This document shows positions 1 to 64,000 of a DNA stretch of 64,000 nucleotides, in pieces; the stretch's first letter is position 1, and each line of letters starts with the position of its first letter. The translations under genes were made by a program, and so were the position numbers. Below the pieces are notes generated by a model that worked only from the letters and a program-made list of their open reading frames with translations, searched no databases and had not been told where the DNA came from. The DNA is from Labia minor (lineage: Eukaryota; Arthropoda; Insecta; Dermaptera; Spongiphoridae), in contig OY720348.1 of NCBI GenBank assembly GCA_963082975.1, positions 21,753,146 through 21,817,145 of the forward strand, in the 5' to 3' direction.

Positions 1-3000
1 TAAAAATCAATAAAAAAATTTATTCGAATTGAAATAAACTTCGACGAAAAGCACAAATTTTGTTTGTTTTTTTTTTAATGTAAATAGATGAAAATATTTA
101 TTTGTTATCAATTTTGTAAATAAGCAATTTGTGATTAGATTATATTAAAATCCTCTTTTAAAAAAGTAAGATGATTACCAAAGCATTAAAAATGCATATG
201 AAAATAAAATATTTTGAATTACAGTTATTGTGGATTATATAATGTGGATCATGCGGGAATAGGGTCAAAAACACAAATAGAAATAACTCATATATATTCT
301 CTGGTTATGAAATAAATGTCACACGTTTTAAAAAATTACATCAACATAGCATTGCATCCTTTTGTTCGTTTAACTTCCATGGTTCTGAATTATAAACATG
401 GAAGGTACTTTTTTGTAAGGGATGTAATAAAGCAGGAATTATATGAACTCTGATGCACCGAGTTCCCGCAAACATTTTGGACCGACTTTCTCCGAGCTGT
501 GTAAAAAAAAATGAAACCCAATAATTTTTAAAACTTGAAAAGACAATTATATCCTTAGCAGAAAATGTTGATAAAATGGTTGTTCGTTAAAAAGTACCGA
601 GTTAAGTTTTTGATCCTATTTCCGTGACCCACCATATATATATATATATATATATAATATTTCTCAAGTTTTGTTTTATGTTAACATTCCAAATTCTTAA
701 AAATTTAAGAATTAAAAACAAAATATTTTTACTAACAAAAAATGAACTACCTTATGATCATTTCAAAATAATATAATTAATGTAAACGTACAATCCAAAG
801 CTATTAATAAATCGCTCTATTCCATTAATATAAAATATATTATAGTTAAGACGAACTAATATATATATATATTATATTAAGGTATCAATTTCTTTATGAA
901 ACATCAACTAAATGAACTCATAACGCGACTAATTCAATTTATTCATGCTCTTAAAGCTATCATTCCGAATCGTCTTGGTCCCTTTGAATTTAATTAAAAT
1001 AACCAAATGAGATTTAATTACCACCATTCTTACTCATGTGCGCCATTATTAGATATTATATTAAACTAGATGATTATATAAAAATCATCTAAACTAAACT
1101 TTAGATGATTTTTATATATATTCGAAAATGTTTAAATTCTAAACATTTTCCAATATATTCTCAAATTTTCTTAAAATAACGTGAATCTCCAATCCAATGG
1201 GCATTAAGTGATATTCATTCATAAATCAATGATCAAGAATTAATGATAGCAGACAGAGTTATTTAATGAGAGAAAATCTATCAAAACTTGAATGGGGTTT
1301 TGTTGACATTTTATTAGTGAACATATTTTGTACTTTTGGGACCATCATGAATTCGGATGTTCTAAATATGCAGATCTTTTGAATTTCTACTAATTGTCAT
1401 TTAATGCACTTAAGTATAAGTGATTATTAAACATAACTGAAACAAACTTTTTCACATCATTATCATTTACATTAATTAATGATTATTATCAACATTGTTG
1501 AAATAATATATTGATCATTAACTTCATATATGATTAGACAAATTTGAATATATATGTATATATACATTTGAAAATATTCTTCTTATTCTATTCTAATTTA
1601 TTTTAAAAAAAACAACTATTTTTTTAGCTAAAAGAAGTGAAAAATTAGAAATTTAGCCATACAATTGACATTTGCTTCTTTTAAAATTATACAATGAAAA
1701 ATGATTTAAGAAATTACTAGAAAACTTATTAGAAGTTCGATTATAATTATTTGTCATTTTTAATTTTAATTGGAATGAATGAAATTTAAAAACGAGATGA
1801 TCACCATTAGAAATCAAAACCAAAAGAATGAATGACAAATTTAATTAAAATGAATATTAATAAATATATAGAACTAAAAATTTTTTTTCAAAATGAAAAA
1901 ATATTTATTAAATAAACTAAAATTGATATAATATAATTTTTTGAGTAAATGATATAATATAATATTTATCTAATTTTTTCCATTGGCTATTGAATTAAAT
2001 CCAATAGAAAAACAGATCGCACTTTAAAATGTTTCAAAGAATTTTAATAAATATATTAATTAATCAAAATATTAAAAGATATTAAAACAACAGAATATAT
2101 AAATTATAAACTAGATCATTAAATTATCTGATTAAGAAAACCTTACCACATATTTTCAAAGAAATAATTATAATTCTATTATTTTTATACTTCAAATATA
2201 TAAAAATACTATTTATAAAAATTAAATGTGATTATGAATCCAAAATAATTTTCTTTATTTATTAAAATTTATCATTATAAAGACATTAATTAATAGACAA
2301 TAAAGGATTAATTACAAATAGGTATAATTATAAAATTTGATTAGTAAATACATATTTCCAAATAGCTTTTCGTGCCTTCACATTTGGAACATTTCCTCTT
2401 AAATCTTTCTATATTAAAATAAATTAAAAATATTATCATATATAATACAATCTAAATAAAATCTTATCATTTACATATTTATTTGGTTTAATATTTATTT
2501 AATTTATTTAGTTAAGTAAGATGTTTTGTTTCTAATATTAATTTTTTTTTCTTTTTCTCCAAAAAAATAAAATTAATAAAAATCGATTTTAATTATATTT
2601 GAAAACTTTTATTTTCTGATAGAAATTTAGTCAAATATTTATTTGTATTAACTCTAGTTTTAATTTTTAAAAGCAAATTAAAAATTACATAATAAATAAT
2701 TTAAATCGATTTATTGTTTATTCATTGGGATTAATAGTATCCCTATTTCAAAATGTCTTTATTTAGTTAACGGAGACATTTAGTTCATATTCATATGTAA
2801 TATAATTTTTTATATATTATTATATAATTATAAAATTTATTATCATTACAATTCTTTTAATAATAATGTAATGTTTTTTGTATGTTTTATGAATAGATAA
2901 AAAAAACATTATCTATTCTCATTTCGATACCCAACATCTTTTGATTTCAGAAACACTATTTGTAAATATGTTGGATTAGTTTTTCATTGAATTAATAAGC

Positions 3001-4645
3001 CTTTGCCAAATGAAAAAATAAAAACATTTCTATTAAAATCTTATTCTCCTTCCCCTCAACCCTCCCTACCAAGGTTAAAATAAATTCAATGATCTTTATT
3101 ATTTATTGTAAATAAAATTTAAAAAATTTTGTAATTATTTGCTTTTTCATTTTATCCCAATATTCCTTCTTGTTTTATTATTAGGACATTTCTTAAACTT
3201 AGGTGGTCACGGTAAAATTTTAAGTTAGCTGGATATCGTTTCCACATCTTTTATTGACCCGCCTTAAGATAGCTACATGTTCATTTTATTATTAAAATAA
3301 ATAATTTATCATTAAAAATATTATATATAAATAATTATTAAGAGAAACAAACAGGGCTTTTAATTTATTTAATTTATGTAGTGTTTTCAAGATCTCATTA
3401 AAATAAATTAATTTTCAAATATTATTAATATAAAAAAAATATTAAATTTTTAAATATTGTTTATTTCAATAATAACGGGTTATCAGTTTTATTTTATATA
3501 AATACAGATAGAAATTGGAAAAATGTTTCCAAATATCTCTTATTGATTGTATTAAAAAATATAGGATTCAAATGTATATATCTATTTATTTATGAACTAT
3601 AATAATAAAACATTCCATTCACCGGAATGGCTGCAGCTCATTGGATATTTGTTCCTATTGTTGCTTATATATATAATATAATTGTTATAAATAAAAATTA
3701 TTCGTTTATTATTTTGATAAAGGAATAATCAAGCTCAGTGACTAATCTTGTCTTGTATTGGGATGTTCTTATATACATATTATGTTATTTTATTAAAATG
3801 TACATAATTAGAGAGAATTTTACACCAAATCCAACAGATGAGTAAGTATTAGTTTATTATTAAATTAATATTAAGTAAATAAATAACTTTTTTTTGCCAT
3901 TAAATCTTTCAATTCTTTAATTAATTATTTGATATATAAACTTTCGATGCTAAATTATAGTCTATAGTGCTGATTCTATTGAAACATATTAATATTTCAA
4001 TAAGACTATTTTTTTAAAAATCATTTACTTATTCTTAATAGAAGCCTAAATGTATACATTTTATTGTATTTATTATATATTTAAGTAGACATAATTGATT
4101 ATAAGTTGGAAAATTAAAATAGTTACTAAATAATTTAATCAAAACTATTATTTAAGAAATTAGGACGAGAGAAAGAAGCTCATTCTAAATTCAATATATT
4201 CACACAATTGAGGATTGTATTTACTGTGAAAATATTTAATAAATTTAGATAATATAGTCTTTAAAAAAAATTTTCTGGAGTTTTAATTTCTTTTGGCAAT
4301 TCACTAATTGTGACATATTAAACTGTTTAACTTAAATAGAAATTCAACATTATAATTATAGAAAAAATAATATATATATATAAATTTATTTAAATAAATT
4401 TGATAATTATATTTATTATTTATACATATATTTATTATATATGTATTTAAATACATATATTTTTTTTTTAATTTTTCTAATTAATCTCTTTTTAGCCTTT
4501 TTTCCTCATTCTATCTAATATCTAATCTTTGTATATTTATTATGTTAAGATTTTATATCAAAATTATTTTTTTGTTATGTTATTAGTTGATACAACCTTT
4601 GCTTTAAATCAAAGGCGTACCTAGAGTAGAGTAAATAGTGCCTAT
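1..4645. other. AT-rich intergenic DNA, no gene seen
   Basis: Very AT-rich sequence with short TA runs (about 630-655 and 860-875) and poly-A/T tracts. I found no open frame with recognisable protein content, no RNA gene and no clear transposon end here. The short minus-strand frame near 1.65-1.84 kb has no recognisable content and is treated as chance. Confidence 0.6.
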
Positions 4646-4653
4646 GACAAACA

Positions 4654-4960
4654 CAGTGGCGTAACTAAGGGGGGGGGGGGCAGGGGGGACATATGTCCCC
4701 GGGCGCCAAATTTAGGGGGCGCAAAATTAGGGAAGCCAATTTGGAACAAAAGAAGAATTAATATTTAAAGTTAAACTGTATTTTGTGTAAGTCAATAAAT
4801 ATTATTTATACGCTTATTAAAATCATATAAACCTGTTTCGTTATTCGTCATTAATATTCTTTAAAAAAAAATTAAATTAAATATATATATATATATATAA
4901 GAAAGGGGGCGCTAATTTCTCAGTTGCCCCCAGGCGCAAGAACCTCACGGTACGCCACTG
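4654..4960. mobile_element. hAT-type MITE, 307 bp, 8-bp target duplication
   Basis: Terminal inverted repeats CAGTGGCGTAAC... and ...GTACGCCACTG bound a short GC-richer body with a G-run near the left end. The flanking octamer GACAAACA is perfect on both sides (4646-4653 and 4961-4968), the target-site duplication length of hAT transposons. There is no coding capacity, so it is a non-autonomous element. A related end-like fragment lies near 5140-5160. Confidence 0.85.
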
Positions 4961-6050
4961 GACAAACATCGATCTTGCACTCCTCTTGGGCTCTGGGTAT
5001 GATGTTTTTTGGAAACAAGATATTTCATCTTGCATTTTTCCATTTCTCGTAATGTTCTCTTTTGCATACGTAGTTTTTTAATACTCATATTTATATCTAT
5101 ATAAATATTTTCACGTCAGGTGCATCTTCGCGCCCCCCTTCAGTTGGCGCCCATCTTTGATATAAAATTTCTATTTATAATTTATTTTATATTTTTATTT
5201 GTAAATTATACGCTTAGCTCTATAATATAATTATCTAGAATTTATTCATTAATTTTACATTTGTTTCTATATTTTATCTAATATTCTAGAAACAAATGAA
5301 TTATAAATTAAATTCATTATCAAGTAATATCGATTTTCAATTCATGAACACCTATTTGTTTATTTGTATTAAAAACCTTATCCTTTTTCCTAATCATGTG
5401 AAACATGCCTAGAAATGTCATAATCTAATCAATAGTTTTCATAGGGGTCATAGAACAATTAAGTACTATATTCAATATATTGTGGCGTGGGCGAAATCTC
5501 TCCGTGTCCTAATGGCTTAGCAACAATACTACTCTCAATTAGACCTATACTATCGAGTATTTAATCAAAATATTACAAGGTCTACTCTTAAAATAAATTA
5601 GTTATTTATAAAATAAATTATATAGATTAGTTTAAATTTATATATAAATATATTCTTTCATTTTAAAGAATAATGAATTTCATCTAATATTTTTTTTAAA
5701 AGATCACATATTCATATGGTTATGTTTATTTTTTTATATTTAATTTGTTGATTATAGATACTTATTATTATTGATCATTTTATCATATATCTCTATACTG
5801 GGTAATAAATCTATATACATCATAACCCATAAATAACTTGTACATGTTAAATTGTTATATTATAACGTAATTCTTTCTAAAAGATTTAGTTAAAGGAGAG
5901 TCAGGGTAGATTTTTATTACATCAAATGTAAAACGTGTAAATATATATATAAATAAATATTTTATATTTTATACTATAAGTTTATTTCAACACAATTCAT
6001 TAAGATATATTCATTGGTATATTTTTAGTAACTTGATTTATAATTTAAAC

Positions 6051-6412
6051 TAGTGATTCTCAACCTTTTTTTTACCGCGGCACACTTTTAACGGTTTAAA
6101 AATTTGGCGGCACACTAAGAAAAAGATAAGTGCAAAAGTTTACCATAGTGAAAAAAAGTGGTCCCAAAAACGGTTTACCTTTTTTTTTTTCTTAGAACCA
6201 TATTGAAAATATTTAGAAAAAAAAGTCGGAAATGTTTAAGAGCCTAGTACCAAAAATGTTTTTTTTTTTTAGAACCATATTGAAAAAACGTTTTACCTTT
6301 TTTTAGAACCAGATTGAAAAAATTTAGAAAAAAAAGTCGGAAATGTTTAAGAGCCTCTTTGATAATCTCGAGGCACACAAAAGTGCCGCGGCACAGTGGT
6401 TGAGAATCACTG
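6051..6412. mobile_element. hAT-type MITE, 362 bp (TAGTGATTCTCAACC ends)
   Basis: The ends are TAGTGATTCTCAACC and GGTTGAGAATCACTG, followed inward by GCCGCGGCAC-type blocks. Flanks ATTTAAAC and ATTTAGGC look like a partly diverged 8-bp duplication. The body repeats a motif (AGAACCATATTGAAAA and AAGTCGGAAATGTTTAAGAG) two to three times, which suggests internal duplication. Same family as the elements at 8568 and 24107. Confidence 0.8.
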
Positions 6413-6707
6413 ATTTAGGCTAATATTTTTTAACACCAGGAAAAATATAGTTTCAACTAAAAAAAAAATTCAGCTTATAGTCGAATTTTTTTTTTTTTTG
6501 GTTTTTAAACAATTCATATACTTGATTAGTAATGATTAATTTATCTGAGTTCTCCATCCACCCTCCTTGTTTCCTTACATTTGAAAAATATCATATCTTT
6601 TATATTTTCTAATTTTTACTTCATGCTAATGAAAAAAAAGTTCGATTCCTAATGAAAAATAATAGACTGTCAAACGCATTGTAGTATAGGTATATTTATC
6701 TATTTAT

Positions 6708-6745
6708 CTCTGTGGCCCTCCGGACTTGAAAGTTCTTGGTATCAA
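6708..6745 (-). mobile_element. LINE 3'-end fragment (short)
   Basis: The block CTTGAAAGTTCTTGGTATCA resembles the terminal part of the LINE at 50.1 kb (CTCGAAAGTTCTTGACCGCA). On the minus strand this corresponds to the conserved C-terminal KNFRV-like end of the retrotransposon protein. Too short for a firm call. Confidence 0.35.
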
Positions 6746-7099
6746 CAAACAAAAATTTGTTAATATATAATGAAAATGGTTTTATTGAAAAGATAATTTT
6801 ATGAATGTGACTTCGAACATCCTCTTCTCCGTAAATTCGCAAAATAGACTGAAACATAAATTGATATTGATATTATATATATGATTTTTAAAAATAAATA
6901 ATAATAAATAATTTTTCTAATTAGCCTTTAATTGAATTATTTATTCTCGCTGTTTATTTTCCATATATTCTTGAAGTGCTTGATGTAATATGATGATAAA
7001 TAATGGATTTATTTTTCATTACTAACTTCAACACTTCTAAAGTCTCGCCTGAAAAGTACATGGATGAAAATTAATTATTTCGAGAATTTTTCACAAACA

Positions 7100-7170
7100 C
7101 CTGCAGTTGAAATTCGGTCTCGAGCAGCGGAAGCAAATGAGACATCCGCTAACCCGCTCAGACACGAACT
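7100..7170 (-). repeat. Possible tRNA-like SINE head
   Basis: On the minus strand the segment reads GTGTCTGAGCGGGTTAGCGG, then GCTCGAGACCGAATTTC, with spacing that loosely resembles Pol III A and B boxes and some similarity to the SINE head at 11.3 kb. No tail or target duplication was found, so it may be only a relic. Confidence 0.3.
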
Positions 7171-7350
7171 TGTTATTTAATTAACTACTATATTTGCTAC
7201 CATATAATAAATAAATAGTAAGAATGATGATTGATTTATAAGTAAAATAAAAATAATAAATGAAAAAACCATTTAAATATGTATATAGATATTCAATAAA
7301 ATTCAATATCCTTTTGAAGCTAGAGAATCTTTTTATTATTCTATAAAATA

Positions 7351-7869
7351 CGAAAGCAGGTCAATAAGTGGGTGAATTTTTTTTAATTTCCCGTCTTTTA
7401 AATGAAATAGCAACACTGCTCCTGTCAGCAGGCAACTATCAGCTGACTCCTGCCGAAATTTGAATCCGATGGTTCTTTAAGTTTTTCTTTGACATTCATT
7501 AATAGCAAACTACCTCGTGATTTCAGAAGAAAATGAAAAAAGTGAATTTCCATTAAAACCCATAATTTGGTATACGAAATGTTCTCTCATCCGCCCTATT
7601 CTCCGGATTTAGCCCTGAGTGACTATTTCTTGTTTCCAAACCTGAAGAAATGGCTTGGCGGAAAGAGATTTGACTCCAACGATGAAATTATCTCACAAAC
7701 AAATCTATTTTGATGTTCTCGACAAATCTTATTTTTTGAAAGGGATATAAAAATTAGAGAAACGTTGAACGAAGTGTATCGAGCTCAAAGAAGACTACGT
7801 TGAAAAATAAAATATTTTTTTTTATCAAAAAACCTGTGTTTCATTCACGGACTTATTGACCTGCTCTCG
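7351..7869 (+). mobile_element. Internally deleted mariner element with TA flanks
   Basis: Terminal repeats CGAAAGCAGGTCAATAAGT and, inverted, CGAGAGCAGGTCAATAAGT are flanked by TA on both sides (7349-7350 and 7870-7871). The inside holds the 5' leader of a mariner joined directly to the transposase C-terminal third, so most of the transposase is deleted. The copy is 519 bp and cannot encode an active enzyme. Confidence 0.92.
7588..7810 (+). pseudogene. Mariner transposase C-terminal remnant
   Basis: The translation starts HPPYSPDLALSDYFLF and continues KKWLGGKRFDSND, the conserved block around the third catalytic aspartate (YSPDLAPSDY) of mariner transposases. A stop follows ISQTNLF, and a frame change is needed to recover the terminal LNEVYRAQRR-like part. 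The N-terminal two thirds are absent. Confidence 0.9.
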
Positions 7870-8083
7870 TAGTATAAATCAGTGGCTGACAAATTTAAAA
7901 TCTTCTTCCTAGATTTAATAAAAATTATAATAAAAACGTAAAAATTGAACAATATGATTTTAATAACTGTATAATTTATGAAAAATAGTCATTGAACTTA
8001 AATTAAATTTAGACAACGAAATCATGAAAAATTTTGATTGCTTTTATTCACATTAAATTTAATAATTTATTCGTATGTTGTAT

Positions 8084-8820
8084 ATATGTCGTAGGATAAT
8101 TGCAACTTTAGGAAAATAGCATTTGCCTAGACAAAAGTCATTTGACTAAATCTTTATTAGGTAAATAGCTTTAACTATTATTTCATTTCAATTAGACTAG
8201 GAAAATAGCTCAGAAAATGTCGGGCATTTATTGGACCGGACATCTCTTGTATCATTTTTGTTTGACACTGTTTTAAAAGCGTTATAATTTCTTCTATTTT
8301 GTCAGAATTTCATTTTTTTACAGTTGTGGATTTATATTTGAAAATAAAATTCATCCTTGACATTCATAGTGAACCGTAGGCTAAAAAAATCATTTACAAA
8401 TTAACAACTGAAGTTAGATAAATATACAGTAAAGTACAAAATTTTTTTGTATAATTTCGTAATTGGCTACTGTAATGTTAAAGCTATTTGCCCAACAAAG
8501 ATTTAGTCAAATTGAAATGAAATAATAGTTAAAGCTATTTGGACAGGCAAATGGCTTTTGCTTAGGCCAGTGATTCTCAACCACTGTGCCGTGAGATTTT
8601 CTAAATGTGCCACCAAATTTTACAAATGTAAAAAAGAGGCTCTTAAATATTTTCGACTTTTTTCAATATGGTAAATAACTAACTTTTACACTTATCTTTT
8701 TCTTTGTGTGGCGTCAAATTTTTAAACTGTTAAGAAGTGTGCCGCGGTAAAAAAAAGGTTGAAAATCACTGGCCTAGGCAAATGCTATTTTCCTAAAATT
8801 GCTATTTGCCTACGACATAT
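8084..8820. mobile_element. Fold-back element with long inverted arms
   Basis: The left end (ATATGTCGTAGG, then TTTAGGAAAATAGCATTTGC) is repeated inverted at the right end (GCAAATGCTATTTTCC... CCTACGACATAT). The arms extend over about 120-140 bp each, through matching blocks near 8140-8200 and 8485-8567. The central part shows no coding potential. The right arm is interrupted by a hAT MITE (8568-8771), so this element is the older of the two. Confidence 0.7.
8568..8771. mobile_element. hAT-type MITE nested in a fold-back element, 204 bp
   Basis: Ends CAGTGATTCTCAACC and GGTTGAAAATCACTG; flanks GCTTAGGC (8560-8567) and GCCTAGGC (8772-8779) form a 7-of-8 target duplication. It shares the GTGCCGCGGTAAAAAA block with the elements at 6051 and 24107. 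Confidence 0.85.
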
Positions 8821-9100
8821 CCAATAATAAGGGTGGGGTGAAAAGTTTCCGGCCTGACCAAGAAAAACGACGTTTTTAAATTTTTTTTTACTTTTTATTA
8901 GTATGTATAATATTATTATTTGTATTATACATTTAGTATTTGTATCACAGAGTTTCACGGTGCTTAAAACATTTTATTTTTTATGATCTAGAAATAATTG
9001 TTTTTAGAATATTTCAGGGGGTTATCCATGAATATTAATAATTTATCTGATTTGATTATTATGAATATCCTTCATTCTACCATACTTATCTTATAATTTT

Positions 9101-9721
9101 TACCGACCGACGATAGTAAGGGAGGTATTGTTTTCACACCAAATTTCACATGTGGAGATTTTTACATATCTCCACGAATCATGCATTTTCTAAACAGAAA
9201 AAAGTATTTTTAGCATGATGTCTGTCCGTCCGTCTGTATAGATGTGTACAGCCTGAACGGCTCAACCGATTTTGATGAAATTTGGTATATTTACTTAATG
9301 CATCAGTGGGATGAATTGATCAACTTTTGGTGCAATTCCGGAAACCGGAAGTGGTAGTATTAGCGATCGACGATAGGAAGGAAAGGGTTATTTTCACACC
9401 AAAGGAGATTTTTTTATATATCACCACGAATCATGCATTTTGTATTGGTTTTATCCTCGAAAAAAATCATATTTATTAGTTTTTTCTTGATTTAAAATTA
9501 TATGACGTCATCCAGCCATGCATGACGTCACAGCCTGGTCTTGCATATATATTATAAATAAAATAAAATTAAAAATGTTTATATTTATTATTTATGTATC
9601 CATATCTGTTTTTTATTACATTAATAGATATATGAAAATTATTTGAAATTGTTTCTGTAGCTGGAAATTAATTTATTTCAAACCGTCGGTCGGTTCGGAC
9701 CTGGCCACAGGTCAACTTATT
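9101..9721 (-). mobile_element. Family A Helentron-like element, full copy (A1)
   Basis: On the minus strand it begins AAGTTGACCTGTGGCCAGGT (a 5-bp stem hairpin ACCTG/CAGGT), continues with the subterminal repeat ACCGACCGACGG, and ends with CGTCGGTCGGT and A residues. The interior has two TGACGTCA palindromes about 20 bp apart, a GACGGACAGAC microsatellite and the core GATGAAATTTGGTA... CCGGAAGTGG. No open frame. The layout resembles DINE-1/Helentron-associated non-autonomous elements; that class is inferred. Confidence 0.75.
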
Positions 9722-10274
9722 TACATATCTCCACGAATCATGCATTTTCTTAACAGAAAAAAATATTTTAGCATGATGTCCGTCCGTCCGTATAGATGTG
9801 TACACCCTGAACGGCTCAACGGATTTTGATGAAATTTGGTATATTTACTTAATGCATCAGTGGGATGAATTGATCAACTTTTGGTGCAAATCCGGAAACC
9901 GGAAGTGGTAGTATTAGCGATCGACGATAGGAAGGAAAGGGTTATTTTCACACCAAAGGAGATTTTTTTATATATCACCACGAATCATGCACTTTGTATT
10001 GGTTTTATCCTCGAGAAAAATCATATTTATTAGTTTTTTCTTGATTTAAAATTATATGACGTCATCCAGCCATTCATGACGCCACATCCTGGTCTTGCAT
10101 ATATATTATAAATAAAATAAAATTAAAAATGTTTATATTTATTATTTATGTATCCATATCTGTTTTTTATTACATTAATAGATATATTAAAATTATATGA
10201 AATTGTTTCTGTAGCTGGAAATTAATTTACTTCAAACCGTCGGTCGGTTCGGACCTGGCCACAGGTCAACTTAT
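9722..10274 (-). mobile_element. Family A element, tandem copy lacking one end (A2)
   Basis: Directly joined to A1: the AGGTCAACTTATTT 5' end of A1 runs without spacer into an internal position of this copy (ACATATCTCCACGAATC). It then follows the family A sequence to its own 5' end. The 3' terminal part of this unit (as read on minus) is missing. Confidence 0.75.
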
Positions 10275-10453
10275 TTATAAATAAAATAAAAAATATTTAT
10301 GTTCTATCCATATCTGTTTTTTATTACATTAATCGATATATTAAAATTATTTGAAATTGTTTAGGAAATTAATTAATAATTAATTAATTAAGCTGGAAAT
10401 TAATTTACTTCAAACCGTCGGTCGTTTCGGACCTGGCCACAGGTCAACTTATT
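10275..10453 (-). mobile_element. Family A 5'-end fragment (A3)
   Basis: Third member of the tandem array, keeping only the 5' section with the hairpin, the subterminal repeat and the AT-rich block containing CATATCTGTTTTTTATTAC. A small TTAATTAATTAATTAA expansion is present. Confidence 0.7.
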
Positions 10454-11281
10454 ATTTAAGATTTCATAATCAATGTGATACATTTTTATTTTTTACAAAT
10501 TTTAGGTAGATATCTTTGTCATTTATTATTGCAATTCTCATTTGGTTTGTAAGAAATTTATTTTTTAGACTGTACATATTTCGTGATATGATTAATGTTA
10601 AATTAACGATTTCCCGCATCAGCACATGAAAACGTGACCTCTACTTTTCCCTTTCCCCATCATTGTTTCTGGTCAAATATCTACTTAAAACAAAAGCTGG
10701 ATGAATGCAGATTTCTTCACTATTTCTGACAAGAAGATCTATTGACACTGAAAATGTATTAAAATAATTTTCAATTGATGGTATAGATAGAAAAAAAAAT
10801 GTTTTTCTTTTTTTCCTTTATTTTAAATTCATTATAAATTTGCGAATTTTATAAATTGTAATATATTCTAAATTTACTTTTCATTTGAATATAATAATAG
10901 TAAAAATAATAATAATAATCCATGATATTAGAATCTGCTTGAAATAGTATTAATAACAAAACAACAATAATCTAAAATTCGACTTATAGTTTTTTCAACA
11001 GAATATATTAACATTAAATCATATAAAAGTCTATGTCCTATTACTATTGATAAATTATATTACATTATATTATATTTTTATATTATATTACCTTACTATA
11101 TAAACATAATATACGATATACAATATTTTTTCTTGGGTGGGGCTCGTGATGTAAAGTCATATATCCCTAACGTTGTCTATGTTTAGGTTTTTTGATCTTT
11201 AGACGATTTTTTACAAATTTAAATGAAACATTAATTATATACGAATTTTTAGAAATTTTATTTTAATTATAGAAACATTTA

Positions 11282-11576
11282 AGGCGCCACTGGGTGAGAG
11301 GCTAGCGTCGCTGTCTCACATTCACGTGGTCCTGGGTTCATGTCGCGGGCCTGGCAAGGGAATTCCTCTAGCTGGGGTCTATGGGACGGAGTCAACCCAG
11401 CCTCCGGGATCAACATTGGGTAATAGCTACTTGATACAAAAGAGCGCCTCCGATCAAGAAAATCAAGGTAAAGGTTGATAGGACTCGTTCTACTGATCAT
11501 AGGACACTTAATTGATATAACCAACTTGATAGGCGCTGTCCTTGCATAGGACGTACAAAAGTCAGAGGTTTTTTTT
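11282..11576 (+). repeat. tRNA-type SINE with 14-bp target duplication
   Basis: The 295-bp unit has a tRNA-like head (GGGTGAGAGGCTAGCGTCGC, then GGTCCTGGGTTCATGTCGC, fitting A- and B-box positions), a GC-rich body and a T-rich tail. A direct repeat TATAGAAACATTTA flanks it at 11268-11281 and 11577-11590, the signature of target-primed reverse transcription. The minus-strand open frame across it is a by-product. A clean, probably young insertion. Confidence 0.85.
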
Positions 11577-11750
11577 TATAGAAACATTTATTACTTGGTC
11601 CTTTAAAAACAAATCACAAAACACATTAAAAAAAAATCGTTCTCCTACCAAGAATTTAATTTTTAATTTACAATGGCTTAAACATATGAGTTCAATAAAC
11701 ATTGGAAGAGATTAAAATTAATAAAGACTAAAAAAATTAAACTTCGTATT

Positions 11751-12295
11751 TTTACCGACCGACGATAGTAAGGGAGGTATTGTTTTCACACCAAATTTCA
11801 CATGTAGAGATTTTTACATATCTCCACGAATCATGCATTTTCTTAACAGAAAAAAGTATTTTTAGCATGATGTCTGTCCGTGGGATGAATTGATCAACTT
11901 TTGGTGCAAATCGGGAAACCGGAAGTGGTGGTATTAGCAATCGACGATAGAAAGGGAAGGGTTATTTTCACACCAAAGGAGATTTTTTTATATATCACCA
12001 CAAATCATGCACTTTGTATTGGTTTTATCCTCGGGAAAATCATATTTATTAGTTTTTTCTTGATTTAAAATTATATGACGTCATCCAGCCATTCATGACG
12101 TCACAGCCTGGTCTTGCATATATATTATAAATAAAATAAAATTAAAAATGTTTATATTTATTATTTATGTATCCATATCTGTTTTTTATTACATTAATAG
12201 ATATATTAAAATTATTTGAAATTGTTTCTGTAGTTGGAAATTAATTTACTTCAAACCGTCGGTCGGTTCTGACCTGGCCACAGGTCAACTTATTT
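11751..12295 (-). mobile_element. Family A element, internal deletion (A4)
   Basis: Both ends are present (TTACCGACCGACGATAG at left, CCACAGGTCAACTTATTT at right). About 90 bp around the GACGGACAGAC microsatellite are deleted, joining GTCTGTCCG to TGGGATGAATTG. Both TGACGTCA sites remain. It abuts a family B element immediately to the right. Confidence 0.75.
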
Positions 12296-12895
12296 ACTAT
12301 CTCGTAAGAGATAGTATTGCGATCACGAAAATTTTCGATGTTGAGATTTTGATGTTTTTATACGTTTTGAAGGTTCCTGAATCATTTTCACTAAGGTTGA
12401 GAAAAATGTCTGTGTGTGTGTATGTGTGTGTATGTATGTAACCAAGATTACGGAAAAACGGTTTGAGCTAGAATGATGAAATTTGGGTCATGAGCATTAT
12501 TCAAAATTCATAGTTTTCTATCAACTTTTGAGAAATGAAGCTCAACCGGAAGAGGGTCATTACCTACAACGTTTTGATTTTTTTTCCTCTAAAGTCACCG
12601 TAAAAATAAAGATATATGTTTGATAATTTTTCACATGATTAATAATTGTATAAAACTGCTTTATATAGAATTTCAGCTTGATTGATTCCCTGAAATTACC
12701 AGAATTAATTTTTTAACACTGCAAATCTCACGCGCCAACACACGACATGGTGCCATCAACAAAAAGCCAAACATGCGCTGGTTTAATATTTATTATTTAT
12801 AATTTATAATTAATTAAATTTAATTTAAATATAATATATTTTGTTATTTAATCCAATTTAAATTGCGAGATAGTCGAGTGGTGACACTCCAGCTA
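12296..12895 (-). mobile_element. Family B Helentron-like element (B1)
   Basis: On the minus strand it begins AGCTGGAGTGTCACCACTCG, then the subterminal repeat GACTATCTCGCA, and ends in its inverse next to an ACTATCTC.../GAGATAGT hairpin. Inside are a GT-rich microsatellite (TGTGTGTATG), a core with GATGAAATTTGG and CAACCGGAAGAGGGTC, and the block ATGGTGCCATCAAC. No coding capacity. Confidence 0.72.
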
Positions 12896-13307
12896 ATTTT
12901 TTTATATAAACATAAACGATTAGTAAATTAATTTTAATATTTTTACGAATAGTATAAATAGATATATTTTTTGTGTTTTTCTTTTCAATCTGTAAAAGAA
13001 GTTACATTTTTATCTTATTTATTCCATTTTATTTTCATCCCCAAAGTTATGAACCACGCCTCCAACAATTCAAAAAATAAAAGATTTATAGATTTTATTT
13101 ATAGTATATTACAGATAAAAATTAATCAATCTTAGGATATCTTAGGATATCTAAATGTATATAATTTGATATTAAATTATAATAATAAATTATTATAAAT
13201 TATATCAAGTTATTTTATTAACTTTAAATGTATCAATTTAATAAATATATAATTACGAAAACTGAAAAATATGTTATGTGATATTGTTATACTTTGAAAA
13301 CATAACA

Positions 13308-13587
13308 TAGTGATTCGCAACCTGGGCGGATCGACATCTTAAAAGAGGCGATTATTTGACTATACGATTTTGGAAGGCGATAAGTTATTTTTTTTTGGGA
13401 GGGGGGGAAATCATTTTCAACTCTAAAAAAAGGTCAGATGATTTTGCGATCAGGGTTTTTAAACAACTTTTTTCAATATGGTTCTAAAAAAAACAAAAAG
13501 GTAAGATGATTTTGAATTTTTATCTGTTAAAATTTATAGGGGGTCTTACGGAGTGGGCGTTTGGTTCAAAAAGGTTGAGAACCACTA
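13308..13587. mobile_element. hAT-type MITE, 280 bp, perfect 8-bp duplication
   Basis: Ends TAGTGATTCGCAACC and GGTTGAGAACCACTA with flanking octamer ACATAACA perfect on both sides (13300-13307 and 13588-13595). The body contains AAAAGGT(A/C)AGATGATTTTG twice. Related to, but distinct from, the CAGTGATTCTCAACC group. Confidence 0.88.
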
Positions 13588-13719
13588 ACATAACATATCA
13601 AAACATAATATAAACAAAAAATCATATAATATAATATTATATAATCATATAATATAAAAAAAAATTTATTCTCTATCTACAACTTTGTCCATATATTAAC
13701 TATAAACAAGAATAATAAA

Positions 13720-14002
13720 TCTGGAGTGTCTCCACTCGACAATCTCGTAAATTTGAATTGGATTAATTAACACGTATATTATATTAAAATTAAATTTAAT
13801 TAATTAAATTATAAATTAAAATTAATATATATACATATATTAAACCAGCGTATGTTTGACTCTTTGTTGATGGCACCACATTACGTGCTGGTGAGTGATT
13901 TGCAGTTGTGTTAACAAATTAATTCTGGTACTTTTAGCGATTCAATCAAGCTGAAATTCTATATATAGAAGTTTTATACAATTTTTAATCATGAGAGATA
14001 GT
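13720..14002 (+). mobile_element. Family B element, large internal deletion (B2)
   Basis: The 5' end CTGGAGTGTCTCCACTCGAC and the AT-rich stretch are intact. The copy then jumps from AATTTTTAATCATG straight to the terminal GAGAGATAGT, losing the core and microsatellite. Confidence 0.65.
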
Positions 14003-14625
14003 CACAGATTTTGTTAATAATTTATTGTAATTTTTATCCTACTTTAAATAAATACATTAGAAAGAACATATTACTCTTTTTTATCTAGATGTGTAACTTT
14101 CCTAACTGCAATTTAAAAATTGTGGAATTTTCAGTTAAATGAAAAATTATTTATTTGGAGATAAAACCAACGTTTCAGCAAGAATATGAAAAAATAAAAA
14201 TTTATTGATGAAATGTCACAGTTTTACCTCTAAAGAAATAATATTTCTCTTAACTTAAAATTCCACAATTTTTTTCATTCCAAAAATTCCTTCTAAATAA
14301 AAATAAATTTAAAAAACCAACCAAGCGCCCCCACACGCTTTTTCGTCAATTAGTTATTCTTATCGTAGCCAGGAGGCGCTAAATAAGGTTTCAAAAGTTA
14401 ACATGGTCGTGTCAAGTCTATAATATGGTCTATGGATTAAATAATGCACCAAAAGTTTTATTTTGAAACTGAATCGTTTCCACAGACTATCGTTGCTCTC
14501 TTAAAGACGAATATTTGGTTGTTATTTTTATTGTAAATCAAAATTTAGAATCTGTGTTTAAAACTTTTATATTACTTATTACCTAGAATATATTTTATAA
14601 TTGATAATACATTAATCAATTAAAA

Positions 14626-16966
14626 ATGGATCTTTATTCACAAGAAGACACAAAATATCCAATATATATAGGTAATTTTCTATTTTAATGTGTTTTTTCA
14701 TCTAAAGCATGGGTTTCCAAACTTTTTTTGTCTCGTAGACCCCTTGCCATGTTTATCGGTTTTGGATAGACCCCCCTAAATTGATTTTGATTTTTTATAA
14801 AAATATTTTACCCTTTTTTTAGAGCCTTATTGAAAAATCAAAAATGATTTCCTTTTTTTTTAGAGTAGGGGAAACACGTAGTAGACCCCCATAGACTCTG
14901 ATTTTCATTTCATGGACCCCCAAATTTGTTATTGGCTGGCGTAGACCCCTTGCAGGTCTAAATCGATTCCTAAAAAAAAATTAAATATTTGTTTAATAAA
15001 AATTAAATTAAATATTATATAAAATAAAAAATATTATTTTATAAATATAAAAAAATAAAAAATATTCTATAAATATAAAAAATATTATTTTAAATAGGAT
15101 TAAATATTATTTGAATAAAAATAAAATATTTTTTATAGCTAAAATTAAATATTTATTTATTTCCTTAACAATTTCTGGTAATTTATATATCTATGTTTTT
15201 TTCATCGAAAGTAATGTTAATAATCACCAAAATTATTTTTTTTAATATTATTTGTAGTGTATATTAATTATAAAATACTTAGATATATAAAAATATAATG
15301 AACTAAAATAACAAAATCTTTTTTAGGTCCTCTATATTCTTGCGTATATTGCCATACGAATTTTATAAGTGAGGAATTTTTATGTAAACATCTAAAAAAA
15401 TGTTTTCATAAAATAATATTTTCAATATTCAAAAATGATGTAAAACTCAAAAAGGATACGGAGAAATATTTAGACGAAAAATGTGAAGAAGAAACTGATT
15501 CAATCCATACAGAAGGCAATCGTTTACAATGTAATTATTGTAAAAAGAAATTTAATGTGAAATCAAATTTAGATAAACATTTATTAATTCATACAGGAGA
15601 AAAACCTTTTGAATGTAATTATTGTGAAAAGAAATTTAATCGGAAATCACATTTAAAAACACATATATTAATTCATACAGGAGAAAAACCTTTTGAATGT
15701 AATTATTGTGAAAAGAAATTTAATGTGAAATCAAATTTAGATAAACATTTATTAATTCATACAGGAGAAAAACCTTTTGAATGTAATTATTGTGAAACGA
15801 AATTTAATCAGAAATCAATTTTAAAAACACATTTATTAATTCATTCAGGAGAAAAACCTTTTGAATGTAATTATTGTAAAAAGAATTTTAATATGAAATC
15901 AACTTTAAATAGACATTTATTAATTCATACAGGAGAACAACCTTTTGAATGTAATTATTGTGAAAAGAAATTTAATCGCAAAGAAATTTTAAATAAACAT
16001 TTATTAATTCATACAGGAGAAAAACCTTTTGAATGTAATTATTGTGAAAAGAAATTTAATGTGAAATCAAATTTAAAAACACATTTATTAATTCATACAG
16101 GAGAAAAACCTTTTGAATGTATTTATTGTAAAAAGAAATTTAACCAGAAATCAACTTTAAAAACACATTTATTAATTCATACAGGAGAAAAACCTTTTGA
16201 ATGCAATTATTGTGAAACGAAATTTAATCAGAAATCAACTTTAAAAACACATTTATTAATTCATACAGGAGAACAACCTTTTGAATGTAATTATTGTAAA
16301 AAGAATTTTAATATGAAATCAACTTTAAATAAACATTTATTAATTCATACAGGAGAAAAACCTTTTGAATGCAATTATTGTGAAAAGAAATTTAATCGGA
16401 AAGAAACTTTAAATAAACATTTATTAATTCATACAGGAGAAAAACCTTTTGTATGTAATTATTGTAAAAAGAATTTTAATATGAAATCAACTTTAATTAA
16501 ACATATATTAATTCATACAGGAGAAAAACCTTTTGAATGTAATTATTGTGAAAAGAAATTTAATCGGAAAGAAACTTTAAATAATCATTTATTAATTCAT
16601 ACAGGAGAAAAACCTTTTGAATGTAATTATTGTGAAACGAAATTTAATCAGAAATCAACTTTAAAAACACATTTATCAATTCATACAGGAGAAAAACCTT
16701 TTGAATGTAATTATTGTGAAAAGAAATTTAATCAGAAAGTAACTTTAAAAACACATTTATTAATTCATACAGGAGAAAAACCTTTTGAATGTAATTATTG
16801 TAAAAAGAATTTTAATATGAAATCAACTTTAAATAGACATTTATTAATTCATACAGGAGAAAAACCTTTTGAATGTAATTATTGTGAAAAGAAATTTAAT
16901 GTGAAATCAAATTTAAAAACACATTTATTAATTCATACAGGAGAAAAACCTTTTGAATGTAATTAG
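14626..16966 (+). CDS. C2H2 zinc-finger array protein (two exons)
   Basis: Likely a nuclear DNA-binding protein of 561 residues. Exon 1 is 14626-14671 (MDLYSQEDTKYPIYI, donor G|GTAATT); exon 2 is 15327-16966 (acceptor TTTTTAG), joined within a glycine codon. Residues about 20-43 form an atypical finger CVYC...H...C. Seventeen canonical fingers follow in 28-residue steps (CNYC-X12-H-X3-H) joined by TGEKPFE linkers. There is no KRAB, ZAD or BTB domain. Putative base-contact residues fall in few classes (VKSN, RKSH, QKST, MKST, RKET), and the 84-bp units are nearly identical, indicating recent tandem duplication or homogenisation. The protein stops at GEKPFECN because the next finger is broken. 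The frame continues upstream of the GTG at 15557 to the acceptor. Targets are unknown. The intron holds a hAT-like relic. Confidence 0.9.
14708..14970. mobile_element. Degenerate hAT-like MITE in zinc-finger gene intron
   Basis: Starts CATGGGTTTCCAAACTTTTT and contains repeated GTAGACCCC(TT) blocks typical of hAT MITEs of the TTCCAAAC class. The expected right inverted end is not clear (AATCGATTCC is only a weak match) and no duplication was found. Confidence 0.45.
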
Positions 16967-17029
16967 TAAAAAGTTTTTCGGAATGAAATTATTGAAAAAA
17001 GAAAATTATTAAACATTTACTAATACATC
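16961..17029 (+). pseudogene. Decayed 18th zinc finger downstream of the stop
   Basis: Aligning AATTAGTAAAAAG with the usual AATTATTGTAAAAAG shows a 2-bp loss that creates the TAG stop. Finger-like DNA continues to AAACATTTACTAATACAT, matching the AAACATTTATTAATTCAT of intact units. The array was therefore longer before this indel. Confidence 0.8.
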
Positions 17030-17036
17030 TTGTTTA

Positions 17037-17042
17037 AATAAA
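17037..17042 (+). terminator. Poly(A) signal AATAAA for the zinc-finger gene
   Basis: A canonical AATAAA lies about 70 bases after the stop codon and just past the decayed finger. It is the first such hexamer after the coding region; use is inferred from position. Confidence 0.5.
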
Positions 17043-17623
17043 AGAGGTATTAATGCAAAAGAAGAAATTAATGCAACTAAAGATTATTTTTGATTCTTTC
17101 TTTGATTATAGTTATTTACTTTATAGTTTTATGTTCAATTCAATACAAATATTATATGTTTAACTGATTATTAATATTAATTAATGTATTTCAGCCATTA
17201 ATAAAAAAAATTATTATCTAAATACCTTTAAATATCTTGTTTATTATTCACACACAAACACACACACACATGTTTGTTTATTTGTTATCTATTTATTCAA
17301 ATCTAAAATACGCCAAAAGATGTTTTCAATTTATTAAAATTCTAATTTGAGTTCTGAACTTTTAATTTTTACAGCGGAATGTTATTTGAATATACTTATT
17401 GTAATTAATTGATTGTATATAATGAAAAATTTGATTTACATTTTCATTTCTTTAAACTTACAGTGAACAATGTTATTGATAATATATATATCGCTCGACC
17501 CTTTGACAAATTTATACAATTTATTATTATTTATATTTCAAGCTTAAAAATTTCACAAAATTTCATCCTATATTATATATATATATTTAAATAATATTAA
17601 TACAATATCAATTAAAAAAGAAT

Positions 17624-17860
17624 GACGGGAGGCAAATTTTAATATGGATGACGTAATTTGCGATATCATTTAAATTTACTATTTAAAATGAAGAAAATAC
17701 TAATAAAGTTGATTTTTCTCGCGTCTGAAACCAATACAGATCTATTTTTCTTCATAGATATTATCTATAGTGTGAATTTCAAAAAAATCCTTACAGCGGT
17801 TTAATATCTCAAAAATATACAAATCTATATATATACAGTTTTTTCTAGTATAATAATATA
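17624..17860 (+). mobile_element. Family A-like divergent element (variant D)
   Basis: Contains GATGACGTAATTTGCGATATC, a diverged CRE-like block, then ACTAATAAAGTTGATTTTTC and GAAACCAATACAGATC, which track the family A interior (ACTAATGAAGATGATTTTTC, AAACCAATACAAAGTG). A similar segment lies inverted at 40.8-41.0 kb. Ends are not defined. Confidence 0.5.
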
Positions 17861-17861
17861 A

Positions 17862-17892
<31 letters not shown>

Positions 17893-17895
17893 ATA

Positions 17896-18143
17896 GAAGA
17901 TGAACTTCCAACAGAACTTCAGTGCAAAATGATGACATACTAAAAACGAAGTTCAAAGGTCTGGATCTAACATAATTCTATGAATATCTTTCCGAGAATG
18001 AATACGAACAATTAAAATCATATGCACTCGGTATTTGGAAGTACATACCATTGTGAAAAGACATTTTCAAAAATGAAATATACCAAATCGCAATACAGAT
18101 CATTATTAACAGATGACCATTTGCAAACAACTTTAATTATATA
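17896..18143 (+). pseudogene. hAT transposase C-terminal remnant, frameshifted
   Basis: In shifting frames the translation gives EDELPTELQ, then ILKTKFKGLDLT, FYEYLSENEYEQLKSYAL, then FGSTYHCEKTFSKMKYTKSQ and YRSLLTDDHLQTTL. This matches the hAT dimerisation region (FGSTYLCEQ-FS-M ... RS-LTD-HL) of ZBED5/Charlie-like transposases. At least one in-frame stop and one frameshift break it. The minus-strand open frame here is a shadow. Confidence 0.88.
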
Positions 18144-18432
18144 AAGTACACTTTGTATCCGATGAAATAATATCTCCGAAAAAATTATATTCATCACATT
18201 AATGCAAAATTTAATCTTTAACAATAAGTTTATTAATAAATGAAACTGTGCAATTTATAGTTACCATTGTACGAGTACAGGTACAAAATATATATATTAT
18301 ACACACACACACATACATGTTATTATTAATACATATTTTGTAATTGCAAATATGTTGCGAATAAAAAAATTTATAGTACTAATTTTTTTTATTAGATTCT
18401 TCGTTAGGACAGTAAAATATATATACTAACTT

Positions 18433-18505
18433 GTCTGGCCCCCAGATCTTTAATATTTTTATACTTGGCCCTTTAGTTTAGTTTATTTTAGTTTGGCGAC
18501 CCCTG
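18433..18505 (+). mobile_element. hAT 3' terminus (GGCGACCCCTG)
   Basis: The segment TGGCCCTTTAGTTTAG... TTTGGCGACCCCTG is the kind of 3' end found on ZBED-type hAT elements and lies downstream of the transposase remnant, so the two probably belong together. No left terminal repeat was found. Confidence 0.5.
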
Positions 18506-18734
18506 CTCTATTCTATTACATACAGTTAATAAAATTAAGATTACATATTTTTTTTATATATATACAATATGTACCCCCGAAATAATACATAGTATTTGGT
18601 TGAAAGTCTGTATGTCAAATGTTTCATCCATTTTGTTGTGTCATTTGATTTGTGTTCTTATTTAAATTATATTTTAATTTAATCAGTAAATTAATTTTAT
18701 ATTATTATTATATTTGTTATATCTATAGTATATC

Positions 18735-18762
18735 TATTACATTTGTAGTTTGCCGACCCCTG
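18735..18762 (+). mobile_element. Second hAT 3' terminus (TTTGCCGACCCCTG)
   Basis: Another GCCGACCCCTG end 257 bp after the previous one, suggesting either a nested insertion or a separate truncated copy. Confidence 0.4.
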
Positions 18763-18825
18763 ATGTAAACAAAGATTACTGGAACAAATATTCATCAATA
18801 TAAATAATTATATATTCAAACTCAA

Positions 18826-19412
18826 ACTCGACTATCTCGTAAATTTGAAATGAATTAATTAACACGTATATTATATTTAAATTAAATTTAATTAATTAAA
18901 TTATAAATTAAAATTAATAAATATACATATATTAAACCAGCGCGTGTCTGTTTCTTTGTTGATGGCACCACGTCACGTGCTGGCGCGTGATTTGCAGTCG
19001 TGTTCACAAATTAATTATGGTACTTTCAGCGATTCAATCAAACAGAAATTCTATATATATAGCAGTTTTATACAATTTTTAATCATGTGACAAACTATCA
19101 AACATATATCTTTATTTTTACGGTCACTTTAGAGGAAAAAAAATTAAAACGTTGTAGGTAATGACAGTCTTCCAGATGAGCTACATTTCTCAAAAGATGA
19201 TAGAAAACTACGAATTTTGAATAATGCCCGTATACCAAATTTCATTATTCTAGCTCAAATCGTTTTAATCATGTCTACATACACACATATACACAGATAT
19301 TTTTCTCGACCTTAATGAAAATGACTCAGGGACCTTCAAAACATATAAAAACATCAAAATCTCGACATCTAAAATTTTCCTGATCGCAATACTATCTCTG
19401 GCGAGATAATAA
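18826..19412 (+). mobile_element. Family B element, near full length (B3)
   Basis: Starts at the subterminal repeat CTCGACTATCTCG and ends at the ACTATCTCTGGCGAGATA hairpin followed by A residues. The core (CAAATTTCATTATTCTAGCTC and its neighbours) and an ACACACATATACACAG microsatellite are present. The very 5' GGAGTGTCTCC hairpin is missing. Confidence 0.7.
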
Positions 19413-19950
19413 AAATTGGTAATGATAAAAAATAGTATAATATAAAATAATACATAATAGTAACATTATGATGATTAAATATATTAGTAATTTATTTCTA
19501 AGACTTATTTATACACTGAAAAAATTTGAAATTAAATTGTGTTATAAAACATATCCTCCAAGGTAGGCAACCAAACGTGATGGAAAATTGTAGAAATGAT
19601 AGAAGGGGAAGGAAGAGTCAAGCAGCAATCCAATTCATACTCTCCGCTTAACTTCAATTTTAGATAGGACATTACTTTTTATTCACAATTCAGATTAGAT
19701 AAATAAATATCACTAAATTAATGAATAAAGTATATTTTATTATGGAATAAAAGAATAGTAAATGGAAGATTTTCTTGAATATCTTGAAATTTCTTATTAT
19801 TATATTTATTATACTACCGAATTTCATCATCATATATAAATATATATATAATTCCAAATCGATTAAGAATTAAAAATAAACAAATGTTGAATATCCATTG
19901 AGCCCTTCTTCAAGATTTTGTTGTATAATTCATAAAAATGTAGAATTTCA
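19413..19950. other. AT-rich stretch downstream of miR-263b
   Basis: No gene or repeat recognised. On the minus strand this is the region just 3' of the miR-263b hairpin, so it would belong to the tail or intron of its primary transcript. Confidence 0.4.
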
Positions 19951-19951
19951 A

Positions 19952-20025
19952 GTTGTGAACTTTGGCACCGAAAGATCCACGATTCATATCTATCTGTGAA
20001 TTCTTCCAGTGCCAAGACACACAAC
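19952..20025 (-). ncRNA. mir-263b: microRNA miR-263b precursor
   Basis: On the minus strand a 74-nt hairpin carries a 5p arm starting CUUGGCACUGGAAGAAUUCA (19994-20016). From memory this matches arthropod miR-263b, seed UUGGCAC, with about one base different from Drosophila. The 3p arm (19961-19981) starts CGUGGAUCUU and pairs along the whole 5p arm; a lower stem GUUGUG/CACAAC extends it and the loop is about 12 nt. In Drosophila miR-263a/b protect sense-organ precursors from apoptosis by repressing hid; the family is related to vertebrate miR-183/96/182. Its likely 5' exons lie at 20.5-21.3 kb, and miR-263a lies 11 kb upstream on the same strand. The plus-strand frame starting at 19962 overlaps the hairpin and is not taken as a gene. 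Confidence 0.95.
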
Positions 20026-20457
20026 GAGATGAAGAAGGCAGAAAAGAAAGTAAATCATCTTACAATCACAATCATTCTTCTTTCAAAAGCATTGTAGCAG
20101 CATTGGGTAACATCTCAATACATAATTCATGGACTCCTATTCTTAATTATAGTAAATCTATTTTTTTTAAAATACAAAAAAATTATAAAAAAAAAAAGAA
20201 AATTAATATTAGATGTAATAAGTATAATATACATATCTAATAAAAAAAAAGAAATTGTAGTATAATAGAATAGGGAGAGTGAAAAAAAAAAGAGGATGAG
20301 GTTTGTCCTTGTGGTATATATTTCAGTAGTAAAGAGTAAAAGGATGATTGAGAAGGTTTCCTGACATCGGCAACTGGCATAGAAAGAAGAAAACATGAGG
20401 CGGAGATAAAAATTGGATCAATAAAATGCCTCTCGGAAGGTAATGAATTTTATCCTT

Positions 20458-21290
20458 ACCTGGAAGAGCAGCTTGATGATTGGGAATCGGTTTTAAGGGA
20501 GAGTGACACCTGCACCTAACCAATTCGACCATCTGTTCCCTTTCCAAGCTTATTTCATCTCCCGAGGTTCTACGTTGACGAAACAAAATTCGAGTCTGAA
20601 CGGGAATGCGGGTGAGTCGATAAACGGATCAATAGGTTCGAGTCGTCGACGAACTGAGCAAACTCACCTTTGGTCAACGAGGGAGGTGGGCAGCCCCAAT
20701 CAACAAGCACGCAAACAAGCAATCAGTAGCTTAGGAATCGACCGGCGAGCCTGACAACCTGGCAACCGGGAAGAGATTCCACGTAGGGGAGGCATTTCGG
20801 AAAAGTAGCCAGATGGCTTATTTCAGGGGGACTCCACACCTGCACGACTGGATGACTCAGCTGAATGTGTTGTACCCGGTGGCAACTCTACAACGCATTC
20901 GCCGAGTACACCTCGAGGCAGGTCCTGTGAACGGCCCAAAAAACCAAACTCACCCGAGCTCTGGTCGCCACGAAATGTCACGACAAAATAAACAGAACGA
21001 GCGTCTCGTTGCCAAGCAGCCCCTCGATTTATTGATTCCCGTTGAGTGACTCTCGAATTAATTGCTTGCTTTGGCTTAGCACACCCCCTCCCCCCTCCCC
21101 ACCAAAACCCACCTCACCTCATCTCTCAACCCCGACGCCACCCCCCAGAATGCGCTTGCGCGTCGACAGCCAATCTGAATCGTTTCTAATTAGCGGTCGA
21201 TCGACCGGCGACCAATCGTCGCCAAGAACCGTCCTTCGTATAGGGGCGCTATAAACTCACCCCCCCTCCCCTCCTCCCCGGGATGAATAA
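20458..21290 (-). promoter_or_regulatory. GC-rich island, candidate 5' exons of pri-miR-263b
   Basis: An abrupt GC-rich block in very AT-rich surroundings. Read on minus it holds four strong donor-like sites: CCAG|GTAAGG (exon end 20460), AAAG|GTGAGT (20668), CGG|GTGAGT (20954) and GGG|GTGAGT (21261). No long open frame on either strand has recognisable content. The miR-263b hairpin begins about 430 nt beyond the last donor, fitting alternative first exons of a non-coding primary transcript. Role inferred from position and splice motifs only. Confidence 0.5.
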
Positions 21291-21990
21291 CCATCACCCC
21301 ATCTCGCTTATTGACTGCGCTTTCCTCGAACAAAATCGATAGTTGCACACGAAGATCGATTCAAATAATATGTCTTTTGGTCTTGAAACGCTCCATTTCA
21401 CAATTACATCATTAGAAAGGGTTACAAAATTAAATAAAAAACAAAAAAAAAAACAAAAAAACATACTTATTATTATAATAGCAATTAATTAAGAAATATG
21501 TAGAAATTATATCAGAGTGGGTTGAATTTGATCTTTGCTGATTCATTATATATATATATATATATTTTTTAATAATTATTTAATAGATAAAAGATAAAGA
21601 TAATTTCCATATCCATTTAATTAGAATGATAGTACATTTGTCAATAATTAAAATGATACATAATTAATCAAAATTCATGAAATATTAAATCTTAATATAT
21701 TTTCTTTTTTTTTTATTATCGCCTTTTTATTTTTGAATTATGGGAATTTAATGAATGTCAACGATCAAAAAATTAGGTCACTATCATCATCAGCATATTC
21801 CCAGAATGTTAAATCAATATTCTACAGTATGGAAAATTTGACAACGATGAAATATTTTTTTTTTTTGTTATAATCGATTAACCAACTAGAAGAGATAATT
21901 TTTATATATATTTATCTAAGATGAGAAAAATTAAATCCTAGTATGATGAAGTAGAGTATAGTGTTGAATGAGATTGGATGGTGGTGGTGG
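21290..21990. other. AT-rich stretch between two GC-rich islands
   Basis: Contains an A-run near 21440 and a TA repeat near 21546-21566. Nothing else recognised. Confidence 0.4.
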
Positions 21991-22330
21991 TGTAGAATAC
22001 CTGGCTGGTGATGCGTAGCATCCCCGATGGGTGAAGGAGGGCCGGCAGCCCTGGAGTGACTGGTGGCCACGGTGGAGAGCAGCCGAAAGACCTGCAGTGG
22101 GAGTGGCCCTCGGCCAGGTTGTTTCCCTTGAGCCGCGTTCCCACCTGCTCGCCACCACAAGCCATTATGCTATCGGGGGATGGCAAGGTTAATGAGCACC
22201 GAGATATTAAAGAAAGGGAGGAAAAGTCACTGGAGGGTAAAAAAAAAAGGAAGAATGGCGGGAGGTGACGGGGGGAGGAGGAGGAAGGGGAATGGGGAGG
22301 GGGAAGTGGAAGGAGAGAAAAGGGTGGTAA
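21990..22330. other. GC-rich, CpG-containing island of unknown role
   Basis: Compositionally like the other islands, with a purine-rich right half (GGGGGGAGGAGGAGGAAGGG). Overlapping short frames on both strands have no recognisable domain. It lies upstream, on minus, of the miR-263b island and may be a further regulatory or exonic block of the same locus. Confidence 0.35.
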
Positions 22331-22777
22331 CACACGCTACATCGCATTTCGTCAAAAAGCCAAAATCATTCTTAAATCTATTATTTTATAGAGAATATAA
22401 TAATCATTGTTGTTCTTTGAAAGAAACTACCCCCTAATATGAAAATATTTTATATTTTATTGCAACATAAAAATATTACATCAAATTGTCATTAAATTTT
22501 GAAGATTTTATAACGTATCGTCGTTTTGATGTCTTTTGAATATGAGACTGTGTGTGTGTGTGTGTTTGAATTATAATACATACAGCTTACAGTTATCATA
22601 TCATAATAACAATTATATTATATAAAAAATATTCTATGTATATAATACTTAACGATTTGTATTTGAAAGATAAAGTGGATAAACTCAGTGCCAGTATTCT
22701 TAAGTCAGGAAGCTTGATTCCCATTTTCCCTTCACTTAAAAGAATTTTTATTATATAATTATAATAAAAGAAAATTT

Positions 22778-22781
<4 letters not shown>

Positions 22782-22816
<35 letters not shown>
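22782..22816. repeat. (TA)n microsatellite
   Basis: About 17 uninterrupted TA units. Confidence 0.95.
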
Positions 22817-22821
<5 letters not shown>

Positions 22822-23049
22822 TTTTATATTTAAAAAGATGGAATTGCATTTAATATTTTAAAAAAATCCTTACGAAAATATATAAAAATATTTCAACCCG
22901 AATATTCAAAGTTTAAATAGAAATCTATTGAATGAATTCCAAATTATATTATTAATTATAATAACACAAATAATAATATGAATTAATTTGAATAATGAAT
23001 TTTATGGATTTATTCTCGTTCAGATAAAATTAATTGGTAAGTAAGGAAA

Positions 23050-23170
23050 TGGGAAGGCATTTCCTTAAGGAACGATATACCACAGCGATACCAACTCCCC
23101 CGCACGGTCACTTGATTCGCCAATCAATACGGCCATGGGGGTTCCACAAACATTCTTGTCCCCTTAATTG
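23050..23170. other. Small GC-richer block, unassigned
   Basis: A 120-bp block (for example CCAACTCCCCCGCACGGTCA and ACGGCCATGGGGGTTCC) stands out from the AT-rich context. No hairpin, open frame or transposon end was recognised. Confidence 0.3.
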
Positions 23171-23479
23171 ACTTGCCTCTTAAATTAGATTCATATAATA
23201 CAAAAAAAAAAAAAAAAAAATAATAAAAAATAAAAAATATCTAAGAATATAATTTAGAATTATGTACTTTTAAAAACTCAAAGGTACTTATTTCAGTTGT
23301 TTAAATATTTGAAATATCAAATTAATATTTCGTTGAAATAAAAAAAACAGGTAAATAATACAAGAAAATTACTAAATCTTTTAATGATTTATTAATGATA
23401 CAAAACCTTCTATTTTATGCGAGCTATGTTTGTTGGTTTATATGTTGTTTTTTTTGCTCTTTTAAAATACTAATTGAGT

Positions 23480-23510
<31 letters not shown>

Positions 23511-24106
23511 AACGCGACTAGAAGTTCAATATTATAGTATGTTCAAAAGAGAGAAAGTATGAGAAATTTCTTTTAATTATTATTTTCATGACGATTTATT
23601 TAAAGAAATTACCATAGATAAATATAGGATATATAATAAATAAATACTATTATAAACTCTAAGAATTTTAAAATATTTTATTAATATATTAATAAGTATT
23701 AAATTTTTAATATTATTATTTATTTATTTTTAACTACAATATATATATAGCATAAAGTTATTAAGTTCTTATATGTAGTTAGAAAAGGCGGAATTTTGTT
23801 TTAAGAGTATTAATTTTAAATCAAATATAAATAAAATATTTATATTACATCCAATTTAAGTTCATAGTGGGGGAAAAAAACATAGTTCATTTATTAATAT
23901 AAAATCACTCTACTTAATAGGATGAATTGCAACCGCCTTATAAACAAATTTAACAGTTACTAGTTTAAATATAAACTAATAATAAGTAATATTTAAGATG
24001 TTTTTTGTCTAAAATAATTTGATTTATTTTTTAAGTGAAAACTATCTGAAATGTTATGAGTTGGCTTCACCAAACATACTGTATTTGTATACCTGTAGCT
24101 ATAAGA

Positions 24107-24452
24107 CAGTGATTCTCAACCACTGTGCAGCGGTGCGAGATTTTCAAAATGTGCCGCCAAATTTTACAAATCTAAAGTTCAAATTAAGAAAAAGTACTTA
24201 TTTATTTTATATGTATGTGAAAAAAAAGGTCAAATGTTTTTGCGATCAGGCTCTTAAACATTTTCGATTTTTCAATATGGCTCTAAGTATCACCAAATGT
24301 GCCCATCCCTGTTATATTATTTCAGAAATGTATCATAACTATATTACACACTCTATTATAGGTAAGTAAATAACTTATCTTTTTCTTTGTGAGCCGCAAA
24401 ATTTTTAAACTGTGAGAAGTGTGCCGCGGTAAAAAAAGGTTGAGAATCACTG
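24107..24452. mobile_element. hAT-type MITE, 346 bp, perfect 8-bp duplication
   Basis: Ends CAGTGATTCTCAACC and GGTTGAGAATCACTG; octamer CTATAAGA is perfect on both sides (24099-24106 and 24453-24460). Contains the CCGCGGTAAAAAAAGG block shared with the copies at 6051 and 8568. The plus-strand frame from 24019 runs through it and is treated as chance. Confidence 0.9.
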
Positions 24453-24469
24453 CTATAAGACGTTAGATG

Positions 24470-25754
24470 CTTTAATATTAACCACAAAATATAATTTTAA
24501 ATTTATGTATTGAATTTTGAAAGTATGATTAGTAATGAAACATTATTGCTTTATTAGCAAAATGTCCAATTGAGATAAAATGCAAAAAAATCCTTAAATA
24601 TCATGTAAATTATATATGTATATATATATAGGTATATATTTGTTGCTCGGAATGCCAGACTAATGTTATTGATATGTTATTGATTATAATTTACAAATTT
24701 TAAGTTGGAATCTTTGTTACTAAAATTAAATTGAATACTAAATAAAAAAAAAACACCGTTATTTCTTAGTTTAAGTTTTCATTTCTTTTGGCTGTCCCTA
24801 ATGACTGCCCACCTTTTATAATTTTAATAATTTCATTCAGATTTTTTTTTAATGAAAATAAATTCTTTCATTATTTTTTTGTCAGGTATTGGATGTGATT
24901 GTTCCTATAAAACGAAAAGGGTGATAACTTTTACATAAAAAGATTAAAGGTTGTAAGTGTATGGGGTATATTCACAACCCAAGTTTTACCTAATTTAGAA
25001 ATAATCTATATATTCATAAAAAATATTAATTTCAAATATATATAAATCAATAAATTTGAAATTATATAAATATATAAAACATTTTTTTATTTTTTTTTTT
25101 AATAATTATTTTTAATTATCTTCTACTATCATTTTTTTAAATAAGTAATTGCTGTTGATTTGTAATAATTTAATGTTTTTATTGAAATTTTTATGTCAAC
25201 TATTTTTGGAGTGATTTATGTGTAAGCTTCTCTAATTCTCGTTACTCTGCAACACAAATAAAAATTATATCAACAAGAAATATTATTTATGTTTTAAAAC
25301 AATTGTAAAAACATTTTTCTTAATACCTTAAATTTAGAGTTCTTTAAATCTCATTATATTTCGACTTGAAATTTGTACAGACCTTTTATATTATTAATTA
25401 CTACCAACAACTAAATAAATGTGATAGTTTAACAAAAAAATTTTCAATAAATAAATAAAAGTATGAAATTATAATCATAAGAATAATATATATATATTAT
25501 TTTTATTATTATTATTATTAATATTAAATTTTTGAATTTTTCTTCTTCCTTACAAATTCAAGTTTAACATTGAAATAGTAAATTATATCGTTGTAATTTG
25601 TATTTTCTATATTTTAATAACTTCTTGGGCATTCTGCCAACATTGACATTCATTCATATCAATGACCGTTGAACTATCCATAATATGGTAAGAAGATCAG
25701 TTTAATATAATCAATCTTCTCAATTTGTTCTTTAAACAATTTTAGTATCTATTA
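24470..25754. other. AT-rich stretch, nothing recognised
   Basis: Poly-A/T and ATT repeats (about 25504-25520) only. No gene, RNA or element end was seen. Confidence 0.4.
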
Positions 25755-25762
25755 TAAGTAGC

Positions 25763-26347
25763 CAGTGATGTATTGGTAAAATAAAAAGTAAGGGAACGCA
25801 TAGTGGGAGCAAAAAAAAATTCCTATTTTCAGCAAACTATTTTTTTCCATATAAGTTTTTATTTTTTCATATTCTTACTATACAAAATATTTAAAACACA
25901 AAAAAAAAGAAATTCTAACAGTAGATTTAAGTGGGAGTTGTCGGGACATGTAAAAGTACTGGAAAGCGTTCCGGTTCTGAAAAAAGGTAAGAGAACGTCG
26001 TTCCCCCGCGTTCTCCTCCCAATACTCTACTGCAGAGGTTCTTAAACTTATGTACTCCGCGAACCCCCACTTGAAAAAAACAATTTTGACGGACCCCATC
26101 CCAACTTTAGGTACTTTACGTAATTTTATTAGTTAATTTCTGGCTTACGATCTCATAAGAACAAGGATATTTGATGAATATTTCTAACAGTGATTGGTGA
26201 ATAACGATTTTTTTGCATATTGTAGAACACATTTTATTAGAAATTATAATATTGAAGAAAGAAAATTCAGCTTTGCGGACCCCCAGTAAAGGCTCCGCGG
26301 ACCCCCAGGGGTCCGCGGACCACAGTTTAAGAACCTCTGCTCTACTG
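25763..26347. mobile_element. Outer hAT-like MITE interrupted by a second MITE
   Basis: The left end CAGTGATGTATTGG matches, inverted, the right end CCAATACTCTACTG. Flanks TAAGTAGC (25755-25762) and TAAGTAAC (26348-26355) form a 7-of-8 duplication. A second element sits inside at 26033-26339 and used the outer element's last eight bases, CTCTACTG, as its target. Confidence 0.75.
26033..26339. mobile_element. hAT-type MITE, 307 bp, inserted in another MITE
   Basis: Ends CAGAGGTTCTTAAACT and AGTTTAAGAACCTCTG, a perfect 16-bp inverted repeat. Octamer CTCTACTG is perfect on both sides (26025-26032 and 26340-26347). The body carries CCGCGGACCCCC blocks near the right end. Confidence 0.92.
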
Positions 26348-26355
26348 TAAGTAAC

Positions 26356-27150
26356 CTATGAATATGCTCGTCAGGAGAGAGATCAACAAATTCAATTATA
26401 ATATATTTATTTTTATTTTTTAGTTCAACGAATTATATTTTCTACATTCAAATCATTAATTTTCAAAAAGAAGAAGAGACTACCGATTGGCTTACCCTTT
26501 GAATTACTTTTGGTAGTATTAACATAAAAAGCAATAGAATTTCTTTCTTACCCTCCGAGTAAAATTTTTTAACAGTAAAAATGTACAATTTATTGTCAAA
26601 CAATTGCTTGAAAGGGTCATTAGAATCATTTCTTTTAATTTTTTTTCAATTGTATTATTATTATTATTATTATTAATTTTACATTTTGCTTTTTTATAAA
26701 ACTAACATTTATTTATAATATAGTATAATATCCTCAAGTTATAATTGAATTTATTTTTTTTAATTATAATCTCCTATGATTAATAATATTAACTATTATA
26801 ATTTATATAACTTCCTATAGTAACATGTTTTTAATTTTATTTGAAAAGTTTTTATAAAGCTTTTCTTGATATTTTTTTTAATAACTTAGTTACACATATA
26901 CTAATACTAATAATAAGAATAATAATATTTATATGATCATTTGATTTAAATATTTATATATATATATATATATACTTTAAATAGAAATTATAAAATTAAA
27001 ATATAAATGATAAATCATTTTAAATTAATTTTCAATATTCAATCCCTTAATAAACTTAATTTAAAACGACCTAACCACTCATAGGTATGAATTAAAGCTT
27101 GCAATTAAACGAATATTATTGACCTCGAATATCATAATTTAAAAATTTAA
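26356..27150. other. AT-rich stretch, nothing recognised
   Basis: ATT and TA microsatellites (about 26654-26674 and 26955-26973) and poly-T. No other structure was found. Confidence 0.4.
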
Positions 27151-27166
27151 ATTTAAAAATATATAT

Positions 27167-27305
27167 CAGAGGTGGCCACACTTGGTGATACTTAGAGCCA
27201 TATTGCAAAATTGAAAATGCTACCTTTTCATGTGTCATGACTCTTAATTTTTTAATTGAGCCACAATAAACTCGAAAAGAGCCATATGTGGTTTGGCCAC
27301 CGTGG
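27167..27305. mobile_element. Short hAT-like MITE (CAGAGGTGGCCA end)
   Basis: CAGAGGTGGCCACAC at left and GTTTGGCCACCGTGG at right are imperfect inverted repeats. AGAGCCATAT occurs twice inside. Flanks ATATATAT and TTATATAT are compatible with a duplication but are low complexity. Confidence 0.55.
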
Positions 27306-28067
27306 TTATATATAATGTATTATACAAATTTTGTTCCTTATAATTTTCGAAAAAATATATGACAGTTCTCGTTTCCTAATATAAAACTATAACTTTATCA
27401 AATTCTATTGTCATTCGAATAGATTTATGTACCAAATATACACATACATACATATATTCATTTTTATAAATATTTTATATAGAAAATATTTCTATATTCC
27501 TTGCTGGCGTTCTTTAGTTAAGTTTGTTTATTCGTACAATTAAAATAACCCGTTCCAAAGGGTTGAAATAAAAGAATGACAGTCAAATAAAGCCATGAGG
27601 TCAGATTAATATGTTAATTGTTATTCGTGTGATATCGTTAATACAAATTTATTGGAAATTCTTTAAAAAAAATAAATAAAAATATTAAAACTTTTTAAAT
27701 TCAAATATCCACTAAATAATGGATTCAATTTTTGTTTTTCATTGTTTAAATTTAAATTGTAAAACAAAATTATAATTTTTGTAATTTTATGTAAAATTAG
27801 AAGAAAAAAAATGAATTATACATTTCTTCAATATATTTATGAAAATATAATTATTTAATTAACTAATATATGTTTTTAAGGGTAAAGGGGATATATTCAT
27901 CGAATCGGATTATAATCTAAAAAGCCTAAAACCAAAATTCATAAATAATAAACATGACCATTTAAAAATAATTCGAATTTTTTAAGTCAGTGAATTTGAA
28001 ATTCTTGGGGTATTTAATTAAATTCTTAGTCTGTTTTTTTTTAATATAAAACATAATTGTTGAGGTG

Positions 28068-28165
28068 AGGATAATTAGTTCTTGTCGAGTGAACTACCGG
28101 AAGTGCAGGTCGAAGGGCACGGAAACGCAGCCAAGCAGAGCCTACTTTCTTAGAGAGAAATCTGC
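28068..28165. other. GC-richer block, unassigned
   Basis: The segment with GAGTGAACTACCGGAAGTGC and CACGGAAACGCAGCCAAG is compositionally distinct. It contains GAG|GTGAGG on plus, but no open frame or hairpin supports a gene. It may be another conserved block of the miRNA locus. Confidence 0.3.
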
Positions 28166-28654
28166 AGAAATATTCTCATCAACATCTTGTTAGTAGAGAA
28201 TATTTTGGGTTTTATTTTTTACGATTGGATATACCAAAATGTTTTACCTAACGTCTAAAAAAAGGAACGGTTGAAAAATATTTGAAAAGAAAAAAACATC
28301 TGTTTTTTTTTTTCAAAGATGAAATGTAATGATCACACTTGATGAAAATTGAGAATGATATTCTTTTCCATGGTCTTTAACTATACAAAAAATAAATAAA
28401 TAAATAATTAAAATGCATAAACAAAGAAATACATTCATTTATTAAAATTCATACAATGAAATATTAATAAAGAATGTATATTTTTTAATATTCTATCACT
28501 TCTATATATTTTATAAAATTGTCTTTTCTATGAAATTATAATTGAATCGATTTTTCAAATAATTAAATTAATTACGAATGGCATGCATCTAATTAGCATA
28601 GAATTGATATGTTAGCGAAATGACGGCTCCATAATTTGTCTATTTATTTTATGT

Positions 28655-28686
28655 GTCGGCATGAGCCACCGGTGGTACATGCCGGC
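28655..28686. promoter_or_regulatory. 32-bp near-perfect GC-rich palindrome
   Basis: The centre CCACCGGTGG is a perfect palindrome. Outer arms GTCGGCATG and CATGCCGGC pair with one mismatch; 28 of 32 positions are symmetric. It stands alone in AT-rich DNA between the two miRNA hairpins. It could be a dimeric protein site; the function is unknown. Confidence 0.45.
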
Positions 28687-28959
28687 GGGAACGTGTTATT
28701 ATTTATTATAGAATTAACCAACCCTATCATTCCAGTCTATAAATATTTAAATACAATAAAAGAAAGGAAAACTGAATAATTATTTTTTTTTAATAGCGAA
28801 AAAAAGAACCCTAACCCAATGAATGGTTTAAATTATTTTATTGTTTTTATTTCTATTTCTATATAAATATGTTTTTCTTATTTTTTAAAAAAAAATCATC
28901 ATTTCTATGAAATAAAGTATAATATATAATTAAACAAAAAAAAAAATAAAATAATTAAA

Positions 28960-29215
28960 AATGCAAAAAAATTTTACCGGTACACGGTTCGTTGCATTTC
29001 TTCATGATCTAATAAGACTAGATTTATTTAGTTTGATAACTTTTCATTCTGGCCTCATAAAGTACAAAAGACTTGATTCTTCCCTGACTATGGAAATGCA
29101 CCATCGCCTTGCTTTGATTGCTCTTGCATTGTCTCGCCTGGCAAAAACCAAAAGACATTACATCCATTCCCGATCCATCTCGCAACTGTTTTTACAATTA
29201 CTTTCCAACTAAAGC
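28960..29215. other. Moderate-GC segment with an open frame, no call
   Basis: An 83-codon plus-strand frame covers this segment. Its product has no recognised motif, no splice context was identified, and the composition is only slightly above background. I treat it as non-coding unless homology shows otherwise. Confidence 0.25.
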
Positions 29216-29219
29216 TGCG

Positions 29220-31090
29220 TTAAATTTCTCATGGGAAAATTTCGTGTGCAACTTATGTTGTTGAGCAACTGTGTTTTCGAGATGATAAATCCTCTTTGAT
29301 ACTTCCGATTAATGATTTACTTTGAAAAATTCGATGTAGAAAAAGAATTATTGAAAAGTTTTTGAACTGAAAAAAGGAAGATATATATATATATATATAT
29401 ATATTTGTGAAAGAAGTTCTTTTTTATTTCTTTTTTTTTCATTGCTAGACAGTTATGACCAAGAGAATTCAGCATGAAGAAAAGACACCTTCTAACTGTT
29501 CCTTTGGTTCAAATTGAGGATTGTAATCCAAAATTTCAAATGATATAGAATTTTTATTGCTACTCCTACTTATTTGTGTAGGAGTGTCTCTGTAATAATA
29601 ACGATAATAATAGTTCTTTTATGCTTTCTTTTTTTTTTATTCTATTTGATGATATTAAAGACTATTTTCGATCCAGTCGATGGTTGCTTTAACCACTTGA
29701 CAATGTACAAATGAGAATTCTCATTCGGTTTTCTATTTTTTTAATCCAGTTCGCTGAGTATAGTAAACATTTGAATTTCTGAATGCCGAGGATAGATCGG
29801 TAAATCTTAAATACTAAGCCAAGAAATATTTTTTGTTGTTTAGTCCTCTCTTTAAGGAGTGAGAATGATCTGCGGTTTCGATTGGCCTCAAACCATTTTT
29901 TTTTTTTTAATTTCCAGAATCTGTTTTTCTCTTCTTGATAATATTACAATATCTTTTCTGTTCTGTATTTCAAACTTTTTTCAAATAAAAAAGTCTCTAA
30001 AGCATTCAACCCCGTAACATTAACCCAACTCTTCCATCATTTATGATTATCATATACTAGTTCGGTTGATGATGAATATTAAATTTCCCCTTAAAATTAA
30101 TTTTGAATGAAGAAACAACTAAAATGGTTTCAATAATATCTTGCATAATATTTACAACATGACGTCTAGTTTTACATAATTTTGAATGATTTTTTTTCTC
30201 TAATTTGGAACAAACAAGCAATCTTTAATTGCACGGAGAACTATTGTTTAATTTAAATTAGTAAAATGTTATTCACGAAGACAAATTATAAACTTTAATC
30301 AAAGAGCTGATATGTTGGTAGTTGGTTTTTCAAAATTCATCAAATATGGTAACAAAAGCAATGATGACTTTAGATATAAACCATAATTTCTTATAAAATA
30401 TTAGTTTAAGAATTCAACTGCATTGATAATAATGATAAGCAAAGAAGTGAAGTTGGGTAGTCGTGAAGGAATTTTTTTTTTTTTTGAATTCAATGTTTTA
30501 TTATTATTATATAAACTGAAATAAATCAAATAGCTTGGATAATCATATTTTAGTTGATCTTTACATACCGATAACGAATTATGAAAAACATCTATTGACA
30601 AATATATTTTGATTAGATTCAGTGAATTATTGAAAGAATTAAAAAGATTATAAGAAGGGAAAGGAGTGATTGATTCTTTGGAATGATTATGGCTATACCT
30701 TTGTGAAGATAAAAGTGCAATAAAAGAAAAGACTTTCAAATTTAAAGTTATTTGTTAAATTACATGCTGGTCATCGATAAAATAAATTAGAAAATGATAC
30801 CAATCAAGAGGAGAGAGGTAAGTATCCGAATAAATAAAGGGAAAGATTTTAAAAATGAAGACAATTTGGATTACTGCGTTCAGTAATTTATTTTAGAGAA
30901 AACGAAAAGAGAAGAAATAAATGTAAAAAATAGTAAAGGCAAGCGTGGTTTCTCGCATCAGTTATTTTCGGACACGCACATTCAAAAAAATAAAGGCCCG
31001 TTGCACGTTCTAAACCAAGAGTATAATACGTGCAAAGAGCAGAAGGGCTGGTGGGAAGTAGTAGAGCTGGATGCAGATGCTCGATGGAAA
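29220..31090. other. AT-rich DNA between the miRNA hairpins
   Basis: Contains a TA run (about 29384-29404) and poly-T. No hairpin resembling a known miRNA, no protein motif and no element end was recognised. On minus it would be intronic sequence of a shared miR-263a/b transcript, if that exists. Confidence 0.4.
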
Positions 31091-31099
31091 GACCCAGCG

Positions 31100-31169
31100 C
31101 CATGTATGCCACTGAAGATCCACGGGAAGTTCTTAAGAAGCCCGTGAATTCTTCTAGTGCCATTCATGG
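31100..31169 (-). ncRNA. mir-263a: microRNA miR-263a precursor
   Basis: On the minus strand a 70-nt hairpin has the 5p arm AAUGGCACUAGAAGAAUUCA... at 31141-31164 (24 nt), matching miR-263a with seed AUGGCAC and ending CACGGG. From memory it differs from Drosophila only at position 10 (A for G). The 3p arm at 31103-31124 begins CGUGGAUCUU and ends GGCAUACA. A CCAUG/CAUGG lower stem closes the hairpin. In flies this miRNA protects mechanosensory bristle lineages and is processed from the non-coding bereft transcript. Strong minus-strand donor motifs 120-270 nt upstream suggest its primary transcript is spliced. The minus-strand open frames overlapping it are not genes. Confidence 0.96.
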
Positions 31170-31174
31170 AACGG

Positions 31175-31505
31175 GGACTGCAGGTACTTCTTGAAGCAGC
31201 TCCGGGCCAGGACTAAGTAACGAAGACTCGCGGAGCCGAAGAAGAGTGCAGGTGGCGACGGCGGGGAAACCAAGAAGAGCGGAGAGGCTCACCGGGGATG
31301 TGGTTGGCTGCGCACCACTGCGGCCGACCCGCTCCAGTGAAAACAAAAGTGTCAAGCAAATGAACTCGCCGCCCCTAGAGTCCAGCTGCCTCCACCTTCC
31401 TCTTCGGTTCGGTCCACTCACCTACCCAAAATCACTTACCTTCCCTTCAAGCGAACCTCCCTTCGATGATACCCATCAGACACCCCACTCCACTGACAAG
31501 ATATA
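31175..31505 (-). promoter_or_regulatory. GC-rich island, candidate 5' exons of pri-miR-263a
   Basis: Dense CpG block. On minus it has donor-like sites AAG|GTAAGT (exon end 31440), TAG|GTGAGT (31422) and CCG|GTGAGC (31293), all in the orientation of miR-263a just downstream. Open frames on both strands lack recognisable content. Most likely a non-coding exon or promoter block of a bereft-like host transcript; inferred. Confidence 0.5.
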
Positions 31506-31962
31506 ACCACGAAGACATTCCACCCAACTCCCACCTTACTTTTGATTCTATCATTCAACAACGAAAGAATTAAAATTAGTTTCTCTCTAACCAACATTCT
31601 ACCTTCCATCATGAGAAAAATTATAACTATTTTTATTTATTTATTTATTTTCAATGTAAAGAATATAAACTTAAATTTAGTGAAACGGTCATTTTGTCAA
31701 ATATTCAGTACAAATATTATTTATTTTTAAATGATAAAAAGAATTTATTCATTTTTTTTTATTTGTAAAAAATCTATTATTATACAACAGCAGTCGGGGA
31801 ACTTTTTTAATCATTACCCCAAAATATTTTTGTGTAAGTTGATATTACCCCATGGTGAAGATTTTTACATATACAAAAAAAAACAAACGAAATCGCCTCT
31901 TTTTAACATCTTTCTTATTATAGCCCCCCATGAAAAAGAAAACAATAACTAATTTTAATTGG

Positions 31963-31998
31963 TAACAATACCTCCCTTACTATCGTCGGTCGGTAAAA
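31963..31998 (+). mobile_element. Family A 3'-end fragment (A5)
   Basis: AACAATACCTCCCTTACTAT followed by CGTCGGTCGGTAAAAA is the terminal 35 bp of family A, with no trace of the rest. Confidence 0.7.
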
Positions 31999-32679
31999 AT
32001 ACTAACAGGTTTGTTTATAAAATAGTAAATTAAAAATATATACTTTTTACTCACAAAAGTTTCATTTTTTTTAATCTATTTGAGGTAATTTACCTCGGTT
32101 CCTCGATCGCTGTTATACAATGAAAGTAAAGATTACTCTTAAAATGGAAAAATTTTGTAGAATCGAATTAAACAAAAAAAATTTTGTATATTTTTTATTT
32201 TTGTGTTTGTTTTTTTTAATTAAAATTATCATATTATCATTTTCTTAATTTGCAAAGTTAGGTTTGAACTCCTATTTGTGAATGATTTTCAAAAAAGAAA
32301 TTAAAAATAATTTTCAATTAACAAAAGAAGGTTTTTTTTTATTTGAGTAGATGAAAACTTCATATATTTATATATATATATATAAAGTACATAATACTAG
32401 ATTTATGTTTATTAAATATATCAAGATCAAGGATTGAAAAATCTAGTTAGAATTTAATTTTCCTTGAAGAATAGAAATTATAACTTTGAATTATTGAAAG
32501 AAAAGAATTGATAAAGGAAGAACTAATTTTGGTAGTCAATCATCCTGAGGTGAGAAGACTCCAGTAAAAATTCAAATAAATATCCTTTAAAAAGAATTTA
32601 AAAAAAATACATGAAGCAAAAGTTCATTGTTCCGATGTTAAGAAAAAAAAAAGAAACCGTGTTGTTTGTCAAAGAAATG

Positions 32680-33170
32680 ATCGTCATTTCCCAAGAGCGC
32701 GTCAAGGGGCTTGGAACAAAGCGAGGTTCCGCACGGCCGATGCACCGTGGCCGAATTTGCGTGCATACGTGCCCTGGGAGGAGAGTGCGTGTCTGAAGAC
32801 CGGAAGTACCGCGCATCCTTGCTCGCGCTTAACGGCGGAACCAGCCAGCCACAAAAAAAAATAATAAAATGAGAATATATATATATTATATATAAAATAC
32901 AGCCCAAGAAATGGTAGGAAATCGATATTGCAAACGAGTGCATTGGCCAATTGGGTAGGGTTCCGCGAGTTCCCAGGAGATGAGGAGAGAAGCTCACCGA
33001 TTTCTTAATCCGAGTGCGGGTCATCGACCGCGCCGCTGCTGCAAGCGGGGGTGCATTTGCCAACCTAGGCTCAAGCTAACGGACCTCTCGCCAAGGGATC
33101 TCATCGTGTCCCACTTCCCTTCCGATACCCATTCGACAATCCCTATCGACTGAACGAATTATTATTAAAG
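32680..33170 (-). promoter_or_regulatory. GC-rich island with minus-strand donor motif
   Basis: Two GC-rich halves separated by a short TA run (about 32875-32895). TCG|GTGAGC on minus (exon end 32998) repeats the pattern of the islands at 20.5 and 31.2 kb. It lies 1.6 kb upstream of the miR-263a island on the same strand. No convincing protein on either strand. Confidence 0.4.
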
Positions 33171-33399
33171 ACCTGTTGCCCTCCATCAACTCCACTTTAG
33201 GTCTAGCTACTTATTTGGACCTATTTTACCATTTTATATATAACAAAGAAGTTGAACAATTCATTACTAAAGGAAATAAATAAAATAATAATCATGCATT
33301 AAATATTTTATAAATATATTATTTTTACCAAGTTAAAAATAATAATTTTTCTAAAGTTATAATATTAAAAAATAAAAAATAAAATATTTTATTATTTGT

Positions 33400-33522
33400 G
33401 TATAGGCCCTGAGGATCACGCAGAGCTTTAAAGAGAAATTATTAATTATTGAATTTCACTAGACCCGAACTCTTCAATGTGGTAGACTGTCGTGCTAACC
33501 ACTAAACCACTGTCGAGTCTAT
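33400..33522 (-). repeat. tRNA-derived SINE, copy 1
   Basis: On minus: GTGGTTTAGTGGTTAGCACG (A-box type), then GAAGAGTTCGGGTCTAGT (B-box type) 40-45 nt later, followed by an unrelated AT-rich body with TGATCCTCAGGG. The tRNA fold is not complete, so this is SINE or tRNA pseudogene material. Confidence 0.7.
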
Positions 33523-33751
33523 AAAAAAATATGTAGAAAAGTAAGATATTAACGAAATATCATAAAAAATAAATTTTAAATATTTTCGACAGTAATCCAA
33601 TATCACGTTCCATTGTTAAAAATGGAATTTAAAAAGTATTAATATAATTTAAAAAAAAACAACTTATTTCTATATGTAAATAAATAAATATATTAATTCT
33701 AAAACTATAATATCAAAAAATAAAAATAAAAATATTTTATTATTTATTATT

Positions 33752-33877
33752 TGCGGATAGACCCTGAGGATCACGTAGAAGTTTAAAGATAAATTATTAA
33801 TTATTGAAATTCACTAGGCTCAAACTCTTCAATGATCTAGGCTATCGTGCTAACCACTAAACCACTGAAGAGTCTTT
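33752..33877 (-). repeat. tRNA-derived SINE, copy 2
   Basis: Same structure as copy 1, with GTGGTTTAGTGGTTAGCACG intact and a more diverged B box (GAGTTTGAGCCTAGT). Confidence 0.7.
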
Positions 33878-34064
33878 AAACAAATATTAATTATAAAAAA
33901 AAAATATTTAGAAAAGTATTAAGAGATATTAAGGAAATAAATTTTAAACATTTTTGACAATAATCCAATATTACTTTTCATTTTTAAATAATGAAATTTA
34001 AAAATTATTAATATAATTTAAAAAAATAAAACAAACTTATTTTTATAGATAAATAAATAAATCT

Positions 34065-35512
34065 TGCAACTTTAACAATTTAAATGTTTATATATATATA
34101 TATATATTTCTATTATATTTATTATTTGGCATAATTCCTTGTCGTTTTTGGGATACCTTTTCAGTTAATCGATATTATTATTTTTTTTTTTTTAATTTAA
34201 TTGATTTCCCTGGCTAATGACATTTTTATTTCTAAAACAAAAGATAATATAAAATTTTTTTTCCACACTTTTTTTGTTTTTATTAAATGTGACTTTCATC
34301 TTTAAAAGCAACATCCATCTAAACCGTTCAAGTAAATATAATCATCAGTAAGAAAACAGTTAAACACATTTTTGTAATTACAAAAAAAAAACACATCAAC
34401 GTAAACAAAAAGAAAATGTATTTATTTATTGATTTATTTTTAAATAGACTGAAAAGAAAAAAATTATTATCACAAATTCTAGTTGACTTCAATCGTTATC
34501 GTGTTCGTTGATAATTAATATGATTTAACAAAATGAAAAATAAACTTTCTAATTTAACCTTGACTTAGTCAGTCCTCAATGTTAAGTAGCCCTTACCTAA
34601 GTTAATTTTTTTCATTCAGTCTTATATCCAAAATAGATAATTTTATTTTTCACAATTTTTGCTTTGTTTATTTATTTATTTTTTTTCTTTTGGTTAGTTT
34701 AATTATTTTGATCTAGATGTTTTCTAATGCATGAGGAGACGGGGGGGGGGGGGAGAAATATTTCAAAGTATTTGATTTTGTTTATATGAACAAAATCCCT
34801 GAAATCCAGTTATTTCTACGTTCTTGATTAATTTTTAAAAAAAATAATAATTATATAAATCTTCATGAATATTGTATAATTGATTATTATACAATACAAT
34901 CGACAATTACTCAGATTCATGACTCATTACAATGTAATTTGATGGATGAAAAAGATAATTTAGTTTTGATCTATTAATTAATAATTTCACAGTAAACAAA
35001 TATATATAAGATATATATTTGTATTTTATAAAAATATATTTTCTATTTTTCAAGTATTTTTCTTGAATAATTGTGAAAAAAGCAGAAGAATAGAATTGGA
35101 AGGGAATTGTTAGCAGAAAGAGGCCTCCTTCACACTTCACACTTCACACGGTTTAACTACTCTAGTATTCGTTTCAAATACAATCGTGCCTTTACCTTTC
35201 ATTTCATGCTAATTTTATTCACCGCTAGGCACTCATTAATCTTCTTATATATTTGCTTTTGTTTCAACTAACTAGGCTGTTGGGTGATTCAAAAATATTC
35301 ATTTTATCGAATTTAACGAATACCTTCCTTTAAGTGGGGCCTTGTCTGGCATAAGTTAGTATAGCGTTGTGTAATCCCCCTCTTCAATCACCATCAGTCA
35401 ATCTTTTATCGTACTTTCAATGTATTATTAATATAAAAATATTTAAAAAATAACATATTGTATAAATTTTGAAGTAAGTAATTATAATGTTAGTTAATCT
35501 TAATTAATATCA

Positions 35513-35543
<31 letters not shown>

Positions 35544-35915
35544 GTATATATGTGCTGATTAAACGATATATATATATATAACAAAAATTAAATTGCATAC
35601 GATAGTTTAAAAATTGATTGTATATATTAGAATTTGCTGATGTTTAATTAAGTTTTATATTTATCCTTTTGGTTTTATTTTAAATAAATTTCTAAAATTC
35701 ATCAAAATTAATTTAATTTTTTTTTAATTTTTGCTTGGTGTACAGAACGATTGTAAAAGTCTGATGAGTTTACAAATGCAATTCGGGTGGTCGGGACAAG
35801 TCTTTTTTGTTATTTTTTTTTTTTTAAGATTAATTATTATTATATGATTAATAATTTAATTTCTGTTGATGTGTACAATTATTTTTAATATATCTATAGT
35901 ATATATAAATACAAA
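34065..35915. other. AT-rich stretch with simple repeats
   Basis: Holds a TA run (about 34091-34107), a G-run of about 13 (34741-34753) and an AAT run (35512-35543). No gene, RNA or element was recognised. Confidence 0.4.
35512..35543. repeat. (AAT)n microsatellite
   Basis: About ten AAT units. Confidence 0.95.
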
Positions 35916-35921
35916 TATAAT

Positions 35922-36451
35922 AAGTTGACCTGTGGCCAGGCACAGAACCGCGAATAAATATTTTTAATTTTATTTTATTTATAATATCTAAGGAGGCGCT
36001 AGCTGTGACGTCATGAAGGACTCGGTGACGTCCTATAATTTTAAATTAAGAAAAAACTAATGAAAATGATTTTTCCCGAGGCTGAAACCAATACAAAGTG
36101 CATGATTCTTGGGTAAAAAATCTCCTCATGTGAAATTTGGTGTGAAAATAACCCTTCCCTTCCTATCGTCGATCGGTAATACCACCACTCCCGGTTTCCA
36201 GATAAACACCAAAAGTTGATCAATTCATCATACTGATGCATTAAGTAAATATACCAAAATGTATCAAAATCCGTTGAGCCGTTCAAGCTGCTGTACACAT
36301 CTATACGGACAGACAGACGAACGGACAGACATCATGCTAAAAATACTTTTTTCTGTTAAGAAAATGCATGATTCGTGAACATATGTAAAAATCTCCACAT
36401 GTAAAATTTGGTGTGAAATCAATACCTCCCTTACAATCGGTACTATGGTAA
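35922..36451 (+). mobile_element. Family A element with degenerate ends (A6)
   Basis: Starts AAGTTGACCTGTGGCCAGG; the subterminal repeat is largely lost (ACAGAACCGCG) and the 3' end is TACAATCGGTACTATGGTAA instead of CGTCGGTCGGT. The core, the GACAGACGAACGGACAGAC tract and one intact TGACGTCA remain. An old copy. Confidence 0.72.
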
Positions 36452-37430
36452 AAATGTAAAATTTTTCGAATAGAAAAGAGTGTTCCCTCTAATTTTTTGA
36501 AATTTTAAAATTTGAGTAGTATTAAAATAAAACTGTTTACACGATACACAATAAATATAATATCGATGAGTGTATGTAATATTTTAACTACTTAACCTGT
36601 ATGACATCCAAAATTTTATTTTAAGGAGGTAAAATTTTTTATGTGTGTTATATTTAAAATATCTGTGAGTGGGTTCACGCACAAGGTGTGATTAAGTTTC
36701 TTTTGTATTAATATATTTGTTCAAATTTAAAGTTATATATAGAATTATTTTTCGATTCTAGATAAAATACTCAATATTTAGAAAAAATTTTGAAAATTTC
36801 CTCATTAATCATTTCTAATTTGGGAAATAAATCTTTCCGAATATGTATATTCATATTCACATATGACATCGATGACATCATATTTCCCTGACAGTCATTT
36901 TCTTATTTTTGATTTCATTAAATGATGAAATAATTATATAATAAATTGATCTTGATTTAAAATAAATGAAATAGATTTAGAAATAATTGTAAAATATATT
37001 ATATAAAAACATATACGTAAATTAATAATAAAAAGTTTTGTATAGTTTAAATTGAAAGGAAAACGATAAATTTTATTTTTCAATATACGATGTTGGATCA
37101 TTATTTCAATTACATCTAATCTTCAAGAACAGTAAAAAGTAAATATTATATATATTAATATTTATAGTAATATCATGATAATGTATATACATATATTCAA
37201 AAAGATTATACTTGTCTCAATTTTCTTTCTTTTAAACAGATTATTTAAACAAAAAAGTCTTGAGAAAATTTTTTAAACATTAAACAAAAAAGATTTGATG
37301 ATATGTTTTTTTAAAAATAAATTAACAAATAGTCATATACATTCATTAAAAACAAAAAATTCATTTATTTGTTTACTTAATAAAAATTATGTTTTTTTAA
37401 AAAAAAAATAATAATTTTAATTTTAAATAA

Positions 37431-38602
37431 GCGGGAGTGTCCTCCCCTAGACTTTCCCGCATTTAAATAGGTATAAAGGGTTGTGAATGAATATTTAGAA
37501 TGTGTAAACTTGGTATTGATAAAGAGCCAGTTCGTGTTAGTTTATTGGTGTCAAATTTGATATTTGGTAACATTTATATATATATATATAGAATAAAGTG
37601 CTACTTCCGGTTAACTGATATTTTAAATGTAAAAAAAACAGATATGGATATAATATAAATATTTTTAATTTTATTTTATTTATAATATATAAGGGCTGGC
37701 TGTGACGTCATGAAGTGCTGGGTGACGTCATATAATTTTAAATTAAGAAAAAACTAATGAAGATGATTTTTCTCGAGGATAAAATCAATACAAAGTGCAT
37801 AACACGTGGAGATATGTCCTCACGTGAAATTTGATATGAAAATAACCCTTCACTTCCTCTCTTCGATCGGCAATACTAGCACTTCCGGTTTCCGGATTTG
37901 CACCAAAAGTTGATCAATTCATCATACTGATGCATTAAGTAAATATACCAAATTTCATCAAAATCCGTTAAGCCGTTCAAGCTGTACACATCTATACGGA
38001 CGGACGGACAGACATCATGCTAAAAATACTTTTTTCTGTTAAGAAAATGCATGATTCGTAGAGATATGTACCTAAAAATATCCATAGGTGAAATTTGGTG
38101 TGAAAACAATACCTCCCTTACTATCGTCGGTCGGTAAAAAGGAAACGCTACTTGTATAGGTAAAATGTCACTTCCGGTAGTCAGATCATGATGAAATTTG
38201 GTATCTGAATTTTTTTCATATTTTTAAATCTATATACTAAATATGAAGCAAATATCTCGAAGCAAACTGGTACTTTACTTGAAAGGTAAACGCAACCAGT
38301 GTAGGTAAAGTACCACTTCCGGTTAACCAATTTTGACGAAATTTTGATAGAAATCTACAAACTGTGAATAATATCGGCGTACCAAATTTCGAAGTCCTAG
38401 CTTGATTAGTTTTTGAGTAAATTTGCTTACAGACATTACATACATACATACATACATACATACACACACACAGACATAATTCGAAAAATGGTATTTTCCG
38501 ATTCAGGGAGGTCTAAAACGTCAAGATCAATCGAAATCTCGAAGTCTAAATTTTTGACGATTCCAATACTTCCCTTATACGAAGTATGCGGGAAAGTAAA
38601 AA
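37431..38602 (+). mobile_element. Family C Helentron-like element, hosting family A
   Basis: The 5' end GCGGGAGTGTCCTCCCCTAG forms a GGAG/CTCC hairpin and is followed by GACTTTCCCGCAT. The 3' end has the inverse ATGCGGGAAAGT plus A residues, after GAAGTATTGG-type sequence on the other strand. Inside are a CATACATACATACA microsatellite and two core blocks (GATGAAATTTGGTATC; CACTTCCGGTTAACC). A family A copy (37630-38139) interrupts it. Confidence 0.65.
37630..38139 (+). mobile_element. Family A element nested in family C (A7)
   Basis: Lacks the 5' hairpin but keeps TGACGTCATGAAGTGCTGGG and a second TGACGTCA, the core, the ACGGACGGACGGACAGAC tract and the 3' end CGTCGGTCGGTAAAAA. Confidence 0.75.
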
Positions 38603-38888
38603 TCTTTTGTCTAATTAATCAATTTACAAATTTATTTAATAATTAGACACATCCAATTTTAGTTTAATTCAAATAAATTTTATATATTATTTATTATTAT
38701 TATTAACATTATTATTTTGACATGGTGGTAAGAAATTAAACGAAATCAGACAAAAAATATTAAGAATTTAAGTTCGGAACTTTCCTTCAGTTTTCCGCAA
38801 ATTTCACGCACTTTATTGTACAAAATTGTTTCTTAAAAGTTAGGCTACCATAAGTTTCGTGCCAGGTGGGTACTACACTCAGGCGCCG

Positions 38889-38972
38889 GATTTCTATGAG
38901 GAAGGAATTTCTAAGCTCGTTCATCGCTACAATAAATGTCTTAACTTTTTTGGCGATTATGTAGAAAAATAG
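38889..38972 (+). pseudogene. Mariner transposase extreme C-terminus
   Basis: Reads DFYEEGISKLVHRYNKCLNF, then FGDYVEK and a stop, the conserved end of mariner transposases (EEGI-KLV-R-DKCLN-GDYVEK). Nothing recognisable of the catalytic part remains upstream. Confidence 0.88.
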
Positions 38973-39061
38973 TATTTTAGTTGCTCTTTCAAATGTATAT
39001 AATACAAAACTAGTTTTGTCTTAATTCCAAAACGTAACCTACTTTGTGAATTGCCCTCGTA
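38889..39061 (+). mobile_element. Truncated mariner 3' end with terminal repeat
   Basis: After the transposase stop the sequence ends GTGAATTGCCCTCGTA, the inverse of a mariner terminal repeat TACGAGGGCAATTC. No matching 5' end was found upstream, so the copy is 5'-truncated. Confidence 0.75.
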
Positions 39062-39064
39062 GAA

Positions 39065-39721
39065 GACTTGGCAAATTCTATCATGAAGAAATTAATAGAC
39101 AAGAAAATAAATATGATTTAAAATATTACTGTGAAAATAAATTTTTTTTTTGAATTTTTTAATTTACTTAGATAATTTCTGATTGATAATAATTTAATAC
39201 TATAAATATATTTCAATAGAAAAATATTTTTTTTTTACTAAATAGAAAAAAACAAGATTTATATTATAGTTAGAGACTTGATCCAAAGGAAGTCTTATTA
39301 TTTTATTTTTTATTTTGATTCCATTCAAAAAATTAATTGGCTTTATATGCATATTAAAAAAATGAAATGTTATTTTGTAAATATAAATAAATCAAAATAA
39401 TTTTTTGTTGAATATACTTGATTAATTTAAGAAACCTTTTTGTTCCCATGAAAGAATTCCATTAAATTTGATAAAATCAATGATTTCTCATTTATCATTC
39501 ACCTGGCTTTCACACTTCCTTTTTTTTTTGACTTGTAATCAATATTTCAAACGAACAATTTTGTTAAATTTTAAATCATGCCTATTATCATTAGTTGATA
39601 ATAAAAGTTTTATTCAATTTAGTAAAATGTGAATGATATTTTAATAGAACGATCGAATTTGATGATGAATGGGAGGTAATTGTATTATTTTAATAAATAT
39701 GATAAGCAAGTTCCAATTGAC

Positions 39722-39767
<46 letters not shown>

Positions 39768-40005
39768 AATATCAATTTATACTAATTATTTAATCATATA
39801 TATAGTTTAAAAACACTTGTTGATAAGTTAAGTGAAAGGGTTGAAAGAACGATGGCACTATTTTATAGTTGTTTAATTTTACAATTGAAAAAAATTATTT
39901 TTCAATTATTTTAATGAAATTTTCTAGACTCTTTGAATTATTTAAATGAAAGAAAATATGAAGAAAAATAATAAATAATAAAAATAATAAATTTGTTATT
40001 TCAAA
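39065..40005. other. AT-rich stretch with a long TA repeat
   Basis: TA microsatellite at about 39725-39763; otherwise no gene or element recognised. Confidence 0.4.
39725..39763. repeat. (TA)n microsatellite
   Basis: About 19 uninterrupted TA units. Confidence 0.95.
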
Positions 40006-40007
40006 TT

Positions 40008-40360
40008 CCCCCCCCTCCTCCCTCCATCACTTCCTCCTCCTCCCTGTTGTCCTTTCACAAGTGGAATCGCGAGGGTAACGCTCAACCCCTTTGATCCTCC
40101 ACATAAATACAATCCATGGCTTAGAATTAGTAAAAATATGCTTGTTGGTGGGTGAGGGTAAGGGTGTGAGGTCAAATGTGGAAGGGCAGAGGGCAAACGG
40201 GCAATGTCAGAGGCCTATAGGCCACCTGCGAAGGTGTCGGTTCGGAGGTCGTCATCGATCCTCGTGCTGGTGGGGACGATTGGTGCAATGCGGCCCAGGG
40301 GCCAAAAACCTCCCTAGCCAAAGGGCGCCCACGCTTCCTGCGCCTGCCAATTAACCCAAG
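40008..40360. other. GC-rich island, unassigned
   Basis: Starts with a pyrimidine-rich CCCCCCCCTCCTCCCTCC tract and continues with CpG-bearing sequence. Frames on both strands are short and not recognised. It is one more island between the 46.7-kb block and miR-263a, compatible with an exon or regulatory block of that locus. Confidence 0.35.
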
Positions 40361-40814
40361 AAAAACGAATACTTCATCATGAATATTAGCCTACCATAAA
40401 AGTAAAGGATTTTCATGAATAAACTTCCAATGGAATTTAACTGGTTGGTTGCAAGTTGTGAAATCAAAATGTATGCGCTCAGCTCCCTTCCGGTGGGAAA
40501 ATTTAACAGAACAATTAAATCGTCCGTTTCGACTAGTGAAATCATAAGCAAGCTTAAGCAACCAATATTACATCTCTTTTCAATGTTTTTTTTTTTATTT
40601 TTATACATTGAGCTTTATATTTCAAATTACCAAAAATAATAATAATAATAATAATGTAAATATTCACATACTTAAGAAACATTCATTTTAAATTATTTTT
40701 CATTATATACAATTATAAAATAATAATATCAAATATATATATATATATCGTATCTTATTCTACTAGCAAAAATTGTATATATATATATATATTTGTATTT
40801 TTAAGATATTATAC

Positions 40815-41060
40815 TAAGAATTTTTTAGAAATTCACACTATAGATAATTTTTATAAAAAAATCGATCTGTATTGGTTTCAGCCTCGGGAAAAATGATCTT
40901 TGTTAATTTTTTCTTAATTTAAAATAGGAATTTTAATAATAAAAAAAACGTCCTGCAGCTCTTCCTTAATTACAAAATATTATAAATAAAATAAAATTAA
41001 AAAAATTTATTTTCATAATATTTTGTAATCAAATTACGAAATATATATTATGTTATATCC
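40815..41060 (-). mobile_element. Family A-like divergent element (variant D)
   Basis: On minus it shows TTTTCCCGAGGCTGAAACCA and AATACAGATCGATTTTT and matches the 17.6-kb segment (ACAGATC, TTATCTATAGTGTGAATTTC). The adjoining AATTTAAAATTAAAA block resembles family A. Confidence 0.5.
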
Positions 41061-41064
41061 ACCG

Positions 41065-42076
41065 GCCTTACTTTTCTGTCTTTCAGTGCATTAATGCGTA
41101 CATTTAAGGGCTGTATGTTTTATGACTATTTTTTTTTTTAATTTATGTTCTTTTAAATTATTTGAAATTGTTTCATATATTTTGTCGTTTATTTATTTTA
41201 AATAATAATCTTAATCTTAAATATTCATAGTTCATAAGGAATAATTTTTTTTTAAAGTACAGAGCGGCTGCTCGGTGAACCAAGTACTAAATGTAATATA
41301 AACAAAAGAAAATATTTCAAATATTGAAAAAATTTTCTGATTTTATCTAAAATCTTCAACACTATGGAATTCTATATAAGTACCCATTAATTTCAACTAT
41401 ATCTCTTTAGGTAAATGTTTATAAAATTATTTTTATAGTAATGTGTAGTTTAATATATTTTTTATAACTTAAATTAAACAAAAGAATGTTGTAATGTAAA
41501 TTGTAGGTATATGTTAGTAAATCCATTGATACCTTGTCATCGGTGTAGGCTTTTAATTAATTAAGAGAAAAAGATGTTAACAACAGATGTAAGTACATAA
41601 TATATAGGATTAAAAGTATTAAAAATAAGAAAAAAATTATAGAATTAAATAATTATGAGAAAACTATGTATAATAAATAAATAAATAAATATATATATAT
41701 ATATATATATAAATTATCTCGATAAATAATGACTTTTTAAAAATTATGTTTTTAATTATATTAATTACTATTTTAATTGAAAATTAAAGACATTATGCAT
41801 TATTATTTAAAAGATAATAATAGATTTTTTTTTATTAACTAAATTTATTTTTGTTTTTGAATTATTTCTTCAAATAAAAATACTCTTTATATTTTCCTAT
41901 AAATATATATAATTACTAGTATAGTTGTTTAACTTCGAAAAAGAAAAATGAATGATTTTACTTGAGTATTTAGGTATATCAATATTAAATAGTTTCACTA
42001 CATTTCTCATTGAACAAACTTTCATTGAAAAATGATTTGTATTGATTCCAATTCATTTTAATTTAGAAAGTCTTTT

Positions 42077-42113
<37 letters not shown>

Positions 42114-42720
42114 GTATAATAATAATAATAATTAATTGTATATATATATATATAATAATAATTAATCCACATCAGGACGACAGTAATTTGTAAGTTTTCT
42201 ATTAAATTTATATTCCCTGGATCTCAAGGTCTTCTAAATGACAAATTAAATGTGAAATCATTGCCAGTTATTTCACCATTTATTTTCCTCCATTTACAAC
42301 TCTAATTTTATACTTATTATCTTCTAAACATGAGAGTTTACGTGGAACTTATCATAGAGAAGGCCTTTTTTAAATTCATACATATTTATTTAATATTCAA
42401 AACGAAAAACCAAACATATTATTATAGTAGTGAATTTGAGAAAAAGAAAAAAATTGATTTTATATATATACTATTTCTTTTTCTATTTATTTTTTCTTTT
42501 ATCTCTTTTTATTTATTTATTTAAATAATTGAATTTGCATAATTAAATATAAAATTAACTAGAGAGAGTAAGCATCACACGATTTTCATTTATTAAAATA
42601 ATCAAGAAAGAAAATAGTAAAAATAATATTTATGAAATTTTATACATTTGAAAAAAAATGTGTGAGTCGGGGTAGTTATCTTTGTTTGTTGTTAAGTGGC
42701 GATTAAGAGTGGTTTAAGAA
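41065..42720. other. AT-rich stretch, nothing recognised
   Basis: TA runs near 41687-41710 and 42080-42107 and ATA repeats. The 64-codon plus frame at 42330 is of low complexity. Confidence 0.4.
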
Positions 42721-42728
42721 TAAAAAAA

Positions 42729-43048
42729 TAAGTTGACCTATGGCCAGGCACAGAACCAACAACGGGTTTGAAATAAATTAATTTCAAATAATTTTAATAT
42801 ATCTATTAATGCAGTAAAAAACAGATATGGATATAAAATAAATATTTTTAATTTTATTTTATTTATAATATATAATGAGGAGCTGGCTGTGACTTCATAT
42901 AATTTTAAATTAAGAAAAAACTAATGAAGATGATTTTTCCCGATGATAAAACCAATACAAAGTGCAAGATACGTGGAGATATGTAAAAAATCTCCACATG
43001 TGAAATTTGGTGTGAAAACAATACCTCCCGATCGTCGGTCGGTAAAAA
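42729..43048 (+). mobile_element. Family A element, internal deletion (A8)
   Basis: Both ends are present (AAGTTGACCTATGGCCAGG; CGATCGTCGGTCGGTAAAAA). The block from the CRE-like pair to the core is shortened, leaving no microsatellite, and TGACTTCA replaces one TGACGTCA. Confidence 0.72.
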
Positions 43049-43144
43049 AAACTTAAAACATTAAAAATAGTTGGAATGACAAAAAAAAAAAATTGAAAAT
43101 AAATTTTTTAAAATATTAAGAATATCAATATTTTTTTCAATTTT

Positions 43145-43147
<3 letters not shown>

Positions 43148-43184
<37 letters not shown>
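43148..43184. repeat. (TA)n microsatellite
   Basis: About 18 TA units. Confidence 0.95.
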
Positions 43185-43185
<1 letters not shown>

Positions 43186-43719
43186 TTATTACTTTTAATT
43201 TAATAAATATTTAATCATCTAATTTTGATAATATTTCTAAAGCCAAAATTTAGGGGCTAAACTATTAATAGTTAAATTTTTAACAAAATTATAGAATTTA
43301 AAAATAAAATTTTAATCAAAATTTTTCAACTAGTTTTCGAAAAACAATAATTTAAATAAAACCTTTGAAAATTAATTTTTGTTGTTTTTTATTTTGATTT
43401 TAAAAAACTTTCAGGGAAATTAAAATATTTATTTCAAATATCAAATTATATATTAATGTATTTTTATTTATATTTATATATAATTGTAATCAGGTTATAC
43501 AGACTCGAATGTTTGTATATTCATTAGAAAATCACTTATATATGCATAATATTATATATAATTTATTTTAGTATAGATCAAAGAAATATAAATGTGAACA
43601 AAGAATTGTTTATAAGTAGAAATGGTTGATTAATCTCTCCCACCCCACATTTCTCTCTCTCTCTTTCTCTTTGAAAGTTGCTTTGGTTGTGGTAGTTGGT
43701 TAAATTTATTTGGGTTTGG

Positions 43720-44000
43720 TTAATAAAGAAGCGCGGTTTCGCTTGACCGCCTTTATTGAATGTTTCGTTTCTTTTCAGTGTCGTGGCCTTCGAAAGGTGT
43801 GATATCCCCTACTCTCACTAGAACAATTTAGCCATATATAGATTGAAAAGATGACTGATGTAATCAATCGATCGTTGGGGTTTGTCTTCTCTGGGATAAC
43901 CTTCCGGTTTGGTTTCTAGTGCCACTACGTTATTCTCTTGGGTTGTGGTCATGTCAAGACCCGTTGAAAAATGGGACACCTATTGGAGCTAGTAAATAAA
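43720..44000. other. GC-richer segment, unassigned
   Basis: A block with GCGCGGTTTCGCTTGACCGC, GTCGTGGCCTTCGAAAGGTG and TCTAGTGCCACTACG. A GTGGCACTAGAAAC string on minus recalls miR-263 but does not sit in a hairpin. No open frame. Confidence 0.3.
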
Positions 44001-44053
44001 TAGCCTTTGTCCATTCTCAATAAGTTTACACCCCTCACTTCAAAAAAAAAATT

Positions 44054-44690
44054 AGCTGGAGTGTCTCCACTCGACTATCTCGCAATTTGAATTGGATTAA
44101 ATAACATAATATATTATATTTAAATTAAATTTAATTAATTATAAATTATAAATAATAAATAATAAATATTAAACCAGCGCATGTTTGGCTTTTTGTTGAT
44201 GGCACCACGTCACGTGTTGACGCGTGAGATTTTCAGTGTTAAAAAATTAATTCTGGTAATTTCAGCGAATCAATCAAGCTGAAATTCTATATATAGCAGT
44301 TTTATATAATTATTAATCATGTGAAAAATTATCAAACATATATCTTTATTTTTACGGTCACTTTAGAGGAAAAAAAATCAAAACGTTGTAGGTAATGACC
44401 CTCTTCCGGTTGAGCTACATTTCTCAAAAGTTGATAGAAAACTATGAATTTTGAATAATGTCCATGTACCAAATTTCATCATTCTAGCTCAAACCGTTTT
44501 TGCGTAATCTTGCCTACATACATACACACATACACACATACACACATACACACACACATACACACACACAGACATTTTTCTCAACCTTAGTGAAAATGAT
44601 TCAGGAACCTTCAAAACGTATAAAAACATCAAAATCTCAACATCGAAAATTTTCATGATCGCAATACTATCTCTGGCGAGATAGTAAAAA
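44054..44690 (+). mobile_element. Family B element, intact reference copy (B4)
   Basis: The clearest copy: 5' AGCTGGAGTGTCTCCACTCG (hairpin GGAG-TGT-CTCC), subterminal repeat GACTATCTCGCA, then the ATGGCACCACGTCACGTG block, the core CAAATTTCATCATTCTAGCTC, an ACACATACACACATACACAC microsatellite, and 3' CTATCTCTGGCGAGATAG followed by AAAAA. No coding frame; the minus frame at 44.5 kb is a shadow. Confidence 0.8.
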
Positions 44691-44944
44691 GACACCATCA
44701 TTTATTCTACCCTGACATTTATTGGCACGTGCCATTGGACTCATTCATGTTTTCCTATTCAGATTCTATTCTATCCCATCCGAAAAGCAATCTATGTTTA
44801 ATAATTAGTAATAATTATTATTATTATAACTATCTTCTTATATAAGAATGTATATAATTGTGTTATATAATAAACAATACAATTGTATTTTTTTTAAAGA
44901 ATTGCACTAAAAATAAAATACTATTATGAGATTAAATCTTCGAT

Positions 44945-45484
44945 TTTTTTTTTTTAAAAAGAGTTTCTATTCATACAGAAAATTTTCAGTTTCTTATTAA
45001 AAGAAAATGAAATTTTATAATAAATTATTGTTCAAAATATATAATTTAATATTTATATGATGTTATAAGATTCAAATCATTGAAAATATAATAAATTTTG
45101 TTGATTATTAATGGTTTATAATAAATTTATAAAATTTACATAAAAATAAAATTAATAAAATAGAGTAAAATTTAATATTTCAATGAATTTTATAATTATA
45201 TATGCTGGATTTTTTTTTAAAAAAAAAAAGTTTCTATTCATACAGAAAATTTTCAGTTTCTAATTAAAAGAAAATGAAACTTTTTAATAAATTATGTTAA
45301 AAATATGTTATTTATAATATTTACATGATAATATAAGATTCAATTCGTTGAAAATATAATAAATGTTGTTGTTGTTAGTCAATTAATGGTTTATAATAAA
45401 TTTATAAAATTTACATAAATAAAATGTGTGTGAATAAAATAGAGTAAAATTTAATATTTCAATGGATTTTATAATTATATATTT
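44945..45484. repeat. Two-unit tandem repeat, about 270 bp each
   Basis: Each unit starts with a T/A run, then GTTTCTATTCATACAGAAAA and TTTTCAGTTTCT, and ends AATTTTATAATTATATAT. The copies meet near 45211. No coding potential. Confidence 0.8.
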
Positions 45485-45930
45485 TTAAAAAAATATAAAT
45501 AAATAATGTGTGTAAATAAATAAATAAATTTTACAGTATGTAATTCTTTTTGATGTCTATCCAGCCAACAGGTTCATTGGAAAAGTCATTCAGGAAAGTA
45601 CCACCGAAGCGTGAATGTCACTTGAATAATTTCAATTATTTAATATTTCAATGTTAGGATTTTAATATGCGAAGAGAAATATACATTTTACTGATTTTTT
45701 TTTTCTTTTTCATCCCTCATATTCTATTGCTTTCAAAAATAAAATAAAATTGACTTTACGAAATTTTATTTATTTATTTTATTAATAAAATATTTAGGGA
45801 AAATATAATTTTAAATATACATAATAAATACGTATAAAAGATTTGATTATAAATTTGATTATAATTTTTATTTTATTTATAATAATTAAAATTAAAGTAA
45901 AAAAGAAAAGAAGAATATTTTGAGACTCAC

Positions 45931-45969
45931 CGCAAAAGGCAAAATTGTTTCAAGGATTTCCTACAAGAT
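45931..45969 (-). ncRNA. Candidate 39-nt internal exon (minus strand)
   Basis: On minus, a pyrimidine-rich tract and acceptor TTTTTACAG precede ATCTTGTAGGAAATCCTTGA..., and the block ends at a consensus donor GCG|GTGAGT. It sits about 1 kb downstream, on minus, of the GC-rich island at 46.7-47.3 kb. One of three frames is open, so a coding microexon is not excluded, but a non-coding exon of the long minus-strand locus fits better. Confidence 0.45.
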
Positions 45970-46639
45970 CTGTAAAAATAAAAAACAAAAATATATCAAT
46001 ATTAGAGCGGAAAATAAGATTTAATAATCTTTTAAATCGGGTTAATAATTTTTTTTTTTTTTTAAATTATGCCTATTATGCTTCACCGGAGGGATAATCT
46101 ATATAATTAATCCATTCATTGCAATGGAAAATTAGTCTATATGTTATTTTTACTTATATACTTTCCAAATCTAAATATTTTAATTATTTTTCTTTTTTTT
46201 TTTTAATATTTTGGTTTATTTAATTATTTTATAGGTAAAATTAATGATAATAATTTTGTTTTATTCTGCCTGTGGAAACGATTTGAATCTGTTTTAAAAA
46301 TAGAACCCCACCCTCTGAGGGTTGGAAATAATAGTGTGGGTGTTTCCAACCCCGTTAATTGTATTAGTCATCGATAAGGAATGTGATTTTTTGAAAAAAA
46401 AAAAATTATTTTTTGTTTCCTATTAAAATGATGAAATAATAAACAGTTAATGGGCAATAAATGTCTTAAGCTCGTGAAGAATTTCTCTCCACCCTATAAA
46501 TTTTATCGACAATTGTATGGATATAAAATCAGAAACATTGTAATATTCATTCATTCGGTGAGGAGTTGGTTATTGGTTCGAATATGTCAATCCATATAAA
46601 ACCTATTAGATAAAATGATTAAAAATTGTTCTTTTATCA

Positions 46640-47340
46640 TGAAGGATAATTGGTAAGAGTAATGTTGGACCGGTAGAAATCGGAGCGTGGAGAAGAACCG
46701 CCGTTTAGAGGAAGCAAAGGGGTTCATGGTAAACATTGGAAAATTGGAAGAAGGGATGAACTGTCTCTTCTACAATCGACTATCTTCTAGGCTGATAGAA
46801 GAGTTGAATGGCTGCGTCGACTCCAATGCCTCCATGATTCCCGTTTCCGGGAAGTTACGCAGCTTCAATTGCCAACTTCAAACTGGAATTGTCTACTAGA
46901 AATAGGTAAAGAGTGTACCGAGTGGGACGCTGTTCAAGCACGATGATGTTTACAGCGGGAATTGGCCCACTCATTTGACAGATCGAACGAGAGAATGGAA
47001 AGGAACCCAACGTACCTGTGATGTGTTCGGCTCGACAGCTGCTCTGCAAATGGGGGAGGGGGCTACCTGACGGAACCAGCGACGCTGTCGCTCACCTGTC
47101 CGCCGTCCCACCGGGCGGAAATGGACTCATGCCAGCCCGAGTCCGGTTCCCCCAGGTAATTACCTTCTTTGTTCACCTGGCGGCCCGCAGTCGACCCCAG
47201 CGCCTAGCGTCTCACCAATCCCAACTTTGTTTCCGGATCCTCGCAAACGAAATGAACGGAAATTCAAGCACTCCTCGAGGGGGCTCCTGCGGGACAATTC
47301 ACTCCCCAAGATAGGAAAGGAGCCGATACTTTGGAAAAAA
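46640..47340 (-). promoter_or_regulatory. GC-rich island, candidate start of a minus transcript
   Basis: The largest GC-rich block in the window. Donor-like sites on minus: AAG|GTAATT (47164), ACAG|GTGAGC (47096), TCAG|GTAGCC (47067) and ACAG|GTACGT (47016); one competing plus site CCCAG|GTAATT ends at 47155. No recognisable protein on either strand. With the exon-like block at 45.9 kb this could be the 5' region of a long non-coding RNA running toward miR-263a. Inferred. Confidence 0.45.
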
Positions 47341-47344
47341 AAAA

Positions 47345-47995
47345 GAAAAAGAGAAACCATGCTTCCATTCTTCAATCCACCAATCAAGCCATAACCTCAT
47401 CAATTTTATTCAGCTATTTCAATCAATTTATTGATATAGAAGCATTTATCAAAACCTTAAACGCATTTATTCTATAAATAGATCATCTATCATATAATTA
47501 ATACTAATCATCATTTAAAAGGGACAAACGATGTTATTAGATTAAGCTGTCGGTATTGAAAAAGCACAATATTGAAAATTATTTTAATTAATTGTCCATT
47601 ATATATATTAGAATAATTTAAATAAGAGAAATAGTTAAATCATCTAACTACCATACTAGATCAATCATTCGATTTTTAAATATCTATATATATATGTATA
47701 TAGTAATATAATTGATCTATTTTAGCCTGAGTTGAATTATTTTTTTTTTTTTATAATATTGATTAAAACATAAAATAATTTTTTTATTTGATTATTTTAT
47801 ATCCAACACGCTATTATTATTACTATTATGTACACCTTGAAGAATATAAATAATTTATTTGAATATTCAATTTATCATATATCTTTTTATTTGAAATTGA
47901 AGTATTATTTTTAATGATTTATAATAGGATTATGAAAATAATGATATATATATATATATATTGAAAAAGATATGGGAGTAAACATTTTAACAAAA
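47345..47995. other. AT-rich stretch, nothing recognised
   Basis: Short TA runs and poly-T only. Confidence 0.4.
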
Positions 47996-47998
47996 ATA

Positions 47999-48571
47999 AG
48001 CTGGAGTGTCTCCACTGGACTATCCCGCAATTTGAATTGGATTAATGAACATATATTATATTTAAATTAAATTTAATTAATTATAAATTATAAATTAAAA
48101 TTAATAAATAATATTTATTAAACCAGCGCGTGCTTGGCTCTTTGTTGATGGCACCACGTCACGTGTTAGCGCGTGATTTGCAGTGTTAAAAAATTAATTC
48201 TGGTACTTTCAGAGATTCAATCAAGCTGAAATTTTATATATAGAAGTTTTATACAATTTTTAATCATGTGAAAAATTATCAAACATATTACTTTATTTTT
48301 ATGGTCACTTTAGAGGAAAAAAAATCAAAACGTTGTAGGTAATGACCCTCTTCCGGTTGAGATACATTTCTCAAAAGTTGACAGAAAACTACGAATTTTA
48401 AATAATGCCCATGTACCAAATCTCATAATTCTAGCTAAAACCGTTTTTGCGTAATCTTGTCTACATACATACACACACACATATACACACAGACAGACAT
48501 TTTTCTCAACCTTAGTGAAAATGATTCAGGAACCTTCAAAACGTATAAAAACATCAAAATCTCGTCATCGT
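47999..48571 (+). mobile_element. Family B element lacking its 3' hairpin (B5)
   Basis: 5' AGCTGGAGTGTCTCCACTGG is intact and the core and ACACACACATATACACACAG tract are present. The copy stops at AATCTCGTCATCGTAAAAA, short of the CTATCTC hairpin. Confidence 0.75.
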
Positions 48572-49216
48572 AAAAATACACTATTATAAAATCCTTCTAT
48601 AGTACCTAAATTTTAGAGATCAAAAAATGAATTTTTATCATTTTTAAACAAACATAACAGCCCTCTTTTAATAAAATCAAAAAAAAAAAACTTTAAATTA
48701 ATCACACGGGAGTCCCTTTGCTTCCGGTTATTTGATTATAATGAAAAAATTTATAACACATTGTAGTTGGTGCCCCTATTTTAAATATTAAATTACAACA
48801 TATAGTATGATTTATAAGTTTTTCTCTTGTCTGACTGAACACACACACACCACACACACCTTGGTTTTGGAGGAGGGTACTTTAGGTGTTATTTATTATC
48901 ATTGACACTATATACTATATACTTATAGAAGAAATATTAAAAAAATACTTTTGTTTTCCTTTCTAAATTGATTTTTATAATCAATTATAAATTTTTACAA
49001 TACAAGTATTGGAGGCCGCGATGTATTTATTTAAATTTAACCCTCAAAGTCCTCAAATTCCTTAATCTAATACCTTTACATACACATATATACTATATTA
49101 GTATATATATATATATATATATATATTGAAAATTATTTTAATTAATTGTATATAATATATATATACAATCTAATTCATTATTCAAATCTTAAAATCTTCT
49201 AAATTTTCTATGTATA

Positions 49217-49412
49217 CAGGGTGTCTCAAAAAAATGTTTATTTTATTTTATTATTTATGAGCAGTCAAAGGATTAGTACATTTTTAGCAAACAAGATTCT
49301 TTTATTCTTTAATTAGATCTTTTTTTCTGTAATTCAAGTCTTTAAACTTGTCTTTATGTTTATAAATAATGTTTTTATAGTCATTCAGTGTTCATTTTTT
49401 TGAGACACCCTG
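49217..49412. mobile_element. Mariner-type palindromic MITE, 196 bp
   Basis: Ends CAGGGTGTCTCAAAAAAATG and CATTTTTTTGAGACACCCTG are perfect inverted repeats of at least 20 bp, flanked by TA (49215-49216 and 49413-49414). No coding region. Confidence 0.9.
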
Positions 49413-49469
49413 TATTTTGATAAAATATACATAGAATATTATTGAAAAAGCTGATGAAAATATGAAAAA

Positions 49470-49570
49470 CGGTAAGATCCTCGTTGTAGAGTTGATCCAC
49501 AACGGAAGGCGGAAGGGAGCCAAACAGGTTGACCGATCCTCCCCCGAGGGGCTCTGACATTGTCAAGGCA
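49470..49570 (-). other. GC-rich segment with a coherent minus open frame
   Basis: On minus the frame reads MSEPLGGGSVNLFGSLPP, then SVVDQLYNEDLT. The balanced composition and the contrast with AT-rich flanks suggest a real exon or a domesticated fragment, but I do not recognise the family and see no good donor after it. On plus, ACG|GTAAGA lies at the left edge. Confidence 0.3.
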
Positions 49571-50097
49571 ATAAACAAGCAACCAAAAGAACAAAGAAGA
49601 TTTTTTATCTTTATAAAGGACATCAATAAAAATTGATTAAATTCATTCCCTTGATAATTTTATAATGATTTTTTCCCAATGAAAAAATTTGCATTGGGCA
49701 GTGAAATGAGGGAAAATTTTCCAATATCTAAAATGTTTATTTTCAAATAAGTACCCCTCCAAAAGCCCTACAACGTACCCTTAATTGGCTTTAAAAAAAA
49801 CGCACCATTCAAGCAGATGCTTAATTATTTTTAATGATATTCGATGAAATAACTAAATAAGAACTAATTTATGATATTCATCTATTTTATATTTATTGTT
49901 CTTTCATTCAATCAATAAATGATGAATTTAATTAAGGATTATAGATAAAAATAATAAAATACAATAAAAAATTCTTATATATATATATATAGTTCACAAA
50001 AAATAGGTAAGCCGGTTTCACGGGAGAAGAGGGGACTTTAGGAAATAAAGCTCCCTCCAAAATTAATTAATTAATTTATATATATATATATACATCT

Positions 50098-50770
50098 TTG
50101 TCTCTACGGAACTCGAAAGTTCTTGACCGCAGCAACCACACTTCTCCAAGTATCCCTATCCTGAGCACCAACCTTCCAATCCCTACACTCTCCTATCTCT
50201 CTCACGTCCCTTCCTACATTGGCCACGCACCGCGTCCTTGGTCTTCCAATCGGACGTTTCCCACTCGGTCTTCCCACCAATATATTTTTCTCCATTCTTT
50301 CCTCTCCCATTCTAGCCACGTGCTCTGCCCATCTCAGCCTTCTCGATTATATAACCCTAAGTATGTCTGGAGATGCATAGAGGTAATGCAATTCCTTGTT
50401 ATGTAGTCTCCGCAATTTCTTAGCGACTTCATCTTTCTTTAGTCCATAAATTCAGAGAAGAATCCTAATTTCAAATACTCTCGTCCCCCAAGATCATAGA
50501 CCACGCCTTACACTCATATAATACAACCGGCAAAATAATTGTTTTATAGATTTTAAATCTAACTGGAGATGCATAGAGGTCATGCAATTCCTAGTTATGC
50601 AGTCTCCGCCATTCTCCGGTGACATCAACTTTCTTTGGCCCATAAATGCTGGGAAGAATCGTATTCTCAAATACTCAAAATCTACTCTTGTCTCCTAAGG
50701 TCATAGACCATGCCTCACACCCATATAATACAACCTGCAAAATAATTGTTTTATATATTTTAATTTTTAT
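50098..50770 (-). pseudogene. LINE reverse-transcriptase 3' end, partly duplicated
   Basis: On minus the last part reads ARMGEERMEKNILVGRPSGK, RPIGRPRTRC, AQDRDTWRSVVAAVKNFRVP and stop, the C-terminal region of a common arthropod non-LTR retrotransposon. Upstream fragments give KTIILPVVLYECKAWSM, IYGPKKVDVTGEWRRLHN and ELHDLYASP with stops and frameshifts. The segment around 50350-50540 is repeated at 50550-50770 with divergence, so two copies of the same piece lie in tandem. Non-functional. Confidence 0.88.
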
Positions 50771-51322
50771 CCCCTTTGATAATAATTTTGACGCGATAAT
50801 ATATATAGATATATATAGATATATATCTATATATATTGTATTTTACTTTTTCAAGTGATTTTATAATATAAAATCATTAATTAATTATAAATTTCAACAA
50901 TAAACATTTTGTCTATCGTTATTTAATTTTATTTTCGTTATGAATTTTTTTATCGGGAGAATTGTAGGTTTTCTTGCATTCCAATTCTGTTTTATTTTAT
51001 TTTATTTTATTTTTTTTTTATTTCTTTCAAACAACATTTTGATGCTAAGTCATCTTTAGAAGAGCAATGACCAAACTTTATTTTTCAAAATTATTTTCTT
51101 ATTTATTTATAAGTATTAAATAAAAAAAAAATAGAAAATAAATTTTCTGCTGAACAAGAAGAATTATATATAGTTTATATATATTATAGTTTAAAGGATC
51201 TTTATATTCGTTATTCGTCATCACTCAGGTATATACGAGTATCATCAACTATTATCATCACTAAAATATTTTATTTTTATTTATTTATTTTTTTTGTTTT
51301 GTCTTGTCGAAATAAAAGATTG

Positions 51323-51325
<3 letters not shown>

Positions 51326-51379
<54 letters not shown>
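51326..51379. repeat. (TA)n microsatellite, longest in window
   Basis: About 27 TA units. The translated plus frame across it is low complexity and is not a gene. Confidence 0.95.
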
Positions 51380-51384
<5 letters not shown>

Positions 51385-51693
51385 CACCAAAAATAAGCTA
51401 TCAAATTATTTAATTTTCAATAAGAAAAGACTCATTCTAGTGTGGAAAGTTCAATGTACTGATCGGTTAGTTTTATTAAACATTTATTTTATTTTATTTA
51501 TTTTCTATTCATTCATATTGATACTTTGTTTGATAATTACATATATATTGAAATAGTAGGTTTAATAAAATAATTCAAATAATGAGGATGAATAATTTTT
51601 GAATTGAATTTTTCTACTGATACATAATAATAATTTTAAAATGATGTAAGGTAAATCTAGTGAATGTATTATTAATATTATCAATCTGTGAGG

Positions 51694-51762
51694 CTAATGA
51701 ACACGAAAGTTCTTAGTCTGAGTAACTACATCCTTCCAACTCTTCCTATCCTGAGCCTTCTA
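51694..51762 (-). pseudogene. LINE C-terminal fragment
   Basis: On minus, AQDRKSWKDVVTQTKNFRVH corresponds to AQDRDTWRSVVAAVKNFRVP of the 50.1-kb copy. A separate 5'-truncated insertion. Confidence 0.8.
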
Positions 51763-51985
51763 TAACAATTTCCCAACTTATTATAAATTCATACGATTTA
51801 AACAACAGCAAAATTCGATATTATGAGAGTTTAAGACATAATTACAATCATGCAAATTGAATTAACTTTAAACAAACAAATAAAATAAAATAAAATTTAT
51901 TTTAATAATTCAAAGAATAACCTAAACGGTAAAATAAATTCGATTCAGGGATAAGTATTTCAAAATAAATAAAATTTATGTTTTT

Positions 51986-52080
51986 ACTATCTCACCAGAG
52001 ATAGTATTGCGATCACGAAAATTATCGATGTCGAGATTTTGATGTTTTTATACGTTTTGAAGGTTCCTGAATCATTTTCT
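51986..52080 (-). mobile_element. Family B 3'-end fragment (B6)
   Basis: ACTATCTCACCAGAGATAGT, then ATTGCGATCACGAAAATT and GTTCCTGAATCATTTTC match the terminal 95 bp of family B. Confidence 0.75.
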
Positions 52081-52118
52081 TTTTAGATAAATTGTATTTT
52101 TTTTAAATATAGAATATG

Positions 52119-52841
52119 CATTGGCGAAGTGTGGGTTTCCGCCCACTCCCTCCCTAATTAAAGTGTACATAAATTTGTAGTTACGTTTAACGTACTAACT
52201 AACCAAAAAGTTTATAATAATAATATATTACATTTTATTTTAATTTGAAATCTATTAAGTCAATGTTTACTATTATTTTTATTAATTATATCAACTATTC
52301 TATTATACTAATAAATATTATTCCTATAAGAGTTATTAAAGAGACTTTTATTAATAAACCTATAATTGTATATTCACTTGAATAATGAAGCAAAGAGAAA
52401 TAAATGAATTGAAATATTGAATAGTGATACATTTTATTTTTATATTAATTTCTATTAAATCAATGTTTTTTTTAATTATATCAATATTATTTATATTCTT
52501 ATTAAACAAATTGTCATTGGTATCTATTTGAATTGTAAAAATAAACTGTAGTTTAAAATATGTATGCATAAATAGCTAATTGAGTATACATACAGTATGT
52601 ATAAATAGCCAATTGCGTATACATACTGTATTTATAAATAGCCACATCCTAAATTGAAAACGCTCCAAAAACTATAAACAAACAAAAAACTTTTTAGAAA
52701 ATATAATTTTTTTTATTATTTAATGTACAGATTACAGATAAAGCTGGCAAGAATAAAAATATAGATATTATTTATTGTGAAATTTTGCCACCCTCAAAAA
52801 GTGCCGTTTGGGCGGGCCGTTCCCACTACGTTACATCACTG
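52119..52841. mobile_element. hAT-like element, 723 bp, perfect 8-bp duplication
   Basis: The left end CATTGGCGAAGTGTGGGTTT and the right end, inverted, CAGTGATGTAACGTAGTGGG are loosely similar. The flanking octamer AGAATATG is perfect on both sides (52111-52118 and 52842-52849). The AT-rich interior includes an ACATACAGTATGTATAAATA block repeated twice (about 52585-52645). No transposase frame. Confidence 0.78.
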
Positions 52842-52849
52842 AGAATATG

Positions 52850-55140
52850 TATCATTTTAAAATGATAGGTGAATGGTAGTTTTTTAACCTTTCAAATATA
52901 TTGTATGTATTAAATACAAAAAGGAAATTAATTTTTTATTCTATCATTAATTTTCATTCATTCATAAGTTATATTATCTAAATAATACAATAATATATAT
53001 ATATATAGAGTGAAAATAGTGAAAATATAAAAATACTTACATTATATAAATTATATTATTGTATTTTTTAATGAATTTGAATATTGAATATTATTATATA
53101 TTATTATATATAATTATTATTTAAAGTGTATTGATACGTTTGCCACACTTTCACTTAATATTTCATTTAGAAATGAAAATAATTTATATTCTACAAATAA
53201 AATAATTTAATAGCAATCGTGACTAAATTAAAATATTATTTTATTATTAAACAAATTTAAGATCTAATAGATATATGAAATTTTCAAAAAAATTATTTTA
53301 TTTGTCAAAAAATTATATTAGTTAGGTATATTATTTTTATTTAAATTATTATATTTAGTACTATTATATTTTGTTTAAAAATTTAAAAAAATTAATGAGT
53401 AAAATATGTAGTAGAATTTATAAAAATTTAAGCATGGATTTAATTATTATTAACTACAATTGATACAAGTATTTAATATATTGACATTAATGTAAAAGTG
53501 AAGTTAAACTATATATATATATTAATTAAAAAAAATTATTATTATCTTCTTTTAATTTATATATTTATTTTTCTAAAAACAGTATAATGCTCTATCACCT
53601 GTTTATTGTTTTTTATTTCAAAGCTAAGGCTAATTTAATTTATATATTTTTCAAGTCGAAGTAGTTCTTTAATCTCAGGTGAAACGAGAGAGGTCGCAAG
53701 TTCCTACGATTTTTCCAATTTTCTTCATTATATTTACGCAGGATGGCGTTGTAGGTATTTTTCTATAAATGACGTAATGTCTATATATTGTCAGAAAGTC
53801 GTAACCTGCTTTTTCCTAGTGATTACAGAGCCTATCAGGCTGAAGCCCTCAAAGTGGATATGTCTTGAAAAGAAATCTCGGCCGTCAAATGACCACAGCT
53901 GGAAACTGTCAAAATGACAAGGTGACATTTAAGGTAACTATTCAATCTACTAGTCTATAGAAAAAATCATTGCAAATAATTGAAAAAAATAAAACATTTA
54001 ACAAAGCAACAGGATTCGGTGACTTCAATGCGCTAAAATTGGTTCCCTTTCTTCGAACTCTCATGTCTATTTATTTATTTTGTTTTTTTGATAACATACC
54101 AAACTAATAATTAATTTTAAAAACGAAAACATTATCAAATCCAATAGATTTTATTCACGACAGTTACACAGATTGGAATTTGCGAATCCCCCTCACTCCC
54201 CTTTTCTCCACGCCTACTTCATAGCACTAGTTAAGTTTTGCACAACGAACCGTTATCTTGTAGACTAAATTTTTTATCATTTCTATAAAAGTCATTTAAT
54301 CACTCAAATCATTTGTTTCTCTTTTGGATTTCTATGCAGTCTTAGTGAAAAGATGATGCGTTAAAAAAACCGATTTTTATTTTTATAAATTTGATCTTCA
54401 TAGAATTATATTAATAGATTATATATATATATATATATATACAAAGAATCATTGTTCAATGTTTATCTTTACTAAATTTCTTTTCCTGGTTTATTATTTC
54501 TTTTCATTTATTTAATCATTTTCTATTCATTTTTTAAACCGCTTACAAAAAATTTAATCAAACTCTTTCGTCCCATCCCCCCTCTTCATATTTTATTCAA
54601 ACCTATTATTCATTTTATACCTATTATAGAGATAATATGAATATCTTGAAGAATTCAATTCAGAATTATTTTCTTTAGTTCTCACATTTTTAAAAATATG
54701 CATATGTATAACTTATTCTGTATTAATGTTTATATTAAAGTGATCAAGGTACTATTTAACTAATTAATAACAAATATATTAATTATTATTATTATTTTAT
54801 TATTTTATACAGGAATATTCCATATTTTGCCAGTTAATAGTAATTATATCAATATTTTAAAAAATTTTATTTTATTAAAAATATATATATATGTTTTGCT
54901 TATTATAATGAATGGTTCCTGATCTCAAAGAATACAATTCTTTTCAAATGCAGATTTCTACAAAAGAAAAATTCGTTTGGCTGAGCGAGAATGCACACCT
55001 CATTATTACAAATATGTTTTTTATTTAGGTTAGTTTTTTTGTGTTTTCTTCATTGGTTATTGGAAATTAATTAATTTGTTTGAAAATCCTGATAAATCAA
55101 TTTATTATTCATTGATTTTTTTTTATTTTATTTCTAGCAG
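52850..55140. other. Upstream region of the 55.2-kb gene
   Basis: AT-rich with a less AT-rich patch at about 53680-53960 (AGGTGAAACGAGAGAGGTCG; CTATCAGGCTGAAGCCC) and a TA run near 54421-54440. An acceptor TTTCTAGCAG at 55131-55140 shows that a 5' untranslated exon lies upstream; its position was not found. Confidence 0.45.
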
Positions 55141-55170
55141 GAGTAATCGGTAATCGTTTGAAAATAACTG

Positions 55171-57231
55171 ATGGCTTCCGACCATGAAGAAGAGCAACCT
55201 ATTGATTTGAGTTCTAAACTACCAATTAAAGAAACAAAAGTGACAAAAGCTCTACCCCCACTGATTCCAATTCACGAAATACGCCGTAGATTCGAAGGTG
55301 GAATCTTACCTAAACGAGTTACTACCCATGGAGTGATTTTACCTGAGCAAATTGAAGGGTAAATAAATATACTTCCTCTAGATTTATTCACTTTTAAAAT
55401 TAAAAAGAATTTCTTTGAAATGGAAAAACATTAGCAAAAATACATCTATTGATGTAATATATTATTTTAACAGCAATGAATAATCATTTATATTTCATGG
55501 ATTTATTTTTTTTTATATTTTATATTTAATCATCTATTAGTAGTGCAAATGAATATTTTCTTTCTTCATCCCTCGGGAGTTATAAATTAAAATTAAATTT
55601 AAGCTAATTAAAATATATATCAAATGATATGAAATTAATTTTAATTGTTTATTGGTTCCTAGGTAAATATTTTTGTTTTATTCATCATTCATTTATCTGT
55701 ACAATCGCCAAAATAGGCATTCATATTTATATAGTAATATAATTTTGTTTATATGTAAATAACTATTTTATTTAGAGGAACTTATTTATTTATTTACTTA
55801 ATTGATTTATATGCACCAGAGAGATAGATGATCAAAACCCAAAAAGATGATATAAAGATATATAAAAAATAGATTAAATTTATAAAATGAACTTTACTCA
55901 ATTTATTATTATTTATTATTATTTACTATTAAATTATAAATTGTAATTCTTTCAGATCATCTAAACAATCCACTTGCCCGAAAATTATTAATCATGAATC
56001 ATGTAATTCGAATTCAATTTCTATTCCTGGAAAGAATTCAGATATCGATTTTCAAGAAGAGATCTCCTCCTTATCTGGACCTTTAGTTGATTCAGAAATA
56101 TCGAAATGGAAATATCCTGCTATTTATGATAAATTGATTGATCCATATTCAGTTTCAAAGGAGGAGAGAAATGTTGCATCTGAAAAGGTAAGAATAAGTC
56201 AATTCTCTATATTTAATATTATTTATTTCATAAGAAAAAGATATATTATTTCTTATAAAGAGTTAACGTATAATATTATTTGCTGTCAATTAAGTGCCAT
56301 TAAAAACCCTTAATTTTTGATAAAATGATTGCCATAATACAATATTTTTATAAATATTGGTACAATAAATAATTATATTAGAAAATAAAAATAATTAAGA
56401 AATATTTTTTATTTATTAGTAAATGGATAAAATTTGTAAATCTATAAAGAAAATAATTTATATACGAGTGCAATATTTAAACAAAATGTTGGTTTACATA
56501 AATCACTGGTTCCTAAACTTATTTGTCCTACCGCCCCTTTTACAGAATAAATATTACTCAGCACCACCTGGAAAATCATTTTTTTTATAAATTTTAATAG
56601 CCATTATACAGAAAGATATAATTATGTATTCATGTTTCTACCTTTTTTTGTAAAATTTATCAAGGAAAGATGTAAATTAGGAAAATTGTTGTTTGAAATT
56701 ATCAAACTATTCATTTAAACTCACAATAGAAAGGTAATATAATTTTCCCTAAATGCACTTGTGTACCCCCTGGACCACTTTAGCACCCACCTGGAGCCGG
56801 TAGTATCCGGTTTGGGAATCAGTGGTTTAAATGCTTAAGAATAAGAATTAAAATTAATCAATAAATAATTGATATTTTTAATTTTAATTAAAAAAACTAG
56901 TTTAAATTTTTTTGATTACTTAATAAAATCTCATAATGCAATTAATCATATATTTAGTTTTTATAATATTCTATTATCATTAATAAATATGTTATATGTG
57001 ATTTATTCTTATAAAATACTAATATTTTAGGAAGATAAATTTTCGATAGACGATGTTAGTCCGAGTTGTTCTATGAGTTCGGATACTTCTTCTGGGGATG
57101 AACCATTTAGGAAATCCCTTCGCCCTCTCACTGGTAAACATGTACGTCCAGGAACGGGAGCGAGGGCAGAGACCCTCCTTACTCTCAGACGAAAGATCCA
57201 ACAACGACAACAGAAAGGAGGTGTCATTTAA
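55171..57231 (+). CDS. Unknown protein with CtBP-type motif (three exons)
   Basis: A 206-residue protein I do not recognise. Exons: 55171-55358 (donor GG|GTAAAT), 55956-56187 (acceptor TTTCAG, donor AAG|GTAAGA) and 57031-57231 (acceptor TTTTAG, stop TAA). Reading frame is kept across all junctions. The N-terminus reads MASDHEEEQPIDLSSKLP; PIDLSSK fits the PxDLSxK motif bound by CtBP co-repressors. A likely conserved block follows (IPIHEIRRRFEGGILPKRV). The middle is acidic and serine-rich, then SKWKYPAIYDKLIDPYS, and the C-terminus is basic (LRPLTGKHVRPGTG, ETLLTLRRKIQQRQQ). There is no signal peptide, membrane segment or zinc finger. The start is the first ATG after the acceptor at 55140. 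Intron 2 carries a hAT-like MITE. A transcriptional cofactor role is only a guess from the motif. Confidence 0.8.
56504..56824. mobile_element. hAT-like MITE in intron 2, 321 bp
   Basis: Ends CACTGGTTCCTAAACTT and CGGTTTGGGAATCAGTG are imperfect inverted repeats, with ACCGCCCC and ACCCCCTGGACC blocks inside. The target duplication is degraded. Confidence 0.65.
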
Positions 57232-57271
57232 TAAACATTTATCCTATCGTTGCCAAAACACGTATTGTTTC

Positions 57272-57277
57272 AATAAA
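57272..57277 (+). terminator. Poly(A) signal AATAAA
   Basis: Forty bases after the stop codon of the three-exon gene; the only canonical hexamer close by. Confidence 0.6.
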
Positions 57278-57289
57278 TGATTCTATCAT

Positions 57290-58640
57290 TCACATTTATT
57301 TATTTTCTAAATATATTAGTGAATAGTAAAATTCTAATTTGTAAATTTAATGTTAATTATATATACATATAAAAATAAATATTTAAATTATAATTTTATT
57401 TATTATATTTTGAATATATATATTTATATTATTTCTTGGCTAATTATAAGAACAAAAAAAAAATCTCAGTAATTCAAAAAAATTTTAAAATTTAAAATGA
57501 AAACAATATTTTCATGAACATTTTTAATAATTTTTGTTATATATCACATTTTTAATATATATTTTTATGATTAATTCCATTAATTCACCAATAAAACATT
57601 TTCAAAAATATAATACTAATTATCCTTCTTTGTTAGAGATGGAAAGTTTCATTTATATTTAGGGATTTAATTTAAAAAGAAAATTCTTTTAATTATTTAT
57701 AGATTTTGACAATAAATTTCCTTCTAATAAAATAATTAACATCCTGTTATGAATCTATAAGCTAACATACATAATATTTTTAGGTCTTTATGCCCAAACA
57801 TGAAAATTATAATTAAAATATGAATAAGGTTTAATTTTAATAAATATAATTGTAACGTGTTCCTACCATTTCCTGTATTCAAAAAGTATTATAAACCTAT
57901 TTATTTTGTCTTTGATTTATATATTTACTGATAATTTATATTGCTATAAAAGAGGTCTATAATTTAAAATAAAGTTTTAATTTGCATTTTTTTAAAATAT
58001 TAAATGATTCATATCCCTAATATATGTAATAGAGTAATTGAATTTGTAGTCAAGAAAAATATGCAATGTAAATATAAATTGTAATATAATCTATAAAATC
58101 CCCGCTAATGAATATATTAATTTTGTATATAAAGTGATAAGTAATATTTTTGGAATATATCTATACAAATAGAAAAAAACAAGTGGCATTAATAAAAACA
58201 ACTAAAATATAGAGAAAATATCAATATTATATATATATATCATCTTTATGTATATTAATTATTTTTATTATCAATTTAAAGAATTAATTTTTATTTTTTC
58301 ATCATGCTAATAATATCATTTTTTTAAAAAAAATAAATTAAACAATTAATTGTTATTTGAATATGTGAATTTTTATACTTTTTATATATTTATTAAAAAC
58401 AAAATTTTAAATAATAATCTATTTAATATTGTTTGATTTTATTATTAAAAAAACTAATTTATTTATTTATTATTAGTAGGAGTCTTAATAAATAAAACAA
58501 AAAGCTTTATATAATATGATTATTTACAATTATTGATACAAATAATTAGTAATGTAATTTTCTAAAATATAAATAAAAAAAATGATTAGATATTTTTAAA
58601 AATTTGATAAAACAAAAATTTACTATATACTTAAATACAA
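57290..58640. other. Convergent intergenic AT-rich region
   Basis: Lies between the 3' ends of the unknown gene (+) and Artemis (-). Minus-strand AATAAATAAATAA near 58456-58470 could serve as the Artemis poly(A) signal. Nothing else recognised. Confidence 0.4.
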
Positions 58641-58641
58641 A

Positions 58642-61600
58642 TTAATTAAAAAATTCTGATAGAGATTTGATATTTTTTTCAGGATCAAAGCACATAGTAG
58701 ATTTTGTAAATCTATAAATAGGATCACTTTCCATTTTTTCATTTATTTCTTTACATTTTTTTGGAAAAAAATGTTTATTTAATACAGTTGCAGGCTTTTC
58801 AATGTAAAAACGTTCCTCATTGCATACCAAATGATAAAAATTTAATATCTAAAATATTAAGATTTAATTATACATGAAATTTTATGCATCAAATAATAAA
58901 TTATAATAATTGTTATATATATATATATATATATACAATACTATTATTTTTATTAATAAAAACTAACCTCCTCCTTGGTATTGTATTGAGAAGTTACAAT
59001 TGGTTCCAATTTTTTTGGACTAAGAAAATTTAAAAATTTAATTAATTCTACACAAGAAACATGCGTAGGAAATAGTACTTTATAAAACTGTTGATAAAGA
59101 TTTTTTTTTGAAACCTAGAATTAATAAAATATTATAAAATTTTCGAAGTTTAATTTATATTTATATTATATTATAATATTTACATCTATTTTGTTAATTG
59201 ATACTGAATTATTTTCTTCTAGTATTGATGTATCAAAACTTAGGGCACATAATTTTAATTTATTGAAGTAACAATTTGGCTTCTTTTCAAGTATATGTTG
59301 TATATTTGCCTGAAAATAAGATTTTGATATTTTAATTAAATAGTTTAGAGTTAAGAGAAACCAGTAAAATATAATTATTAAATATGTATTTATTTTATTT
59401 AATATTTAAAAAGTGTGAGAAACAACCGATGTCTTTGTAAGATAATAATCCAACTTATATATATATTATAAATCATTAAATTAATATTAATATAATCATT
59501 TGGTAAAAGTAAGAAAAAATATTATCATTTTTATTTAATTAATAATAATTAATTACATTTGAGCTTTGGAATGAAACAACTTAAGTACAATTGATAGGCA
59601 AATGAAAATAATTCAATATTATTATTAATCTGTATAATAATATTCATTTACCTTCGAGTTTAGAAAAATTCTTGTTAATTTGATATCATTTGTTAAACAT
59701 TGACTTATATCTGGTATCAACGAATAAATATCATTCAAACTATTATCAACATAAATAGGCATACCAAAAGTTAAATAAATAGGTTTGTAGAAACATTCAG
59801 ATACGTATCTAGCTATAAATAATATAAAAATATTTAATTGATATATAAAACATATTTCATACCAAAATATAGTTATTGATTTTATATATCACATAAATAG
59901 TACTAGTCAATTTAAATTTAAGTTGTTTTTTTTTAAATTAAATTTTAAAATATATAAACTACTATATTTAAAATAATTTAATTTATTATATGATAAAATT
60001 GATAATAATACTGCAAATATATATACATTTAATGCGATAATAAAATTAATCAATATTATTTTCCATTCGCATACTTAATATAAAAAGCAGTGATTATTAA
60101 TTAAATTAATTCGCCATACAGATATGAAATTATTTATAATAAATAATGCCTGAAGTAGATGTTTGTATATAAAACATATATTATATTGTTTGTAGTTTAA
60201 ACCAATTAATTTTGATATAATAAACATTTTCAACATGAAATACAATTTAAAAAAATGCAATTATAAAATTAAATTAAATGGGTTTATTGAACAGATACAT
60301 ACCGGATGGTTCTAAATTAATTAGACATTTATCATCTTTTAACCATTCATGAAAAATTTTAATGACCGTGTTTATACTTTCATCTCTCGATGGAAAATAA
60401 AGATGCTTGAGATCCATAAATGTATTATCAAAATATACGATGTCAAAATTGATAAGGTTTTTGCTCTCATCAAATAATGAAGAGATGTTAGATAGAAAGT
60501 CTGAGGGTATATTAAAATCGCCAGTATATAAAATATTTTTATATTGTGTTTTAAATAGAAACCTAAAAAATGATATATTAAATATACTTATATACATATA
60601 TTTCTATATATATATTTGCTTATTTACATTACAGATCCTAAACAATGTCCAGCAGGGATTAGGGTTACTTCAATCGAATAACCATTTTTTATTTTGATTA
60701 AATGATTTCCCAAACTTAAAGGAAATACATTCTTTTCAATTTCTTTAAATTGACTTAATATAATTTTTGATGAAATTATAGAACAATAAATAAATGAATC
60801 AGAATTTTTCAAATGATTTAAAAATTCTTCATTAGAAAATCCTCGCATATGATCTAAATAGATAAAATGAAGAGGTATTAATTAATTATTTATTATATTC
60901 TATAATAACTAAATAAAGTATACAATATTTTAATAATTTATCTATAAACTTAAAAGAGTGAAAATGATATTAATGAAATTTAAATGAAACAATTTTAAAT
61001 TTTTTAAATTATTTTTTTTTTAATTTGTCATTTTCAATAGATTTTTCACAAAGTAAATTTGATAAAATTTAATAGATTTTATTGGTTTATATAATTATTA
61101 AAAGGTATTACTTAGGGGCGCAGTCTAATATTGGTACAAAGGGAAATAAGTTGACCTGTGGCCAGGTCCGAACCGACCGACTGTTTGAAATAAATTAATT
61201 TCCAGCTACAGAAACAATTTCAAATAATTTTAATATATCTATTAATGTAATAAAAAACAGATATGGATACATAAATAATAAATAAAACATTTTTAATTTT
61301 ATTTTATTTATAATATATATGCAAGACCAGGCTGTGATGTCATGAATGCCTGGATGACGTCATATAATTTTAAATCAAGAAAAAACTAATAAATATGATT
61401 TTCCCGAGGATAAAACCAATACAAAGTGTATGATTCGTGGTAATATATAAAAAAATCTTCTTTGGTGTGAAAATAACCCTTTCCTTCCTATCGTCGATCG
61501 CTAATACTACCACTTCCGGTTTCCGGATTTGCACCAAAAGTTGATCAATTCATCCCACTGATGCATTAAGTAAATATACCAAATTTCATCAAAATCGGTT

Positions 61601-62934
61601 GAGCCGTTCAGGCTGTACACATCTATACGGACGGACAGACGGACAGACGGACGGACAGACGGACGGACAGACATCATGCTAAAAATACTTTTTTCTGTTT
61701 AGAAAATGCATGATTCGTGGAGATATGTAAAAATCTCCACATGTGAAATTTGGTGTGAAAACAATACCTCCCTTACTATCGTCGGTCGGTAAAAACGACA
61801 TGTGTTATGACAAAAAAACCGCTTTTTGCCTTTGTATCAAGAAAAAGCCGTTTCTTGCCTTTGTCCCAAGAAACCGTTTTTTGTCATAACACATGTCGTT
61901 TTTTTCTTTTTGTACCAATTTTGGACTGCACCCTAGAAAATTAAGTATAATTAAATCTTAAAATTTTTTCTACAAAAAAGTAACATCATTTTTTAAGTTG
62001 TAGATAATAAATTAATACAATTTTTATATTTTCAACTTTTATAATAATAATTTAAATGGTTGAAAAAGGTAATGAATTTTAAAGAGTCAAAATATTTAAT
62101 TAATTTTGTGGCACTCATATATCCAAAATGAAAACATAAATTAAAAAAAATAAATTACATTCATGTAAATATTTTATCATAATTCTTTTCTTTTTTTTTG
62201 CTCTTATAATTGTTAGAAATATTTAATAGATTATAATTTAAAAACTTCGAGAGTGAAAAGGAAGAGACACAATGTTTACTGTTCCATTTAACTGATAGTG
62301 TGGTGGGGAGAGGTAATTGAATATTTCTATATCAACTAATTTGATAACTTTTGTGATTGTTCCTTTGTAGAAAAAGGAAAAATAATATATTTTCTATTAT
62401 TATTTATTATCAATTAAAATAAAAACCTTTAAGAATTTATTTCATAAATTTCTTGTATATAATATAAAATATTTCAAGATAAAATACATGAATACAAAAA
62501 TAAATAAACAAATATAATTTTTTACTAATATACTCAACAAATATTATATAAACTTTAGTGGAAAACTATTCAATATCTATTGTAAATAATTTCTATCAAA
62601 TAGTTTAAGAACATCATATAGGAATTCAATTTAAGATACAAGAAAATATAAATTTATATAAATTTTTTAATTCAAAGAGTATTTTTTTATTTTATACTAT
62701 TTTTTTTAATAATAGTCAACAGGATGATAAGTATTTGTTAATTATATTATAAAAATTTAATTATAAAACTATACATATATAATACTAATGTTTTGGTTAG
62801 AATAACTGAAAGAAAAATATTTTACCTGTGTGACAATGGGATAGGAAAAAATGTTTTTTATCTAAATGCAATTCTCCAAACATATCTACACTTATATCAG
62901 GTATTCCTTCTATAATTCCATTGAAAGTACACAT
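58642..62934 (-). CDS. DCLRE1C: Artemis/SNM1C-type nuclease, seven coding exons
   Basis: A metallo-beta-lactamase/beta-CASP nuclease of 411 residues, the type that opens hairpins and trims ends in non-homologous end joining. Coding exons (minus): 62934-62826, 60853-60628, 60562-60303, 59812-59652, 59309-59184, 59114-58968, 58848-58642; all junctions are GT-AG and in frame. The start MCTFNGIIEGIPDIS aligns with the Artemis N-terminus. Metal ligands visible: D17, the HCHTDH motif H33/H35/D37/H38 (made by the first splice), H106 in PAGHCLGS and D127 in YTGDF. Beta-CASP motif A is D157 (YFDNTF) and motif C a His in PTHVS. The usual motif B His seems replaced (KLTRIF). The long regulatory C-terminal tail of vertebrate Artemis is absent. 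Intron 1 (about 2 kb) holds nested transposons. An acceptor at about 62950 implies a 5' non-coding exon. Confidence 0.93.
61114..61934. mobile_element. Inverted-repeat element hosting family A, in intron
   Basis: Ends GGGGCGCAGTCTAATATTGG and, inverted, AGGGTGCAGTCCAAAATTGG (both continuing into GTACAAA) are similar over about 28 bp. A family A element splits it at 61148-61795. Right of the insertion lies a hairpin of 22-bp arms (61795-61816 and about 61876-61898) beginning CGACATGTGTTATGACAAAA. The superfamily is not clear and no target duplication was recognised. Confidence 0.6.
61148..61795 (+). mobile_element. Family A element, complete copy in Artemis intron 1
   Basis: The best-preserved copy (A9): AAGTTGACCTGTGGCCAGGT hairpin, ACCGACCGACTG subterminal repeat, TGATGTCA and TGACGTCA sites, the core, a long (ACGGACAG)n tract and 3' CGTCGGTCGGTAAAAA. 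It is sense to the window and antisense to Artemis. Confidence 0.8.
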
Positions 62935-62959
62935 TATTAATATAAAATACTGAAAAAAG

Positions 62960-63639
62960 AAAAATTCTTTATTAGAATTTGTTAACAAAATTTGTAATTT
63001 AATTTAAATTTAACAGTATTTTTTTTAATTGTATTGTATATACCAATATATAGAAATTAATTCATATAATGGAATAAATTTATTTAATTATTTTGAAAAA
63101 TTTTCAATGTGTGTGTTTATCATGTTTTCTGTACTCTCCCCACTTTTTGGGTATAATTCTTCTTTAAGTCACTTGGAGCGCCAGAAGGCTGCGTTTAACA
63201 TTTGTCAGTGAAAATATCGAAAAAATCATCACAACAATTTAACAATTCTAAGTTAACATTATAGTTCATGCTTTTTATATATATTGCAGAATTTTATGCC
63301 AATTAAAAATATGGTATAGTCTTGTTATCTAATAAAACTGAATTTTTATTAAATATACATAGTATATTTAAACTATCTTGAAAAATAACTATTGAAAGAA
63401 ATTGTAAAATACTTAAGAAAATTAACGTAAAAACATTCCAAGGCATGTATGTCAAACTTTTTCTTATTTCAATTTAATTTCTTATTTTAAAATTTAATTG
63501 ATACATCATTGAAATATTTTTTTTATTATTATAGGTATTCACAATATGCCACGTAAACAATAAATAAAACATTTTTCAAAATCTGTCAAAGTTGGATTAC
63601 TTTTAAATTTCAAAAATTTATTATGATTTAAGAATTAAA
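62960..63639. promoter_or_regulatory. Divergent promoter region of Artemis and PPM1H-like gene
   Basis: About 0.7 kb separate the two start codons, with untranslated exons implied on both sides (acceptors at about 62950 on minus and 63534 on plus). The only GC-richer motif is CACTTGGAGCGCCAGAAGGC at 63171-63190. A shared bidirectional promoter is likely; the exact start sites are not visible. Confidence 0.5.
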
Positions 63640-63878
63640 ATGTTTCATAAATTTCGTAATGCACTTTATAATGTGGTTGGTGGTATAGAACCGTTACCAA
63701 TAAAGGATAGTGATGGATCTGAAGAAAAAGTTCTGAACCCTAAATTTCCTTATACAAGACCTCAGTTTCTACAATTTCATACAGATGAAGAAATTCAAGT
63801 CTCAGCAGACCACCAAATTCGACCAATCATAGTTCCTCGCGATATCTCCAAACTTCCATGGAGCAGTGGCTATGCAGA
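63640..63878 (+). CDS. PPM1H: PPM1H/J/M-like phosphatase, first coding exon (partial)
   Basis: The exon encodes 79 residues plus two bases before the donor GCAGA|GTAAGA; the rest lies beyond the window. The order FPYTRPQFLQF ... EEIQVSADHQIRPIIVPRD ... LPWSSGYAE matches the N-terminal region of metazoan PPM1H/PPM1J/PPM1M (FPYGRPEFL ... CSADHIARPI ... LPWATGYAE). These are Mg/Mn-dependent serine/threonine phosphatases; PPM1H dephosphorylates Rab GTPases opposite LRRK2 in mammals. The N-terminus MFHKFRNALYNVVGGI is like the amphipathic start of PPM1H, supporting this ATG. An acceptor TATTATTATAG at about 63534 shows an upstream untranslated exon. The catalytic domain is not visible here, so H versus J/M cannot be separated. 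Confidence 0.82.
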
Positions 63879-64000
63879 GTAAGATTATATCATCTTTTCT
63901 ACAATGTGTTGACATTTTAAATAATTCATAATGAATGATTGTAGACTGAAAACATTAAATGTCAGTCTTATATCTTTATTTGAAATAAAAATGAATTAAA

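Follow-up and report, generated by a model that had tools for sequence, protein, structure and literature searches.

Animals as distant as nematodes, flies and mammals have miR-183 family members as markers of their sensory cells (Hilgers 2010, PMC2885982). In Dambal 2015 (PMC4551935), the miR-183 cluster is traced to protostomes and deuterostomes and the deuterostome order is given as 183, 96, 182; in vertebrates, the three members are found within ~5 kb and are described as sharing a primary transcript. In Drosophila, the two family members considered here, mir-263a and mir-263b, are on different chromosomes, as stated in the initial annotation of the present locus. The former is on 2L, near bereft, while the latter is placed on 3L by the use of Df(3L)X-21.2 in the study of its deletion (Hilgers 2010, PMC2885982).

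In other arthropods, linkage of the two genes has been published in three lineages. According to Marco 2013 (PMC3763532), mir-263a/b form a cluster in Daphnia pulex but do not do so in other insects, a cluster being defined by precursors on the same strand with <10 kb between them, and the Daphnia cluster was attributed to duplication. The running text argues the Daphnia case as mir-276a/b, apparently a slip for 263a/b. In the pea aphid Acyrthosiphon pisum, the cluster EQ127560-cl1 joins Ap-mir-263b and Ap-mir-228 over 30 kb, and is one of two called unusually long in the excerpt of Legeai 2010 (PMC2880305). In nematodes, the family member is miR-228 (Hilgers 2010, PMC2885982), which a published grouping puts together with dme-miR-263a; a Bemisia paper uses the name for AAUGGCACUAGAAGAAUUCACG, the 263a sequence. 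Judging from this Bemisia naming, the aphid mir-228 is presumably 263a. Both names, mir-263b and mir-228, are in use in a Bombyx paper (PMC2835664).

In the whitefly Bemisia tabaci, a table from 2020 (PMC7142546) gives miR-263a at NW_017547161.1:912282-912340 (+) and miR-263b at 950587-950647 (+), with 38,246 bases between them; these positions were obtained by mapping reads of another whitefly, Aleurocanthus, to the Bemisia genome. The text of that paper, in the part available, carries no remark on linkage. On the other hand, 263a and 263b of Aedes and Bombyx are listed on contigs of their own, a fact of little weight, and two family members of the snail Biomphalaria are printed on different scaffolds. 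The excerpted parts of the Tribolium, tick, spider and snail papers gave no positions for the 263a/263b pair.

Two mir-263 hairpins in Labia minor

We scanned the window, i.e. the whole 64 kb stretch of Labia minor DNA that was analysed, with cmscan, and identified two matches at the Rfam gathering thresholds, both to mir-263 (RF00706, threshold 51.3 bits) and both on the minus strand. The mir-263b precursor (19950..20027, minus) scored 61.2 bits (E 3.5e-13) and the mir-263a precursor (31094..31175, minus) scored 59.8 bits (E 9.2e-13), with both hairpins covering positions 1-86 of the 86 in the model, which is its full length. mir-263a is the upstream member and 11,066 bases (11.07 kb) separate the two Rfam extents, in line with the initial annotation, which had placed both precursors on the minus strand, 263a upstream, ~11 kb apart. 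When the scan of the 64 kb was extended to E <=10, 13 rows were obtained, of which the only further ones for mir-263 were weak (26.3 and 26.8 bits, under the cut-off) and mirrored the two hairpins on the opposite strand, and no third, 182-like family member was detected. No tRNA genes were found by ARAGORN.

The minus-strand folds reached -36.5 kcal/mol for mir-263b (z -6.2; plus strand -26.7) and -44.7 kcal/mol for mir-263a (z -5.4; plus strand -36.7), values that were equalled by 0 of 200 shuffles in each case. A 19-base core, TGGCACTRGAAGAATTCAC, was found with at most 3 mismatches at just two sites in the window, which are the two hairpins (shuffle mean 0.00, n=100). The two loci correspond to the insect genes mir-263a and mir-263b, and their hairpins, identity, strand, order and spacing were obtained directly from the DNA. 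As for public collections, the 19-base core was also seen in one IMG/VR contig and two contigs of bacterial metagenome-assembled genomes; none of the three had an Rfam match, and these were read as chance matches rather than further mir-263 copies.

The start letters separate the two labels, AAUGGCAC for 263a and CUUGGCAC for 263b, and the labels assigned initially are correct. The miR-263a-5p arm AAUGGCACUAGAAGAAUUCACGGG (31141..31164, minus; reading AATGGCACTAGAAGAATTCACGGG) and the miR-263b-5p arm CUUGGCACUGGAAGAAUUCACAGA (19993..20016, minus; reading CTTGGCACTGGAAGAATTCACAGA) are each identical over 24 nt to the published Bemisia miR-263a-5p and miR-263b, respectively. They also match the 5p sequences in PMC7142546, which are given there with a length of 22 to 23 nt. 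The arms start at 31164 and 20016, with which the small-RNA coordinates proposed earlier agree. Among the published Bemisia tabaci small RNAs, miR-263b and miR-263a-5p each exceed 90,000 reads in both libraries. The 263a arm in Labia minor carries A at position 10 (CUAGAAG), at which the printed Aedes and Bombyx sequences have CUGGAAG instead; by exact search, the variant with A was found in three papers, those on Bemisia, Aleurocanthus and the beetle Diabrotica, within the text that was searchable; taken by itself, this distribution would suggest an insect, with a lean towards Hemiptera.

The 3p arms are predicted from the fold at 31103..31124 (263a, minus) and 19959..19981 (263b, minus), with their ends chosen by us so as to leave a 2-nt overhang. 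The CNNC motif, a known processing aid in animals, was detected in both hairpins 16 or 17 nt beyond the fold-predicted Drosha cut (+17 downstream of 263a and +16 downstream of 263b), positions that depend on the chosen ends; such a motif, at any of three adjacent positions, occurs at ~6% of places in the window and ~12% locally. In the 263a stem, the fold has a G:G mismatch (GGCAC vs GUGGC) that is absent from the 263b stem, and the printed Aedes 263a* has GUGGCAU, as in the 263a hairpin here. Each gene would be a standard Drosha/Dicer hairpin, with the 5p strand as the likely guide. The predicted seeds are AUGGCAC for miR-263a and UUGGCAC for miR-263b, and the target sets that the two related miRNAs repress in sensory cells probably overlap. 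In Drosophila, hid is a target of both, and both promote the survival of bristle cells.

The initial annotation had drawn attention to near-identical 3p starts, and CGUGGAUCUU is indeed present on the 3p side of both hairpins. As a sign of linkage, however, this was overstated, since CGUGGAUCUU differs by one letter from the Rfam consensus at the 3p start (cGUGguUCuu) and is therefore a family trait that says little on linkage. In addition, the printed Aedes 263b* reads TGGATCTT, whereas Aedes 263a* does not. The common 3p start was accordingly dropped as evidence of linkage or of gene conversion.

Comparison with linked pairs in other animals

The published linkage in the three other lineages, together with the pair described here, makes inheritance the simplest reading, and one that fits better than chance. 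We consider it highly probable that the pair represents an inherited, old arthropod linkage of mir-263a and mir-263b, with standard hairpins, perhaps derived from a bilaterian miR-183/miR-96 pair. The same-strand, a-then-b linkage would probably date back at least to the last ancestor that crustaceans and insects share; its spacing would have been free to exceed 10 kb, and it would have been broken in flies. This age is deduced from linkage in print for the other arthropods, in which order and strand are known for one of the three.

That one is Bemisia tabaci (PMC7142546, in the part available), where the genes are on one scaffold and one strand with 263a before 263b, as in Labia minor, but with 38 kb between them rather than 11.07 kb. 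The pea aphid cluster resembles the present pair in linking 263b to a member with the family's nematode name, at 30 kb instead of 11.07 kb (PMC2880305). In Daphnia pulex, both genes are linked, on one strand by the definition used in the excerpted PMC3763532, at <10 kb versus 11.07 kb here, and the authors invoke duplication. The Labia minor hairpins share a strand, as that definition demands, but their 11,066 bases exceed its distance limit, and the 10 kb limit would thus miss the present pair as well as those of the pea aphid and the whitefly. With pairings already in print for the pea aphid, Bemisia and Daphnia pulex, the novelty implied by the initial annotation falls away; the linkage in Labia minor is a further example of an old arrangement, and linkage itself is not new. 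The tie to the miR-183/96/182 cluster proposed in the initial annotation is reasonable, and had been published before as a claim about bilaterians.

As for that tie, we take the seed of 263a to match that of miR-183 and the seed of 263b to match that of miR-96. With 263a likened to miR-183 and 263b to miR-96, the order here agrees with that of the deuterostome cluster, i.e. a 183-like member precedes a 96-like member on one strand (263a then 263b). Taken by itself, this agreement in order could just as well be luck. The vertebrate miR-183/96/182 cluster belongs to the same family and has the 183-like member first and the 96-like member second (PMC4551935), but the pair here has two members, 11 kb apart, with no third in the window.

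Transcription of the pair

The pair is predicted to be expressed, and its sequence is compatible with one primary transcript or with two. A single long noncoding primary transcript is, in our estimate, about an even bet; otherwise there would be two transcripts, whose control may be shared or separate. In Drosophila, deletion of the first bereft exon abolishes mature miR-263a, and thus a long 263a precursor has precedent; the hairpin there is 2.7 kb beyond the annotated bereft 3′ end, according to the published text available.

The window has a mean G+C of 25.6% and contains 13 G+C-rich stretches, six of them with a peak of at least 57%. Four of these six are associated with the hairpins. The stretch at 30901..31600 (peak 61.5% in 200 b) contains the 263a hairpin and is a candidate regulatory or exonic region, and that at 32581..33260 (peak 57%) is upstream of 263a on the minus strand. 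Similarly, a stretch at 20341..21440 (peak 61.5%) is just upstream of 263b on the minus strand, and another at 21881..22420 (peak 63%) is also upstream of it on that strand. Two more strong stretches are located far upstream (39981-40500 and 46641-47420). The hairpin-associated stretches could be two start regions, or else exons or enhancers of one unit.

Perhaps the linkage is inherited but transcription is separate, so that each gene has a G+C-rich start region of its own on the minus strand and termination occurs within the 11 kb, a reading to which we give slightly less than an even chance. The position of the G+C-rich blocks points to it, two of them being found at or upstream of each hairpin (20341-22420 for 263b and 30901-33260 for 263a), and a single primary transcript would have to bridge 11, 30 or 38 kb, which is a long way. 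However, exons or enhancers of a single transcript would account for the same stretches equally well, two more are present far upstream, and the a-b order and strand are alike here and in Bemisia. A scan for bacterial-type promoters and terminators, a method unsuited to an animal genome, showed no excess over shuffles.

We also examined the interval around the hairpins (19416-33333) for protein genes and repeats. None of the 35 ORFs of at least 65 aa lying wholly within it reached the Pfam cut-off, in a scan that could miss spliced genes of small exons; four of the 35 gave matches under the cut-off (E 0.0023 to 0.05), which were taken as chance. The genes that flank the pair, at 59-64 kb, are Artemis-like and PPM1H-like. 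A single repeat block ≥150 b long falls in the interval, while many such blocks are present on both sides. In a test that entered 21 of the 26 blocks, counting local tandem blocks as well as a zinc-finger tandem array, and left out five short blocks, two of them inside the interval, 14% of 20,000 random placements produced a span as free of repeats at some point in the window. The corresponding value for this interval, had it been fixed beforehand, is 0.6%, but it was chosen after inspection. As it was not significant over the whole window, the repeat-poor interval was dropped as proof of one constrained unit.

Origin and meaning of the linkage

Comparison of the two hairpin neighbourhoods by blastn, with the low-complexity filter off, gave many short matches, the best of which (50 bases at 80%, E 1.9e-5) was AT-rich low-complexity sequence. 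No long homologous flank common to both neighbourhoods was found by this search, which rules out a recent duplication of a larger piece. It is unlikely that the linkage is secondary, the genes having been brought together within this lineage by rearrangement or by a local duplication of its own. Duplication is named for the Daphnia pair in Marco 2013 (PMC3763532) and the pair is unlinked in Drosophila, but both 5p arms are still recognizably of the a and b types, as they also are in Aedes and Bombyx, where the genes are listed apart, the hairpins differ outside their arms without a long common flank, and three other lineages have published linkage. An error of assembly joining, or non-functional copies, is hardly credible, given that the mature arms are intact, the folds are strong and the CNNC motifs are in place, with linkage published for other assemblies (Bemisia, pea aphid).

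Under the inherited linkage that we favour, a bolder version may be offered tentatively, as something that probably overreaches. The pair could be the remnant of a bilaterian miR-183/96 unit, kept in the same order and on the same strand for more than half a billion years in many arthropods, and transcribed as one very long noncoding primary transcript with 11 to 38 kb between the hairpins, for which reason surveys with a 10 kb limit would have missed it; flies would have broken it, each gene then needing its own sensory control.

Cluster surveys that apply a fixed limit of 10 kb can overlook linkages of old date, and the Labia minor pair is a useful new example of a long-standing arrangement rather than a discovery. 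If the first two miR-183-family members stayed linked in order across arthropods, co-regulation would likely be part of the selected trait, and insects with the linkage, unlike Drosophila, would then be the right place to test it.

Protein-coding exons and other open frames

Two likely exons with matches among solved structures were detected towards the end of the window. An Artemis (DCLRE1C) nuclease-like exon lies on the minus strand at 60627-60881 (best E-value of 5.1e-4), and a PPM1H-like protein phosphatase is represented on the plus strand by what is likely its first coding exon, at 63607-63879 (best E-value of 9.7e-10), at which the Pfam scan gave no match. Next to the Artemis-like exon, more likely exons were recognized by eye only within 58645-63003 on the minus strand; none of the five frames scanned in that region had a Pfam match.

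An 80-aa open frame, starting with SRRLRWAEHVARM, was found at 50107-50346 on the minus strand; no Pfam domain was matched by this frame, which by eye looks like the end part of a non-LTR retrotransposon. Two plus-strand open frames, at 55933-56310 and 57031-57228, also had a coding appearance by eye. Neither matched Pfam, and the latter showed a single weak match among solved structures (E-value of 0.28).

Repeats and a zinc-finger tandem array

The miRNA interval (19416-33333), which holds both mir-263 hairpins, is flanked on either side by at least two families of dispersed repeats, with units of ~0.6 kb that are about 72-99% alike (9096-12903, 18826-19415, 35953-38143, 44044-44690, 47989-48575 and 61144-61903). 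A 554-aa open frame at 15302-16966 on the plus strand, with 17 C2H2 zinc-finger matches, is built from 17.1 copies of an 84-base tandem unit.

Antisense strands, clustering and putative start regions of mir-263

The plus strand, antisense to the mir-263b and mir-263a hairpins, folds better than shuffled sequences at 19950-20027 and 31096-31175 (z-scores of -4.3 and -3.2, respectively), and both antisense sequences showed weak mir-263 matches, under the Rfam cut-off (RF00706, 51.3 bits).

In Daphnia pulex, mir-263a/b is included among the clusters of Table 2 in Marco 2013 (PMC3763532); a passage of the text makes the same clustering statement for mir-276a/b instead, in what looks like a naming slip.

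Upstream of mir-263a on the minus strand, two stretches are strongly G+C-rich against the window mean of 25.6%, at 39981-40500 (peak of 60.5%) and 46641-47420 (peak of 63.5%), and these could be distant start regions of the mir-263a locus.
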